From positions 1 to 64,000 of the forward strand of contig JAOUFG010000003.1 of NCBI GenBank assembly GCA_029858345.1: a DNA stretch of 64,000 nucleotides. Reading direction: 5' to 3'. Source of the stretch: Phycisphaerae bacterium (GTDB lineage Bacteria > Planctomycetota > Phycisphaerae > Sedimentisphaerales > Anaerohalosphaeraceae). The position numbers and the translations under genes are program-made. The notes beneath the pieces are model-generated. The model saw nothing but the letters and a program-made list of their open reading frames with translations, did no database searches and was not told where the DNA came from. Below are positions 1 through 64,000 of this stretch, one piece after another (position 1 is the stretch's first letter; every line of letters starts with the position of its first letter).

Positions 1-1
1 T

Positions 2-883
2 ACCAGCGGCGTACTGACCTTCAGTGCGGCCCCGGACTATGAGACCCCGACGGACTCCGACAGCAATAATACATACATCGTCGAGGTCACCGCCTCTGAC
101 GGCACCAATACGGATGTCCAGACGATCACGGTTACCGTAACCAACATCAATGACGACCCTGTAAACACCTCTGATGACGACGACACGACAGCGGGCGTTA
201 ATGCTGCCGAGAACCAGACCGTTGCAACAACTGTTACCGCGACCGATGCCGATACTGACACGCCGACATTCACTATTACCGGTGGAGCCGATACGGCTCT
301 GTTCAGCATTAACACCAATACGAGCATACTGACCTTTGGTACGGCCCCGGACTATGAAACCTCCACAGACGCTAGTGCCGACAATACGGATGGCGGAGAA
401 CAACCCTCTGATTCTGAAGCTGCAGATGAAAAAGACGAATCCGGCAAGGACAACGCTGACACTGAAAACAGGAAAACAGGAAATGCTAAAGATAAGCGTG
501 ACCCGACACCTGAGAAGATGTCCGCTGCCGCATTCGACCCGAAATACCGGGTCGAGAAAGTGAATCCTCAGTGGCAAGAACAGGTCAGCAGTTCCCTGGA
601 AGAAATGGAAGCTAAAAACAAACAAGATATCCGTATCGGCCAGATTACGATGAGTTCCACCGTTGTTGTCGCTGGTGTGTTTTCTGCGGGCTACATCACA
701 TGGCTGATGAATAGCGGCGCTTTGGTCGCCAGCATGCTCGCAAGCGTGCCGACATGGATGTCTTTTGACCCATTGCCCATTCTGGAAAGCTATAACGTCT
801 TGGGCGGTACCGAAGGAAGTCAGTCTGGTTCGACTAAAGAAGACGATAAACTCGAAGAAAAGATCCGATCACTTCTGGATTAA
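2..883 (+). CDS. C-terminal part of a cadherin/VCBS-repeat surface protein with C-terminal transmembrane segment (5' end outside window)
   Basis: Frame 2 is open from base 2 to the stop at 881-883. Repeats ..GVLTFSAAPDYETPTDSDSNNTYIVEVTASDGTNTDVQTITVTVTNINDDP.. and ..TLTFGTAPDYETSTDA.. are followed by an acidic linker and the hydrophobic STVVVAGVFSAGYITWLM. The ORF track lists only the in-frame ATG fragment 518-883. Confidence 0.8.
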   Translation, partial: TSGVLTFSAAPDYETPTDSDSNNTYIVEVTASDGTNTDVQTITVTVTNINDDPVNTSDDDDTTAGVNAAENQTVATTVTATDADTDTPTFTITGGADTALFSINTNTSILTFGTAPDYETSTDASADNTDGGEQPSDSEAADEKDESGKDNADTENRKTGNAKDKRDPTPEKMSAAAFDPKYRVEKVNPQWQEQVSSSLEEMEAKNKQDIRIGQITMSSTVVVAGVFSAGYITWLMNSGALVASMLASVPTWMSFDPLPILESYNVLGGTEGSQSGSTKEDDKLEEKIRSLLD

Positions 884-1097
884 ACCGGCGAATTCTTCCA
901 GAGACAGCCGAAATATACTCTGCAAGCAATGGCTGCTAAATCTGAAACGACGCTATGAACCATCGTTTTGTATCCCAAACAACCATGAATAACAGGAAAC
1001 TCTGAGCCTGTTGCACAATGATTTTCGAATCCAACCGTTGGATTCGGTGGCTATCTGGAACAGACGGCTCTATTCTCTGTTTCCCAGATACCTTTTC

Positions 1098-1204
1098 TTA
1101 AGGCAACCTCTAAAAATGTGGAAAACAAAAGCCCGGAACGACAGTGACGGGATAAAAACGCGGCATTGGCATTGTGGAATTTGAATTTTTAGAGGTGCCC
1201 TTAA
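1098..1204. repeat. 107-bp MITE-like element with about 20-bp terminal inverted repeats
   Basis: TTAAGGCAACCTCTAAAAAT (1098-1117) versus ATTTTTAGAGGTGCCCTTAA (1185-1204); non-coding. Confidence 0.55.
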
Positions 1205-1310
1205 CTTTTTAAGAATGATAGATTCTTGCAGAAATGACTCGGAAATGGGCAGTTTTATCCCGTCCCTGAACCCACCGCGATTTTGCTCCGCCCTTTACAA
1301 AAAGCAACTG

Positions 1311-1426
1311 TACCCTTCAGGGCAGTATCCCGATAGATTGAAACCCGCGAGTAAGCTCGTAACTTATCCCGATGTATCGGGACAGCGCTACATAGCCGCG
1401 CAGAAACGGGAAATTTCAATCGTGAT
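1311..1426 (+). repeat. Interspersed intergenic repeat, copy 1
   Basis: ACCCTTCAGGG..CCCGCGAG..CTCGTAACTTA..CTACATAGCCGCG..ACGGGAAATTTCAATCG matches the reverse complement of 11601-11693. Confidence 0.65.
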
Positions 1427-1557
1427 TCCGTATAAATGCAGATATTTTGTGTGTTTTTGATACACTCCGTGATGCAGGGACTTGCAGATTGCGGGATGCG
1501 ACGGTATATTAAACGGGCAGATAACTGTTGGCGGGATTCATTGGAAAGGATGAAGCG

Positions 1558-2250
1558 ATGACAAAACCGACGATTTCATCTTATTTACGGGATCATTTGG
1601 ACGATATTGGTACGAAAAAGGAGCCGGGGCCGTATATTACCCTGTCGCGCCAATGGGGCTGCGGGGGGATTGAGTTGGGCGAGATTCTCATTGCCAAGCT
1701 CAACGAGCGCGACGAGCAGCAGCGATGGAAGTTTTACAAGAAGGAACTGCTGAAACAATTGGCCGAAGACACGGGTTTGGCGGAGGAAATCCTCGAAAAA
1801 GAGCGGAAATCCAAACCCAGTCTTTTGAAGGATTTCCTGAGAGGACTCCGGAAAGGCAGTATTCCGGACGGATACGAGGTTCGAAATAAGATCACCATGA
1901 TGGTCCGAACGATTGCTTTCGAGGGGCATGCGGTGATTCTCGGCCAAGGCGGTACCGCCGCGACGGGGGACCTTGCCAATGGACTCAGTATCCGGGTGGA
2001 AGCCCCGAGAGATTGGCGAATCGCTCGGATTTGCCGCCGGGAAAATCTCGAAAAACAGGCGGCCATTGCCAAAATCGAGAAAATTGAGAAAGAAAGGGAG
2101 CTTTTGAGAGCGATTTACGAGCGTCAAAATCCCAGGGAACCGGCTTTTAACCTGGTTTTTGACAATGCGATGTTTAGGAACGAGCAAATCGCTGATTTAG
2201 TAGTGATGGCAATGGAGGAAAAGAATCTTATCGAAAAAGCCATATCGTAG
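1558..2250 (+). CDS. cytidylate kinase-like family protein
   Basis: ITLSRQWGCGG..GHAVILGQGGTAATGDLANGLSIRVEAPRDWRI pattern of cytidylate-kinase-like proteins. Confidence 0.7.
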   Translation: MTKPTISSYLRDHLDDIGTKKEPGPYITLSRQWGCGGIELGEILIAKLNERDEQQRWKFYKKELLKQLAEDTGLAEEILEKERKSKPSLLKDFLRGLRKGSIPDGYEVRNKITMMVRTIAFEGHAVILGQGGTAATGDLANGLSIRVEAPRDWRIARICRRENLEKQAAIAKIEKIEKERELLRAIYERQNPREPAFNLVFDNAMFRNEQIADLVVMAMEEKNLIEKAIS

Positions 2251-2410
2251 TATTAAAAAGGGGGGTTTTATAAATAATGGTCCGGATTTTTACAGACATT
2301 TCTCTGGACAAGGGGATGTCTTTTTTGTTGAATAGGCCTTTCTTGTGTGACAGGGATTGTATGCGGGTTTCGCTAAACCTAAATATGAACATTTATTGCC
2401 GGAATCAATA

Positions 2411-2722
2411 ATGGAACTCATAAAACAAATAAAAGATGCGGAAAAACAGGCCAAAGACATTATCGAAAAGGCCGGTCAGGATGCCGGTTTAATTCTGGAA
2501 GAGGCCAAAAAACACCGTGACGACCTTCTTAAAAAGTCCCAGCAGCGTCGAACCCAGGCGATTGAGGACGCTGTGAGCCGGGCCGAACAGGAAGGCAAGT
2601 CGCAGGCCGAACAAATCATTCAGGACGGATCCGAGAGCATCTCGGCCCTGAAAGAATCCAGTTCGGCAAAAATCAAGAGTTGTGTCGAAAACGTGCTTTC
2701 ACGTTTACAGCAGGCCTCATAA
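2411..2722 (+). CDS. V/A-type ATPase peripheral-stalk subunit (G/H)
   Basis: Charged coiled coil MELIKQIKDAEKQAKDIIEKAGQDAGLILEEAKKHRDD; first gene of the V-ATPase operon. Confidence 0.75.
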   Translation: MELIKQIKDAEKQAKDIIEKAGQDAGLILEEAKKHRDDLLKKSQQRRTQAIEDAVSRAEQEGKSQAEQIIQDGSESISALKESSSAKIKSCVENVLSRLQQAS

Positions 2723-2829
2723 CCGCTGATTTGGAGGCCCTGGAGATTTGCCTGCCTTCGTTTGAGAATCTAATATCCTTAAACTATTATCATAACGAAT
2801 CACATTTGATAAACAGTATGAAATTCTAA

Positions 2830-4803
2830 ATGGCTATTGTACCCATGCAAAAAGTGATGATCGTTGCTCACTGCAGCCAGTCAGTCGAATTGCTGGAAAC
2901 GCTGCAAAAAGCCGGGATTGCCGAGATATTAGGCACAGAGCACGCATTGATTTGCCTTGAGTGGCCCGAATTAACGGTGGAATTCCGGGGGCATCGCGAA
3001 TTCGAAGACATTCTTGCCCGCATTGAAGAGGCCATTGCGTTCTTACGACCCCATGCAGGCAAAGAGCAAACAAGCGTATTTGCCCCGATGATTGAAGTTG
3101 ACAGCAATATGTATCTTCGTGTGATTTCTGCCGAAGATACGCAAAAACTTTTGGATGAGATCGATGTTGTCAGCCGCCAGATGGAAAAACTAACCATCGA
3201 GGCCGACTACAATATGACATTTCTGGAAAAGCTGCTCCCTTGGAAGTCATTGTCGATCCCCGTTGAGGATTTGTATGGATTGGGTACGTCGACGACTTTT
3301 GCCGGGTTGATCGCCGAACAACATTTTGATGCTGCCTGTGAAAAACTTTCCGAATTAGGTGCCGCTGTTGAAAAAGTGGCGACTCACCACCGGGTGGAGG
3401 CCTGTATCGTTGTTTGTCTCAATGAGTCGGCGGCGAATGTCCAGAAGGCCCTGCGGTCGGTGGAGTTTGAAACCGTTTCATTTGAGGACGTCAGCGGATT
3501 GGTGAATGACAGAACTGTACGGATTCGGCAGCGACTGCAGGAAATTAAGAACGAACAGGCCGAACTGGCAGCAAAGGCCGGCCGATTGGCCGAAGACAAA
3601 CTGAAACTTCAGATTCTGTTTGATCATCTGCAGAATCTTCATCATCGTGCGAGTACTCATTCAGGTGCTCCCGCCTCAGATAACGTCGTTTTCTTTGAAA
3701 GCTGGGTCAAAAAGAAAGACTACCCCGCACTGGAAAAACTGGTGGCGGGATTTGACGCATGCAATGTCGCTCCGATCGAACCCGGACCGGATGAGGAACC
3801 GCCGATGGAAATCGAAAATCCCCCTTATGTACGGCCATTTGAAGCGATTACACGACTTTACGGGATGCCCAGCCCGAGTTCTGTTGATCCGACGGTATTT
3901 CTTGCACCGTTTTTTGCAATCTTTTTCGGTCTGTGTCTGAATGATGCCGCTTATGGAATTATCATGGTGGCTTTGTTGGCCTGGGTTTTGAAAAAAATCC
4001 GCGGCAACAAACGAATGTATTGGATGATGGCCGTCTGCGGCGTGATGACGATTGTTGCCGGTGCAATTACGGGAAGCTGGTTCGGTGATGCGGTTACGGC
4101 TCTTTTGCCTGCCGGCTCCGGCGTGCAAAAAGTGCTTAACGGTGCACGCGAAAAGATAATGCTGTTTGATCCGATGACGAAGCCGATGACCTTTTTCGTG
4201 CTTTCATTGGGATTAGGATACCTGCAGATCCAAGTGGGGCTGTTTGTTGCCTTTTTTGCGAATCTGCTAAAGAAAGATATTGCTGCGGCGATATTCGACC
4301 AATTGACATGGATCGGCATGCTGAATTGTTTTTTGCTGTTGGGATTATCCAAGGGAGGGATTCTTTCGGCTGGATTTGCCAGGCCCGCAGGTTATGCTGC
4401 GATGGGGTTTGCCACGCTGATCCTGTTCTTCAGCGGCCGGGGTATGGGGCTGACGGGACGCCTGGGGATGGGCGTTTTTCAGCTTTTCAGCACCGTGTTT
4501 TATATGGGTGACGTCCTCAGTTATGTGCGTCTGATGGCGCTGGGAATGGTCGGTACCGGTTTTGGAATGGCCACGAATGTGTTAACGAAGCTGGCTGCTG
4601 ACATCCCTTATGTTGGCTGGCTGCTGGGCGCTCTTGTGTTTGTCGCCTTCCATGCGCTTAATCTGGCGCTGTCGGCGCTGGGAGCGTTTGTTCATAGTAT
4701 GCGGCTTCAGTTTGTCGAATTCTTTCCCAAGTTTTTTACCGGTGGCGGTCGAAATTTTAAGCCGTTTCAGAATACGTATCGTTACATTGACATCAAAAAA
4801 TAG
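2830..4803 (+). CDS. ntpI: V-type ATP synthase subunit I (a-subunit)
   Basis: Soluble N-terminal half plus multi-TM C-terminal half (LFSTVFYMGDVLSYVRLMALGMVG; HSMRLQFVEFFPKFF). Confidence 0.9.
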   Translation: MAIVPMQKVMIVAHCSQSVELLETLQKAGIAEILGTEHALICLEWPELTVEFRGHREFEDILARIEEAIAFLRPHAGKEQTSVFAPMIEVDSNMYLRVISAEDTQKLLDEIDVVSRQMEKLTIEADYNMTFLEKLLPWKSLSIPVEDLYGLGTSTTFAGLIAEQHFDAACEKLSELGAAVEKVATHHRVEACIVVCLNESAANVQKALRSVEFETVSFEDVSGLVNDRTVRIRQRLQEIKNEQAELAAKAGRLAEDKLKLQILFDHLQNLHHRASTHSGAPASDNVVFFESWVKKKDYPALEKLVAGFDACNVAPIEPGPDEEPPMEIENPPYVRPFEAITRLYGMPSPSSVDPTVFLAPFFAIFFGLCLNDAAYGIIMVALLAWVLKKIRGNKRMYWMMAVCGVMTIVAGAITGSWFGDAVTALLPAGSGVQKVLNGAREKIMLFDPMTKPMTFFVLSLGLGYLQIQVGLFVAFFANLLKKDIAAAIFDQLTWIGMLNCFLLLGLSKGGILSAGFARPAGYAAMGFATLILFFSGRGMGLTGRLGMGVFQLFSTVFYMGDVLSYVRLMALGMVGTGFGMATNVLTKLAADIPYVGWLLGALVFVAFHALNLALSALGAFVHSMRLQFVEFFPKFFTGGGRNFKPFQNTYRYIDIKK

Positions 4804-4870
4804 TTTTTGCGAGTAAACTGTAAAGAAATGTAAAAGACAAATTTTTGTCATGGATTGAAAGGACTTTTTT

Positions 4871-5362
4871 ATGGCTTTGGAATCAATGGGTTTGACATTT
4901 ACGTTGTTGGGAGCGGCTGTAGCGGTTTTCCTGGCGGGGATTGGGTCGTCGATTGGTCTGGCGACAGCCAGCAAGAGCGCCGCAGCGGTACTGAGTGAGA
5001 AACCGGAACGATACGGTTCACTGATGCTTCTGGTGGTACTGCCCAGTACGCAGGGAATTTATGGATTCGTGGTTGGTCTGTTCGTAATGATCAAGCTGAA
5101 TATGTTCGGCGGCGAAGTCTCTGCGGTCACTTGGTCTCAGGGGGCGGCGATCTTTATGGCCTGCCTGCCGGTGGGAGTCAGCGGTCTGTTTAGTGCGATC
5201 CTGCAGGGCCGAACCGGTGCGGCAGCGATCCTCATGACGGCCAAGCGACCGGAAATGGCGTTCAAGGCCGGTGTGGTATACTCGGCGATGGTGGAGTTGT
5301 ATGCCATTCTGGGCTTTTTGATTTCCTTGCTGATTATCATGATGGGAATCAATGTTGGTTAG
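4871..5362 (+). CDS. ntpK: V-type ATP synthase subunit K (proteolipid, four TM)
   Basis: Two-hairpin proteolipid with LPSTQGIYGF and VELYAILGF motifs. Confidence 0.92.
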   Translation: MALESMGLTFTLLGAAVAVFLAGIGSSIGLATASKSAAAVLSEKPERYGSLMLLVVLPSTQGIYGFVVGLFVMIKLNMFGGEVSAVTWSQGAAIFMACLPVGVSGLFSAILQGRTGAAAILMTAKRPEMAFKAGVVYSAMVELYAILGFLISLLIIMMGINVG

Positions 5363-5410
5363 TCTCGGAAGCCATAAACAGTCGTTTCAAATTATATTTG
5401 GGTACAATCA

Positions 5411-6001
5411 ATGAACGCTGAACAGGTAGTAAAAAAGATTCTCGCCGAAGCGAATGCCAAGGCCGAGAAGATTGTCCATGACGCGAAAGCGAAAGCGGCC
5501 GAACAGATGTCTCAGCTTGAAAACGAGATGACGGATTTTGACGCCGAAACCGGCCGACTGGCCGAGGCGGCGGCCGAAGACAAACTTCAGCGGATGCTGG
5601 CTAACGCGCGTATGGCCAATGCCAAGCAGACTCTGGCGGCGAAAGGTGCGATTCTTGACGAGGTTTTTGAAAAAGCCAACGCCGCTGTCAATAAACTGCC
5701 GGATGATCAATACCTCTCACTGATGACGACTCTGCTGAAGAAAGCCGTCGAAACCGGCGACGAAGAAGTCATTGTCGGCAAAAATGAAAGCCGGATCAAT
5801 GAGCGGTTCATCACCCAGATGAATCGTCAGTTGAACTCCGGCTTTAAGAGAAACCTTCGTCTCGGCAGCCGGCGCGCGGATATCACGGGCGGATTTATCC
5901 TTTCCCGCGGCAAGGTGCAGATCAATGCCAGCACGGATGTACTGATTGAATCGCTTCGGGAGCGTATGGAAATTGAGCTTTCACAGGAACTTTTTGCGTG
6001 A
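5411..6001 (+). CDS. ntpE: V-type ATP synthase subunit E
   Basis: N-terminal coiled coil, operon position, C-terminal GGFILSRGKVQINASTDVLIESLRERMEIELSQELF. Confidence 0.85.
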   Translation: MNAEQVVKKILAEANAKAEKIVHDAKAKAAEQMSQLENEMTDFDAETGRLAEAAAEDKLQRMLANARMANAKQTLAAKGAILDEVFEKANAAVNKLPDDQYLSLMTTLLKKAVETGDEEVIVGKNESRINERFITQMNRQLNSGFKRNLRLGSRRADITGGFILSRGKVQINASTDVLIESLRERMEIELSQELFA

Positions 6002-6010
6002 AGACGCAAT

Positions 6011-6082
6011 TAGAACCACTAATTAACACGAATGAACACTAAAAAAATAATTCGTGTATATTCGTGTTAATTCGTGGTTCTA
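6011..6082. repeat. Intergenic inverted repeat (AACCACTAATTAACACGAAT ... ATTCGTGTTAATTCGTGGTT)
   Basis: Long near-perfect palindrome between ntpE and ntpC. Confidence 0.75.
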
Positions 6083-6104
6083 AACAGAAAAACGGATATA
6101 GAAA

Positions 6105-7148
6105 TTGGCAATTGCCTTGAAAACCGAGATTGATTTTTACCGCTATCCGCCGGTCGGGCCGGAGGATTGGCGGTATGCGTATCCGACGGCGAAGGTGCGG
6201 GGATTGGAACTGTCGATGATTCCGCGCGGCACGTTCGTGGATATGACCAATGCCGGTTCGTTTGCCGAAGCGGCGGAACTGCTGGCCGGTACGGAGTATG
6301 CGGTGGGTGCGAAAGCGACGTCTGATGAGATTGAGCAGATGCTGATAGAGCGTCGCAGCGACATCCGTCGGTTGTTTGGCGATTTCATACTGGATCAACA
6401 CGTTGTTGAATTCTTCAGGATGCACGAGGATTTTACGAATATGCGTTTGGCAGTCCGGCGTGTGGTTACAGAGAAACCACTGGGGCTGGATTACAGCAAG
6501 GAGGGGAATGTGCCTGTTGAAGAATTTGAAGAGATATTTGAAGAGGAAAACTATGAGCGTTTTCCCGCTTATTTACAGGATGGAGTTGAGGCGGCTGTCT
6601 TGGGTTACTATCAGGACAAGGATATTCGGCGAATTGATTATGAACTCGACCGCGTGGAAGCCGCCTGGCGCGTCAAACAGGCTAAGAAGTCTACGCTGAC
6701 ATTTATGTTATCCTTGGTTCGGCTTCAGATCGACCTGAATAATATTCGTACGATGCTCCGTCTGAAGATGGCAAATCGCCTGGAAGAAACAGCCCTTTTT
6801 ATTCCTGACGGCTATGTCGAAACCGACAAGTTCAAACAGGGCTTGGAAGTGGGTTATGAATCCATCGGTCAGGTGTTTTACGTGACACCGTATTATGAAC
6901 TGTTGGAAGCATCAATCCCGTATTTGCGTCACGAGCAGTCTTTCCTGAAACTGGAAAAAGGATGCGAAGATTTCGTGATAGGATTTTTGAAAATAACGCG
7001 ATGTATCGCGGCCGGGCCGCAACCGGTGATTGCGTACTTTTTAATGAAAGAGACCGAGATTCGCACGGTGCGAATGATGCTGGTCGGCAAAAAAAATGGC
7101 CTGGACGCCAAGCTGCTGTTGGACCGTCTTGGCGAGTGGATATCGTAA
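6105..7148 (+). CDS. ntpC: V-type ATP synthase subunit C
   Basis: Operon position; YYQDKDIRRIDYELDRVEAAWRVKQAKKS...EIRTVRMMLVGKKNGLD typical of the V-ATPase C/d subunit. Start appears to be TTG. Confidence 0.8.
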   Translation: MAIALKTEIDFYRYPPVGPEDWRYAYPTAKVRGLELSMIPRGTFVDMTNAGSFAEAAELLAGTEYAVGAKATSDEIEQMLIERRSDIRRLFGDFILDQHVVEFFRMHEDFTNMRLAVRRVVTEKPLGLDYSKEGNVPVEEFEEIFEEENYERFPAYLQDGVEAAVLGYYQDKDIRRIDYELDRVEAAWRVKQAKKSTLTFMLSLVRLQIDLNNIRTMLRLKMANRLEETALFIPDGYVETDKFKQGLEVGYESIGQVFYVTPYYELLEASIPYLRHEQSFLKLEKGCEDFVIGFLKITRCIAAGPQPVIAYFLMKETEIRTVRMMLVGKKNGLDAKLLLDRLGEWIS

Positions 7149-7153
7149 AAACG

Positions 7154-7233
7154 AAACTGCGGATTTCGCAGATTTTCGCGGATTCATAAATGTTATAAAT
7201 AATCTGTGTTAATCCGTGAAATCCGTGGTTAAT
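7154..7233. repeat. Intergenic inverted repeat, same general family
   Basis: AACTGCGGATTTCGCAGATTTTCGCGGATT ... AATCTGTGTTAATCCGTGAAATCCGTGGTT. Confidence 0.65.
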
Positions 7234-7254
7234 ACAACAGAAAGGTAAATTGAA

Positions 7255-7575
7255 ATGGAAGGCAAAGCGGCGGTCTTAGGCAGTGCCGATTTTGTGATGC
7301 CCTTTGCGGCGTTGGGTCTGGATACGTTTCCGACCGAACCGGATGCAGAGCAGGTGCAGGAAAAGGCCGCTTCCATTCTCAAGGAAAAGTACGCCCTGGT
7401 GGTGGTCGCAGAAAATATCGCCCGTTCCGCACACGTTATCTTTGAGGAAAAGGCGCATGATGCGACACCGTGTGTGGTTGTGGTGCCGTTTACGACTGAG
7501 CCGGAGGGCATTGCGACAGAAGCGTTGGGTAAAATGCTAATCATGGCGACGGGAATTAATATTCTTAAAAATTAA
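7255..7575 (+). CDS. ntpF: V-type ATP synthase subunit F
   Basis: Short ORF (FVMPFAALGLDTFPTEPDAE...KYALVVVAENIA) between C and A subunits. Confidence 0.82.
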   Translation: MEGKAAVLGSADFVMPFAALGLDTFPTEPDAEQVQEKAASILKEKYALVVVAENIARSAHVIFEEKAHDATPCVVVVPFTTEPEGIATEALGKMLIMATGINILKN

Positions 7576-7598
7576 GAATCTATCATTAAAAAGGTTTT

Positions 7599-9380
7599 AT
7601 GATGGCTGAATTCAAAAATGGGAAAATAATTAAGGTGGCGGGGCCGGTGGTTGTGGCCGAGGGTATGATCGGCGCGCGTATGTACGACGTCGTTCGCGTC
7701 GGTGCGGAAAACCTGATCGGTGAGATTGTCGAACTGCAGGGGGATCGTGCCAGTATCCAGGTATACGAGGACACGGTCGGTATCGGCCCCGGCGAAGTAG
7801 TGGTCAATACCGGCGCCCCGTTGAGCGTGGAACTTGGCCCCGGGCTGATCTCCAGTATCTATGACGGCATTCAGCGTCCGCTGGATCAGTTGGTCGAGGC
7901 ACAGGGCAGCTTCATCAAGCGGGGCAGTGATATTCCCGGTCTGAAGCGCGACACAAAGTGGCACTTTACCCCGACGGCCGAAAACGGCAGCGACGTCTCC
8001 GCCGGTGACATCGTCGGTGAAGTCGTCGAGTCCACCCTGGTCAATCATAAGATCATGGTTCCCCCGAAAGCTTCCGGCAGGCTCGAAGGCCTTAGCGAAG
8101 GTGACTATGCCGTCGATGAGGTCATCGGTACCGTGACTGATGCGAATGGGAATAAGACCGAACTGAAGCTGATGCAAAAATGGCCCGTGCGTCATCCGAG
8201 ACCGAACAGCCAACGACTCGCACCGAACCAGGTGCTGGTGACGGGCCAGCGTGTGGTCGATGCGTTCTTCCCGCTGGCACGGGGCGGAACCGCCTGTGTG
8301 CCGGGACCGTTCGGCACGGGTAAAACAGTCGTTCAGCACCAGTTAGCCAAGTGGATCGACGCGGACGTCGTGGTCTATGTCGGCTGCGGCGAACGCGGCA
8401 ACGAGATGACTGACGTACTGATGGAGTTTCCGGAGCTGGTGGACCCGCATTCCGGCGAACCGCTGATGAAACGTGTTGTCTTAATCGCCAACACCTCCGA
8501 CATGCCGGTGGCCGCGCGTGAAGCAAGCGTTTACACCGGTATTACGATTGCCGAATACTTCCGCGATATGGGCTGCTCGGTGGCGTTGATGGCTGACAGT
8601 ACGTCTCGTTGGGCTGAAGCCATGCGTGAAATTTCAACGCGTTTGGAAGAAATGCCTGCGGAAGAAGGGTACCCGGCCTATCTGGGCGCCCGTATCGCAT
8701 CGTTCTATGAGCGTGCGGGTCTGGTTGAATGTGCCGGCTCGCCGCAACGTAACGGCGCGGTTTCCGTCATCGGTGCGGTCAGCCCGCCCGGCGGCGACCT
8801 GTCGGACACCGTGGTGCAGGCCACCTTGCAGGTCGTTAAGGTGTTCTGGTCGCTGCAGGCCCGGCTGGCTCAGCAGCGTCACTTCCCGGCGATTGACTGG
8901 CTGACCAGTTATTCGTTTTACAAACAGTATATTGCCGATTCATTCGAAGACAAGGCGATGGGTAAAGAATTTGCGGACATGATGCAGCAGGCGATGAACC
9001 TGCTTGAACAGGAATCGCAACTGGTCGAGATCGTTCGTCTTGTCGGCGCTGAATCCATCAGCGCCCAGGACCGGATGACGCTCGAAACATCCAAGAGCAT
9101 TCGCGAAGACTTCCTGCACCAGAACGCGTTCCATAAGGTTGATACCTTTACGCCGATTGAAAAACAGCACGAGATGATTAAATTGATTCTTCATTTCCAT
9201 CAGGCAGGATTGAATGCGATAGAACAGGGTGTTGAAACCGCGGACATCTTCAAGCTGCGGGTTCGTGAGGATATTGCCCGTGCGAAATATATTGATAACG
9301 AAAAGGTTGAACAGGTTGCTGCGATCAAAGATGAAGTTGACCGGCAGATGAAAGAACTGCAAGCGGCAGTAACTGCATAA
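7599..9380 (+). CDS. ntpA: V-type ATP synthase catalytic subunit A
   Basis: Walker [45 protein letters not shown]. Confidence 0.97.
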
Positions 9381-9411
9381 TCGAAAAAATGTAGCAAAAT
9401 GCGAAAGTCAT

Positions 9412-9475
9412 GTAAGAGTTCAAGCTTTAGCTTGTTTCGTGTGACATTATGACACACGAAAGTGTGAACTCTTAC
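9412..9475. repeat. Intergenic hairpin between ntpA and ntpB
   Basis: GTAAGAGTTCA...TTTCGTGTG..CACACGAAA..TGAACTCTTAC inverted repeat. Confidence 0.7.
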
Positions 9476-9494
9476 GGTAAACAGGAGTTATTAA

Positions 9495-10880
9495 ATGCTG
9501 AAAGAATATAAAACGGTTTATGAGATTTCCGGCCCGCTGATGATGGTCGAAGGTGTCGAGAATGCCAAGTACGGTCACATTGTGGACATTGAACTGGGTG
9601 ACGGCTCGATGCGCCACGGCCAGATCCTGCAGGTCGAAGGCGACAAGGTGATGGTGCAGGTCTTCGAAGGCACTTCCGGAATCAATGTCAGTCAGACAAC
9701 GGTTCGCTTTCTGGGCAAGCCGATGGAATTAGGGGTTTCGCCCGACATTCTCGGCCGCGTCTTCAGCGGCACCGGTGTTCCGATTGATAACGGCCCGAAG
9801 ATTATTCCCAAGATGAAAATGAACATCAACGGCAATCCCATCAACCCTTATGCGCGGGACTATCCGAATGAGTTTATTCAGACCGGCATCAGCACGATTG
9901 ACGGGTTGAACCCGCTGGTTCGCGGCCAGAAACTGCCGATTTTCTCCGGCTCGGGTCTGCCGCATGATGAAATCACGGCACAGTTGGCCCGTCAGGCATC
10001 GGTTCGCGGCAAGGGGGAATCGTTTGCGGTCGTCTTTGCGGCGATGGGCATTACCTTTGACGCGGCACAGTTTTTCATTAACGACTTGACCAACACCGGC
10101 GCGATCGAACGTGCGGTGCTGTTTATCAATCTGGCCAACGACCCGGCGATCGAGCGTATCGCGGCGCCGCGTGTGGCGCTGACGGCCGCAGAGTACCTGG
10201 CGTTCGAGGAAGACATGCACGTATTGGTGATTCTCAACGACATGACCAACTACTGCCAGGCGTTGCGCGAGATTTCCGCCGCTCGTAAAGAGGTCCCCGG
10301 CCGGCGTGGTTTCCCGGGCTATCTCTATACTGACCTGGCGACGATTTATGAACGAGCCGGCCGCGTCAAGGGCAAAACCGGCTCGATCACGATGGTGCCG
10401 GTGCTGACGATGCCCGAAGATGACAAGACGCACCCGGTGCCGGACCTGACCGGTTATATCACCGAGGGCCAGATCATTATGAGCCGCTCGCTGCACCGTA
10501 AGGCGGTATCGCCGCCGGTGGATGTGCTGCCGTCACTGTCGCGTCTGAAGGACAAAGGCATTGGCCCGGACAAGACGCGCGAGGATCATGCGTCGCTGTA
10601 TAACCAACTGTATGCCGGATATGCCCGCGGCAAGGAAGCACAGGAACTGGCGACGATTCTCGGCGAAGCGGCCCTGTCCGAAGAGGACCAGAAATATATG
10701 CGGTTTGCCAATGAGTTTGAGGGCCGCTATATCTCGCAGGGGTACTACGAGAACCGCGATGTGATGACCACGCTGGACCTGGGATGGGAACTGCTGAGTA
10801 TGTTCGACGACGCCGAACTCAAACGTATCGACAAGGAACTGATCGACAAATACATGCCGCAGTTCAGAAAGAAGAACTAA
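9495..10880 (+). CDS. ntpB: V-type ATP synthase subunit B
   Basis: [83 protein letters not shown]. Confidence 0.97.
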
Positions 10881-10953
10881 CCGCGGATTACACGGATTAG
10901 CACGGATTTTTTTAATAAATATGTTTCCGCGTAAATCCGCGAAAACCGTGGTT
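10879..10953. repeat. Intergenic inverted repeat between ntpB and ntpD
   Basis: AACCGCGGATTACACGGATTAGCACGGAT ... TCCGCGTAAATCCGCGAAAACCGTGGTTT. Confidence 0.7.
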
Positions 10954-10973
10954 TAAAATAATGGAATTATAAG

Positions 10974-11591
10974 ATGCTTCAGAATGTCAACGCAACACGA
11001 ATGGAATTGCTCTCACTGCGAAAGCGGGTGGGGCTGGCGCTGCGCGGTCACCGTCTTCTCAGCGAAAAGCGTGACGAGATCTGCCGCCAGCTGGTACAGA
11101 TCGCCCGTGACCTCAAGAGTCTGCGAACCAAAGTCGAGCGTGAACTTCTGGAGACAACCCGCCGGTTTATGATGGCCCGTGCCACGATGGAACCGGAACA
11201 CACCCGTGCGGCGATGGAAGTGCCGACCAAGCGGTTTAAGCTGGTGATGACGTTCGCCTCGATCATGAGTGTGAAGGTCCCGCAACTGGCCAAGGAGATC
11301 GAAGGCGACATCATGTGCTACGGGTTCGCCACCACTTCCGGCGAGATGGACATTGCCCTGCGGGCGTTGGAGCGGGCATTTGACAGTTTGATCGAGCTGG
11401 CCGAAAAGGAAAAGCAGTGCCAGCTCTTGGCGACCGAGCTGCAATCGACCCGCCGGCGTGTGAATGTGCTGGAGCATGTGGTCATTCCCGAAACCAAGGA
11501 AACGATTAAGTACATCTACGACAAACTCGGCGAAGCCGAACGCGACAACATCAGCCGACTCATGAAAATCGCCGACATCATCCGCGGGTAA
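10974..11591 (+). CDS. ntpD: V-type ATP synthase subunit D
   Basis: NVNATRMELLSLRKRVGLALRGHRLLSEKRDEI..RRVNVLEHVVIPETKETIKYIYDKLGEAERD. Confidence 0.93.
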   Translation: MLQNVNATRMELLSLRKRVGLALRGHRLLSEKRDEICRQLVQIARDLKSLRTKVERELLETTRRFMMARATMEPEHTRAAMEVPTKRFKLVMTFASIMSVKVPQLAKEIEGDIMCYGFATTSGEMDIALRALERAFDSLIELAEKEKQCQLLATELQSTRRRVNVLEHVVIPETKETIKYIYDKLGEAERDNISRLMKIADIIRG

Positions 11592-11600
11592 TTATAGTGG

Positions 11601-11693
11601 TCGCGATTGAAAATTCCCGTTGGGTCGCGGCTATGTAGAATAGTGACCGTAAGTTACGACTTTGCTCGCGGGAATTTACTACCCTGAAGGGTA
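11601..11693 (-). repeat. Interspersed intergenic repeat, copy 2 (inverted relative to 1311-1426)
   Basis: CGCGATTGAAAATTCCCG..CGCGGCTATGTAG..TAAGTTACGA..CTCGCGGG..TACTACCCTGAAGGGT. Confidence 0.65.
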
Positions 11694-11711
11694 TATAAAA
11701 CTTTCACCGAT

Positions 11712-12815
11712 CTAAAGTTCCTCGAGGATGTTTTCCGGTTCGGGGGCGGTGCCTTCTTTCCATGTTTTAAGCAGTTCCCCATTATAAAGCAGGACCACAA
11801 CAGGGCTCATCAGTTCCCATTTTTGCTCGTCGGTCAGTTTTCCGCTAATGCAGATCGTATCCTCGGGGACATGGTCCACCTCGTCATAGGGTGGAATTGA
11901 CAAAAACGCGATCTTGAAGGCATCCGTTCCCTGTTCGGCCATTGTTTTGCAATAGTCACTGTAGATCGGTACCATATCCTCACAGACAGGGCAGTCATAG
12001 CGGTGCATCATCACAACCACCAGTCCCTCGGAGATCTGCTGGCGAACGTCGTCTTCGACGACATACTGGAGCCAGTCCCACTGCTCGACGGCGGGTGGTA
12101 TGTCATTGGTGTCGACCACCGGCGGTTCGATTTCAGTGGGCTGCTGGGCGGTCCCGTTCTCAACCGGCTCGGGAGGAGTTTGCTGAGCAGCCAGCAACTG
12201 CTGTCTCAGGGATTCAATTTCCTGATCCTTTCCGGACAGTTCCTGTTTGAGTTTGAACACCTCTAATTTTAATGCGGCGGATGGGTCCGGTTTATCATCA
12301 ACCTTGATACAGTCCGGACGAAATGCGACCATGGCTGCGGGAGCCGCCACCATCAGGGCAATGGTCGGGACAAAAACCACCAGCAGCCAGGCCAGGTTCG
12401 GCCACGGCGGCGGCAGCAGTTTGTATCCTTTCGGCCGGAAGATTACCAGCAATAGGAATATGGGGATGTCCATCGCGAACAGGGTGATTTTGGGGTCGAC
12501 CGCGATCTGGCCGAAACAGCCGCAGGACTCAGCACCGGTGACCCATTTACCGATTGTGACAAAAATAAATCCAAAATAGGCCAGCGTTCCGGCGATCCAG
12601 GCGGCCTTGCGGAATAGGCCGCACACCATCCACACCCCGAGGGCGAACTCCAGCGGGATCTGGATCAGGAAAAACTCATACGATTCCCAAAAACCGGTGG
12701 GGTTGTCCTGCCACGAGGGGACGCAGGAGTCGATCAATTGGTGACATTTCAACGCCGCCCCGATAATCAGCAACAGCCCGGCGATGGTCATGATGATTTT
12801 GTTTATTATTTTCAT
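11712..12815 (-). CDS. MauE/DoxX-like membrane protein with C-terminal thioredoxin-like domain
   Basis: N-terminal TM helices with GAESCGCFG, then coiled coil and VVMMHRYDCPVCEDMVPIYSDYCK (CPVC). Confidence 0.75.
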   Translation of the reverse strand: MKIINKIIMTIAGLLLIIGAALKCHQLIDSCVPSWQDNPTGFWESYEFFLIQIPLEFALGVWMVCGLFRKAAWIAGTLAYFGFIFVTIGKWVTGAESCGCFGQIAVDPKITLFAMDIPIFLLLVIFRPKGYKLLPPPWPNLAWLLVVFVPTIALMVAAPAAMVAFRPDCIKVDDKPDPSAALKLEVFKLKQELSGKDQEIESLRQQLLAAQQTPPEPVENGTAQQPTEIEPPVVDTNDIPPAVEQWDWLQYVVEDDVRQQISEGLVVVMMHRYDCPVCEDMVPIYSDYCKTMAEQGTDAFKIAFLSIPPYDEVDHVPEDTICISGKLTDEQKWELMSPVVVLLYNGELLKTWKEGTAPEPENILEEL

Positions 12816-12847
12816 AATGATAGTCCTTAGTCTATAGTCCTGAGTCT

Positions 12848-13207
12848 TTAGGTTTTTTTTCGCAGGGAACGAATTAAACCATTCAAGACTTTTGCTGTTT
12901 CGGTACTTTTTTCTCTTAATGGTGCATATTGAACTTCTTTTATATATTCCAAACGATACGCCAAAGAAATTTGATAGTCAAGCTCCGATGCGGAACCATA
13001 AGCTATGTCGAGAAATCTCAGAAATTCGGCTTCTGTATCACGAGAGGCACCTTCAACGATGTTCGAGGGAATAGAAACCACGGCCCGTCTGAGTTGACTG
13101 GTCAGACCAAAAAGTTCATTTTTCGGAAAACTGTTCGTCGTCTTATAAACCATCAAAACCAGCTCATCTGCCAACTGAAACGCTTTCAGATCCTTATAAT
13201 TTCTCAT
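12848..13207 (-). CDS. four-helix-bundle protein (23S rRNA IVP/S23 family, Avd-related fold)
   Basis: YKDLKAFQLADELVLMVYKTTNSFPKNELFGLTSQLRRAVVSIPSNIVEGASR...EFLRFLDIAYGSASELDYQ. Confidence 0.92.
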   Translation of the reverse strand: MRNYKDLKAFQLADELVLMVYKTTNSFPKNELFGLTSQLRRAVVSIPSNIVEGASRDTEAEFLRFLDIAYGSASELDYQISLAYRLEYIKEVQYAPLREKSTETAKVLNGLIRSLRKKT

Positions 13208-13439
13208 GCATAAATTATATCATTCGCCGGTCGTAAAAACAAATACTTATTATCAGACTCTTAATGTCCCCTTAAGGCCTATAGACTAAGGACAATGGAC
13301 TATAGACTATTTTTACAAATGATTTACAATCAGGGTCGATATTTGTCCAAATTTTCGTAAAATAGGCGCATATAAAAGCCCATCGGGCTTAAATAATGTG
13401 GCCGAAGCTTCCAGCTTCGGATTTTTGCAGGAGTAATCC

Positions 13440-13862
13440 ATGGACCTATTGGAAAAAGATTATTTGGTTATTGTGCAATGTGATATCGTCAAGCAGCGCT
13501 GCCCCGGCTATTTGTGCGAAAAGGCGTTTCATGAACGCACCGGCGGGTTTGCCGACTACCCTGCGGACAAACAGTATCGCGTGATCAATATCACCTGCGG
13601 CGGATGCTGCGGCCGGGCCTTGCACCGCAAGCTGACGCTGCTCAAACGCACGCTCAAAAAGAAAGAGGGCATCGAAAAAGACAAAATCATCGTCCAACTG
13701 TCCTCCTGCATCACCAAAGACAACTACCACGCACCCCCGTGCCCGCACAAAGATCACCTTAAGGCCCTGATCGAAAAAATCGGCATCGACTACCGCGAGG
13801 ACACCGAGATTAACGAAAAAAGCGAACAACGCCGATCGGAAGGGGTTTACAAAAGTGAATGA
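13440..13862 (+). CDS. CGGC-domain protein
   Basis: YLVIVQCDIVKQRCPGYLCEKAF..ITCGGCCGRALHRKL..QLSSCITKDNYHAPPCPHKD. Confidence 0.85.
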   Translation: MDLLEKDYLVIVQCDIVKQRCPGYLCEKAFHERTGGFADYPADKQYRVINITCGGCCGRALHRKLTLLKRTLKKKEGIEKDKIIVQLSSCITKDNYHAPPCPHKDHLKALIEKIGIDYREDTEINEKSEQRRSEGVYKSE

Positions 13863-13889
13863 ATAATCACCATGACAAGAGAAAAATGA

Positions 13890-14815
13890 GTGGCCCAAAA
13901 AGGTAAACAATTCGAAAAAGCGGTATATGCTTTTGTGAAGGCGTTATCGCCTAATAGTCAAGTATTCTTTGACCACAAGGTGCCCGACAGAGACACAGGC
14001 ACCTTTCGTCAAGTCGATGCATGGATTGAAACAAACTATGGTGGACATATTCCACTTACAATTTTAATAAGTTGCAAAGACTACATACGGAAATTAGATA
14101 TATCCCATATAGGAACATTTATAAATGAAATTCATTCAACATCGGCAAGCACAGGGGTAATATATTCAAGTTCAGGTTTTTCTGAGAATGCATTAAAGAA
14201 AGCGGAAACCAATGGGGTTAACTGTTGCCAATTGTTCACTGGAAAAATTGCCCCGCTTCCTCCAAAGCTTATCTTTCACTCATATGTATGTAAAATAAAA
14301 CAAATTGCTTTCGATTTTGATGAAGAATCAAAAAAATATTACAAGGCAAAAAGATTGTTTTCTGGGATCAATTGTTTGGGATTATAGTCGAAAAAGACAC
14401 AACAGTATTAGAAGCTATAAATCAAATTTATCTGAAATCGGAAAAAAATGCAATCTCAGTAGAAAATTTAGTCAAATTGCTTCCAAGAAACTGGGAATCG
14501 ACACTTCGTTTCTCTGATATAAATGATGATGTAGACAAAATCATTACTCTAAAAATTCGTGGCTTTTGGGCTATTTATAAAAGCCGAGGAGAATGCCATA
14601 TATATAACGGTTCGTATTGTTTCAAAAATAAGTCTTATATTGGTGATACGATGATTCCTTGGATTGACACTTATAGTTTTCATCCCGGTCCTGATTATTG
14701 GGAAGAAGTCAAAGATAAATCAAACCTTCCAAATGGAAATATGGTAATGATTTTTTCAATGTCAGATATTAAAAAGGCATTAACAGATAGTTTCACAGGA
14801 AGATTGATAAAATGA
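13890..14815 (+). pseudogene. restriction-endonuclease-like (Mrr/PD-(D/E)XK-like) gene split by a -1 frame change at an A7 run
   Basis: ORF 13890-14387 (FEKAVYAFVKAL..RQVDAWIE..LTILISCKDY) ends in ..SGINCLGL*. The -1 frame from A7 at 14330-14336 reads ILQGKKIVFWDQLFGIIVEKDTTVLEAINQIY and continues to 14815. Confidence 0.6.
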
Positions 14816-15020
14816 CATTTTTTAGTCCGGACGCTGATAAAAATAGGAAGATTCGATTAGGGCCGAAAGTCCGGTAGGTTATTAGCCGGGCGGCGTGAGC
14901 CCCCGGAATGGGAGTATCCTCTCTCCCATAAAAAGCCCCGAAGGGGCGGCAGGCGGTGGTGGCGGATTGCAGGATTTATATTGCTCTTTCAGGGCGTGGA
15001 TTGATAATGGGATTATTGAA

Positions 15021-15070
15021 CCCAGGGCGTTCCGTCGTCGCTAAAGCTATGACGGGACAAGTGCCCTGGG
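15021..15070. repeat. Nested palindrome (CCCAGGGC ... GCCCTGGG interrupted by CCGTC..GCT..AGC..GACGG hairpin)
   Basis: Direct reading of inverted repeats. Confidence 0.6.
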
Positions 15071-15103
15071 CTAAGTTATAAAAGCCATTCAGGCCAAAAA
15101 TGT

Positions 15104-15120
15104 GCGGGCGGGACGCCCGC
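15104..15120. repeat. Perfect hairpin GCGGGCG-GGA-CGCCCGC just upstream of priA
   Basis: 7-bp perfect stem with 3-nt loop. Confidence 0.7.
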
Positions 15121-15132
15121 GTTCCCAGTGTT

Positions 15133-17502
15133 ATGGCAAAAGACAGGACGAAAAGTTTGTTTGGGGGGGAACTGGACGACACATCGAATGTAGAGGGGCT
15201 GATTGTGCGCGTTGCGCTGGATACGGGGGCGGATTCGTTGTTTGATTATGTGCTGCCGGAGTTTATGGGCAATGTCGAGCCCGGGCAGCGGGTGCAGGTG
15301 CCGTTTGGCAGGGCCAATAAACTCCTGCAGGCGTTTGTCGTTGGGCTCATTACCGACCCCGATAAGATCGAAAAGTGCAAGCTTTTTAAGCTGAAAGCCG
15401 TTAAGTCGATATTGGATGAAGTGCCGCTGCTGGATGCGCAGTTGATGGAACTGGCGAAGTGGATCAGCCAGTACTATGTGTGTCCGCTGGGGCAGGTGTT
15501 CTCGGCGATGGTGCCCGCGGCGGTGAAAAAAGACGCCGGGGTCAGGAAAAAAACTGTCGTGTACCTGACGGCCGAGGCCGATCAGCATACCGACGACATC
15601 AGCAGCAAGAAACAAAAACAACTGCTGGAAATCCTGAAAGACGCCAAGGCGTTTGATGCGGATTCGGCGATGGACAAAGCAGCTCTTTTGGAAGCGGCCG
15701 AATGCACCGAAGGCCCGCTCAAGCAGCTGGTGCGAAAACGCATCGTCAAGATGGCCAAAAAAGAGGTGCTGCACTCGCTGCCGGTGGTGCCGGAGGGGCT
15801 TTCTTTGGAGACAAAGGAGGTCGTGCTCAATGACGACCAGCAAAAGGCGCTGAATTTTGTTTCTACTGAGATTGAGAAAAACCGTTTTGGCGTTTCGGTC
15901 CTTCACGGCGTGACCGACAGCGGCAAGACAGAGGTGTACATCCGGGCGATTCAGGCGTGCATCGCGGCGGGCAAGCGGGCGATTGTATTGCTGCCGGAGA
16001 TTGCCCTGACGGCGCAGACGGTCCAGCGGTTCCACACCCGGTTTGAGAACCTGGCGATTCTGCATTCGCAACTGTCCGGGCCGCAGCGGAATGCCCAGTG
16101 GCAAAGCATCAAAAAAAGCAAAGCCGATGTTATCATCGGGGCGCGGTCGGCGATCTTCGCCCCGGCCAGCAATCTTGGTTTGGTTGTCGTAGATGAAGAA
16201 CACGAGGGCAGCTACAAGCAGGATACCGTGCCGCGGTATCATGGTCGGGACGTGGCGGTCAAGCGGGCCCATATTGCCGATGCCCACTGCATTCTCGGTT
16301 CGGCGACGCCGTCGTTGGAGACACTGCACAATTGCGAGACCAAAAAACATTACACGCTTGTCAATCTGCCTAAACGAGTGAACGACCTGCCGATGCCGGA
16401 AATGAAATTGGTGAACATGCTGACGGCGTTTGCGGACACCGAGGCCGAATATAGGGGGGGCGTACAACTGCTCAGCCCCCAACTGCGGGAGCATCTGGGC
16501 AAAGTGCTCGAAAAGGGCGAGCAGGCGATTCTGCTATTGAACCGCCGCGGCTACAGCAATTTTATCTACTGCCCGTCCTGCCGGCATAGTTTGACTTGCC
16601 GTAATTGCGACGTTACACTGACGTTTCACAAAAAGAAGCAACTGGAAGGGCGGAAGGAAACGACTTTCGGCAGGCACATGATCGGCGGCTACGCGATTTG
16701 CCATTACTGCCTGGCCAAGACGCTGGTGCCGCAGACCTGCCCGCTGTGCAGTTCGAGAATGACCATGATCGGCCTCGGTTCGCAGCGGTTGGAGGAGGAA
16801 CTGGCGAAAAAGCTTCCCAAGGCGCGGGTCCGGCGAATCGACAGCGATGCGATGGCGGGCAAGGATTATTATGATGTGCTGCGCGATTTTGCGGAGCAAA
16901 GAATCGATATTCTCGCCGGAACGCAGATGCTGGCCAAGGGGCTGCATTTTCCGAATGTGACGCTGGTGGGTATTATCAGTGCCGATACGGCCCTGTTTTT
17001 GCCGGACTTTCGGTCCAATGAACGCACGTTCCAGCTCATCAGTCAGGTGGCCGGCCGGGCCGGACGCAGTGAAAAAGGCGGAACCGTGTATGTGCAGACG
17101 TTTTTTGCGACCCAGCCGTCGATCGATTTCGCCCTGAAAAATGATTTTCCCGGCTTTGTAAGTCAGGAACTGGAGCATCGAAAGGCCTGTTCGCTGCCGC
17201 CATACTGGCGGATGGCGATAGTGGCCATGCGGGATCCGAAATTTGACCGGCTCAAGGCCGCCGCTGAGGTGATGAAGGAGCGGCTGGAGGGGATTATCAG
17301 TGCTGAAAAGCTGGAAATGACGATGCGTGGACCGCAGGAACCAGCGATTTCGAGGATTCAGCGTTTCCATCGGCTTCATTTTATCCTGCAATCGCCCTCG
17401 GTGTCGCACATCCAGCGGCTGTTTGGGATGCTCAGGGGCATGTCGCCGCTAAAACCGGCCGTCCAGACGCAGGTCGATATCGACCCGATCGGCATTTTAT
17501 AG
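15133..17502 (+). CDS. priA: primosomal protein N' (PriA helicase)
   Basis: LHGVTDSGKTEVY, VVDEEHEGSYKQD, RYHGRDVAVKRA, ILGSATPSLET, zinc-binding CPSCRHSLTCRNC..CHYC..CPLC. Confidence 0.97.
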   Translation: MAKDRTKSLFGGELDDTSNVEGLIVRVALDTGADSLFDYVLPEFMGNVEPGQRVQVPFGRANKLLQAFVVGLITDPDKIEKCKLFKLKAVKSILDEVPLLDAQLMELAKWISQYYVCPLGQVFSAMVPAAVKKDAGVRKKTVVYLTAEADQHTDDISSKKQKQLLEILKDAKAFDADSAMDKAALLEAAECTEGPLKQLVRKRIVKMAKKEVLHSLPVVPEGLSLETKEVVLNDDQQKALNFVSTEIEKNRFGVSVLHGVTDSGKTEVYIRAIQACIAAGKRAIVLLPEIALTAQTVQRFHTRFENLAILHSQLSGPQRNAQWQSIKKSKADVIIGARSAIFAPASNLGLVVVDEEHEGSYKQDTVPRYHGRDVAVKRAHIADAHCILGSATPSLETLHNCETKKHYTLVNLPKRVNDLPMPEMKLVNMLTAFADTEAEYRGGVQLLSPQLREHLGKVLEKGEQAILLLNRRGYSNFIYCPSCRHSLTCRNCDVTLTFHKKKQLEGRKETTFGRHMIGGYAICHYCLAKTLVPQTCPLCSSRMTMIGLGSQRLEEELAKKLPKARVRRIDSDAMAGKDYYDVLRDFAEQRIDILAGTQMLAKGLHFPNVTLVGIISADTALFLPDFRSNERTFQLISQVAGRAGRSEKGGTVYVQTFFATQPSIDFALKNDFPGFVSQELEHRKACSLPPYWRMAIVAMRDPKFDRLKAAAEVMKERLEGIISAEKLEMTMRGPQEPAISRIQRFHRLHFILQSPSVSHIQRLFGMLRGMSPLKPAVQTQVDIDPIGIL

Positions 17503-17578
17503 CCGGCAATGCCGAAAATTTCGCCCCTGTTCCCCCTTGATTTTGTGGTGTGAATCCGGTATAGTACTAAATTCTTTA

Positions 17579-17653
17579 CGGAGAGTAGCTCAGCTTGGCC
17601 AGAGCGCTGCGTTCGGGACGCAGAGGTCGCAAGTTCAAATCTTGTCTCTCCGA
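17579..17653 (+). tRNA. tRNA-Pro (anticodon CGG)
   Basis: CGGAGAG acceptor, GCTC..GAGC D-arm, CTGCG-TTCGGGA-CGCAG anticodon arm, GCAAG-TTCAAAT-CTTGT T-arm, CTCTCCG acceptor. CCA not encoded. Confidence 0.95.
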
Positions 17654-19140
17654 CTCTTCTCACTTTTAGCCGTTTTAGACAAAATCTCAAACGGCTTTCT
17701 CTTTTCTACACAAAGACTTACGTCGCTTAAATGTCGGTTCAAACTGACGATTTCCAGAAGTTTGCGTTTTTCGGCAGAGTTTGAACCGCGCCAATAGTCT
17801 TCGATATTTTGCGAGAACTCAAAAATACCCAAAATTCGTTTTATTCGGTCACTTTCGGGCTCGTATGGGGTCATTTGTAGGGTCATTTTCAGGGACTTCT
17901 CCTCCGTAGTCAGCTCGGTCGTCTTATTTTGTAGGGTCATTTCGTCAATGAGTGCTCCCAGGTATGCGGTCAAAAGCCGGTCCTTCATACCCTGTATTTC
18001 CGACAGTCGTTTTTTCATTTGGCGGTTTTGTTGTCGCTGATATTCAGATGAATCCGACAAGGCCATTTCCAGTGTGGTTCGGAAGGCCGCTCGGAAGCCC
18101 CTGTCGGGGATGACCATTTGTTTTAGTTCATCCAAAATAGACCGCTCAACATCTTCCTCTTTCCATCGGACGGCCGGATGGTCCGGGTTCGACTCATTGT
18201 TTCCGCATCGGTAGTAAATATGTTCCCGGTGTCCACCGCCCTTTAATTTCCGGCGTATCCGTTCACCTGTAATGGCAAATCCGCAGTGAGCACATCGAAG
18301 GAGTCCTCCTGCAAGCGGCAGGTCTGCCACACTGGTTCTGCGGTTTTTCCCATTCAGAATGTCTTGACACTTATCAAAAATAGACTTGGTGATGAATAGG
18401 CGATGTTTGCCGGGGTACTGTTGTCCCTTATATGTGACCTCCCCGATATAAAAACGGTTGTTAAGAATGTACGACAACGCTGGCCTGATAAACTTCGGTT
18501 GGCTGTTTCGGTAAATATGTCCCTCCCGGTGCAATTTGTCGGCCAGTGTTTGAAAAGTATAACCACCGCGTGCGTACAATTCGAATATCCGCTGCACAGC
18601 ACGGCTTTTTTCGGGGTCGGGCTTGATGGGTTCTTCTTTATCGTTCCCATCATTACAATACCCATATGGAGCCAATCCCGGTGCCCAGCCCTGAAGAACC
18701 TTTTCTGAAATGCCTTTCTGTACCTCGGTTCGCAGGTTATCGCTGTAATACTGCGCCACCGCTGCCATTACGTTAAATGACAACATTCCCGCAGCACCAG
18801 GACCGAATTCATTGTCCACAAACGCCAGTTTCACACCATACTTATCTTCCATTTCCTGCATCCGAACCGCATCACGCATGTTCCGGCAAATACGATCCAG
18901 CTTATGACTGAGAATGGCCTTAATATCTTTGCGTTTTGCGTTGTTCTTGACCCAGGAAACCATCTCATTAAAAGCCTGCCGATCAGCGCCTCTGCGGGCG
19001 GATTCAGCGACTTCGAATGCATGAACCACATTCCATCCTTCCCGCTGCGCTTTTTCCTTACAAACCCGCAATTGCGCATCAATTGAGTATCCTTCCCGCT
19101 GTTCCCGCGATGAAACTCGTGCCCAAATAACTGTATTCAT
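17635..19140 (-). CDS. large serine recombinase (phage integrase)
   Basis: VIWARVSSREQREGYSIDAQL catalytic start; SHKLDRICRNMRD; recombinase domain; zinc ribbon CAHCG..C; C-terminal coiled coil. Confidence 0.93.
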   Translation of the reverse strand: MNTVIWARVSSREQREGYSIDAQLRVCKEKAQREGWNVVHAFEVAESARRGADRQAFNEMVSWVKNNAKRKDIKAILSHKLDRICRNMRDAVRMQEMEDKYGVKLAFVDNEFGPGAAGMLSFNVMAAVAQYYSDNLRTEVQKGISEKVLQGWAPGLAPYGYCNDGNDKEEPIKPDPEKSRAVQRIFELYARGGYTFQTLADKLHREGHIYRNSQPKFIRPALSYILNNRFYIGEVTYKGQQYPGKHRLFITKSIFDKCQDILNGKNRRTSVADLPLAGGLLRCAHCGFAITGERIRRKLKGGGHREHIYYRCGNNESNPDHPAVRWKEEDVERSILDELKQMVIPDRGFRAAFRTTLEMALSDSSEYQRQQNRQMKKRLSEIQGMKDRLLTAYLGALIDEMTLQNKTTELTTEEKSLKMTLQMTPYEPESDRIKRILGIFEFSQNIEDYWRGSNSAEKRKLLEIVSLNRHLSDVSLCVEKRKPFEILSKTAKSEKSRRDKI

Positions 19141-19152
19141 CGTTTCAATCCT

Positions 19153-19377
19153 TTATATTAATGTTTCTGCCAGATGTTTCACATTTCTGTAAATTTCCAG
19201 CACTTCGTTTTCGGTTAATGTCCGTCCGTAGACGCGACTCCACAAGACCGTCAATTCCGCCAAGTCCTGTCCAGAAAGCCCGCCCCCCAGCGGGCTTTCT
19301 GTGTAACGATCAGCACTATTATTGGCAGAGAATCCAGTCAATTTTGCATGATTTGGGGGAGTTTTTACTGCAGCCAT
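19153..19377 (-). CDS. small hypothetical phage protein
   Basis: 74-aa ORF between integrase and sigma-like gene, same strand. Confidence 0.45.
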   Translation of the reverse strand: MAAVKTPPNHAKLTGFSANNSADRYTESPLGGGLSGQDLAELTVLWSRVYGRTLTENEVLEIYRNVKHLAETLI

Positions 19378-19889
19378 TTATGTACCCCCAATTCCTTGAA
19401 AACCCCGCGGATATTTTGAATCATGCACTGGACGGACTGCTGACGACAGCGTAACTTTCGTGCAAGCTGGCGAATAGATAGCCCATCCATTAAACCAGCA
19501 CAAACGGCCTTTTCCTTAGCAGATAATCTGTCTATCGCATCCTGAATGTCACAGTACAAAGCATTGTTTTCCGAATAAGACAGTGCTTCCTCTTGCGGAT
19601 TTGTATGCCCATTTTGTCTGAGATACTCTTCATAATATTCGCTTTGGCAGGATTGCTTTTTAAGCAGATTAATAATTCTGTTGTCAATTACCGTTGTAAG
19701 CGCTGTCCGTTCTTCGGCCCCCTGTGCATTTTCAGGGTCATATTTGAAATTCAGGATTTCCAAAATAATGCTTTGCTGGATATCCGCCCAGTCATGTTCC
19801 GGTATCCCGAAATGTCTGGCCCGCTGTACAATTAATTCCACCTTCCACTGCTCCACTAAATCTCCGTAACTCAATGCCTTTTCATTCAT
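19365..19889 (-). CDS. sigma-70-like / HTH transcription factor
   Basis: RARHFGIPEHDWADIQQSIILEILNFKYDPENA (region-2-like) and DAIDRLSAKEKAVCAGLMDGLSIRQLARKLRCRQQSVQCMIQNIRGVFKEL (region-4-like HTH). Confidence 0.6.
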   Translation of the reverse strand: MNEKALSYGDLVEQWKVELIVQRARHFGIPEHDWADIQQSIILEILNFKYDPENAQGAEERTALTTVIDNRIINLLKKQSCQSEYYEEYLRQNGHTNPQEEALSYSENNALYCDIQDAIDRLSAKEKAVCAGLMDGLSIRQLARKLRCRQQSVQCMIQNIRGVFKELGVHKWLQ

Positions 19890-19972
19890 GGCTGCGTCCT
19901 TTCGTATCGAAAGTTTTTGTTTGCTGACCAGCCCTGTGCCGGTCATCGCAGCCACCACTATCTTCACGGTAT

Positions 19973-20108
19973 GGGGTCATTTATGTAGCCAGTTACGTGA
20001 CTCAAGATAGTCACGTGTGTCCTCACGTGACGGTCACGTGATCAATTTATGGGGTCAGAATGTGTCACGTGTTAGTCACGTGACGGTCACGTGACTTAAA
20101 ATGACCCC
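19973..20108. promoter_or_regulatory. Palindrome array: TTACGTGA plus six TCACGTGA/T sites, bracketed by inverted GGGGTCATTT
   Basis: Sites at 19993, 20011, 20023, 20034, 20065, 20076, 20087. GGGGTCATTT at 19973-19982 and AAATGACCCC at 20099-20108. Lies between divergent genes. Confidence 0.85.
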
Positions 20109-20195
20109 TTAAATTCGGGATGCGTTTTTGCTCTGAGAATTGAATAACCCTATAGAGGCGAACAATGGGGTTTGCCAAAGCAACGGAGACAAGAA

Positions 20196-21011
20196 ATGGA
20201 CAAAAACAATCTTTATATCCCGACAGACATCTTTATTACGGAACCCGCCGAGGTTTATCATGCGAAAGCAGGACAATATCTGTCCAGCCATCAGCTCATT
20301 GATTTCATGAAATGCCCCTTATTGCATCATAAAAAGCGAATGGGCATCATCCAGGACCAGGAAACCACCTCTTTTTTGGTGGGACACGCCGCTCATGTAC
20401 GGATTCTGGAAGGTCGAGCTGAATATGAAAGCCGCTTTGCTATGGGTGGACCGATTAATCCGACAACCGGCAAACCCTATGGCAGCCTGACCAAGAAGTT
20501 CGCTGAATGGAAGGAAGAGCAACAAAAACCTGTCCTGACGTTTGAGCAGATGGATTTGGTCGAGCAGATGGCTCGTGGTGTTGCCATCCACGACACGGCC
20601 GTGGATTTGATTTCCTACGGTATCGCCGAAGGCGTCATTCGCGCCGACTATTGCGGCATTCCCTGCCAGATTCGCCTGGACTGGCTCAATCCCAATCGCG
20701 GCATTGTGGATTTTAAGACCTGCGATGACCTCACGTGGTTTGAAGCCGACGCACGTCGGTATCGTTATCACAATCAGATGGCCTTCTATCAGTCCGTTTT
20801 GAAAGAAGCCATTGGTATCTATGTGCCGGTTCATCTGATTGCCATCGAAAAGAAAGAACCCCACCGCTGTGGTGTCTGGCGCGTATCCGACGACTGCCTG
20901 GCCATGGCTCGGCATGACAACGAGGCGGCTATTGATCGCCTCATGTCATGCCGCAACAAAGACATCTGGCCGACCGGCTACGAGGAAGTTCGGCTCCTGG
21001 ATGTCGCATAG
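20196..21011 (+). CDS. PD-(D/E)XK nuclease, RecE/DUF3799-like
   Basis: YLSSHQLIDFMKCPLLHHKKRMG..FLVGHAAHVRILEG..CQIRLDWLNPNRGIVDFKTCDDLTWFEADARRYRYHNQMAFYQSVL. Confidence 0.85.
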   Translation: MDKNNLYIPTDIFITEPAEVYHAKAGQYLSSHQLIDFMKCPLLHHKKRMGIIQDQETTSFLVGHAAHVRILEGRAEYESRFAMGGPINPTTGKPYGSLTKKFAEWKEEQQKPVLTFEQMDLVEQMARGVAIHDTAVDLISYGIAEGVIRADYCGIPCQIRLDWLNPNRGIVDFKTCDDLTWFEADARRYRYHNQMAFYQSVLKEAIGIYVPVHLIAIEKKEPHRCGVWRVSDDCLAMARHDNEAAIDRLMSCRNKDIWPTGYEEVRLLDVA

Positions 21012-21023
21012 CCCCCATCTTTT

Positions 21024-21080
21024 GCCCGGACGGTTTTTTGTGGTTGGTCACTAACTCAAACGACAACCCGCCGTCCGGGC
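21024..21080 (+). other. Long hairpin (10-bp stem GCCCGGACGG/CCGTCCGGGC)
   Basis: Perfect inverted repeat with 37-nt loop directly 5' of the tRNA-like element. Confidence 0.6.
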
Positions 21081-21086
21081 CATGTC

Positions 21087-21154
21087 GGCGAGGAAAACGG
21101 TTTTGCCCGGGTCTCATAAGCCCGGTGTTGTCGGTTCGACTCCGGCACTCGCCA
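21087..21154 (+). tRNA. tRNA-Met(CAT)-like element with truncated D-arm (68 nt)
   Basis: GGCGAGG / ACTCGCC acceptor (6 of 7 pairs); CGGGT-CTCATAA-GCCCG anticodon arm; GTCGG-TTCGACT-CCGGC T-arm; only AAAACGGTTTTGC in place of the D-arm. Confidence 0.6.
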
Positions 21155-21204
21155 TTGGACCCGGCCGGTCAAAACAACATCAAACTTTAATCAGAGGAAT
21201 AAAC

Positions 21205-21942
21205 ATGACACTTTTGGAATCTGTACTCAATCAAAATCATATGCGTGCTCCCAAGGGCATCGTATATGGTCCACCGGGTGTAGGAAAGACCACTTTCGGT
21301 GCAGGCACACACAAACCGATCATTATCGATTGTGAAAATGGTGCTGCACATATGCAGTGCGACCGAACCCCGTATCTGGCCGACTGGGATGCCATCCAAC
21401 CGTGGCTCGAAGCTTTAGCCTATGATGAGCATACCTATGGAACCGTGGTCATCGACTCGATTGACTGGTTATTGCGGCGACTGGAAGAACGCGTGGCCGG
21501 AGTCAATGGCGATGCCAGAAACATGGACAAGACCATGAATCGCTCGCATGGCGGTTACGGAAACGGAAAACAGGTGCTTCGTAACTATGTCTATCAGTAT
21601 CTGCTGCCAACCCTGGATGCCATTGTCAACCGTGGAATCTCAGTGGTTCTTTTGGCGCATGCCTCTCGACGCAGTATCACCACCATCGATGGCATCGTGA
21701 TGGAAAAATCCGCCCCCGAAATCCATCCGGACCTGATGAACACGATGGTCGAGTGGTCGGACTTTGTCGGCGCTGCTCGCATGGATGGTGACTGTCGTGA
21801 ACTGGTGCTGAACGAAACCGCTCAGCTTCTGGCCAAGAACCGCTATGGCATCACGGAGGTCCTGCTACTGGACTGGAACTACTTTATGAACGCAATGAGC
21901 AATCACAAACCTCAATTCACAGGAGAAACAATCAATGGCTAA
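21205..21942 (+). CDS. RecA-like single-strand annealing ATPase (Sak4-like/AAA_24)
   Basis: GIVYGPPGVGKTTFGAG..PIIIDCENGAAHM..YGTVVIDSIDWL..GISVVLLAHASRR. Confidence 0.85.
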   Translation: MTLLESVLNQNHMRAPKGIVYGPPGVGKTTFGAGTHKPIIIDCENGAAHMQCDRTPYLADWDAIQPWLEALAYDEHTYGTVVIDSIDWLLRRLEERVAGVNGDARNMDKTMNRSHGGYGNGKQVLRNYVYQYLLPTLDAIVNRGISVVLLAHASRRSITTIDGIVMEKSAPEIHPDLMNTMVEWSDFVGAARMDGDCRELVLNETAQLLAKNRYGITEVLLLDWNYFMNAMSNHKPQFTGETING

Positions 21943-22393
21943 TCTGAACAATTTCAATGCAAATGAAGTCGAACCGAATGTAGGGTTTGAACCGGTGCCT
22001 GCGGATAAATACATTGCGATGATCACCGCATCGGAAATGAAACCGACCAAAAACGGGGACGGCAGTTATCTGGAACTGGAACTGACCATCCTGGAAGGCC
22101 CGTACAAGGACCGTAAAATCTGGGATCGACTGTGCCTGAATCATCCCAATGCCCAGACCGTCAAGATTGCACGGGGATATTTGTCCTCGATTTGCCGGGC
22201 GACGGGCGTCATGCAACCCAAGGACAGCTGCGAACTGCACAATATTCCGATGTGCGTCACGGTTAAATGCAAAAAGCGTGACGACAATGATGAAATCACC
22301 AACGAGGTTCGGGGCTATGCCAAAAAAGAAAGCGTTGCGGGTAAACCGCAGCAGGCAGCGCCCACCGATAACACACCTCCGTGGAAGCGATGA
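21935..22393 (+). CDS. DUF669 family protein (phage ssDNA-binding-like)
   Basis: FEPVPADKYIAMITASEMKPTKNGDGSYLELELTILEGPYKDRKIWDRLCLNHPN. Confidence 0.8.
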   Translation: MANLNNFNANEVEPNVGFEPVPADKYIAMITASEMKPTKNGDGSYLELELTILEGPYKDRKIWDRLCLNHPNAQTVKIARGYLSSICRATGVMQPKDSCELHNIPMCVTVKCKKRDDNDEITNEVRGYAKKESVAGKPQQAAPTDNTPPWKR

Positions 22394-22695
22394 GCATGAA
22401 CAAAAAGGCCAAAGGGGCACGTCTGGAACGCAAGACCATCAAGATGCTGCAGTCGGCCGGATACCAATGTATCCGGTCGGCAGCATCCCTGGGACCGTTC
22501 GACATCATTGCCATGAATCATCTGGGTTTTCGATGTATTCAAATTAAGGCCAATGACTGGCCCCGACCGGAAGAACGAGAAGGCTTACGGGCGGCGGCGA
22601 AAAGCCTGCCGCCCAATGCCCTGATTGAATGCTGGCGATGGAACGACAACGCCAGAGAACCCATCATCAAGCTTTTGGATGAACTGAACTATTAA
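22390..22695 (+). CDS. Holliday-junction-resolvase-like/PD-(D/E)XK nuclease
   Basis: KGARLERKTIKMLQSAGYQCIRSAASLGPFDIIAMNHLGFRCIQIKAN. Confidence 0.75.
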   Translation: MSMNKKAKGARLERKTIKMLQSAGYQCIRSAASLGPFDIIAMNHLGFRCIQIKANDWPRPEEREGLRAAAKSLPPNALIECWRWNDNAREPIIKLLDELNY

Positions 22696-22698
22696 CCT

Positions 22699-23019
22699 AT
22701 GACACGGAAAAAACAAATCATGAAGACCTTAAAAAATATTCCTTTTTCGGAAATTTTAGAAAGACATGAAGACGATCAGAAGCAAGAAATCGTTTCAAGA
22801 CTGCCCGGTTTCGGACGCCCGATTCCGAATAGCCGGTTTTTCAGAACATTTTGTATTGATTGCCATACACCAATGCGGGTTCACGAAAATGACGTCTATA
22901 TGAAAATCCGTTGCGAGCAGTGCGATCCCAAGCATGTCGGGTGCACAAGCCCCGAAACACGAGTAAATAACCTTGAAAATGACATTGACGCCTTCAGGCC
23001 ATCCTGGAGATGCGCATGA
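22699..23019 (+). CDS. zinc-ribbon hypothetical protein
   Basis: CIDCHTPMRV..IRCEQCDPKHVGC; gene-packed context. Confidence 0.55.
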   Translation: MTRKKQIMKTLKNIPFSEILERHEDDQKQEIVSRLPGFGRPIPNSRFFRTFCIDCHTPMRVHENDVYMKIRCEQCDPKHVGCTSPETRVNNLENDIDAFRPSWRCA

Positions 23020-23156
23020 GATTTGAAAAACTCTTCCCGACCCTGTTAATCATTTTGGATATTTGTGCAGCGCTGGCCTATTTGCCTTCAGGCGATTGGC
23101 GACGGGTGATTTACTGGCTGGCCGCTGCAATCCTGACAACCTGCGTAACCTACTAA
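23016..23156 (+). CDS. 46-aa membrane protein
   Basis: ATGA overlap with upstream stop, next ATG at 23159. MRFEKLFPTLLIILDICAALAYLPSGDWRRVIYWLAAAILTTCVTY. Absent from ORF track. Confidence 0.5.
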   Translation: MRFEKLFPTLLIILDICAALAYLPSGDWRRVIYWLAAAILTTCVTY

Positions 23157-23158
23157 TC

Positions 23159-24844
23159 ATGCAATTAAGAAGCTATCAACAACAAGCAATCCATGCGGTC
23201 TATGATTATCTCCGGAATCGGGATGGCAATCCATGCATTGTCATCCCGACCGGAGGCGGCAAGACCCCGGTCATGGCCAGCATCTGTTCGGATGCGGTGA
23301 ATATGTGGGATGGGCGTGTGTTGGTCCTGGCACATGTCAAAGAACTGCTGGAGCAAACGGCAGGCACGCTCAGCCAGATGGCACCCGATTTGGATATCGG
23401 AATTTATTCAGCCGGACTGAAACGGCGTGAAAAGCGTTATCCCGTCACGGTGGCAGGTATTCAAAGTGTGTATAAACGCGCGTGCGAATTTGACCCGTTT
23501 GACCTGATTATTGTCGATGAAGCGCACATGATTCCGCCTTCCGGTGAAGGGATGTATCAGACGTTTCTCAAAGAGGCCGAAGTCATCAATCCTCATGTTC
23601 GGCTCATCGGATTGACCGCCACGCCGTACCGAATGACAACGGGAATGATCTGTACGCCAGAACATCTTCTGAACGAGATTTGTTTCGAAGTGGGTGTTCG
23701 AGAACTGATTGCCCAGGGTTATTTATGTCCCCTGCGAAGCAAGGCCAGCAGGCATAAAGTCGATACATCGGGATTGCATATCCGAGGGGGTGAGTTTATC
23801 CCGTCCGAAGTCGAAGCTCTGATGGATGATGAGCACATGGTACTGGCCGCCTGTCGTGAGATTGTGGAACTGACCAAGGACCGCAACAAGGTTTTGATTT
23901 TCGCTGCCGGTGTCGAACACGGGTTGCATATCCAGCATATTCTCGAAGCACGTCATCAGAAAGAATGCGGATTTATTTGCGGCGAAACATTGCCGTTTGA
24001 ACGAGCTGATGTCCTGCAGCGTTTTCGCGAAGGCCAGCTCAAATACCTGTGCAATGTCAATGTTCTAACAATGGGATTTGATGCGCCGAACATCGACTGC
24101 GTCGCCTTGGTCCGACCGACCAACTCGCCGGGGCTTTATTACCAGATGATTGGTCGGGGGTTTCGTATTCATCCCTCCAAAGAAGAATGTCTGGTGCTGG
24201 ACTTTGGCGGCAACATAATGCGGCATGGACCGGTGGATGCCATCCGGATATCGCCGCGGAACAATAGCTTCGAAGGCCAGGCCCCGGTAAAGGAATGCCC
24301 CAACTGTCATGAAGTCATTCATGCAGGGTATTCTCAATGTCCGCAGTGCGAGTTTGTATTTGAGTCGGACCGCCAGGTCGCTCATGAAAAAGAGGCCAGT
24401 ACCGAAAATGTTCTGTCCGGGAAGGTGGAAGTCAATGAGTATGAGGTTCACGATGTAATCTATCACTATCACATCAAACGCGGCGCTAAACCGACCGATC
24501 CTCCGACTTTGCGGGTGGAATACCTGCTGGGCTTTAATCATTACCAATCCGAATGGCTTTGTTTTGAGCATACCGGCTATGCCCGCAACAAAGCAGAAGC
24601 CTGGTGGCGACAACGCAGCAATGAGCCGGTTCCAAATACCGTCCAGCAGGCGATTGACCTGGCCCAAGCCGGGGCACTCGCCCAAACTGAGAAAATAACC
24701 GTTCGCAGTGTTTCCGGAGAAACCTTCGACCGGATTACGGAACACAAATTAGGCCCCAAACCGCCGCTGCTGGATGGAAGTGAAGAACGTGACGATGGAT
24801 TTTTGCCCCAATACTCATGGGCCGAAGATGACATTCCTTTTTGA
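23159..24844 (+). CDS. superfamily II DEAD/DEAH helicase
   Basis: LRSYQQQAIHAVYDYL..IVIPTGGGKTPVMA..LIIVDEAHMI..LIGLTATPYR..QMIGRGFRIHP. Confidence 0.92.
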   Translation: MQLRSYQQQAIHAVYDYLRNRDGNPCIVIPTGGGKTPVMASICSDAVNMWDGRVLVLAHVKELLEQTAGTLSQMAPDLDIGIYSAGLKRREKRYPVTVAGIQSVYKRACEFDPFDLIIVDEAHMIPPSGEGMYQTFLKEAEVINPHVRLIGLTATPYRMTTGMICTPEHLLNEICFEVGVRELIAQGYLCPLRSKASRHKVDTSGLHIRGGEFIPSEVEALMDDEHMVLAACREIVELTKDRNKVLIFAAGVEHGLHIQHILEARHQKECGFICGETLPFERADVLQRFREGQLKYLCNVNVLTMGFDAPNIDCVALVRPTNSPGLYYQMIGRGFRIHPSKEECLVLDFGGNIMRHGPVDAIRISPRNNSFEGQAPVKECPNCHEVIHAGYSQCPQCEFVFESDRQVAHEKEASTENVLSGKVEVNEYEVHDVIYHYHIKRGAKPTDPPTLRVEYLLGFNHYQSEWLCFEHTGYARNKAEAWWRQRSNEPVPNTVQQAIDLAQAGALAQTEKITVRSVSGETFDRITEHKLGPKPPLLDGSEERDDGFLPQYSWAEDDIPF

Positions 24845-24855
24845 TGGACCGTTAA

Positions 24856-26916
24856 ATGAATCATACCACAAATGAAATTCTTCAAGCTGCACTGGAACTT
24901 GCCGGACATGGATTGCCGGTATTTCCATGTCGAATCCGAACCGAAGGCGACAAGAAGGCCAAATCGCCCTATACCCGCAACGGTTTTAAGCAGGCTTCGA
25001 CTGCAACCGAGCAAATCAAGTGTTGGTGGGCCAATTATCCCGATGCGATTATCGGCATGCCCACGGGTGTACCGTCTCACCTCATCGTCATGGACATTGA
25101 TCCGCGGCATGGTGGCGACCACAGCTTACAGAACCTGATTGATGAGCATGGAGAGCTTCCCGATACACTGACGGCGATTACCGGAGGTGGTGGAACGCAT
25201 TATTATTTCAAGTATCCCGGTTTCCCTGTTAAATCCAGCACGAGCAAAATCGCCTCCGGTATCGATATCAAGGCCGACGGCGGATATGTGATCGTCGCTC
25301 CCAGCGGACATGAAAATGGCAATAACTATTACTGGGATGGTGATTTCGATTTGGATGACGTTGCGGATATTCCCGAATGGCTGCTGGAATTAATCACAGC
25401 TGAGGATACTGCAACCGAGGCCAATGATAATCCTGACGGAAATCGAATCCCTGAAGGTCAGCGAAATAATACGCTGGCATCATTGGCAGGCAACATGCGC
25501 AGGGTTGGCATGGGGGAAAGTGAGATTCTGGCCGCTATCCAGATGACCAACCAATTGCGATGCAATCCTCCGCTGTTGGAATCAGAGGTTGTGGCTATTG
25601 CGAAAAGTGTCTGCCGGTATGAACCCGACACCGTCGCGGTCGCGGTGGCCGAGAATCATTATGACCAAATGTTTAAACCAGAACCGGCAGTTACCGACCC
25701 GGGTCCCATTCCTGAGGAACTGTTGAATGTGCCAGGGTTTATCAGCAAGGTCATCGAATACAATCTCCGAAACGCCATCCGACCTCAACCGGTCTTGGCG
25801 CTGGCTGCAGCGATTCAATTGCAAGCCGTCCTGGCTGCTCGAAAAGTCTGCGACGGTCGTGAGAACCGCACCAATCTGTATGTTATCGGTGTGGCCGGTT
25901 CCGGAGCGGGAAAAGAGTTTGCCCGGAAAATCAACCGGCGGATTTTGAATGCGGCGGGACTGAATCACTTCGATGGACATGATGAACTGGCCAGCGACGC
26001 CGGACTGATTAAAGCCGTCGAAAAGAATCCTGCGATTCTGTTTCAGATTGATGAGTTTGGTCGGTATCTGCGGACGATGGGCGATCCCAAACGAGCACCG
26101 CACCTATACAACGTCATCACCGCGTTTATGAAGTTCTTCAGTTGTGCTGACAGCACGTACAAAGGCAAAGCCTACGCAGACCCCAAACGCAATGTCGAGA
26201 TTCATTATCCCTGCGTCGGTCTGTATGCCACCACCGTTCCAGAGAATCTGTACCAGGGGATTACCCTGGAAAGTCTCAAAGACGGTTTTTATGCCCGGCT
26301 GCTGCTGTTTGATACGGACCTGATTCCCAAACGTCAGCCTAAAGCATCTGAAAAAGTACCGCTGGAGATTATTGAGACCGCCAAGTGGTGGGAAATGTTC
26401 AACCCGACGGGAAATCTGCATGACCAATTCCCTGAACCGCTTGAAGTGCAAACGCTCTATGGCGGGCAGGATGTCTTTGATGATTTAGCTGAACGGGTAG
26501 ATGAGGAACTGGCCAAGCAAAACCTTTACTCCTCGGTATGGGCACGCGCCGAGGAAAAGGCGTGCAGATTGGCGTTGATTTATGCATGCAGCGCCAATCC
26601 CGAATGTCCGGTCATCGATGAAGCGGCGGCCAACTGGGCCTGTCGGCTATCAGAACATATTACCCGCAAGATGATTTATATCGCCGACCAGTGGGTGTCG
26701 GATGGATATTTTGACGAGAAGCAGAAAAAGGTATTGCGTGTTATTGCCGCCGCAGGCGGACGCATTTCACAATCGGAACTCGGAGAGAAGACGCGGTCGC
26801 TTCAGAAGAAAGAGAGAACTGAAATTATTGACAACCTTCTGGAGACTGGGGCCATCATAAAAGACTCGGCCAAGAACACCACCAAAAGCGCGACCTACTA
26901 TGTCCTTGTCGAATAA
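24856..26916 (+). CDS. bifunctional prim-pol primase with helicase-like (DUF3987-type) domain
   Basis: GLPVFPC..KSPYTRNGFKQAS..HLIVMDIDPRHGG..TGGGGTHYYFKYPG (prim-pol); C-terminal IGVAGSGAGKEFARKI..FQIDEFGRYL. Confidence 0.88.
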   Translation: MNHTTNEILQAALELAGHGLPVFPCRIRTEGDKKAKSPYTRNGFKQASTATEQIKCWWANYPDAIIGMPTGVPSHLIVMDIDPRHGGDHSLQNLIDEHGELPDTLTAITGGGGTHYYFKYPGFPVKSSTSKIASGIDIKADGGYVIVAPSGHENGNNYYWDGDFDLDDVADIPEWLLELITAEDTATEANDNPDGNRIPEGQRNNTLASLAGNMRRVGMGESEILAAIQMTNQLRCNPPLLESEVVAIAKSVCRYEPDTVAVAVAENHYDQMFKPEPAVTDPGPIPEELLNVPGFISKVIEYNLRNAIRPQPVLALAAAIQLQAVLAARKVCDGRENRTNLYVIGVAGSGAGKEFARKINRRILNAAGLNHFDGHDELASDAGLIKAVEKNPAILFQIDEFGRYLRTMGDPKRAPHLYNVITAFMKFFSCADSTYKGKAYADPKRNVEIHYPCVGLYATTVPENLYQGITLESLKDGFYARLLLFDTDLIPKRQPKASEKVPLEIIETAKWWEMFNPTGNLHDQFPEPLEVQTLYGGQDVFDDLAERVDEELAKQNLYSSVWARAEEKACRLALIYACSANPECPVIDEAAANWACRLSEHITRKMIYIADQWVSDGYFDEKQKKVLRVIAAAGGRISQSELGEKTRSLQKKERTEIIDNLLETGAIIKDSAKNTTKSATYYVLVE

Positions 26917-27081
26917 TCGTAATAATCGGAATAATCGCATAGGGTTATATATAAAGAGAGAGGATCTAATACATATATATGAAACATACACATATATATT
27001 ACGATTATTACGAATATTATATAAATCTATATATTACAATGGGTTATAGGTTTTCTATTTTCGCAATAATCGGAATAATCG
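26912..27081. repeat. AATAATCG iteron-like cluster around AT-rich core (candidate phage origin)
   Basis: Direct AATAATCGN at 26912, 26921, 26930 and 27065, 27074 (period 9); inverted CGATTATT at 27002. Confidence 0.6.
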
Positions 27082-27194
27082 TTTAGGTACTTCCCCGCAA
27101 TTCAAGACGTGACTGCACGGGAACGCGTCGCATTGTTATACACAGTTTGTTTGCGCTGTCCGGTTTTTTAAATCACACCTTTTTGGAGATTTCT

Positions 27195-28559
27195 ATGAGC
27201 AAGAACTTTACCATCGAACTTCGTAACATCGACACCATCATCCCCTACGACAAAAATCCTCGCATCAATGACAACGCTGTTGACGCGGTGGCGGCATCCC
27301 TGAAGGAGTTTGGCTTTCGCCAACCCATTGTCGTCGACAAAGATGGCGTCATTGTCTGTGGGCATACCCGCTACAAGGCGGCGCTGCAGTTAGACCTGAA
27401 GAAAATCCCCGTCCATGTGGCGACGGATTTAACACCGGAGCAGATAAAGGCCTATCGCATCGCGGATAACAAGACTGCGGATTTGGCGCAGTGGGATTAC
27501 GAGATTCTGCCGATTGAATTATCCGAGTTGATGGATGCCGGTTTCGATATGAACCTGCTGGCATTTGATGAAAAAGAGCTGGTCAAGCTGCTGGATACGG
27601 ATGTCACTCAGGGCAATACCGACCCGGATGCGGTTCCCGAACCACCGGATGAGGCGATTACCCAGCCCGGCGACGTCTGGATACTCGGTAACCATCGCCT
27701 GATGTGCGGTGACTCATCCAGCGAAGCTGACCTGGACACATTGCTGGACGGCAAAACAATTCATTTGGTTAATATGGACCCACCTTACAACGTCAAGGTT
27801 GAGCCGCGGAGCAATAATGCCATTGCAGCCGGATTGAGCAGCTTTGGCAAGGGTCTGCAGCATCATCAGTCCTTTGATGTGGCCCGTGATAAAACCAAGG
27901 CTCAGAAAACCACCCAAAAGCTGCGAGCCAAAGACCGGCCACTGGAAAATGACTTTGTTACCGAAGAGGCGTTTAATGAGATGTTGACAGCATGGTTTAA
28001 CAATGCCTCGCGAGTTCTGCGTCCCGGCGGTTCATTCTACATCTGGGGTGGATACGCCAACCTCGGCAACTATCCGGGGCCGCTGAAAGCAGCGGGCCTA
28101 TACTTTTCACAAGGGATTGTGTGGGATAAGCAGCATCCGGTCCTGACCCGCAAAGACTACATGGGCGCTTTTGAGATTTGCTTCTATGGCTGGAAAGAAG
28201 GTGCAGGACACAAATTCTACGGACCGAACAATGCCACCGACCTGTGGCATGTCAAAAAGGTCAATCCGCAAAGCATGATTCATCTGACGGAAAAGCCGGT
28301 GGAGTTGGCGGTCCGTGCGATTCAGTATTCCTCCAAGCCCGGCGGCAACGTCCTGGACCTGTTCGGCGGCAGCGGCAGTACGCTGATCGGATGCGAACAA
28401 ACAGACAGAAAAGCATTCCTGATGGAAATCGACCCCTTGTATTGCGACGTTATCGTTAACCGTTGGGAACAGTTCACGGGAAAGAAGGCCGAGCGGATTG
28501 TGGCCACTGAGAAAACCTCGGCACAAATGACCGAGGTTTCAGAAGAGGTGACGGTTTAA
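27195..28559 (+). CDS. ParB-like domain fused to DNA (N4/N6) methyltransferase
   Basis: IIPYDKNPRINDNAVDAVAASLKEFGFRQPIVVDKDGVIVCGHTRYKAA; NMDPPYNV; LDLFGGSGSTLIGCEQT. Confidence 0.92.
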   Translation: MSKNFTIELRNIDTIIPYDKNPRINDNAVDAVAASLKEFGFRQPIVVDKDGVIVCGHTRYKAALQLDLKKIPVHVATDLTPEQIKAYRIADNKTADLAQWDYEILPIELSELMDAGFDMNLLAFDEKELVKLLDTDVTQGNTDPDAVPEPPDEAITQPGDVWILGNHRLMCGDSSSEADLDTLLDGKTIHLVNMDPPYNVKVEPRSNNAIAAGLSSFGKGLQHHQSFDVARDKTKAQKTTQKLRAKDRPLENDFVTEEAFNEMLTAWFNNASRVLRPGGSFYIWGGYANLGNYPGPLKAAGLYFSQGIVWDKQHPVLTRKDYMGAFEICFYGWKEGAGHKFYGPNNATDLWHVKKVNPQSMIHLTEKPVELAVRAIQYSSKPGGNVLDLFGGSGSTLIGCEQTDRKAFLMEIDPLYCDVIVNRWEQFTGKKAERIVATEKTSAQMTEVSEEVTV

Positions 28560-28567
28560 TGTTGCCA

Positions 28568-29092
28568 TTACTTTTGGGGGCTGAGGGCAAATTGTCCTCG
28601 GCCCACCTTTTCAAAGCGGGACTCGCCAGCCTTGGTCTTGATTTCCTTGCTGATGGCCGCATGCAGCGTATTGGCGGGTGTTTTGCCGGATTGGGCAGGT
28701 TCCCAGTAGGCTTTATCTGTCATCGCCTTAATCATCAATTTGCAATTGAGCGGTTCCTTCGCTTCGGAAAGCACCTGGGCAGCCGCGTCCAGAATGGACA
28801 TCTTCTTGGTTCGCAGTGTATTTTGCACAGGTTTGGGTGTGGTGGGCGATTTGGCCTTGGAGGTATCCTTGCTCGGCTTTTCCTTCGGTTTGCCAACGGG
28901 GGCAACCGTGTTGGGTTTGGGGGCCGCCCCCCGTAACCGCTGCGGCGACTTGATCCGCACCGTTTTTCCGGTGGATAAGTTTTTGGCGTCCCAGCCGCCA
29001 TGCGGGTTTTCGGCCAGAATCTCCACGGTCACAATCTTGTCGGTAACTTTAGCTTTGTAGTGGTTTCCAATTTTGACATCTGATTTTTTCAT
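28568..29092 (-). CDS. HARE-HTH domain protein
   Basis: MSILDAAAQVLSEAKEPLNCKLMIKAMTDKAYWEPAQSGKTPANTLHAAISKEIKTKAGESRFEKVGRGQFAL. Confidence 0.75.
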   Translation of the reverse strand: MKKSDVKIGNHYKAKVTDKIVTVEILAENPHGGWDAKNLSTGKTVRIKSPQRLRGAAPKPNTVAPVGKPKEKPSKDTSKAKSPTTPKPVQNTLRTKKMSILDAAAQVLSEAKEPLNCKLMIKAMTDKAYWEPAQSGKTPANTLHAAISKEIKTKAGESRFEKVGRGQFALSPQK

Positions 29093-29116
29093 TGTTCGGG
29101 TCCTTTCAAAAAAATG

Positions 29117-29386
29117 TTAGTCTGTAAAGTTTTCCAAAATACGATAATAGTCATGCACCATCGAGTTGGTGCCTTTGCATCCGTCGAGGTGGTATTGCAG
29201 GCATTCAGCCATCGAGTAGACGTCGTCAGGATTGTTCGCTTCGACCAAATGCTCGCGTTCGCCGTCGGCGCTGATGAGTTTGACGGTGATGTAATCGTTG
29301 CCGGGTACGCGGTGGATGGTCGCGAAGTACTCAGGCACGTCGCCTTTGTTCATATGTCCGGCCAGTTTCATTTCGATAATATTCAT
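29117..29386 (-). CDS. hypothetical phage protein
   Basis: ORF in four-gene minus-strand block. Confidence 0.55.
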   Translation of the reverse strand: MNIIEMKLAGHMNKGDVPEYFATIHRVPGNDYITVKLISADGEREHLVEANNPDDVYSMAECLQYHLDGCKGTNSMVHDYYRILENFTD

Positions 29387-29389
29387 GGT

Positions 29390-29746
29390 TTACCCTTTCT
29401 TTTCTTCGTGGTGGTGACAGTTCTTAATGATGCGGATACCCTTGGATTTCCCGGCGAAGGAACAGCCTGCTCCGCATGTAGTACAATCGCAGACCATATC
29501 AATGGAACTGGCGTCAATTCTATCGGCCTCAGCTCTGTCGGCGACGGTAACCCCGTTACGCATTCGCAGGCACGAGGCTTGGTGCTGTATCTGTCGCCAG
29601 TTGGGTTGGAGCGAGCCATATTCAAGGACTGTATAGCCACCTTTTTTCATTTGTTTTTGATACGCATTGGGATCGGTGATTCCATAAATCGTGGTCGCAT
29701 TGTTTCGGGTGCCCCTTTTTCTGACTTTGAAATAATATTCTTTCAT
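29390..29746 (-). CDS. hypothetical phage protein with Cys motif
   Basis: MVCDCTTCGAGC; minus-strand block. Confidence 0.55.
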   Translation of the reverse strand: MKEYYFKVRKRGTRNNATTIYGITDPNAYQKQMKKGGYTVLEYGSLQPNWRQIQHQASCLRMRNGVTVADRAEADRIDASSIDMVCDCTTCGAGCSFAGKSKGIRIIKNCHHHEEKKG

Positions 29747-29760
29747 GGTTGGAGTCCTTT

Positions 29761-30021
29761 TTATTGTTGGGTTTCGGTGTCGATGCGGGCTTCGGCCAGT
29801 CCATCTTCAATCATCGCTTCGCTGAATCCGCTCAAGAAAGACAATGTTTCAAGCAGGTCGCATTTGACTTTGTTCAGCGTTCCGATGTGCGCCCAGTTCA
29901 GTTTCGCGGGTTCTTTTTGCATCTCGCATTCGAACCAGCCCAGCAGGTTGGCGATGTCTGTTTTGGCTTCGTTATAGGCGGTTTTCATTTTTTCATCGTT
30001 GTTGTTGAGTTCAACTTTCAT
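29761..30021 (-). CDS. hypothetical phage protein
   Basis: ORF at head of minus-strand block. Confidence 0.5.
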   Translation of the reverse strand: MKVELNNNDEKMKTAYNEAKTDIANLLGWFECEMQKEPAKLNWAHIGTLNKVKCDLLETLSFLSGFSEAMIEDGLAEARIDTETQQ

Positions 30022-30162
30022 TCTTAAGTCCTTTCTATATAAGGTTTTATCATTCATCTACATGACACATTACAAAGTGTTTCAAACTGCATCAAGCTAA
30101 TTAAGTGCTTATTCTAAAAGAAGTTACATTAATTTTGACATTCCGGACAAGGGGTGTAAGCA

Positions 30163-30363
30163 ATGGGAAAACCTATCAAAATTACCGCATTAACGGCCGA
30201 TGAATTGGCCACTTTGTTAAGCCAGGCAAGCCGTCACGCCATATCTGGACAAGACGTGCTGGCAATTGCCGAACGGGGTGGGATTGTGGCCCCGGACGGC
30301 ACCATCAACCTGATTGATTACACCGCATTTTTGGCACAGGAGATTGCCGGTGGTGCAGATTAA
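30163..30363 (+). CDS. small protein homologous to the N-terminus of the adjacent TerL
   Basis: LTADELATLLSQAS..TINLIDYTAFLAQEIAGG versus LKPTDLTRLLNSAG..TINLFRYAAWLTQQYLAP. Confidence 0.55.
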   Translation: MGKPIKITALTADELATLLSQASRHAISGQDVLAIAERGGIVAPDGTINLIDYTAFLAQEIAGGAD

Positions 30364-32611
30364 TCCGACCAAACTCAAGCCGACTGACCTGACGCGGTTG
30401 CTGAATTCCGCTGGATTTGGGGAAGTTCTGAATGAACGCACCCTCCGGCGTCACCGCAACCGTGCCGGATACACCATCGGTGATGCGCGAACCATCAATC
30501 TATTCCGGTACGCAGCCTGGTTGACGCAGCAATATTTAGCGCCGCCCAAAGACGGACGCAGTTATGACGAGATTCGAGAGGCCGCCCGATTGCGGAATGC
30601 CGAATTAGCGCGCGCCGGTCAAGATATTGGTCAAATCCCCGCCGTTGTTAATCCGGACCGCAAGGCCAAGGCGATGGCCAGCTTCAAATATTTTTGTGAA
30701 GTGTATTTTCCGGAGGTGTTCTACCTGACGTGGTCAGCAGACCATCACAAGGTTATCACAAAGATTGAACAGGCAGTTTTGAAAGGCGGTCTGTTTGCGT
30801 TGGCCATGCCTCGTGGCAGCGGCAAAACCGTGCTGATGCAGATGGCCTGTTTATGGTCGGCGTTGATCGGAGCGACGGAATTTGTGTGTCTGATTGCCGC
30901 ATCCGCAGATCGAGCTAAAAACCTTCTTGAGAATATCAAAGTCTGGCTGGAGACCAACCAACTGCTGCACGAGGATTTTCCCGAAGTGACGCTTCCGATT
31001 TTAGCATTGGAGCGGATTACCAACCGTCAAAAGGGTCAAAAGCACAACAGTATCCCGACCCGAATTGAATGGGCGGCGGATAAAATTGTACTTCCTACCA
31101 TCGAAGGAAGCACTGCGTCGGGTGTGGTTATCTCCTGTTCCGGAATGAAGGGTTCTGACATCCGCGGTCAAAACCATGCCCGCGCTGATGGCAAGGTCGT
31201 TCGTCCGCAATTGGTAATGGTTGACGACCCGCAGACCACCGAATCGGCCTGGAGCCCATCGCAATCCCAGCGGCGTGAGGCCATCTTAGCTGGGGATGTA
31301 TTGGGTATGGCCGGTCCCGGCAAGAAGATTTCCGGCCTGATGGCCTGTACTGTCATCCGGCCCGGTGACATGGCCGACAACATCTTGGACCGCGAGAAAC
31401 ACCCGGAATGGCAAGGGGAACGGACCAAGATGGTCTATGCTTTCCCGACCAATGAGAAACTCTGGGCCCAGTATGCAGAAATCCGCGCCGATTCCCTGCG
31501 GAATGATGGCGATGGTTCACAGGCAACCGAGTTCTATCGTGAAAACCGCGAGGCAATGGATGCCGGTTCTGTAATTGCCTGGCCCGAGCGTCACAATACA
31601 GACGAACTATCGGCCATTCAGCACGCCATGAATCTGAAGTTCCGTGATGAAGCAGCGTTCTTTGCCGAGTATCAGAACGAGCCGATTGTTGAAACCGAAG
31701 GTGAGGAGATGCTCAATGCTGACCAAATTGCCGCCAAGCTCAATGGGTACAACCGTGGCGTTGTTCCGATTTCCTGTCATAACCTGACGATGTTTGTCGA
31801 CGTTCAGCAAAAAGCACTGTTCTGGATGATATGCGGTTGGGAAACCGATTTTACCGGCTACATCCTGGACTATGGTACATGGCCGGAACAAAAACGGTTG
31901 TATTTTACATTGCGGGATATTCGACGCACGATTGCGCAGCAAAAACCAGGCACCGGACTGGAAGGAGCGATTTATCATGCACTGGAGCAGTTGAGTGAAC
32001 AGAAATTGTCTCGCTTGTACACCCGTGAGGACGGCCTGGATATCAAGATTGACCGCTGTCTAATCGATGCTAACTGGGGACAATCAACAGATGTGGTCTA
32101 TCAGTTCTGTCGTCAATCACGGTTTTCAGGAATTGTTCTGCCCAGTCACGGTAAGTTTGTCGGGGCCTCCAGTATTCCGTTTTCCGAATACAAACGCAAA
32201 CGCGGTGACCGTGTAGGACTACATTGGCGGATTCCCAATACCACCGGCAAGCGCGCTATGCGGCATGTTCTCATCGATACCAACTTCTGGAAGAGCTTTG
32301 TCCACGCCAGATTAGCCGTATCCATGGGTGACCCCGGCGCAGTGTCGTTGTTCGGGCGCGATGAAACGACCCATCGGTTACTGGCTGAGCATCTGACCGC
32401 AGAATACCGCATCAAAACGATGGCCCGCGACCGAACGGTTGACGAATGGAAACTCAAGGCCATCCGGCCAGACAACCATTGGCTGGACTGTTTGGTCGGA
32501 TGCGCGGTAGCGGCATCGATGGAAGGAGCTAAATTATTCGGTACTGAGTTAGGTCATACCCCACAGGCTGCACGAATCAAGCTTTCCGAGCTACAGAGAA
32601 AAAAACAATAA
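30350..32611 (+). CDS. terminase large subunit
   Basis: FALAMPRGSGKTVLMQMACLWSALIG (Walker A); TerL size and position upstream of portal. GTG start at 30350 or 30353. Confidence 0.85.
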   Translation: MVQINPTKLKPTDLTRLLNSAGFGEVLNERTLRRHRNRAGYTIGDARTINLFRYAAWLTQQYLAPPKDGRSYDEIREAARLRNAELARAGQDIGQIPAVVNPDRKAKAMASFKYFCEVYFPEVFYLTWSADHHKVITKIEQAVLKGGLFALAMPRGSGKTVLMQMACLWSALIGATEFVCLIAASADRAKNLLENIKVWLETNQLLHEDFPEVTLPILALERITNRQKGQKHNSIPTRIEWAADKIVLPTIEGSTASGVVISCSGMKGSDIRGQNHARADGKVVRPQLVMVDDPQTTESAWSPSQSQRREAILAGDVLGMAGPGKKISGLMACTVIRPGDMADNILDREKHPEWQGERTKMVYAFPTNEKLWAQYAEIRADSLRNDGDGSQATEFYRENREAMDAGSVIAWPERHNTDELSAIQHAMNLKFRDEAAFFAEYQNEPIVETEGEEMLNADQIAAKLNGYNRGVVPISCHNLTMFVDVQQKALFWMICGWETDFTGYILDYGTWPEQKRLYFTLRDIRRTIAQQKPGTGLEGAIYHALEQLSEQKLSRLYTREDGLDIKIDRCLIDANWGQSTDVVYQFCRQSRFSGIVLPSHGKFVGASSIPFSEYKRKRGDRVGLHWRIPNTTGKRAMRHVLIDTNFWKSFVHARLAVSMGDPGAVSLFGRDETTHRLLAEHLTAEYRIKTMARDRTVDEWKLKAIRPDNHWLDCLVGCAVAASMEGAKLFGTELGHTPQAARIKLSELQRKKQ

Positions 32612-32728
32612 TTATTTTCATTTTTTTGTTTCGGAATGGGCCACGTGCTCATTTTTTTGCCGATTGTATATAGGGAGGAACACCTTTTCTCCCCGGCTTC
32701 CAAAACGACCCTTCAGTTAGGATTCCCA

Positions 32729-33292
32729 ATGAATAATTCCATTGATATTCTCTTTTCTCATAATTTGCATCTGGTAGACAAGGTTTTGGCAAAATATCGT
32801 CCGCAGGTTCACCCCGCAACACTCGAACAACTGGAGGCTGATGCCATGGTAGGATTGTGGAATGCGATTCGCCTCTACGATCCAAACCAGCACAAAAAAT
32901 TCAAACATTATGCCTATCAGAAAATTCGTTATGCCATCAAGGAAGGATTACGGCAACGTGACCCGTTCCCCAGAGAATTCAGGAACGATAATGGCGATCC
33001 CATTGAAATCGTTGATATTGATGAGGTAGACGAAGATTGCTCCAGTGTAGTTTATGCCGACGCAGGAATTAAACATTTTGAACGACAAGAGTTTGTGGAG
33101 TCCCTCCTTAAGCAAATTGACCAACAACTTGCAGAACTTCTTTTCATGCGATTTTGGCTGGGCCTGACAGATATCCAAATTGCCAACCGCAAACAACTGT
33201 CCCGCAAACGTGTGGCTCGACAGATTCAGCGAGCGATGAATGAACTTAAAAAAATAACCTCTCAAGCGGATGCCTATCTATGTCTGAGTTAG
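32729..33292 (+). CDS. sigma-70 family RNA polymerase sigma factor
   Basis: LEADAMVGLWNAIRLYDPNQHKKFKHYAYQKIRYAIKEGLR; C-terminal TDIQIANRKQLSRKRVARQIQRAMNELKK. Confidence 0.85.
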   Translation: MNNSIDILFSHNLHLVDKVLAKYRPQVHPATLEQLEADAMVGLWNAIRLYDPNQHKKFKHYAYQKIRYAIKEGLRQRDPFPREFRNDNGDPIEIVDIDEVDEDCSSVVYADAGIKHFERQEFVESLLKQIDQQLAELLFMRFWLGLTDIQIANRKQLSRKRVARQIQRAMNELKKITSQADAYLCLS

Positions 33293-33474
33293 AAAACACC
33301 ATCAAAGACAATGCCGCCGGGCCTAAAGCCGCCAGTGGCGACGCCGGTTCGGTCGAACAACATTCGTTGCCCGACCAGATTGCCGCCGATAAACACCTCC
33401 AGTCCAAACAGGCGATGAGCAGTAAAGGGATGGGCATCAAGCTACTTAAAATTTCACCTTCAGGAACTGTCTGA
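33280..33474 (+). CDS. small head-completion-like protein
   Basis: Position between sigma and portal genes; overlaps both. Confidence 0.5.
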   Translation: MSELENTIKDNAAGPKAASGDAGSVEQHSLPDQIAADKHLQSKQAMSSKGMGIKLLKISPSGTV

Positions 33475-34886
33475 TGTGGCCATTTCGGCGTAAATCCAAA
33501 ACAATCCGAACCACCGTCCCGGTGACTCTGCATGCCAAGTACGATGCAGCGCAGACCACCCGTGAGAATATCCGTCACTGGATAATGGCCGATGGACTAT
33601 CGGCAGATGCGGCGGCCAACAATGATGTCCGGAAAAAACTTCGCGAACGTGCCCGCTATGAAGTTGCCAATAATTCCTATGCCAAGGGGATTATCCTGAC
33701 ACTGGCTAATGATTGTGTCGGCACCGGACCGCGATTGCAGGTCTTGACGGCTGATGATGAACTCAACAAAAAAATCGAGTCCGCCTTTAGCACCTGGACA
33801 CAGATGATTGGTCTGGCGGCTAAACTTCGCACGATGCGGATGGCTAAATCGACCGATGGCGAGACGTTCGCTATCTTAACCGGCAACAATAAATTATACG
33901 GGCCTGTCAAATTAGATTTACATTTGGTCGAGGCCGACCGAGTAACCACGCCATATCCGAAACTGTTGGATGATAATACGGTTGATGGGATTGAATTGGA
34001 CAGCAGCGGGCATCCATCCCGCTACAATATTTTGAGGTATCATCCCGGTGACCTGCGGGCGGCCATCAATGATTTCGATGTTATTGATGCCAATGCGGTC
34101 ATTCACTGGTTCCGTTCCGACCGTCCCGGTCAGCACCGTGGTGTGCCGGAGATTACACCGGCGCTGCCGTTGTTCGCTCAATTGCGGCGATATACCTTGG
34201 CGGTTCTGGGCGCAGCGGAAACGGCCGCCGATTTTGCAGCGGTATTGTTTACCGATGCTCCCGCCAATGGTGAAGCGGCCCAGGTTGAACCAATGGACAT
34301 CGTCGAACTGGAAAAGCGTATGGCCACCGTCCTGCCGGATGGCTGGAAGCTGGGCCAGATCAAGGCCGAACAACCGGCTACTGCCTATGGCGAATTCAAA
34401 CGTGAAATCCTCAATGAAATCGCCCGCTGTCTGAATCTGCCGTACAACATCGCGGCGTGTAATTCGTCTGGTTATAACTACGCGTCAGGAAGATTGGATT
34501 GGCAGATTTTTTCCAGAGCCATTCGCGTTGAACAAGCGGATATGGCAGCGGTCGTGCTGGATGAAATTTTAGCCGCTTGGATTTATGAAGCCATGCTCTC
34601 CAGTGAGTTTTCGGTGCTGCGAACCATCCAGCATCTTCCACATCAGTGGTTCTTTGATGGTAACGAACATGTCGACCCGGCCAAAGAGGCCAATGCCCAA
34701 AAAACACGGCTGGAATCCAATACCACCACGCTCGCTGCGGAATATGCCCGTCAAGGGAAGGACTGGGAGACCGAACTCACGCAGCGTGCCAAAGAAAAAC
34801 AACTCATGGCCGACTTGGGCCTTCTGACAGAGCAACCGGAAACCGTAACCGTTTTGGAGAATGACGACGATGACGAAGAAAAATAA
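33474..34886 (+). CDS. phage portal protein (lambda-type)
   Basis: NNSYAKGIILTLANDCVGTGPRLQV..AVIHWFRSDRPGQHRGVPEITPAL..RCLNLPYNIAACNSSGYNYASGRLDWQIFSRAI. Confidence 0.92.
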   Translation: MWPFRRKSKTIRTTVPVTLHAKYDAAQTTRENIRHWIMADGLSADAAANNDVRKKLRERARYEVANNSYAKGIILTLANDCVGTGPRLQVLTADDELNKKIESAFSTWTQMIGLAAKLRTMRMAKSTDGETFAILTGNNKLYGPVKLDLHLVEADRVTTPYPKLLDDNTVDGIELDSSGHPSRYNILRYHPGDLRAAINDFDVIDANAVIHWFRSDRPGQHRGVPEITPALPLFAQLRRYTLAVLGAAETAADFAAVLFTDAPANGEAAQVEPMDIVELEKRMATVLPDGWKLGQIKAEQPATAYGEFKREILNEIARCLNLPYNIAACNSSGYNYASGRLDWQIFSRAIRVEQADMAAVVLDEILAAWIYEAMLSSEFSVLRTIQHLPHQWFFDGNEHVDPAKEANAQKTRLESNTTTLAAEYARQGKDWETELTQRAKEKQLMADLGLLTEQPETVTVLENDDDDEEK

Positions 34887-36852
34887 CATCCCTGAGAACA
34901 TTCATTTTCAATGTGATTTGACGATTGAAGCGGCCTCTGATGACAAGGTTGTACCGAAGTTCTCGATGGTTGCCTATACCGGCGGACCGATGAAGATTGC
35001 CGGATTTACCCATCCGGTCGTGGTCGATCTGGAGGGACTATCCATCGACCGGCAGAACATCCCTATCCGCCTGGATCACAATCCTAAACAAGGGGTTGGT
35101 CATACCGACCGCGTCGTCATCGAGAACGGACAAGTCATGGCGGAGGGTTTAATCTCTCGCGACACCAGTTGGGCACGCGATGTGATTAAAAGCGGCAAGA
35201 ACGGATTCCCCTGGCAGGCCAGCATCGGCGCTGAAATCATCCAGGCAGAGTTCATTCCCAATGGCAATCAGATTCAGGTTAACGGCAGGACTTTTGACGG
35301 TCCTTTATATGTCATTCGAAAATCAATTCTTAAGGAGATCAGTTTCGTGGATAACGGCGCAGACACCAACACGTCCGCTCAGGTAGCGGCACAGTCAGGA
35401 GAACAAAAACAGATGAATGATGAAACAAAAACAACCGACCTCAAAGCCAATGAGGTCAAAAGCGAAGCAGCAAAAGAAGATGCCCAGGCATCCGAAACGC
35501 ACACCTGTCAGTGCAAAAACAAAACGCCGGAAAAAATCGAGGCCGCGGCTGCGCCCGATCCGGTGGCGGACATGCGTAAAAGTATTGCTGCCGAAACCAA
35601 CCGTATCCAGGCCATCCGTACTGTCTGCAACGGTAAGCACACCGACATCGAGGCCAAGGCCATCGAAGAAGGCTGGGATGTAATCAAGTGTGAACTGGAA
35701 GTGTTGCGTGCCTCGCGGCCGAAGGCACCGGCCGTACACACGCAAAAAACAGTCCACACCCCTCATATCTTCGAAGCGGTCGCCCTCATGGCCGCCGGAA
35801 TCGGTAACACCCGGTTGGAAGCGATGTATGATGTATCCACATTGGAGGCTGCCGATAAACTGCGTGGCATTGGTATCCAGGAATTTTGTGAGCAAGTTGT
35901 TGGGATGCAGTTACCGCGATTCCGGCGGGATGCATCCGGATGGCTGCAGGCAGCGTTCAGTACCACTTCACTTCCGGGCATTTTAAGCAATATCGCCAAC
36001 AAGATGCTGCTGGAAGGCTACAACTATATCGAGGATGCCTGGCGTCAAATCTGCAAAATCGCCTCTGTCAACGACTTTAAGGAACACAGCCGCTATCGGA
36101 TGACCGGTGCGTTTAAGTTCGAACAGGTCGGCCCGGATGGCGAACTCAAGCATGGCAAGCTCGATGAGATGAAGTACGGCCAAAAGGCCGACACGCATGG
36201 CATCATGTTTGCCCTGACCCGCCAGATGATCATCAATGATGACATGGGTGCCTTCACGGACATCCCGCGTCAGATCGGGATGGGCGCGGCAGAAGCGATT
36301 GCCGATGCGGTCTGGAGCCTGCTCCTGAGTAATCCCAATAGCTTCTTCTCTGCGGGCAACAAAAACTATCTGGATGGTGCTGATACAGCGCTGAGCGTGG
36401 ATTCGCTGACGGCCGCAGAGGTCTTGTTCAGCGGACAGACCAAACCCAACGGTCGTCCTCTGGGGATCGGAGCTTCAATTCTGCTGGTGCCGACGGCCCT
36501 GAAGGTCGCTGCACAACTCTTAATGAGTTCGGTGCTGCTAAATGAAACCACCACGGCCAACAAGGGCAAACCCGCCAATAACCCGCATGTGGGTAAATTC
36601 GGTGTCGTTTCCAGTGCGTATCTGGCAAATGCCTCGTTCGCCGGGGCCAGCAGCAAGGCGTGGTATCTGTTCGCCGACCCGAATCGGCTGCCCGCATTGG
36701 AAGTGGCGTTCCTGAACGGTGTGGACCGTCCGACCGTCGAGAAGACCGATGCGGACTTCAACACGCTGGGGATTCAGTTCCGTGGCTATATCGATTTCGG
36801 GGTAAGGGAACAGGACTATCGTGGAGCAATCAAGCTCAAGGGTGAGGTGTAA
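34861..36852 (+). CDS. fused prohead protease - major capsid protein
   Basis: N-terminal MVAYTGGPMKIAGFTHPVVVDLEGL..PIRLDHNPKQGVGHTD..KEISFVDNGAD; Lys/Glu/Ala-rich linker; C-terminal capsid-like GYNYIEDAWRQICKIASVNDFKEHSRYRMTG..MIINDDMGAFTDIPRQIG. Confidence 0.82.
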   Translation: MTTMTKKNNIPENIHFQCDLTIEAASDDKVVPKFSMVAYTGGPMKIAGFTHPVVVDLEGLSIDRQNIPIRLDHNPKQGVGHTDRVVIENGQVMAEGLISRDTSWARDVIKSGKNGFPWQASIGAEIIQAEFIPNGNQIQVNGRTFDGPLYVIRKSILKEISFVDNGADTNTSAQVAAQSGEQKQMNDETKTTDLKANEVKSEAAKEDAQASETHTCQCKNKTPEKIEAAAAPDPVADMRKSIAAETNRIQAIRTVCNGKHTDIEAKAIEEGWDVIKCELEVLRASRPKAPAVHTQKTVHTPHIFEAVALMAAGIGNTRLEAMYDVSTLEAADKLRGIGIQEFCEQVVGMQLPRFRRDASGWLQAAFSTTSLPGILSNIANKMLLEGYNYIEDAWRQICKIASVNDFKEHSRYRMTGAFKFEQVGPDGELKHGKLDEMKYGQKADTHGIMFALTRQMIINDDMGAFTDIPRQIGMGAAEAIADAVWSLLLSNPNSFFSAGNKNYLDGADTALSVDSLTAAEVLFSGQTKPNGRPLGIGASILLVPTALKVAAQLLMSSVLLNETTTANKGKPANNPHVGKFGVVSSAYLANASFAGASSKAWYLFADPNRLPALEVAFLNGVDRPTVEKTDADFNTLGIQFRGYIDFGVREQDYRGAIKLKGEV

Positions 36853-36908
36853 ACCTCATCCCTCAAGCTTGTGTGGATGATAACCTTTAATTTCAGAGAG
36901 GATATTTT

Positions 36909-37250
36909 ATGGCAATTGCGCAATTTGTTCAACAGGGAAATTCAATTGATCACACTCCGTCCGGCGCTGTCACAGCCGGTGATGTCATTGTCCAGGGCGA
37001 TCTAATCGGTATCGCGCAGGTGGACTGTGTTGCTAATCAGATTGGTGCACTGGCGGTCACCGGTGTCTTCGACATCGACAAAGCGACCGGCGTGGGAACG
37101 GGCATCGCAGTCGGTACAAAAGTCTACTGGGACGTCGCTGACCAGCAGGCCAAGGCCGATGACGAATCCGGTGCGAACAAGTACCTGGGTAAAACCATCG
37201 CCGCCGCGGGTGATGATGATGCCAAGGTACGGGTCAGACTGGAGCAGTAG
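36909..37250 (+). CDS. DUF2190 capsid cement/decoration protein
   Basis: MAIAQFVQQGNSIDHTPSGAVTAGDVIVQGDLIGIAQ..GTKVYWDVADQQAKAD. Confidence 0.82.
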   Translation: MAIAQFVQQGNSIDHTPSGAVTAGDVIVQGDLIGIAQVDCVANQIGALAVTGVFDIDKATGVGTGIAVGTKVYWDVADQQAKADDESGANKYLGKTIAAAGDDDAKVRVRLEQ

Positions 37251-37595
37251 ATGCTCAATCAAGGATTAGATTGGCTGGAGCAGCGGCTTATGGGCTTCTG
37301 CTCCAGCCCGGTGGAATACCGACGCGATGCTCAGACACAAACCGTTGATGCGGTATTTGGCAAGACGGATTTCGAGGTCGAAGACAGTACTGGCATTTCG
37401 GTCAGCAGTTTTGTGTGGGATTTTCTCATTTGTGCACAAACGCTGGGATTTGAGCCCGAAGTTGGCGACATCATTGTCGTCAACGGCCGCTTATTTGAAG
37501 TGATGAATCTATCCGGACAAGGCTCTTGGCGATGGACGGGACCAAATCGAAAAACCTATCGCATTTATACGAAGGATATCGGCGATGACGTGTAA
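37251..37595 (+). CDS. head-tail connector-like protein
   Basis: Position; VVNGRLFEVMNLSGQGSWRWTGPNRKTYRIYTKDIG. Confidence 0.55.
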   Translation: MLNQGLDWLEQRLMGFCSSPVEYRRDAQTQTVDAVFGKTDFEVEDSTGISVSSFVWDFLICAQTLGFEPEVGDIIVVNGRLFEVMNLSGQGSWRWTGPNRKTYRIYTKDIGDDV

Positions 37596-37824
37596 CAACG
37601 AACAATATGAAAATGTGTGTAAAGGTGAGTTCTCTGAACTTCACAAGAAACTCGACGGGATGGACGAGGCCATTCGCGGCAACGGCAAGCCAGGCATCCA
37701 AGTGCGACTAGACCGGCTGGAGCAGGAAAAACTGACCCGCAGCAAGGTAACGTGGTTTCTGGTGGGGATTGTCGGAACAGTGGGCGGAGCTTTGCTAACG
37801 TCTTTGATTATGGGGTGGCTATGA
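37585..37824 (+). CDS. small coiled-coil protein with C-terminal TM (XhlA-like holin-associated candidate)
   Basis: GEFSELHKKLDGMDEAIRG..RLDRLEQEKLTRSKVTWFLVGIVGTVGGALLTSLIMGWL. Confidence 0.45.
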   Translation: MTCNNEQYENVCKGEFSELHKKLDGMDEAIRGNGKPGIQVRLDRLEQEKLTRSKVTWFLVGIVGTVGGALLTSLIMGWL

Positions 37825-38252
37825 AACTGGCATTAGATATTGCAGATGCGATTGTTACCGAACTGGCTGGCAACAGCTTCAGTGAACCGTTGGTGGTATC
37901 TCGGCGTGTTCTGCCGGAGTATGAGATTGCCGAACTGAAAGCATTGACCGTCACGGTCGTTCCCAAATCCGTTGAGATTGCCAATATCACGCGGCAGTCC
38001 AGCAGCTTTGATGTGGCCATCGACATCGGCATTCAGCAAAAGATTAGCAAAGATACCGATGCCGAGGTAGCCCGACTCAGCGGCATCGTCACGGAAATCA
38101 TCATGTTCCTGACACGAAAGCAATTATCCGGCGTTCCGGCGGCACGATTTAAGTCCATCGTCAACGAACCGGTCTATGCACCGGAGCATCTGTCCGAAAA
38201 ACGGCTCTTTACTTCTATTCTGACTGTAACCTACAAGGTGATCGATGGCTAA
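37821..38252 (+). CDS. tail completion/minor tail-like protein
   Basis: Position in morphogenesis operon with ATGA overlap. Confidence 0.5.
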   Translation: MKLALDIADAIVTELAGNSFSEPLVVSRRVLPEYEIAELKALTVTVVPKSVEIANITRQSSSFDVAIDIGIQQKISKDTDAEVARLSGIVTEIIMFLTRKQLSGVPAARFKSIVNEPVYAPEHLSEKRLFTSILTVTYKVIDG

Positions 38253-38556
38253 TCAAATTGAACAACTGACAACCTGGCTGGTCAATCGCGCTAATCAACA
38301 GGGATTGTCCATACAGCAATTTAAGGATATCAAATTCAGTCAGGTTCGTAAAAATCTGCCTGTCAACTATCGGGCTCGGCTCACACAGACGCTCTACTTA
38401 AAAGCCAAACGGCTGGCTCTCACGCAACTGTTCCAGGAAAAACTGGATGAATTAAAGAACAATACAAATGTCCGGCAGGCCATTTTGGCTGTTTTTCCTG
38501 ACGCGACGTTCCGTGTTTATCCGCACAAGCGGCAAATCATTATCGAGGTTCAGTAA
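38245..38556 (+). CDS. hypothetical phage protein
   Basis: Overlaps both neighbours. Confidence 0.5.
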   Translation: MANQIEQLTTWLVNRANQQGLSIQQFKDIKFSQVRKNLPVNYRARLTQTLYLKAKRLALTQLFQEKLDELKNNTNVRQAILAVFPDATFRVYPHKRQIIIEVQ

Positions 38557-40355
38557 TGACCCAAATCTATCATAAAAAAGCATGTTGTTGGTTTTATAAA
38601 TCAGGCAGCAGCACATCCCAGGCAGGCGGCTGTACTAAAGAGTTCCTGGACAACCACAATGGCGATGTCTCGCTGGTGATGAGTCCGACGGGCCAGCCCA
38701 AACAGAACGCTACTGCAGATGCAGTCAATGATTTCGATACCGAAACGGCCCAATTAACGGCTGTTGGGCTGGACACAAATGTGCTGGCTGGTTTAATCGC
38801 ACGAATCAACAATTCGTTTTGTGAAGTTGTTAGTGTCAATCCTGATACCATCGGCGTGGACCAATGGGCCGGAAAAACCGAATATCTCTGGACGGATACC
38901 AACGGTGTCAATTCTATCATCTACCCTGATGATGACAGTCTCTACTCGGTCGGAGACTATGTTCATGTCAAGGGAACCAATGGTCAGGTCGCGGATGGCA
39001 CCTATGAAATCTTATCGATTGAGTATGGGGGTCTTGAAATTGACGACGGTATGTCCGTTTATGATAACGATTGGGGAAATCTTTATGCTGCACCGGAGTC
39101 ACTATCCAGTATCAATATTGTCATCGGTGGTGCCTATAATGACCTACAGGATGTGCTGAATATTCCCGATGCGTATTATCACAATCAGTGGATTTTCTTT
39201 AATGAGGAAATCGCACCGTCAGTTCTGATTAACGGCTCGGCCTATTATATCTATTCGAGCCATGATGGTGAAGCCGCCAATAATACCAAGCTCTACATCG
39301 TCGGATACAACACCTATGCTTATGACTGCCTGCCCGATGGCTACGGTTATTTTCCTGAGGGTACTCAAAATGCCAGTACACACTACAAAACGGCATTAGA
39401 GCGTGCCAAAAATCCATCCGATGCCGCCATCAAAGCAGACCTGCCGACAGCAACCACGAAAAATATTACAGATAACTGGGGTCGCATCTTCCGTGTGTAC
39501 ACCAGCGCCGAAAATGTTCAGTTCATGTGCATCTATTTTGAGGTCGCTGTCTATCACTGGCCGATTCTGGCGGATAATGAAACCACCGGATCACTGTTTG
39601 TCAAACATTGCGCTGGGGGGCATGTCAGTTACGACGCAGCACCAGCCTTTTACGGCGGCCAAATTGTTCGGGTTAATGATGCCGCGACCGGAGGCGGAAT
39701 TTTTGATAGCTTCTTCAAGGGTGTGGAAATGTTTAACGGCACCACGCCGACGGTCGATAGTTCCGGTGACTGGGAGTTTGCCTACAATGTTGGCATCTAT
39801 ACCAGCAATATCAATCCTGATTATTCCGGTCCGGTGGTTCACCACAATATCTTTGTCAAAAGCAACTGGGGTGTCTCGTCGGTCGCCCGCTCGTATCAGA
39901 ATGTATTTAACAATATTTTCTATCTGTGCCGCCAGGCCGGACTGCATTTAAATGGAACCGAAGCGCGAATGCGGGCTTGGAACAATATTATCGTCATGGA
40001 TGAAACCAGCGGTATTTTTAATGGACTCTTTCGTATCAGCGCCGGTGGTACGCTGGATTATTTTGATTATAACTGCTACTGCAATCAGAATGGTCAACCT
40101 GTGACGGTCTTTGCGTTCGATACCCAAACCAACCTCAGCTTTAACTTCGACAATCTCAAAAAAGGCCCCCACGACATCGAGAAAGACCCGCTCTTCATGG
40201 ACCCGGACAATTGGGATTTTCGATTACGGGAAAATAGTCCCTGTATTGGCATGGGCCGACCGGATATGCAGGGCAACCCCGCGACCATTGGTCCCTATCT
40301 CGAAAAACAGACCGTCGGCCTCTATGGAAAAAACAAAAGTCTCTATGGCGTCTAA
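38556..40355 (+). CDS. right-handed beta-helix (tail-spike-like) protein
   Basis: VVHHNIFVKSNWGVSSVARSYQNVFNNIFYLCRQAGLHLNG..RAWNNIIVMDETSG..FDYNCYC..DPLFMDPDNWDFRLRENSPCIGMG. Confidence 0.75.
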   Translation: MTQIYHKKACCWFYKSGSSTSQAGGCTKEFLDNHNGDVSLVMSPTGQPKQNATADAVNDFDTETAQLTAVGLDTNVLAGLIARINNSFCEVVSVNPDTIGVDQWAGKTEYLWTDTNGVNSIIYPDDDSLYSVGDYVHVKGTNGQVADGTYEILSIEYGGLEIDDGMSVYDNDWGNLYAAPESLSSINIVIGGAYNDLQDVLNIPDAYYHNQWIFFNEEIAPSVLINGSAYYIYSSHDGEAANNTKLYIVGYNTYAYDCLPDGYGYFPEGTQNASTHYKTALERAKNPSDAAIKADLPTATTKNITDNWGRIFRVYTSAENVQFMCIYFEVAVYHWPILADNETTGSLFVKHCAGGHVSYDAAPAFYGGQIVRVNDAATGGGIFDSFFKGVEMFNGTTPTVDSSGDWEFAYNVGIYTSNINPDYSGPVVHHNIFVKSNWGVSSVARSYQNVFNNIFYLCRQAGLHLNGTEARMRAWNNIIVMDETSGIFNGLFRISAGGTLDYFDYNCYCNQNGQPVTVFAFDTQTNLSFNFDNLKKGPHDIEKDPLFMDPDNWDFRLRENSPCIGMGRPDMQGNPATIGPYLEKQTVGLYGKNKSLYGV

Positions 40356-40370
40356 GGAAGGAATCTCTTC

Positions 40371-40727
40371 ATGAGTGAACATGCATTTATTTTGTACGGA
40401 AGTTATCAAAATCCCTACCTGCGAGCGGTTCGAATTTCAGATGGACTTGTGTTTGATGTCGCCGCAGGTCAGTTGGCCCAATCGCCTGCCTGGGCAGATA
40501 CCGCGATTCCATTAGGGGCTAAAAACGCCGTTATCAACGGCTGGCCGGTGGATTTGCCGGAACTACCGTATGGGGCTTATGACCTTCAGTTATATGATGC
40601 GGCTGCGCCGTCGCAGTCTGACGCGATGATTGCCGGATGGCGGCTGGTGATGCCGCATAAACTGCTGGTCAATCCCACGGAGTTTCCATTGGATGTGTTC
40701 GGTCGAATCCGAACCACACCCGCATAA
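40371..40727 (+). CDS. hypothetical phage structural protein
   Basis: Position. Confidence 0.5.
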   Translation: MSEHAFILYGSYQNPYLRAVRISDGLVFDVAAGQLAQSPAWADTAIPLGAKNAVINGWPVDLPELPYGAYDLQLYDAAAPSQSDAMIAGWRLVMPHKLLVNPTEFPLDVFGRIRTTPA

Positions 40728-41155
40728 TGGCTGGTTTCAAACTTAAATACCTGTTCTTTGACAGTCCCAAGGTGGTTCGGGCCGTCGAAAAATCCACCCG
40801 GAAGGTGCTCTCGAAGTTCGGAGCGTTTGTTCGGCGAACGGCAAAACAGAGTATTCGCAAGCGAAAGAAAGCATCTGCTCCTGGGACACCTCCATCCAGT
40901 CATATAGGACTTTTAAAGCGGTTTATTTTCTTCGGGTATGACACACAAAAACGCAGTGTTGTCATTGGTCCTACACGGCTGACGGAAAATAACCGAGGGG
41001 AGGCACCCTCAATTCTGGAGTACGGCGGCCGGACAACCGTTCAGGGTAACAAGAAAAAAACTCGCGTGCGAATCCGATCCCGACCGTTCATGGGACCGGC
41101 CTTCGAGAAAGAAAAACCCAACCTTCCCTCTTTGTGGAAAAACTCAATCAAATAG
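40727..41155 (+). CDS. HK97 gp10-like/tail-completion protein
   Basis: Basic, RTAKQSIRKRKKASAPGTPPSSH..RVRIRSRPFMGPAFEKEKP. Confidence 0.6.
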   Translation: MAGFKLKYLFFDSPKVVRAVEKSTRKVLSKFGAFVRRTAKQSIRKRKKASAPGTPPSSHIGLLKRFIFFGYDTQKRSVVIGPTRLTENNRGEAPSILEYGGRTTVQGNKKKTRVRIRSRPFMGPAFEKEKPNLPSLWKNSIK

Positions 41156-41167
41156 GAGAATACTTCA

Positions 41168-41617
41168 ATGGCAGATTTTTTATTGGGCATGAATGCCAAG
41201 ATTTACCAGGGCGCAGCAGCGGCAGACCCGTCCACCTTGGACCCGGCGACATTGACCGAAATGGGCAACGTCAAAGACGTAACATTGTCGCTGGAAGCGG
41301 GCGAGGCGGACATCACCACACGCGCCAACAGCGGCTGGCGTGCGACCGCACCGACCCTGCGGGAATGCAGTTGTGAATTTGAGATGGTCTGGAAGCCCGG
41401 TGATGCGGGATTTGAAGCGATCAAGTCGGCATTCCTGTCGGCAGGCACTGTCGCCTTAGCGGTTTTGACCGGGGCACACAATGAATCCGGTGCCGAAGGT
41501 CCGGTGGGCAACTGGTCCATCACCAACTTCTCGCGAAGTGAAGCCCTCGAAGAAGCCGTCACCGTCAGCGTCACCGCCAAACTGGCCGCGTTCGGTCAGT
41601 GGTTTGAGGCCGCATAA
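41168..41617 (+). CDS. major tail tube protein
   Basis: MNAKIYQGAAA..VKDVTLSLEAGEADITTRANSGWRATAPTLRECSCEFEMVWKPGD; position upstream of chaperone and tape measure. Confidence 0.8.
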   Translation: MADFLLGMNAKIYQGAAAADPSTLDPATLTEMGNVKDVTLSLEAGEADITTRANSGWRATAPTLRECSCEFEMVWKPGDAGFEAIKSAFLSAGTVALAVLTGAHNESGAEGPVGNWSITNFSRSEALEEAVTVSVTAKLAAFGQWFEAA

Positions 41618-41642
41618 CTTTTTCTAATGAAAGGACACATCG

Positions 41643-42113
41643 ATGAAGACATTTAAGGATGCCGCCGGACGGACCTGGACGATTGCACTGAATCTGGGGA
41701 CCGCAATACAGGTCAAAGATAAATTGGGTATTGACCTTTTGCGGCCGGAAGATGGTGACCCGCCGCTTTTGACGCAGTTGGGTACTGATGAGATGCTTTT
41801 GGGTGAGGTGTTGTGTGCGTTACTGGATTCTCAGTTTGAAAAACACAATGTCACCGATGCGGATGTACGGATGTCGTTTGATGGTTCCACTCTCCTGGCC
41901 GCACAGAAAGCCTTTTATGAGGAACTGATCGATTTTTTCCGCAGCCGCGGCCGGACCGACCGAGCCAAGGCGGTCGCGGCTCAGATGCAGCTCATCGACA
42001 AGGCAACCAACGCCATCGAAGCAAAAATCGAAGCGATGGACCTGGACAACCTGATCGATGGTGCACTGTCTGGCACATTGCCGGATACCTCGGGATTGAC
42101 CCCCGTTCCTTAA
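41643..42113 (+). CDS. tail assembly chaperone-like protein
   Basis: MKTFKDAAGRTWTIALNLGTAIQVKDKLGIDLL; position. Confidence 0.7.
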   Translation: MKTFKDAAGRTWTIALNLGTAIQVKDKLGIDLLRPEDGDPPLLTQLGTDEMLLGEVLCALLDSQFEKHNVTDADVRMSFDGSTLLAAQKAFYEELIDFFRSRGRTDRAKAVAAQMQLIDKATNAIEAKIEAMDLDNLIDGALSGTLPDTSGLTPVP

Positions 42114-42133
42114 CTCTGCGTCAACTGCTCTGG

Positions 42134-42346
42134 ATGGCCGAAGGACACCATCGCGACGCCTGGCAGCATACCGCCTCGTTGATGGCGCTGATTGCCAATG
42201 TCAATCGCGATCCCAAAAAAACACGCGCATTCAAACCATCGGACTTTAATCCCTATGTTCCAAAAACATCCCGGCCGGATGTGATTGTCGTTACCAAAGA
42301 AAACATTTCACTACTCAAACGCGCTTTTATTGGAGACAAAAAATGA
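42134..42346 (+). CDS. tail assembly chaperone second ORF (possible -1 frameshift extension)
   Basis: In the -1 frame relative to 41643-42113. Open upstream frame reads SLTLRQLLWMAEGHHRDAWQHTASLMALIANVNRDPKK. Confidence 0.55.
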   Translation: MAEGHHRDAWQHTASLMALIANVNRDPKKTRAFKPSDFNPYVPKTSRPDVIVVTKENISLLKRAFIGDKK

Positions 42347-42867
42347 AAAATGATGTATTGCACTCGGTATTGAATTGGATGGACCACAACCGTTACACCA
42401 TCGCTTCGGTGCTGGTCTTTATCCTGACGATGGGAATTGTTGTCAATCTGAGCGGCTGCGAATCGGCCACATCGGGTCTGGTTGCAGCCGCTGACGGCAC
42501 GGCTGTCAAGGTTTCCCGCAGCGAATTTCAGCGACAGGCACTGGTCGGCGAGAAAGACTTTGCCGTCCGACGCATCGAACTGGATGGATTAGCGGCCAAA
42601 TTCAATGAAGAAATCAAGGCATTTAATGAACGCATCCAGGCGGGATTGGACGACCTACAGCGACAGGATGAATTTAAGCAGCAGCTTTTTGACACGATTG
42701 GAGTCGTTGCTATCGGCGCTACCGAAGGAACGCTTAATCCCACCGCTTTGGTGCCGATTGGAATCGGTCTACTGGGCGGTGCATTGGGATTAGGTACGTC
42801 AGCGGATAACCGGCGTAAGGATAAGGTCATCACCGACCTAAAGATCAACGCCTTGGCGACGACGTAA
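42343..42867 (+). CDS. membrane-associated hypothetical protein
   Basis: TM YTIASVLVFILTMGIVVNLSGC plus C-terminal glycine-rich hydrophobic segment. Confidence 0.5.
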   Translation: MKNDVLHSVLNWMDHNRYTIASVLVFILTMGIVVNLSGCESATSGLVAAADGTAVKVSRSEFQRQALVGEKDFAVRRIELDGLAAKFNEEIKAFNERIQAGLDDLQRQDEFKQQLFDTIGVVAIGATEGTLNPTALVPIGIGLLGGALGLGTSADNRRKDKVITDLKINALATT

Positions 42868-42869
42868 CC

Positions 42870-43628
42870 ATGATTGCAGTCGACACAGTTCCCTTAAAAC
42901 AAGCCAAACAGCTGTGTTTGGCGTATCACTACAGCGACATCTTCCCGCCGCATTGTATGGTCTGTTTGGGTTTTTATGACGGGCAGGGAATAGGTGGTGT
43001 AGCCATCTGGGGTTGGGGTGTGCGGCCCAAGCACACCATCCAGCTGCTATTTCCGTCGCTGGATACGCCAGATTATTGGGAACTGTGTCGGCTGTGTTGC
43101 CGGGATGATTTGCCCCGAAATACCGAGAGCCAATTGCTCGCAGGCTGTGCTGACTGGTTCCGCCAGAACCAACCCGAGCGAAAGGTGCTGTACACCTGGG
43201 CCGACGGCATTCGCGGCAAGCCCGGCTATGTCTATCAAGGCAGTAACTGGCTCTATGGCGGCTATATCAATACGGAGATTTATCTGACCGAAAACCACGA
43301 GCCGGTCCATCCGCGGTTGATGATTACGCGATTTGGCAGCCGCAGCAAAGAGGTCTGGACCGGTATGGGACTAAGGCGCATTCGCGGTAAGCAGTTCCGG
43401 TACTGTCAGTTTTTATGCGGTCATAAACAGCGAAAAAAACTTCTTGGGGAAAGTCCGATTAACTGGACCAAACGATATCCCAAGCATGACGATTTAGTGT
43501 GGCGTATTGATGCGGGCGAGGGGTCAAGAGAGACCCGCAATCCTCCCAGGATTGAGAGGTCGGGGCAGTTCCGGCAGTCCGCTTTTCATACACCGCTTCC
43601 TCTTTTTGCAGGATTAACCAATGGCTAA
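42870..43628 (+). CDS. Mom-family-like DNA modification protein (adenine methylcarbamoylation type)
   Basis: LAYHYSDIFPPH..GGVAIWGWGVRP..WELCRLCCRDDLPRNTESQLLAGCADWFRQNQPERKVLYTWADGIRGKPGYVYQGSNWLYGGYI. Confidence 0.65.
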   Translation: MIAVDTVPLKQAKQLCLAYHYSDIFPPHCMVCLGFYDGQGIGGVAIWGWGVRPKHTIQLLFPSLDTPDYWELCRLCCRDDLPRNTESQLLAGCADWFRQNQPERKVLYTWADGIRGKPGYVYQGSNWLYGGYINTEIYLTENHEPVHPRLMITRFGSRSKEVWTGMGLRRIRGKQFRYCQFLCGHKQRKKLLGESPINWTKRYPKHDDLVWRIDAGEGSRETRNPPRIERSGQFRQSAFHTPLPLFAGLTNG

Positions 43629-45606
43629 TACCACTTCCATCCGAGCCGGGCGTGCGTTTGTCGAATTGTTTGCTGATGACAGCAAATTGGTGCGGGGTCT
43701 GCGCTCGGCTGAGCACAAACTCCGTGCCTTCGGCAATGGCATCCGCACATTGGGCTTAAAGATGATGGCCATCGGTGCCGGATTGCTCACGCCGCTAATC
43801 GGTTCTGCCAAGGCGTTTAGCAAAATGGGCGATGAGGTCGCCAAAATGAGTAAGCGTACCGGATTATCCGTCGAGACACTTTCTGAATTAAAGTTTGTCG
43901 CTTCTCAGACGGGAACCGAATTTGCGACACTGGAGAATGGTGTCCGCAAGATGCAACGCAGCATCTATGACGCCGGTCGCGGCTTGAGTACTGCCGTCGA
44001 TGCACTGGCGGATTTGGGCTTGACCTATAAGGATCTGGAAGGTCTGTCGCCGGAAGAGCAGTTCAAGCTGCTGGCCGACCGCATCAGCAAAATCAAAGAC
44101 CCCACCAAAAAGGCTGCTATTGCGATGAGTTTGTTTGGTCGGACCGGCACGAATTTACTACCAATGTTCGAACAAGGTGCTGCCGGGATTAATGCCTTGC
44201 AGGAAGAAGCCCGCCGGTTGGGCCTGACCATGCGAAGTGAAGATGCCAAGGCCGCCGAGGATTTTACCGATGCGATGGACAAGCTCTGGAAGGTCGTCAA
44301 AATGACGGCGTTCCATGTCGGTGCAGCATTGGCACCGGCCTTACAGAAAATCACCGATGTCATCACCAATATCGCCGTCAAGATCAATGCCTGGATACAG
44401 CAAAATCATGCGGTTATTGTCAGTATTGGCAAAATTGCATTAGCGGTTATTGCCGGTGGTGCTGCACTGGTGGTGTTGGGTACGGCGATCAGCGGGCTTG
44501 GACTGGCCTTCGGCAAGATCAGTGCGGTGATTACCGGCGTGGGTACGGTGTTTAAGATGCTCGGTTCGGCAATTGCATTTTTAATCTCGCCGATTGGTTT
44601 GGTCATTACGGCTGTTGGTGCCCTGGGCGTGTATCTGGTCTATACCACTGACGTGGCAGGCAAATCCCTGGATTGGCTGGGCCAGAAATTTTCTATTCTC
44701 AAAGATGATGCGATTGCCTCCTATCAGGGGATTGCCGACGCGATGGCCGCTGGCGATATTGCCTTAGCGGCTAAGATTCTGTGGCTGACACTGAAGATGG
44801 AATGGACGCGAGGCGTCAATGTCCTGGAGAAGGCGTGGCTGAACTTCCGCAACTTCTTCATCCGCATCGGGTATGACGCTTTTTATGGCATGGTGGCCGC
44901 CGCCCAGACAGTCTGGCACGGCCTGGAAGTCGGCTGGATTGAAACGACGGCCTTTTTCAGCCGTTGCTGGCAGGGATTTGTATCGTTCTTTGCAAAAACC
45001 TGGGAGAACATCAAGGCCGGGGCACAAAAGGCGTGGAACTGGATTAAATCTCTGTTCGATGATTCTTTCGATCTTCAAACTGAAAACAAGATGGTCGAGG
45101 ACCAGCGTCAACAGGCGATTGGCACCATCGAGGATGAAAAACAACGCAAGCTCGCCGAACGGGAAGCCGAGCGTCAATCGCAGCGGGACCAGGCAGCCCG
45201 GATGAATGATACCACCTTAGAGGAGATCGGCCGCCAACACGCCGAGAAGTACAAAGCTCTGGATGATGAATATGATGCTCGAATGGCCGAGAATACTAAG
45301 GATTTAGAAGCGGCACGGAAAGAATGGAAGGACTCCATCGGCCGGGCTAAGGATAAACGTGCCGAAAAGGAACTGGAAAAACCCGCCGCTGTCGAAAAGG
45401 CTAATACCGCATGGATGGATGTCGGAGATGTTCTGACCGAAGCAGCGAATAAAATCAGCGTCACCGGAACCTTTAACGCCACAGCGGCCTGGGGACTGGG
45501 CACCGGCAGTGCCGCCGACAGAACCGCTAAAGCCAGCGAAGAGACCGCCCGCAATACCAAACGCCTCTTGGATGAGGCCCGCAATAATGGAGCGACGTTT
45601 AGCTAA
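43621..45606 (+). CDS. phage tail tape measure protein
   Basis: RALRSAEHKLRAFGNGIRTLGLKMMAIGAGLLTPLIGSAKAFSKMGDEVAKMSKRTGLSVETLSELKFVASQTG; central TM; coiled coil. Confidence 0.92.
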   Translation: MANTTSIRAGRAFVELFADDSKLVRGLRSAEHKLRAFGNGIRTLGLKMMAIGAGLLTPLIGSAKAFSKMGDEVAKMSKRTGLSVETLSELKFVASQTGTEFATLENGVRKMQRSIYDAGRGLSTAVDALADLGLTYKDLEGLSPEEQFKLLADRISKIKDPTKKAAIAMSLFGRTGTNLLPMFEQGAAGINALQEEARRLGLTMRSEDAKAAEDFTDAMDKLWKVVKMTAFHVGAALAPALQKITDVITNIAVKINAWIQQNHAVIVSIGKIALAVIAGGAALVVLGTAISGLGLAFGKISAVITGVGTVFKMLGSAIAFLISPIGLVITAVGALGVYLVYTTDVAGKSLDWLGQKFSILKDDAIASYQGIADAMAAGDIALAAKILWLTLKMEWTRGVNVLEKAWLNFRNFFIRIGYDAFYGMVAAAQTVWHGLEVGWIETTAFFSRCWQGFVSFFAKTWENIKAGAQKAWNWIKSLFDDSFDLQTENKMVEDQRQQAIGTIEDEKQRKLAEREAERQSQRDQAARMNDTTLEEIGRQHAEKYKALDDEYDARMAENTKDLEAARKEWKDSIGRAKDKRAEKELEKPAAVEKANTAWMDVGDVLTEAANKISVTGTFNATAAWGLGTGSAADRTAKASEETARNTKRLLDEARNNGATFS

Positions 45607-46397
45607 TGGCTGTGACCGTTACTGAAAAATTCCAATCCCGTGATGTGGTCCGTGGCACCAATCCTTCGGCGCAGTTGAATTTTGTCATTCAAGGCACCGA
45701 GGATTATGACGAGGCGCTGACACAACTGGCCAGTAAGGCACCGCAGGCATTCGACAATCTACCGCGCCTGAGCTATGGTATTGAGCCGATTGCCGAGGCA
45801 CTCTGGCTGGGTAATGCCCGGTACGGTTATCAAAGTACCCAGCCAACCGGGGAATCGGTGTATCAATTCGACACCGGCGGCGGCAGTCAACATATCACCC
45901 AAAGCTTAGGAACAGTCCGACGCTATGCACGGCCGGGTGCTGTTGCCGGAAACTTTATGGGTGCCATTGGTGTGACCGCCGATTCGGTCGAAGGCGTCGA
46001 TATTACCGTTCCCGTCTACAGCTTCAGTGAGGTGCACTATAAAAATAGAGCATTTGTGGATGATAATTACAAAGCCACGCTGTTTGAGTTGACCGGAACG
46101 GTCAATAGTCGGAATTTTCGCAAGTATGCCGCCGGAGAAGTTTTGTTTTTAGGGGCCAGTGGCACCAAACGTGGCTCGGATGACTGGGAATTAGTTTATC
46201 GGTTTTCAGCCAGCCCGAATATGTCAGGGATCGTCGTTGGGGATATTGGAGGCATTGCCAAAGCGGGATGGGAATATCTGTGGGTTCAGTATGTCGATGC
46301 CGAGGATTCAAATGCGCAAACTCTCATTAAACAACCCATTTCAGTGCATATTGAGCAGGTGTATCCGTATAAAGATTTTGACCGGTTGAGGTTGTAA
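45606..46397 (+). CDS. phage tail protein (hypothetical)
   Basis: Follows tape measure. Confidence 0.5.
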   Translation: MAVTVTEKFQSRDVVRGTNPSAQLNFVIQGTEDYDEALTQLASKAPQAFDNLPRLSYGIEPIAEALWLGNARYGYQSTQPTGESVYQFDTGGGSQHITQSLGTVRRYARPGAVAGNFMGAIGVTADSVEGVDITVPVYSFSEVHYKNRAFVDDNYKATLFELTGTVNSRNFRKYAAGEVLFLGASGTKRGSDDWELVYRFSASPNMSGIVVGDIGGIAKAGWEYLWVQYVDAEDSNAQTLIKQPISVHIEQVYPYKDFDRLRL

Positions 46398-47155
46398 TGG
46401 CAAAACACGTCACCGCAGGCGAAAAATTCCGGTTTGGAGCCCAGACCTATAACGAACTGAACGGCCTGATCGAGAAAGACCGGCTCAGCGGTCTGTCTAT
46501 GCAGGCCAAAGGCGCTCGCGGGAATAATGATTTTGTATTAGTTAAGAATATCAGCGGTACCGATATTGGGCGTTTTGGTATATTGGGAATTGCGGGAATT
46601 GTGTTCGACCCACAGACGGCGCTTCCTGCGTTTGTCAGCCGTACCGTCTTTACCGGAGAAATGCCTACTGAATCCCACCAGACGGGCAGGTTTTTAATCT
46701 GTGCTGAACCCATCAAGAACGGTGCCATCGGTCGGGCATGGGCGGATGGGATCGTCACAACCCGATTATTTGTCCAGGACGCTTCGCATAACTATGCCAC
46801 GGTTAAACCGGATGATACTACCCAACTCATCAGCGCTGACCAGGGGCTGTGCTATATCCTCTATAAAGAAGCAGGCACTGGTCAAAAATGGGCGGTTCTG
46901 CGGTATGGTTCCACCGGCAACTCCCTGCGGTGGGCATTTTGTTCTGAAGATGCGGGATTCGGGAACACACTGGACTGCTTTCTCGATACCGATGGAACCG
47001 GCACACTCGTGACGGTGTATTTTAAGCTGCTGAATTGCTCGAACATCGAAGATGGTCATTTTACACTGACTGATGGCGTGCCCATCCCGGTCATGAAACG
47101 GGGTGGGAATTGGTGGTGCATTATCCCGATTGAAGGAACGCAGGTGGTCGCATGA
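46397..47155 (+). CDS. phage tail protein (hypothetical)
   Basis: Start/stop contact with neighbour; YNELNGLIEKDRLSGLSMQAKGARGNNDFVLVKN. Confidence 0.5.
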   Translation: MAKHVTAGEKFRFGAQTYNELNGLIEKDRLSGLSMQAKGARGNNDFVLVKNISGTDIGRFGILGIAGIVFDPQTALPAFVSRTVFTGEMPTESHQTGRFLICAEPIKNGAIGRAWADGIVTTRLFVQDASHNYATVKPDDTTQLISADQGLCYILYKEAGTGQKWAVLRYGSTGNSLRWAFCSEDAGFGNTLDCFLDTDGTGTLVTVYFKLLNCSNIEDGHFTLTDGVPIPVMKRGGNWWCIIPIEGTQVVA

Positions 47156-48441
47156 GTAATCCGATTATCCCGCTCTGCCGAAGCATCGATACTGATAGAT
47201 TGTATCGGTCCAATACCGGCTCTGCGAAACTGCTGCGGTGTCTTATGCAGGCATACAACGAACTCAATCTGGGGTGCTTTGTCCCGCAGTTTCCGATTTG
47301 GACCGAGGGCAACAGCTACGAGGTGGGTGATATTATCTTCGGCAGAGGTGAAATCCCGCCTGATTACCTGTATTGCCTGCATATCTGGGAGTGCAAAGTC
47401 GCTCATACTGCATCACAGGCCGACAGGCCAACCACTCAAACAACGCTCAAATGGCGAAAAATAGGTTCAACCCCGACGTATAGCAATCTCATTCCGTACC
47501 CGCCTTGCAGTACATTGTCAAACCCCGATGGTGATTACGGAGGTCTGAACCGTTCCCCGACCGGAATGCTGGTTTCAGTGAGTGGGCTGAATGTACTGAA
47601 TGGCCCTCAAGGACCTGAGAATGCCTGGCATCACGATTACAACGGCGTCTATTGTTTGCACCTTGGCTCGATGTATTGGGCCAGTGGGAGTGCCTGGTAT
47701 ATTGGAGGGCCGATGAATGGGGATTTGGAGTGGACCTTGGAGTTTCAGGTCACAGCGGGACATGGCCATTGCGGCGGTTCCGGATACGACCGTCGTTTCA
47801 GTATTCGCCAGCTAAAAAGGACCATTACGGACAACTGGTGGCAGTGGCATTATCTGTTTTGTGGTTCTGCCCCAATCACCGAATGCGAAACAAGCTACTC
47901 ATTGAGCAATTTGTTTCCACCTCGGCCTGAACCGTTTCCGGCATACGGTACGCCCGAGTATGCTGCCTGGATACAATCGCTTCAACCATCAAAGACGTGT
48001 TGCTGTCCCGAGTACGAATCCTGGCAGTGGCCCTCCTTCAACGGGTATGGCGGACAGCTTTCTTTCCTGGGTTTTTGCGATTATATGTCGGTTGGATATG
48101 ACACATGGGAGGTCAATTATATCAATGGTGGCTCCGCCGCCCACTGCCGATGGCGATTTGCCCTGTGGGGAGGCGTCGATGGCGTCAACACCAAACGAGT
48201 CATCATGAAAGATAACATCGCGTGTGATTTTTTCCGGTATGACTTTCTTGGCAGTGATTGGGATATATTCCAGGGCTGTACGTTAATCCCACTGACACCG
48301 GACGAGAACGGTTTTTTTGAATATACCGTCGAAGTACCTGCCGGTTCGACGGTTTCGGATTTTGGGGTTTCCAATATCAATGCCTATAACTGGAAGTACA
48401 GATATATGGGAGATATTTTAGGCTCAGTGTGGACTTCATAA
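47152..48441 (+). CDS. phage tail-region protein (hypothetical)
   Basis: ATGA overlap with upstream gene. Confidence 0.5.
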   Translation: MSNPIIPLCRSIDTDRLYRSNTGSAKLLRCLMQAYNELNLGCFVPQFPIWTEGNSYEVGDIIFGRGEIPPDYLYCLHIWECKVAHTASQADRPTTQTTLKWRKIGSTPTYSNLIPYPPCSTLSNPDGDYGGLNRSPTGMLVSVSGLNVLNGPQGPENAWHHDYNGVYCLHLGSMYWASGSAWYIGGPMNGDLEWTLEFQVTAGHGHCGGSGYDRRFSIRQLKRTITDNWWQWHYLFCGSAPITECETSYSLSNLFPPRPEPFPAYGTPEYAAWIQSLQPSKTCCCPEYESWQWPSFNGYGGQLSFLGFCDYMSVGYDTWEVNYINGGSAAHCRWRFALWGGVDGVNTKRVIMKDNIACDFFRYDFLGSDWDIFQGCTLIPLTPDENGFFEYTVEVPAGSTVSDFGVSNINAYNWKYRYMGDILGSVWTS

Positions 48442-48442
48442 A

Positions 48443-48844
48443 ATGGGATGCTGCGGAAAAATAAAAAAGGTGGTTTCGATTGCAACGGGCAATCTGGCGA
48501 TTGTTCTGGATGCAATCAATTTACTCCCGGCTGAAAAGTATTTGTATCACTCGGTCAGACTGCGAGCTTGTCGGGGGTGTGAGTATCATACATATCTGAC
48601 CGAGGAGGAGTATCTGGAGTGGATTGAAAAGAACGGCGGTCTGGCAAAGTTCGTTGCCGAGATAGATACACTCGACCAATGGCCACCATTGCCCATTGAG
48701 CAAAATGAACAGCCGGGAGCGAAATTGTTCTGCAGTTTGTGTAAATGCTGGCTTCCGGCAAAAGCCTATGTCAAAAAAGAAAATTGTCCAGTCCAGAATC
48801 CGGATTGGCGAAAACCAAAAAGCTTCTTTAAGGAAACCTCATAA
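48443..48844 (+). CDS. Cys-rich zinc-binding-like protein
   Basis: RACRGCEYHT..FCSLCKCWLPAKAYVKKENCP. Confidence 0.55.
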   Translation: MGCCGKIKKVVSIATGNLAIVLDAINLLPAEKYLYHSVRLRACRGCEYHTYLTEEEYLEWIEKNGGLAKFVAEIDTLDQWPPLPIEQNEQPGAKLFCSLCKCWLPAKAYVKKENCPVQNPDWRKPKSFFKETS

Positions 48845-50547
48845 TGGCTGAAAAATACTGGTTTGGCGGTGCGAATAATCACAAAGGCGAGTGGGATTAT
48901 GATGGTATTACGCCATTTACGATTGACGCAGGAGACTTAATCAACGTCGGTGGACTGTGCGGGATTGGTGCTGTTGGGCATGGCTTAATGGCTGGGGATG
49001 AGATCGCCATCGCCGGAACGTCCACGATTGACGGCACATATAGTGTCCATTCATCAATGACGGCCGATATCATCGTTATTGATCTGCCTTATTTCCTGCT
49101 GTCCGGCACAAACTCGATTGTTGCCGGAACCCAATGGACCGCTGCAGGTATAAATCTATACACTTCCGGCGTAGAGGCCGGAATGAGGATAAAGCTATGG
49201 AATGGCAACACGCTACTTGGGGCAAAATACTCAGGTAGCAACGGCATCGTTTCAGGTACTACGTTTACTGCGTCGGGCTTAGATTTTTACGCTATGGGCG
49301 TTGAAGTGGGAATGACAATCAAGTTGACGAGTGGTGCAACAGGTTTGCTTGGCGAGTTTGCGATTACCAGCATTACGGATGCGACTCACTTGGAGATTGC
49401 CGACACCGGCACATCCGAAAGCGGCCTGATTTGGGAAATCGAAGTTCGTGACGCGGCCACATGGGGCGGCTTTGAAATCATCAGCGTCCTAGATGCAGGC
49501 CACTTGCAGCTCGAATCGACCGGTCTTTCTCAAAGCGGCGTGACTTATGAAATCGTCCGGGGTGAGACCTTTGATGGCACCGAAATCGTTACGCCTAATG
49601 TCGATTCGAACTGGAAACTGGTCGCCGACGGCAGCAATACTGACAAGCCTACCGATGGGGATGTTTTACACTTTAACGACCGGGCGTACTATGACATCAC
49701 TGCCCAGCGATACCAGGGCTGCACGATTAATGTCGATTCAGATGGAACGGGAACTCCGAATCTGGATGGCGTATTTGTATCGGCAGGCTTCAATGGTAGC
49801 ATTGGCAGCGAAGGCCAGCCATTGGAAATCAACTGCGATAGTGAAGATATTGTTGTGGACGGCGAATGCACGATTCATTTGAAACTATCGGCCGGAGCAG
49901 GAGCCGATGCCGGTTGCGGTCGATTGGTCGTCAATAACGAGAAGGCCAATGTCTATGTATCCAGCCTGCTCAATGATGCAAGTAATGTCTGCCTGTATGA
50001 TTTGCTGATTTGCCTGAAGGGGTATTTATGGATTCAGGATAACTGCGCGGTCGGTGAGGTGGTATCGGCAAATTATAGTTCATTTATTGATGCGGGTGTC
50101 GGTATTGAAAACATCAAAGGTGGAAATTTATGTTCCATCACCGCCGTCAAGGGCGAGATTGTTTGGCGGTCCAAGATTGACCAAGTCAAACTATTTGATG
50201 CGGAGTTTGCCTGGGGGGACGAAGATATGACCGAAGTGGTCAATTATGCCTGTAATCTTTTGACCATCTACTCCAAGAGCGGCGAGTTCCAGTGGCAGAT
50301 GGCGGATACAGGTGAATCGTTGATTAAGCAATTCGTGCTATACGCCGGAAACCTGATCGCTTCGCAGTCGGTCAACAGCGGCTACAAAAAGAAAATCGGC
50401 ACCGGCACCGAAATCAGTGAGCTATGGCCGGATGCGACGGCGAACCTGAATAGTTCTTCAAATAATGTATTGATTGAGGCAGGTTCGAAGCTGGAATCGC
50501 ACGGGGGAACATTAATCGCATCCAGTGGGTCGTTGTTGGGGTGGTAA
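48844..50547 (+). CDS. tail fibre/adhesin-like protein with internal repeats
   Basis: GTQWTAAGINLYTSGVEAGMRIKL / GTTFTASGLDFYAMGVEVGMTIKL; HLEIADTGTSESGLIWEI / HLQLESTGLSQSGVTYEI; last morphogenesis gene. Confidence 0.55.
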   Translation: MAEKYWFGGANNHKGEWDYDGITPFTIDAGDLINVGGLCGIGAVGHGLMAGDEIAIAGTSTIDGTYSVHSSMTADIIVIDLPYFLLSGTNSIVAGTQWTAAGINLYTSGVEAGMRIKLWNGNTLLGAKYSGSNGIVSGTTFTASGLDFYAMGVEVGMTIKLTSGATGLLGEFAITSITDATHLEIADTGTSESGLIWEIEVRDAATWGGFEIISVLDAGHLQLESTGLSQSGVTYEIVRGETFDGTEIVTPNVDSNWKLVADGSNTDKPTDGDVLHFNDRAYYDITAQRYQGCTINVDSDGTGTPNLDGVFVSAGFNGSIGSEGQPLEINCDSEDIVVDGECTIHLKLSAGAGADAGCGRLVVNNEKANVYVSSLLNDASNVCLYDLLICLKGYLWIQDNCAVGEVVSANYSSFIDAGVGIENIKGGNLCSITAVKGEIVWRSKIDQVKLFDAEFAWGDEDMTEVVNYACNLLTIYSKSGEFQWQMADTGESLIKQFVLYAGNLIASQSVNSGYKKKIGTGTEISELWPDATANLNSSSNNVLIEAGSKLESHGGTLIASSGSLLGW

Positions 50548-50665
50548 ACAACTTTTAAGTTCATAAGCACTTGATTTTACAGTATTTCAGTGATATTATA
50601 CAAAAACAGTCAAGGTTTATATAATTTCTTATAAAAGGTCGATTTTTCAGTAAAAGAGGTGCGAT

Positions 50666-51160
50666 TTGGACACAATCGAATTCAAGCCAATTGGGATTAT
50701 ACATACGCCATTTACAAAAGATAGTGAAATTCCAAGACAAGCAGTGAGCGCCCCGGAAATTTCTGGAACTATTGAGATCAAAGAAGAATATGTAGACGGT
50801 CTTTTGGATTTGAAGAAATTCAGCCATATCGTCGTTGTATTTCACTTACACTTAGTTACTTTTACTGAACTTATTTCTTGTCCGCCATGGGATGATAAGC
50901 ATGGTATTTTTTCAACATGTTCCCCTTACCGTCCAAATCCAATCGGAATTTCTGTAGTCAAGCTAAATAAGATTGCAGGGAATAAGATTCATATTTCCTG
51001 TATTGACATGGCCGACGGAACACCTGTACTTGACATAAAACCATATATACCAGATTTATATCCTCAAGAGAATATTAAAGTTGGCTGGCTTAACAACAAA
51101 ATTGCTCTTATGAATAAGGGGAAATCAAAGATATTATTTGAGCCATTAATAGATAATTGA
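50666..51160 (+). CDS. TrmO/TsaA-family tRNA methyltransferase-like protein
   Basis: EFKPIGIIHTPFTKDSEIPRQ..GLLDLKKFSHIVVVFHLH..GIFSTCSPYRPNPIGISVVKL..GTPVLDIKPYIP. Confidence 0.85.
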   Translation: MDTIEFKPIGIIHTPFTKDSEIPRQAVSAPEISGTIEIKEEYVDGLLDLKKFSHIVVVFHLHLVTFTELISCPPWDDKHGIFSTCSPYRPNPIGISVVKLNKIAGNKIHISCIDMADGTPVLDIKPYIPDLYPQENIKVGWLNNKIALMNKGKSKILFEPLIDN

Positions 51161-51193
51161 GATTGTCTTGTAGGCATTAAAAAAGAGGACGTT

Positions 51194-52525
51194 TTGTTAG
51201 AACAAAAAGATATAATTTTGAAGTCTCGCTTAGAGGCGTTTGTAAAAAAAGACGGCGACTATTGGTCGTTTCGTGGTAAAGCTGTACGCGAGCATGCACA
51301 TGCATACTTTCAATATCCGGCCATGATGGTTCCTCAGATGCAAAGTGAGCTTATAGGCATAATTAAAGATATTTCTCCTGGTATTAAAAGGATTTTAGAT
51401 CCATTTGTAGGATCTGGAACAACCATGACCGAAGCTATGCTCCAAAATCTTGATTTTACCGGGCAAGATATAAATCCTCTGTCATATCTTCTATGCAGAG
51501 TAAAAAGCGGCCCCTTTTTCTTGCCGAGCATAGTCAAAAAAGCACAAAAAGTAGTTGGCAAGATCAATCGGTTAAGATCAAAAAAAATCGAAGTTGAATT
51601 TGCTGGCATGAACAAATGGTTTCAACACAACATAGCAATAGAGCTTTCTCATATTAAAAGAGCAATACTCGAAGAGGACTCTAAATGGGCACGTAGATTT
51701 TTCTGGATAACACTGGCCGAAACTGTTCGTTTAACAAGTAATTGTCGAACATCAACATATAAACTTCACATTCGACCAAGACAAGAAGTAGAAAGCAGAG
51801 GAATATCAGCGAAAGATATTTTTAATAAGATTCTTTTTCGTAATATTGATAGACTCTCAAAAATACACGATATGCTTGATGAAAGGAAATTGCTCAACAG
51901 AGGACATTATAAAGGTGAGATAAATATATGTATAGGAGACACCTCGAATACTATTAAGAATGCGCACACAAGCGATCTTTTAATTACTTCGCCGCCATAC
52001 GGAGACAATAACACGACCGTGCCTTATGGCCAACATTCATATTTACCTTTACAATGGATTCCTCCATGTGACATTATATCTAATCTTGATGGTACATACC
52101 TTAATACAACACATGAAATTGACAGAAGAAGTTTGGGGGGATCTCGAAAGAATGCCGTCTCTAAAAGCCAATATCTTAATGATAAATCATACACGTTCCA
52201 GAAAATGATGAATTTACTTGAAAATAAACCCTCCGATTGTCAATCAAGACTCGCGGCTTTCTGTGTGGACTTAGATGCTTCATTAGAGCTGATAATTAAT
52301 GCCTTAAAACCTGACTCATATATGATATGGATTCTCGGAAATCGACGAATAGCAAATAAAACAATACTCGTTGATGAAATTGTATCAGATCTTTTAGTCC
52401 ATAAAGGATGCATTAGAATTACAAAGCTACAGCGTAGAATACCAAACAAGCGAAGCGCTAGCAAAAACAAAACAACATCGACAATGAACTCTGAAAGTAT
52501 CCTTGTGTTGCGAAAAACAGTATAG
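51194..52525 (+). CDS. DNA methyltransferase (TSPPY type)
   Basis: ILDPFVGSGTTMTEAMLQNLDFTGQDINPLSYLL; LLITSPPYGDNNTTVPYGQHSYL. Confidence 0.85.
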   Translation: MLEQKDIILKSRLEAFVKKDGDYWSFRGKAVREHAHAYFQYPAMMVPQMQSELIGIIKDISPGIKRILDPFVGSGTTMTEAMLQNLDFTGQDINPLSYLLCRVKSGPFFLPSIVKKAQKVVGKINRLRSKKIEVEFAGMNKWFQHNIAIELSHIKRAILEEDSKWARRFFWITLAETVRLTSNCRTSTYKLHIRPRQEVESRGISAKDIFNKILFRNIDRLSKIHDMLDERKLLNRGHYKGEINICIGDTSNTIKNAHTSDLLITSPPYGDNNTTVPYGQHSYLPLQWIPPCDIISNLDGTYLNTTHEIDRRSLGGSRKNAVSKSQYLNDKSYTFQKMMNLLENKPSDCQSRLAAFCVDLDASLELIINALKPDSYMIWILGNRRIANKTILVDEIVSDLLVHKGCIRITKLQRRIPNKRSASKNKTTSTMNSESILVLRKTV

Positions 52526-52566
52526 CCCAGGAATTGATGTGATATGGAGGCGATATATGTGTCATG

Positions 52567-53736
52567 TCATGTTTTTTTCAAAATTACAATATGTTCTGAA
52601 TTTTGCCTTCCGAGACTATCAACAATCCTCTGATCTGAATACTTTCTTTTTATATAACCACTTAAGTTTTCATATTTAAAATGTTCAACTAACAAGCGAG
52701 CGATATCAACATAGCTCGATTCAGAAAGCACATTCCTTTTTCTTTTAGTTGCATCAATAACCATCCCAATTAAACCACCTTTTTTTAGAACCCGATTTAT
52801 ATTCTCAAATGAACCAAGAATATCTTCAACATATTGATCAAGTTGGGTTTTTCTTGTGCGTTTCCATCTCGCTCCAATTTCAATTTCTTTGTCGGCATTG
52901 AGATTCCATCCAAAAAGATAATAAGATAGCCTGTGAGCTTTAGTATAATCAATAACAGAAGGGTAAGGTGGTGAAGTTATAATAGCGTCCACTTCTTCTA
53001 CACACTTAATCGGTTGACGACAGTCATGTAAAAATGCGTCACTTTTATGAGCAGCATCTATTTGCATGTCAACAATATCTCTTGTTTGATAATAAATTTT
53101 TTCAAGAGCACGTATCATTTCCTCACAATGGCTTGCAAACATCTTCAATATATCTTTGTCTTTCAGGTTTTTGGGAGTTACATTATCGGCTACCCACCCC
53201 CAATGCTTCTCTTGGGAAGAACTGGATTTTAGCACGTGCGATAAACATACGCGAAAAAATATTTTATCCTCATTTTCTGCGTAGTGATTAATATTGTTCC
53301 ATATACTTAACAAGTCCATCAATGTGGTCGGTGAGAACCAATCCCTCAACATTTCATGACTTGCTGATATATCATGTCTTTGATTGTCCAGTAAACGATC
53401 AGCACTTCTTTCACAAATAGATGAAAGCTTTCGTCGAAGCGATTCTACTGAATATTCATAACACTTCACTTTAGAGATCAATACCGCCATAGGGTTACAA
53501 TCCATACCTATAGCAACCCTTCCAAGTTTTATCGCTTCTACCAATGTAGTGCCACAGCCACAAAACGGATCAAGTATCTTCTCTCCTCGTGACGTAAGCA
53601 GGCGGACTAAATTGTTCGCGATCTGAGGAATAAAAACGCCAGGATACCAATGCAAGCCATGTATGCCTTCTTGCGTCCATGCACCTTTAAAGTTCCAATC
53701 AATAGAATTTATTTCTTTTAATATTTCATTTGTCAT
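52567..53736 (-). CDS. DNA methyltransferase (TSPPY type)
   Basis: ILDPFCGCGTTLVEAIKLGRVAIGMDCNPMAVL; AIITSPPYPSVIDYTKAHRLSYYLFGW. Confidence 0.87.
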   Translation of the reverse strand: MTNEILKEINSIDWNFKGAWTQEGIHGLHWYPGVFIPQIANNLVRLLTSRGEKILDPFCGCGTTLVEAIKLGRVAIGMDCNPMAVLISKVKCYEYSVESLRRKLSSICERSADRLLDNQRHDISASHEMLRDWFSPTTLMDLLSIWNNINHYAENEDKIFFRVCLSHVLKSSSSQEKHWGWVADNVTPKNLKDKDILKMFASHCEEMIRALEKIYYQTRDIVDMQIDAAHKSDAFLHDCRQPIKCVEEVDAIITSPPYPSVIDYTKAHRLSYYLFGWNLNADKEIEIGARWKRTRKTQLDQYVEDILGSFENINRVLKKGGLIGMVIDATKRKRNVLSESSYVDIARLLVEHFKYENLSGYIKRKYSDQRIVDSLGRQNSEHIVILKKT

Positions 53737-53744
53737 GTTGGTTC

Positions 53745-54977
53745 TTAATCATTAAAAGGCAATAATGATTGACTGCTCTCTTTTATTATGTCCGCATGTA
53801 AATAGTTATCACCAGGAGAAACCTTTTCGAATATACTAAAGTTATTCCGCATGAAATCATCACACGACTCTTGCTCATATTTGGCCTGACTAGAATACTT
53901 GCTAATAACTCCTATAAGGGCCTTGTGTGACGGTGGAGATTTACCAATGTACCGCTCTCGTTTATCACGTATGTAATCAATAATTATTCCTTTGCCAATG
54001 TTGTCATTTGCTTGCCTTTGAAGATTCTCTCTTTTCAAATTGTCCATTAAAGCGCTAACTTCTTTTTCACCTTCAATCCAATACATCCCAACAAGTCTAT
54101 AGTATTGCCCAAGCAAAAGCCCCTTTATCAGGTCGGCTGTCTCTGGTGCCTCAATTAACTTGTGAAAAAGTTGCTGGTCTGTTAAATACCAATCATTTAC
54201 AGATATTATTTTACTCTTTAAGCCGATACAAACAGCCTGCTTGGTCATGCTTTTTGCAACAAAGTCTGTGGGTTCTGGCATAAGTATATTATATAGATTC
54301 CGTCTAAGTGAAAGCCATTTCTCGAACAAGTTTCTCCTATTCAAAGAAATCGAGATCGTTCCTCTCGACACCTCAAAAATGTTAATAAAGCTGAAAACTT
54401 CTTCAGCTGGAACTATTACTCCCAACCTTGTTAACATTCGTGCAACATTATCAATGTTATCAAGATCCATTGAACCATTTATGGCATCTTTACATCTACC
54501 TTGGCCAGCTATTGCGTCAAATACAGAGATAGAAGAGACATTTAAATCATTCATTAACTTTCGACAACCTAACTCTTTGCCTAAATATGCCTGGTAATAT
54601 GGTTGTTCTTCACATATTACTATCTCTCGAAGTTTTTTTTCATGATCAAACTCTACTCCTGCTAGTTTACATCCTTCTTCAAAGAGATGCCCGAGGCCTG
54701 GTGCGGAGACGTCATGAAGGCCTGCGGCCAATGTTAGTTCTGATTTAAATTGTTCATCTAATTTCAATTTTTCTGCAAGCTTCCACGCAAGTATGGCTGT
54801 GCCAACGCTGTGTTCATAACGTGAAACTCCACCAATTGCGGTTAATGAACATGAATCTATATTAGAAAGTGATACTTGGCGAAGACGTTGAATCTCCGGC
54901 AAAAGCAGTATTTTGTGTATTAGTTCAGGAATTTTTATTTTACCGTATACTGGTAAAGTGATATGTTCTAAATTCAT
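53745..54977 (-). CDS. HD superfamily phosphohydrolase (COG1078-like)
   Basis: LPEIQRLRQVSLSNIDS..GGVSRYEHSVGTAILAWKLAEKL..LAAGLHDVSAPGLGHLFEEG. Confidence 0.87.
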   Translation of the reverse strand: MNLEHITLPVYGKIKIPELIHKILLLPEIQRLRQVSLSNIDSCSLTAIGGVSRYEHSVGTAILAWKLAEKLKLDEQFKSELTLAAGLHDVSAPGLGHLFEEGCKLAGVEFDHEKKLREIVICEEQPYYQAYLGKELGCRKLMNDLNVSSISVFDAIAGQGRCKDAINGSMDLDNIDNVARMLTRLGVIVPAEEVFSFINIFEVSRGTISISLNRRNLFEKWLSLRRNLYNILMPEPTDFVAKSMTKQAVCIGLKSKIISVNDWYLTDQQLFHKLIEAPETADLIKGLLLGQYYRLVGMYWIEGEKEVSALMDNLKRENLQRQANDNIGKGIIIDYIRDKRERYIGKSPPSHKALIGVISKYSSQAKYEQESCDDFMRNNFSIFEKVSPGDNYLHADIIKESSQSLLPFND

Positions 54978-56179
54978 GATTTCTCCGGGTATTTAAGTTC
55001 ACTTATATTATCTATATCTTTATAAAATCGTGGATAATCTACCAGTGAAAAAATTGATTTGAAAGATGGCGTTCCCATTTCAACTGATGGCTCACCTATT
55101 AAGGTAACCATAGAATATGTTCGCTCGGCTTCAATCATATGGATCAGAAATCTTGTCAAGAAAGACTCTTCTTCGCAATACCTATAAACCAGTAGGCCAT
55201 CATATATGACAGTTCCAGGGAGCCGCTTGCCTTTAATGACTTTTTTGAAATACTTAAATGCTTTAGCGCAACCAGAATGGATTCCTGGAGTCGATGATGC
55301 ATGAAAGATCTTATATCCATCTGAACGATGTTTCACTAATGTTTTTTTGAAAATCTCATCATCCCCACCAAATAATTCCGTAAAACCGTCGATAATAACC
55401 ATATTATTTCTGAGTTTACTTTGGTTGGGTTCTCCCCAGGATGCCTCAAGATACGAAATAATGAGTGATGGATGATGGCGACAGGTTATAAGAGTTACAG
55501 TCTCTCCATTTTCAATATGTTCCTTTGTAATTTTAGATATTAATTGTAACCAGGATAATGTATTTTCATACGCGACCAATAAGGAGAAACCCCGAACTTT
55601 AGTTTGCCACTGTTTTATGGGGACAAGTTTGGTTAAAGATGTGTATTTGTCTAACGGTATTCGATCCTGAACACTAATTTCATAATGCTGAGACATAAAC
55701 GATTCGATTTTCTTTACACCATATCGTATCACCGGAAAATGTTTAACTGATTGCAAAAATGACCTTTCCTTAAATTTTTCAACTCTCAAGTAGGCAAGAA
55801 TTACAACTCGCAGGAAAAAGTATATTAAGGAAAATGCATAAAACATGATAGCAAGGAACAGGAGAAGTCCAGGCATAGCCCCTGTTCGTTTAAACATGTT
55901 AACTAAAATCCATGCGAGGCACTGAAGAATGAACGCAAAAAGAACGACTATAAGCACTCTATGAAGCTCACGCCTTGTTTGTCTAAGTTCAACATCTTTA
56001 GTATAAAGAGCATAAAGAGTAAGAATAAAACCTGCAGTTAAACCATAAAATTTCAATAAATCCCCGACGTATGGAGATAACTCCGTATCATACCATGTAA
56101 AAAACGTTGAAATTATCGAAAGAATTCCTGTAACATTCACAGGGGTCTGACTAACATTAGTTTGAATCAGCATATTCAT
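54974..56179 (-). CDS. membrane protein with C-terminal RecA/KaiC-like domain lacking a clear Walker A
   Basis: Three to four N-terminal TM helices; GFSLLVAYENTLSWLQLISKITKEHIENGETVTLITCRHHPSLIISYLE..NMVIIDGFTELFG. Confidence 0.6.
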   Translation of the reverse strand: MNMLIQTNVSQTPVNVTGILSIISTFFTWYDTELSPYVGDLLKFYGLTAGFILTLYALYTKDVELRQTRRELHRVLIVVLFAFILQCLAWILVNMFKRTGAMPGLLLFLAIMFYAFSLIYFFLRVVILAYLRVEKFKERSFLQSVKHFPVIRYGVKKIESFMSQHYEISVQDRIPLDKYTSLTKLVPIKQWQTKVRGFSLLVAYENTLSWLQLISKITKEHIENGETVTLITCRHHPSLIISYLEASWGEPNQSKLRNNMVIIDGFTELFGGDDEIFKKTLVKHRSDGYKIFHASSTPGIHSGCAKAFKYFKKVIKGKRLPGTVIYDGLLVYRYCEEESFLTRFLIHMIEAERTYSMVTLIGEPSVEMGTPSFKSIFSLVDYPRFYKDIDNISELKYPEKS

Positions 56180-56859
56180 TTTATTTGCTCCTCAGAAGTA
56201 TTAATAAAATGACGACATGGTATGATTAACTTTGAGAAATCCGAACGGATTTCTTCTGGTCTGGCATGTTCTTTTGTTCCTTCGTCTGCACAATGGCACT
56301 TGGGTTCCAATGGCCGTGGAGTTATAGAATACTCCGAAAGCATCCGACATGCGTGTTCTTTGCTTTCGAGGTTCCAGACTGGCAATTCTAATTTTAATCC
56401 ATACTCCCCAAGGAAATTCTCAATTTCTTCAATAGCTGTAGGACTTTGTTCAACCCATGCAGATTGATAGGAGGTAAAACCGGTCGCAATTGTGTCAATA
56501 GAGTGTTTTTTAGCAAGTATGATAGCCACTGAAAGCTTTACCATGAAGCAGTTAAAGCAAGACGGTGAAGTCAGGATGGGAATTCCTAAAACCTTGGCAT
56601 AAAATGCTGGTACGCGAATTGACAACCAAGAAAAAGGTGAATTAACATTATTGTGTAATTCTTTAACTCGTTGCTCTGTTTTTGTATCATCTTGGATGCC
56701 TGAATCGATAACAGTAATTAACAGAGGATTTCTTTTTGCATCGAGTAGCTTTAAGGCAGCGCAAGAAGAATCTCTGCCTCCAGAAAAGCATAAAACTACG
56801 TCTGATGCATCTAAAGGATACCAGAAACTTTTTTCAATAATGTATTTATTGTTGCCCAT
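56176..56859 (-). CDS. PP-loop (N-type ATP pyrophosphatase) superfamily protein
   Basis: VVLCFSGGRDSSCAALKLLD; ITVIDSGIQDD; SPSCFNCFMVKLSVAI; DTIATGFTSYQ; LEPKCHCADE. Confidence 0.85.
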   Translation of the reverse strand: MGNNKYIIEKSFWYPLDASDVVLCFSGGRDSSCAALKLLDAKRNPLLITVIDSGIQDDTKTEQRVKELHNNVNSPFSWLSIRVPAFYAKVLGIPILTSPSCFNCFMVKLSVAIILAKKHSIDTIATGFTSYQSAWVEQSPTAIEEIENFLGEYGLKLELPVWNLESKEHACRMLSEYSITPRPLEPKCHCADEGTKEHARPEEIRSDFSKLIIPCRHFINTSEEQIK

Positions 56860-56898
56860 CCCTTTTCCCTACATTGAACAAAATACTTACTTAAATGT

Positions 56899-58071
56899 TT
56901 AATCACATATCTTGGCCTGGCCGTTCATGAGCATGGGCAAGAGCCAGTCCCGCAGTTCGGCGAGTTGCTGGTTTTGTTCTTTTATTGCTTGAATCATGGC
57001 GGTATATCCACTTGTTAATCTATAGAATTTCTTGATAAGAGATTCAGATGGATATACTATTTTCATATTAGAAACCATTGGTGAAGTTAGCTGTTGTTGC
57101 ACTGAACCTGATTTACCAAAACCGATACTTTTAATATATTCATAAATAAAGTATGTATATATAGGATTTTTAGGTGTTATCACAATCAATCGAATAATCG
57201 GAACAAAAGGTTTATTTCTTAAAACTGTATACCCTATAGATCCCCTTGCGGAAATTGTTATGCTTGGAGCATCAACTGTTGCTTTATTCGTATAGCCGTA
57301 CAATCCTTCATCGATTGTGCCATTTGCAAAAATAGGTATTGAGAAAATTTCTGTTTTTTCTTCAGAGAAAATTTCTGGTTTATCTCCTCCAGCTTTCACA
57401 GTTGCTATATTAGCAATTATTTTTCCTTCCCATCCCTCAGGAATTTCTCGTTTGAGCTTTTTGTTATAGACCATTTTGCCGCCGGAGGACCTGTAGGATT
57501 TGCCGTTTTTATCTGGAAAATCAAACTGGACAAACCAGTAGTCATAGAGCGTTTTGGCCATTGCCTCCAACTGGGCATTGATGCGGTTGTTTAATTCGAT
57601 TTTGGCATCCAGTGAAGAAAGAACCGCCGCGATTTTTTTTTGTCTTGTGGGGTCGATTTTTGGAATTGTAAAATCTAAAATATGCGTTTTGTCCCCACGG
57701 GGCATCTTAGTGCCTTTAGACCCGCGCATCATATGATCAAAAAAATCATCCCTAAACATGGCATAATACACATATTTGGGATGATATTCTTTTTTGACAT
57801 CAAAAACCAGTACATCTGCCGAGCAACCTCCAGAACGATCCGAAAACCATATCTTTTTCAAGTAAGGACGGATGTTCCCTACAAGTATATTGTCTTTCTG
57901 AAAGGAAGGCATATACCCTTCCTGAGGTGGCAGATTCACCGCTGTTGTTAAGCCAAGTTTATTTGGTAAAAGGTTATCCGTTGTAACAAAATTTTCCAAA
58001 GCAACATCATTGATGCTTATCCGAGAATCAGAATAATCTACGGCTTTTTTAAGTTTGACCATCTCAACCAT
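56899..58071 (-). CDS. hsdS: type I restriction-modification specificity subunit HsdS
   Basis: Two TRD-like halves; IPKIDPTRQKKIAAVLSSLDAKIELNNRINAQLEAMAKTLYDYWFVQFDFP; C-terminal QNQQLAELRDWLLPMLMNGQ. Confidence 0.93.
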   Translation of the reverse strand: MVEMVKLKKAVDYSDSRISINDVALENFVTTDNLLPNKLGLTTAVNLPPQEGYMPSFQKDNILVGNIRPYLKKIWFSDRSGGCSADVLVFDVKKEYHPKYVYYAMFRDDFFDHMMRGSKGTKMPRGDKTHILDFTIPKIDPTRQKKIAAVLSSLDAKIELNNRINAQLEAMAKTLYDYWFVQFDFPDKNGKSYRSSGGKMVYNKKLKREIPEGWEGKIIANIATVKAGGDKPEIFSEEKTEIFSIPIFANGTIDEGLYGYTNKATVDAPSITISARGSIGYTVLRNKPFVPIIRLIVITPKNPIYTYFIYEYIKSIGFGKSGSVQQQLTSPMVSNMKIVYPSESLIKKFYRLTSGYTAMIQAIKEQNQQLAELRDWLLPMLMNGQAKICD

Positions 58072-59686
58072 ACTGCACCCCCTCCAACTGTTTTTTGATC
58101 TCTTTTTGCAGTTTGCGGGATTCGGCGAAGAGGGAGTCAAGGTTGTTCGTGTATTCAGTCATTTTGGCCTTGAACTGTTGGGGGGTAATGTCCACGTATT
58201 CGATCTTGACATCGAAGTACTGACCGGCGCTGAGGGAGTAGTTTTTAGCGGCGATCTCGTCGTAGGAAACCACGACGGAGAAATCGTCGACGGCTTCCTT
58301 GTTATTAAAAGTGTTGATGATACGGTCTTCTTCGGCTTCGGAGAGGATAGTTTTCTGGTTTTTGCCCTGCTTGATCTTGGTGCCGAGGTTGGAGGCGTCG
58401 AGCAGGACCACATCTTCTTTGTTTTCTTTGTCGAGAAACAGGATCGAGACATTGGTGCCGGTGGTGGCGAAGATATTGCTGGGCATGGAGACAACGCCGG
58501 CGAGCATTTTATCCTCGACGAGTTTCTGGCGGATTTTTTTGTCAATGCCGGTCTGGGCGGTGATAAAGCCGGTTGGAACGACGACGGCGGCCTTGCCCCT
58601 GGCGGTCATGGAATAGATGATGTGCTGGAGAAACAACTGATAGATGGCCATTTTGTCTTTGGCCTTATTGGGGATATTCGGCAGTCCGGCAAAAAAGCGT
58701 CCGTGATTGGCTTTGGTTTCCAGATCGTCGCGGTAGTCGCTGAAATCCATCTTAAACGGCGGATTGGAGACAATATAGTCAAAGTTCATCAGGGACCGGC
58801 CGTTTTTATGGTACGGATGGAGAATCGTGTTGCCCTGAATGATGTTCGGCAGGGAATGGACGAGGTTGTTCAATATCAGGTTGAGCCGCAGCAGGGACGA
58901 TGACTTCTGCGAAATATCCTGCGAATAGATGGTGCAGCGGTCCTCTCCGATGGCGTGGGCCAGATTCATCAGGAGCGTCCCCGACCCGGCGGACGGGTCG
59001 TAGCAGGTAACATTTTTGACCTTTTTGGTGACCAGAATGGCCGCCATGATCTTGGCGACGGCATGGGGGGTGTAGTATTCGGCGTATTTGCCGCCGGAGT
59101 CCTTGTTGTAATCCTTGATGAGGTACTCAAAGATGGTGGCGTAGAAGTCGTATTTCTGGGTAAAGATGCCTTCGAAGCTGAACTGGACGAGCTTGTTAAT
59201 CAGCGCCCGGCAAAAGTCATCCCGTTTCGAGGAATCGGCGATGTATTCGCTGACGCGGTCAAAAAGCGTGATCTTGTGTCCACCTTCGGTCTTGATGGCG
59301 AAGATGTCGTTATTGGTGATGGCGATATCCATTAAGGTGTCATCGAAGAGTTTGGCAAAGTCCGGGGCGGTACTCCGATCAAACAGCCCGGCGATGAAGT
59401 GCTCGGGCTTGATGCGGGCGGTGTCGGGGCCGATTTGACGCAGGAGCATTTGAAAGTCTTCTTCGGGCATCTCCCTGACGGCCTGTTCCCAGCTTTCAGC
59501 TTTGGCCAATTTCGGCCGGAGTTTTTTGGTTTCAAAGGCGAATTTGTCGTTGAGGAACTTATAGAGAAAGACCTGCGTGATGATCTTAAATTCGTTGCCG
59601 TCATTGCCCAGTCCATACGAGGCACAGGTGCTTTTGAGGCCGTCAATCAGTTCTTTTGTTTTTCGTTCAAAATCGATGGTTATCAT
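58064..59686 (-). CDS. hsdM: type I restriction-modification N6-adenine methyltransferase HsdM
   Basis: DPSAGSGTLLMNLAHAIG; DYIVSNPPFKMDFSDYRDD; GGKYAEYYTPHAVAKIMA. Confidence 0.96.
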   Translation of the reverse strand: MITIDFERKTKELIDGLKSTCASYGLGNDGNEFKIITQVFLYKFLNDKFAFETKKLRPKLAKAESWEQAVREMPEEDFQMLLRQIGPDTARIKPEHFIAGLFDRSTAPDFAKLFDDTLMDIAITNNDIFAIKTEGGHKITLFDRVSEYIADSSKRDDFCRALINKLVQFSFEGIFTQKYDFYATIFEYLIKDYNKDSGGKYAEYYTPHAVAKIMAAILVTKKVKNVTCYDPSAGSGTLLMNLAHAIGEDRCTIYSQDISQKSSSLLRLNLILNNLVHSLPNIIQGNTILHPYHKNGRSLMNFDYIVSNPPFKMDFSDYRDDLETKANHGRFFAGLPNIPNKAKDKMAIYQLFLQHIIYSMTARGKAAVVVPTGFITAQTGIDKKIRQKLVEDKMLAGVVSMPSNIFATTGTNVSILFLDKENKEDVVLLDASNLGTKIKQGKNQKTILSEAEEDRIINTFNNKEAVDDFSVVVSYDEIAAKNYSLSAGQYFDVKIEYVDITPQQFKAKMTEYTNNLDSLFAESRKLQKEIKKQLEGVQYG

Positions 59687-62600
59687 GCCACACGTCCCGT
59701 GAAATCATTAATGTATTCGGTGACGACCAGATTGCTGATATAATCGGTGGTCGCCGCATTGAGGTCTATTTTGTTTTGGGTCTTAAACTGGTCGATCACC
59801 AGCGGTGTCATCATCCGCGTCATGAAGCTTTCATGCTTGAGCAATCTTGTATTCAAAAGCACCTGCTCGTCGGCCCCGGCTTTGATGCCCTGCAGGGCAC
59901 TGAAAATCCGCCGTTCGTGATCGGAGAAGGTGCCGTTTTCCTTGAGCCGCTTATGGATGCGGACGAACTTTTTGTCGTTGGCGTATTTTTCTCGGAGCCG
60001 GTCGTTGAGGCGGTTGAGTTCCTTGACTTTCTCGTGGATTCTGCGCAAGGTGCCGATGTTGGCGTTCATCTCGTCCTGCGTGACTTCCGAGAGGTTCTTG
60101 TCTTTGAACAGACGGCGGAGTTCCTCATAAAGGGAAACAAACCGGGGATCGGCCTTGTCGAAGTTACCGGCCAGATCCTCGCGCGTGCGGCGGAGGATGT
60201 TCTTCAGTTCGTCGGCGAGTTTGAGTTCTTCTTCGGAAATTTTGGTAAACTGGAAATAGACATCTTCCAAGGCCATATTTAGCAGGTTCGCCGTCTCGGC
60301 GCTGGTTTCCAGCGTTTCCTTGAGATTGAGCAGGTCCAGGCGGTTGCTGGCCTCCCGATAGAGGACGGCGAGTTTCTGGAAGTCGATCTTTTCCAGCAGG
60401 TCGTAATGGCCCAGCAGGCGAATGAGATTGTACAGACTTCGTGCCATGCCGAGGGCTTTTTTTATCTCCTGCATTTGCTGACGGTCGGTAATCCGGCTGA
60501 TCTGCTGTGCAAAGACCTCGGCGTTGTCGGTGTTAAACTCAAACAGAACATCCTTGATCGACTCGATGTCGGCGGTGATTTCTTCTTTGGATTTGAAGAG
60601 GTTGGAGTAATGCTCCATCTCGTCGCCCAAGTCTTCGTTCAATTCTTTAAGGTAGGCCGCGTTCGTGGCGTCGAATTCCGATTTAATGTCGGCAAAATCG
60701 ACTACATAGCCGTACCTGAACTCCTTATAGGGGCGGTTGACGCGGGTGAGCATTTGAAGCAGGTTATGCCTTTTGGTTACGCGGCCCAGGTAAATCTTTT
60801 TGAGACGTTTGGCGTCAAAACCGGTCAGGAGCATATTGTAGACAAACAGAAAGTCAATTTTGCCTTCTTTGAAGTCATTGACCCATTGCTTGCGGTCATC
60901 CTTGGAACCGACATCGTGCAGGATCAATCGGGCGGATTTGACGCTGTATTCCTTGTCACTCTCTGAAGCCGGGGCGTACTTTGTAGTGAAAATCTCTGCC
61001 ATTTTTCTGGCCTGTTCGGCAGAGTCGCAGACGACCATGCCGCCGATGGTGCAGTCATCAAACATCCGGCGGCTTTTTTCAAAATCCACGACAATATAGT
61101 CCAGCATCGGCTCGACAAACTGTTTGTGGGCGTAGATGTCCTTTTTATCGATATCGCCCTGCTTGAGTTGAATCCGGTCCAGTATCTCGGCCAACTTCAT
61201 TTTGTAGCTGGTTTCGATCTCTTCGCGAATCAGCCGCAGGGTGTATCCATCGGCAATGGAGGCGTTGTAATAGTATTTATGGATATAGTCGCCAAACAGC
61301 AGCTTAGAGTCATACGCGGTGTCTTTCTTTTTGTCCTTGTCGGAAAGAATCAGCGGTGTGCCGGTCAGGCCGATTTTAACGGCGTTTCGGTCGGATTCAT
61401 TCAGATTGGCCAGAAAGCTTCCCTGCGGGTTATAGCTGCGGTGTACTTCATCAAGAAAATAAACCCGCTGGATGCTGATGTCGTAGTCTTCGGTGCGGAC
61501 GACATTGGGGTCGTCCTGAAACTTGTGAATATTGACCACCGTGATCTCCGGTTTGCCGGAGGCGTTATGGATCGCCGTGGTTGTTTTTATCGAGCGTGCA
61601 AATTCCTCTTTCGTGCTGACCGTATGGACCATCAGTCCCCGGCTTGAAAACTCCCGTGCGGCCTGAGTGAGCAAATCAATGCGGTCCACGATGAAATAGA
61701 ATTTTGGGATGATGTGCTTCTTTTGGAAATAATCGGTCAGATATTTGACATTGTAATAGGCCAAGGCAGTCTTGCCGCTGCCCTGTGTATGCCAGATAAT
61801 CCCCTTCTTGACGCCGTTGTCCAGCTTCCTCTCTATCGCTTTGGTGGCGAACATCTGCGGGTAGCGCATGATGTGCTTTTCGATGCCGTGTTCTTCTTTG
61901 ACATAGGCGATGGCGTACTGCATGAGAAACGACAGGCGGTCTTTGCAGAACAGGGAGGTGCAAATACGGTTGGTCGGAGTGTCGGGGTCTTTGTTGGTAA
62001 TGAACTCCGAACTGTATTTAATGACCTCCAGATTGTTGTCTTTGAGGACCGCATTTTCGATGTCATCGTCTTCGGGTTTCAGGAGGGTCGCTACATCGAG
62101 ATCGTGCTGTTCCCTGAAATAATTGAACGCGGGCTTGTCGTATGACGGAGACGCATAAAAAGCCCCCTCGATGGGGACGGGAGATTCATCGTCATATTCC
62201 ATGTTGTTGGAAAAGACCATGCACTGCGTGATGTTGATGAATTTGCGGAATTTGGTGTTCTGGAAGCGTCTGTTGATCCTGTCCCGCTCGGCTAAAATGC
62301 CTTCTTTGTTGTTGGGTTTTTTGACTTCAATGAAAACCAGCGGCATTCCGTTGATTAACAGCGTTATGTCCGGCCTGAACTCATCGTCGCCGTTTTTGCA
62401 GGTCAATTCCGTGACGACATGAAACTCATTTTTGTCAAACTCCTTAAAGTCAATTAACTTGATCCCCGACTGATCAACCAGTTTCTTATAAAATGCCTGG
62501 CCCAGGTCTTCATAGTCCAGCAATAATGAGATTTCTTCTAATAAACGATCGATATCGGGGGCTTCAATACCGGAATTGATGTCGGCAATACTATCCTTAA

Positions 62601-62727
62601 AAATGTCTGTAAAAATATTAGCAGACGGTTCCCATACGGCATTTTTCAAGGAAAGATACTGATAACCCAGCCGGGTCAGATGCAAAATTGCTGGGATTTT
62701 CACCCTAGTATCTTCATTAAATGCCAT
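59683..62727 (-). CDS. hsdR: type I restriction endonuclease HsdR
   Basis: FRPDITLLINGMPLVFIEVKKPNN nuclease; IIWHTQGSGKTALAYYNVKYL; VYFLDEVHRSYNPQGSF; IGLTGTPL. Confidence 0.96.
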   Translation of the reverse strand: MAFNEDTRVKIPAILHLTRLGYQYLSLKNAVWEPSANIFTDIFKDSIADINSGIEAPDIDRLLEEISLLLDYEDLGQAFYKKLVDQSGIKLIDFKEFDKNEFHVVTELTCKNGDDEFRPDITLLINGMPLVFIEVKKPNNKEGILAERDRINRRFQNTKFRKFINITQCMVFSNNMEYDDESPVPIEGAFYASPSYDKPAFNYFREQHDLDVATLLKPEDDDIENAVLKDNNLEVIKYSSEFITNKDPDTPTNRICTSLFCKDRLSFLMQYAIAYVKEEHGIEKHIMRYPQMFATKAIERKLDNGVKKGIIWHTQGSGKTALAYYNVKYLTDYFQKKHIIPKFYFIVDRIDLLTQAAREFSSRGLMVHTVSTKEEFARSIKTTTAIHNASGKPEITVVNIHKFQDDPNVVRTEDYDISIQRVYFLDEVHRSYNPQGSFLANLNESDRNAVKIGLTGTPLILSDKDKKKDTAYDSKLLFGDYIHKYYYNASIADGYTLRLIREEIETSYKMKLAEILDRIQLKQGDIDKKDIYAHKQFVEPMLDYIVVDFEKSRRMFDDCTIGGMVVCDSAEQARKMAEIFTTKYAPASESDKEYSVKSARLILHDVGSKDDRKQWVNDFKEGKIDFLFVYNMLLTGFDAKRLKKIYLGRVTKRHNLLQMLTRVNRPYKEFRYGYVVDFADIKSEFDATNAAYLKELNEDLGDEMEHYSNLFKSKEEITADIESIKDVLFEFNTDNAEVFAQQISRITDRQQMQEIKKALGMARSLYNLIRLLGHYDLLEKIDFQKLAVLYREASNRLDLLNLKETLETSAETANLLNMALEDVYFQFTKISEEELKLADELKNILRRTREDLAGNFDKADPRFVSLYEELRRLFKDKNLSEVTQDEMNANIGTLRRIHEKVKELNRLNDRLREKYANDKKFVRIHKRLKENGTFSDHERRIFSALQGIKAGADEQVLLNTRLLKHESFMTRMMTPLVIDQFKTQNKIDLNAATTDYISNLVVTEYINDFTGRVA

Positions 62728-63082
62728 GGTTTCCTCGTTATTTATGGAAGGAGAGTTTACATTATAAAGCCAATTCGAGAATAATTTTAACTCGATGGTG
62801 TCGGGAAAGCAAGAGTTAATAAACCTCCTGATTCCCTATACATACAAGACACGAGCCGTCGCATTCTTGCTGTTCAAAGCAAAATAGCCGTTTAAGCCGG
62901 TTTTTCAGACTGTCCGAGTGGGCATAGATCCATTTTTCGGCTTTTTTGAACTCAGTTTTTTAAGAACCGACCCAAGTGTCAGCAAACAAGAGATTGCATT
63001 CACCTATATTTTTATTACAATATCGGATACAGAGAGGATACTTAAAGTAGTCAGCCAATATTTATGGTAATGGAGTAACAAC

Positions 63083-64000
63083 ATGCCTATTGAAGTAGGA
63101 ATCTGGAAAATTGATGACAATAAAGCCAAAAAAGTCAGCTTTTCTTCAATAGAATCAGAAAATCGACTTGAAGAGATACTGACCGATGACATTTCAGTAA
63201 TAGACCCTAATCTTTTATTGATTGGTCGGCAGGTGGCGACGTCCTATGGAAAATTCATCGATTTACTTGCAATTGACGCCAATGGGAACTTAGTTGTTAT
63301 CGAGTTAAAACGCAATCGAACACCACGGGAAGTTGTGGCACAGCTGCTCGATTACGGTAGCTGGGTTCGGAGCCTTGAGGACCAAGATATAGCGGGCATC
63401 TTTTCCGATTATCTCCATAAATACTACCCAACGCATGACAAAGTTTCATTAGATCAAGCATTTTGCGAAAAATTCGCTGTCAAGGAAATGCCTGAAGAAT
63501 TAAATGAATCCCATGAACTTGTGCTTGCGGCAAGTGAATTGGATGACAGCACTGAGCGAATTATTAATTATCTTGCGGAGGAATATGGGGTAGCTATCAA
63601 TGCGATATTTTTCCGTTTTTTTAAGAGCGGTGGACAAGAATATCTCAGCCGTGCCTGGATGATCGACCCTGGTCAAGCTGAAATTATTATTGAAGAGAAA
63701 AGGGAAAAACTTCCTTGGAATGGTGAGTATTATGTGTCATTTGGCGGTGAATATCGCGATTGGGAGGAAGCCCGGAAATATGGTTTCATTTCTGCTGGCG
63801 GCGGGTCGTGGTATTCCAGAACTCTAAATGTGTTGGAACCTGGGGGGAGAATATGGGTCAATGTTCCTGGAGGGATTGGGTATGTTGGAGTCGGAGAAGT
63901 TTTGGCAAATCCTGTCCCTATTGATGAGTTTACAGTAAAAGATGGAGATGGTACGACTATCCCAATCAAATCATTGCCTTTGAAGATTGCACAATCAGCC
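63083..64000 (+). CDS. NucS/DUF91-like PD-(D/E)XK protein (3' end outside window)
   Basis: Frame open from ATG 63083 to window end: VATSYGKFIDLLAIDANGNLVVIELKRNRTPREVVAQLLDYGSWVRSL. Not in ORF track because it has no in-window stop. Confidence 0.7.
   Translation, partial: MPIEVGIWKIDDNKAKKVSFSSIESENRLEEILTDDISVIDPNLLLIGRQVATSYGKFIDLLAIDANGNLVVIELKRNRTPREVVAQLLDYGSWVRSLEDQDIAGIFSDYLHKYYPTHDKVSLDQAFCEKFAVKEMPEELNESHELVLAASELDDSTERIINYLAEEYGVAINAIFFRFFKSGGQEYLSRAWMIDPGQAEIIIEEKREKLPWNGEYYVSFGGEYRDWEEARKYGFISAGGGSWYSRTLNVLEPGGRIWVNVPGGIGYVGVGEVLANPVPIDEFTVKDGDGTTIPIKSLPLKIAQSA

Follow-up and report, generated by a model that had tools for sequence, protein, structure and literature searches.

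Altogether, our results support a model in which an HD phosphohydrolase and a DNA methyltransferase (MTase) form a conserved core that, to judge from sequence, almost certainly combines with exchangeable partners. The gene block studied here lies in a 64,000-nucleotide stretch of a Phycisphaerae bacterium genome (the window), where it is a separate mobile cassette of this kind, type D, next to a type I restriction-modification (R-M) operon. We tentatively suggest, at somewhat less than even confidence, that the type D cassette may provide immunity by means of base-modified deoxynucleotides.

A low-GC unit beside a type I R-M operon

An ORF check of the window confirmed the four minus-strand genes of the original prediction, which encode a PP-loop ATP-pyrophosphatase (56176..56859), a membrane protein (54974..56179), the HD protein (53745..54977) and the MTase (52567..53736). 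Their spacing was also as described, with 4-nt overlaps between the PP-loop and membrane genes and between the membrane and HD genes, and an 8-nt gap between the HD and MTase genes. On the other side, hsdS ends at 56899, which leaves 39 nt before the start of the PP-loop ORF; hsdM and hsdR overlap by 4 nt, and hsdS and hsdM overlap as well. Missed earlier were two convergent plus-strand genes that extend the unit beyond the end of the MTase gene: a second, TSPPY-type DNA MTase (51194..52525), identified by a PADLOC MTase_II match and its L072 homolog, and a TrmO-like SAM-dependent methyltransferase of the tRNA m6t6A family (50666..51160; PF01980/TIGR00104), the sole TrmO match in its genome. 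The order of the unit is TrmO, second MTase, MTase, HD, membrane gene and PP-loop.

The whole set of six genes, the four original ones included, is found again in L072, a genome from a different family, with identities of 57-69%. The PP-loop and membrane proteins have homologs there of 57% and 63% identity, and the second MTase and TrmO, at the same place, of 65% and 69%. Type D, the window type with the PP-loop gene, is known from these two genomes: the PP-loop gene is present in 2 of the 397 genomes of the class, both times within the block, and among 161 genomes of the order only two, the block carriers, have a strong homolog of the second MTase.

The original prediction read the block as an extension of the type I R-M operon, the whole forming one directon of 10 kb. 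The shared orientation stands; the unity does not, given a break in composition and an R-M neighbor that is not conserved in L072. GC3 is 0.29-0.32 in the six-gene unit versus 0.66-0.72 in hsdR and hsdM, with the shift falling around the hsdS/PP-loop junction. The type I system beside the L072 block is unrelated to that of the window (26% identity for HsdR, 27% for HsdS), so that the same hsdRMS genes are not linked to the block across genomes. The block is therefore a six-gene low-GC unit and not an appendage. That it is an accessory of the R-M operon, co-transcribed and working with hsdRMS, is suggested by the common strand, the 39-nt gap, the overlapping genes and the presence of an adjoining R-M-like system in all three relatives within the order. 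We nevertheless reject this reading as highly improbable on the basis of the GC3 break and the L072 context, where a 230-nt gap and one 241-aa gene separate the PP-loop gene from the R-M genes. In addition, the cassette of L073 has a type III-like system beside it, and the HD-MTase core occurs in other contexts elsewhere. An obligate link to R-M is largely refuted, while co-transcription in the window strain is possible. A gene block may in this way pass for part of an R-M operon and yet be a separate mobile cassette. We also considered prophage cargo, a phage-like region preceding the block, and rejected it: a search of the contig found no tRNA-derived direct repeat and the L072 context is not prophage-like.

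The HD-MTase core and its exchangeable partners

We identified 20 cassettes in relatives of the window's genome, proteobacteria, Clostridia, a spirochete, archaea and one viral contig. The HD and MTase genes are adjacent in all cassettes where the sequence allows this to be seen, and once, in L073, they are fused. Around this core, an exchangeable slot for base or nucleotide chemistry is filled by an FAD oxidoreductase, a B12-radical SAM enzyme, a carbamoyltransferase-ASCH protein, a PurM-like (AIRS) protein or a PP-loop enzyme, and an effector-like slot by a membrane-anchored protein in four types and by DUF4062-NACHT in the fifth. In type A, the FAD enzyme occurs with a guanylate kinase-DCD protein; in type B, the B12-radical SAM enzyme occurs with DUF4062-NACHT; and types C and E are represented by two loci each. 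Sampled proteins of the effector slot in types A, C, D and E have a TM segment. The window fits this architecture, with a DLDNxDN-type HD adjoining an EIGAR-type MTase, one tailoring enzyme and one effector-like gene. A mirror-tree comparison gave a Mantel r of 0.72 (p about 2e-4) but a Spearman coefficient of only 0.12, and we therefore relied on shared type clades instead.

The HD and DNA MTase calls of the original prediction proved solid. The HD protein matches PF01966 (2.5e-7), and the best Foldseek matches of its AF2 model (pLDDT 84) are SAMHD1 structures (TM 0.72); together with a PDB profile search, these place it in the SAMHD1 superfamily with the metal and catalytic His-Asp set present. 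Like SAMHD1, COG1078 and dGTPase HDs, it has the metal ligands H56, H88, D89 and D173, plus H97, E100 and H112; its motifs read HD..GH..E and MDLDNIDN. Unlike them, it carries DLDNxDN in place of D.D[RKM].DYL.R and lacks a His at the position of SAMHD1 H210. The R/K and Y of DxDRxDY, the residues of the dNTP triphosphate pocket, are absent from all 18 MTase-linked HDs; asparagine occupies both positions, which ordinary relatives fill with R/K/M and Y, and none of those relatives shares this pair. In the tree, HDs with MTase partners form a clade with support 1.0. Sequence and model thus describe a distinct, divergent SAMHD1-fold clade with a predicted change in the phosphate pocket. Ordinary COG1078/SAMHD1 genes (L009-L017, L033/L034 and most matches of a further search) were left out of the clade and kept as an outgroup because their motifs are of the D.D[RKM].DY type and they showed no MTase partner. 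Its obligate MTase partner further sets the window HD apart from known dGTPase-type HDs, as does its failure to match the PADLOC dGTPase model in a check for dNTP-depletion defense, where only the HD of L021 gave a weak, partial match (30.6 bits).

The MTase, this HD's obligate partner, resembles alpha-class N4/N6 DNA MTases: it matches PF01555 (1.3e-18; 68.2 bits versus a cut-off of 26.7), has the alpha-type motif order, with DPFCGCGT (DPFxGxGT in the class) followed by TSPPY, and its PDB matches are DNA m4C/m6A MTases. It differs from other alpha-class enzymes in having an HD gene as partner and in a family-specific region, with the motifs DNxxP and EIGARxKR, that is kept between very distant hosts. 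Viral matches to the MTase only (L037-L051) belong to the wider MTase family, tandem or solitary and without HD, and were rejected. The MTase may simply methylate DNA, a possibility that speaks against an immune reading.

Predicted chemistry and the membrane protein

The family matches of the PP-loop protein (QueC/QatC/TtuA) are weak and below curated cut-offs, and the closest solved sequence is PDB 9kq6. Its key residues S26, D30, C101, C104 and K108 have offsets (+4, +75, +78, +82) identical to those of the essential TtuA residues S55, D59, C130, C133 and K137. The protein thus shares with the [4Fe-4S] thiolases TtuA, TtcA and Ncs6 an SGGxDS motif, a CxxC pair and a lysine at identical spacing. 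Later cysteines are present as well, C188/C190 at +162/+164, where the third cluster Cys of TtuA lies at +167. In contrast to these enzymes, the window protein is a minimal one of 227 aa that lacks any extra RNA-binding domain, has the non-acidic Q132 at +106, the position of the essential TtuA D161, and is partnered by HD, MTase and membrane protein. On these sequence features, it is likely a [4Fe-4S]-type thiolase acting on a base or nucleotide.

A distant relative of similar size, TgsB of the S. chromogenes 6-thioguanine cluster (27% identity), likewise has a predicted role in nucleobase thiolation, and E. amylovora YcfA is the functional counterpart of staphylococcal TgsB (PMC7994395). TgsB sits in an operon that makes a thio-nucleobase, an observation in favor of an immune reading. 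In a rival reading, the PP-loop enzyme would make a thio-nucleotide, as has been proposed for TgsB in 6-thioguanine synthesis. This product would be a free antimetabolite or second messenger, acting either as a poison of phage replication or as a ligand of the membrane effector, with the MTase sensing DNA. TgsB being the nearest experimentally linked relative, the minimal PP-loop protein and the kinase and DCD domains of type A all fit this idea, which we consider decidedly unlikely: TgsB is without the CxxC pair of the window protein, and of its neighbors (cysteine desulfurase, NUDIX, exporter and HAD, not HD and MTase) the PLP desulfurase and NUDIX partners are absent from the block, as is an exporter.

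The membrane protein combines N-terminal TM helices with a cytosolic alpha/beta domain; profile searches gave no family match and no Walker A motif was recognizable. The original reading of this domain as degenerate RecA-like holds only weakly: KaiC/PH0284-type RecA folds are among the best matches (E about 2e-3) of a low-confidence single-sequence model (pLDDT 50). No true relative was found among viral contigs, plasmids, phages and 294 genomes of the phylum; one match (L007, 37% over 35 aa) is likely due to chance. Its topology and its place in the slot filled by effector-like proteins in other types suggest that it may function as an effector or sensor.

Models for cassette function

The earlier view that the block is an uncatalogued module of nucleotide- or DNA-modification type was borne out: no PADLOC, NCBIfam or PHROG system, dGTPase included, gave a qualifying match covering the four genes, and no PADLOC model covers the cassette. 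With Qat (QatABCD) and the Dnd/Ssp sulfur systems, it shares a PP-loop enzyme in a defense locus; however, QatC scored 19.8 bits against a curated cut-off of 280, QatA, QatB and QatD were not matched among the block genes, and no DndC/SspD-type partner was seen in the block. Kongming, with a base-modified nucleotide (dITP) as immune signal (PMC12948488), is a precedent for our model, and the cassette resembles it and other nucleotide-signal immunity in the proposed pairing of a nucleotide enzyme with a nucleotide-sensing effector, but has no proteins recognized in common with KomABC. Searches of the open-access literature gave no relevant description of this gene combination, although a recent one may exist elsewhere.

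In our proposed mechanism, the PP-loop enzyme, as a minimal TtuA-type [4Fe-4S] protein, would adenylate a nucleobase carbonyl and exchange oxygen for sulfur; its substrate would be either a nucleotide or a base that the MTase has flipped out. Together, MTase and tailoring enzyme would give rise, within DNA or the nucleotide pool, to a modified (deoxy)nucleotide that is rare and most likely derived from deoxycytidine, and the HD with its altered triphosphate pocket would hydrolyze the modified nucleotide and hold its level low. Infection, through breakdown of host DNA or the entry of unmodified DNA, would upset this balance, and the nucleotide-binding domain of the membrane protein would respond by causing membrane damage. 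The thiolation, substrate, signaling logic and immune role are what we infer; an anti-phage role is suggested by the defense-island context of the cassettes, whose neighbors include type I R-M, type III-like R-M, AbiEii and TIR-TPR. This mechanism leaves TrmO and the second MTase without a role.

TrmO does figure in another reading, in which tRNA is the target of TrmO, the TtuA-like thiolase and further enzymes of tRNA type, the modification serving, for instance, as resistance to anticodon nucleases. TrmO is linked to the block, and TtuA, MnmG/TrmFO-like FAD proteins and Kae1-like carbamoyltransferases have tRNA-modifying relatives; yet the core MTase is of the DNA-type TSPPY class with DNA m4C/m6A MTases as PDB matches, no RNA-binding domains were detected and none of the other cassette types showed a TrmO gene, making this explanation quite improbable. 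Unlikely, too, though the least so of the rival readings, is protective hypermodification of DNA (or RNA) in the absence of an immune effector, whereby a thiolated or methylated base shields a mobile element or the host from restriction and the HD removes the competing normal nucleotide, like DatZ in Z-genome phages. This would explain tailoring enzymes of varied chemistry around a DNA MTase, the dNTPase fold of the HD and the location of some cassettes in mobile elements (integrase, phage GPA, T4SS, viral contig). But the membrane protein (A, C, D, E) or NACHT (B) would be superfluous for protection, the HD pocket is unlike that of normal dNTPases, and a search of 50,697 phage records found virtually no trace of the cassette.

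Extending our immune model from type D to all types, it is tempting to speculate, with rather low confidence, that the cassettes may be a new class of prokaryotic immunity with interchangeable chemistry, in which the HD-MTase core works with any of at least five tailoring enzymes to produce a rare modified deoxynucleotide watched by a dedicated membrane or NACHT effector. In the window type the modification would be a thiolated nucleobase, and the signal might be the first in DNA or a deoxynucleotide to rely on base thiolation. If so, one fixed enzyme pair would serve many base chemistries and effectors in a modular system common to bacteria and archaea; this would constitute a new family of nucleotide-based immunity, give the divergent SAMHD1-like clade a role and make the carriers a direct route to new modified bases.

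A six-gene unit beside a type I restriction-modification operon

The genes for the PP-loop enzyme (56176-56859), the membrane protein (54974-56179), the HD protein (53745-54977) and the DNA methyltransferase (MTase; 52567-53736) lie on the minus strand, and gene coordinates confirm the predicted 4-nt overlaps between the first three, the 8-nt gap before the MTase gene, and the 39 nt separating the PP-loop gene from hsdS, which ends at 56899. In family searches, the HD gene matched PF01966 and the MTase gene the DNA methylase family PF01555; the PP-loop gene gave weak matches only and the membrane gene none. The original prediction also read these genes as part of the type I R-M operon, which is contradicted by two observations. 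First, the four genes and the plus-strand genes for TrmO (50666-51160) and a second methyltransferase, MTase 2 (51194-52525), have a GC of 0.36-0.39 and a GC3 of 0.29-0.32, in contrast to a GC3 of 0.66-0.72 for hsdR and hsdM; hsdS has 0.44 and the phage-like genes upstream of the block 0.55-0.63. Second, locus L072 (genome G723, from another family of the same order) also carries these six genes, with order and orientation kept (TrmO, 69% identity; MTase 2, 65%; MTase, 59%; HD, 60%; membrane protein, 63%; PP-loop, 57%), whereas the adjacent type I system differs from that in the window (HsdR, 26%; HsdS, 27% identity), with a 241-aa gene and a further 230 nt lying between it and the block. Among sampled genomes, PP-loop homologues occur in two of 397 class members, both inside the block, and strong MTase 2 homologues in two of 161 order members, both carrying the block, with one additional distant relative (33%); TrmO has a single match in the genome of the window. 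From the GC3 contrast, the conservation at L072 and these co-occurrence counts, it follows that the unit proper comprises six genes and that its association with this hsdRMS is not conserved.

A conserved HD-MTase core with exchangeable partners

Searching a collection of 84,980 species genomes yielded 17 loci, of which 15 are true members; two haloarchaeal loci encode ordinary HD relatives without an MTase. Adding Rhizobium etli plasmid pA, one viral contig, L072, the further locus L073 and the window gives 20 cassettes, with hosts among archaea (ANME-1, Thermoplasmatota and Heimdall archaea) and bacteria (Rhizobium, Bradyrhizobium, Pseudomonas, Sedimenticola, Bowmanella, Clostridia, a spirochaete, and the order of the window itself). 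The MTase gene directly follows the HD gene in every cassette whose contig reaches far enough (that of L024 stops within HD), and in L073 the two are fused into a single 816-aa protein. HD and MTase are the cassette core.

The partners define five types, whose clades largely agree between the HD and the MTase tree. Type A has an upstream FAD oxidoreductase and a downstream guanylate-kinase::dCTP-deaminase-like protein; type B (Clostridia) an upstream B12-binding radical SAM protein and a downstream DUF4062-NACHT protein; type C a carbamoyltransferase-ASCH protein and a 364-aa protein; type D (the window and L072) the PP-loop and membrane proteins; and type E (L035 and L073) a PurM/ThiL-like AIRS protein and an unclassified 409-433-aa protein, with a HIT protein also present in L073. 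The two AIRS proteins share 29% identity; BLAST finds no mutual similarity between the 409-433-aa proteins, which are alike only in size and a C-terminal hydrophobic segment. In a hydropathy scan, the second protein named for each type (its effector slot) has a transmembrane segment in types A (5/5 tested), C, D and E, and no clear one in type B. Partner exchange and the transmembrane pattern therefore describe a cassette of four slots, namely HD, MTase, a tailoring enzyme and an effector-like gene, the effector role being our interpretation. The R. etli cassette (L003:8787-13047) looks degraded: its FAD gene is broken across reading frames, and no more than a remnant is left of the kinase-DCD gene.

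Predicted activities and a possible immune role

The AlphaFold2 model of the HD protein (mean pLDDT 84; built from 15 sequences) best matches SAMHD1 among solved structures (TM-score 0.72 by query), and the metal ligands together with H97, E100 and H112 are conserved. MTase-linked HD proteins split from ordinary relatives on a long branch with support 1.0; all 18 members tested contain DLDNxDN, where ordinary members have D.D[RKM].DY, and lack the His at the SAMHD1 H210 position. The residues changed in DLDNxDN correspond to K312 and Y315 in the SAMHD1 triphosphate site; HD is predicted to hydrolyse some unusual nucleotide in place of ordinary dNTPs.

The MTase has the alpha-type motif order (DPFxGxGT, then TSPPY), and its PDB matches are DNA m4C/m6A MTases. 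Nearly all cassette members have DNxxP and all have an EIGAR-like motif, both missing in the related solitary MTases tested. Viral contigs L037, L038 and L039 encode kin of the cassette MTase without HD, as tandem fusions of two TSPPY domains (~960-1075 aa). At L085:5733-8526, by eye, an MTase 2 relative adjoins a gene whose 226-aa product is similar to MvaI/BcnI restriction enzymes; the two apparently interrupt an operon for sulfate activation (cysD/cysN).

For the PP-loop enzyme, the closest relative with an experimental link is TgsB, encoded in the 6-thioguanine operon of S. chromogenes (27% identity; PMC7994395); TgsB lacks the CxxC pair present in the window enzyme. S26, D30, C101, C104 and K108 are spaced by +4, +75, +78 and +82, the same offsets as the essential TtuA residues S55, D59, C130, C133 and K137 (PMC9821441), and C188/C190 lie near the position of the third cluster Cys of TtuA; however, no acidic residue lies at the offset of TtuA D161. 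Because of the CxxC pair and the TtuA-identical spacing, the enzyme likely thiolates a base, and its small size suggests that the substrate is small or presented. On an Alicyclobacillus plasmid (L005:7989-10699), a PP-loop gene resembling TgsB is still accompanied by NUDIX, transporter and HAD genes, but a cysteine desulfurase gene was not seen adjoining it. The membrane protein has two or three transmembrane helices and a cytosolic alpha/beta domain; RecA/KaiC-type folds are among the best matches of its low-confidence model, lending weak support to the RecA-like domain originally proposed.

Several features of the cassettes point to an immune role, which would be based on a modified deoxynucleotide: an unvarying nucleotide hydrolase and DNA MTase are combined with varied base chemistries and with a membrane or NACHT protein, and defence-island neighbours (R-M systems, AbiEii, TIR-TPR) recur. 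Kongming/dITP is a precedent for such nucleotide-based immunity (PMC12948488). Protective hypermodification, antimetabolite synthesis and tRNA modification are other possible readings. The TSPPY MTase, the dCTP-deaminase-like domain and TtcA-like cytidine thiolation are suggestive of a cytosine theme. In keeping with defence islands, a TIR-TPR gene (L025:1012-3600) and an AbiEii toxin gene (L018:12946-14037) each lie near an HD-MTase cassette.

Surroundings of the window cassette

A phage-like region spans 17579-50547. In it, a serine-recombinase-like gene (17635-19140) adjoins a tRNA-Pro gene and is followed by ORFs that by eye are of phage type, portal and tail ORFs among them; no tRNA-derived repeat marking its other end was found in the contig. 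By eye, 2830-11591 holds a V/A-type ATPase-like operon, encoding two large subunits (593 and 461 aa) along with small ones, with a GC above that of the cassette. Just past hsdR, on the opposite strand, lies a DUF91/NucS-type endonuclease-like ORF (63083-64183, ending beyond the window; by eye). Further downstream, at contig positions 65515-71649 (L077), is an apparent natural-product cluster with aminotransferase-like, amidinotransferase-like and large B12/radical-SAM-like genes, identified by eye only.
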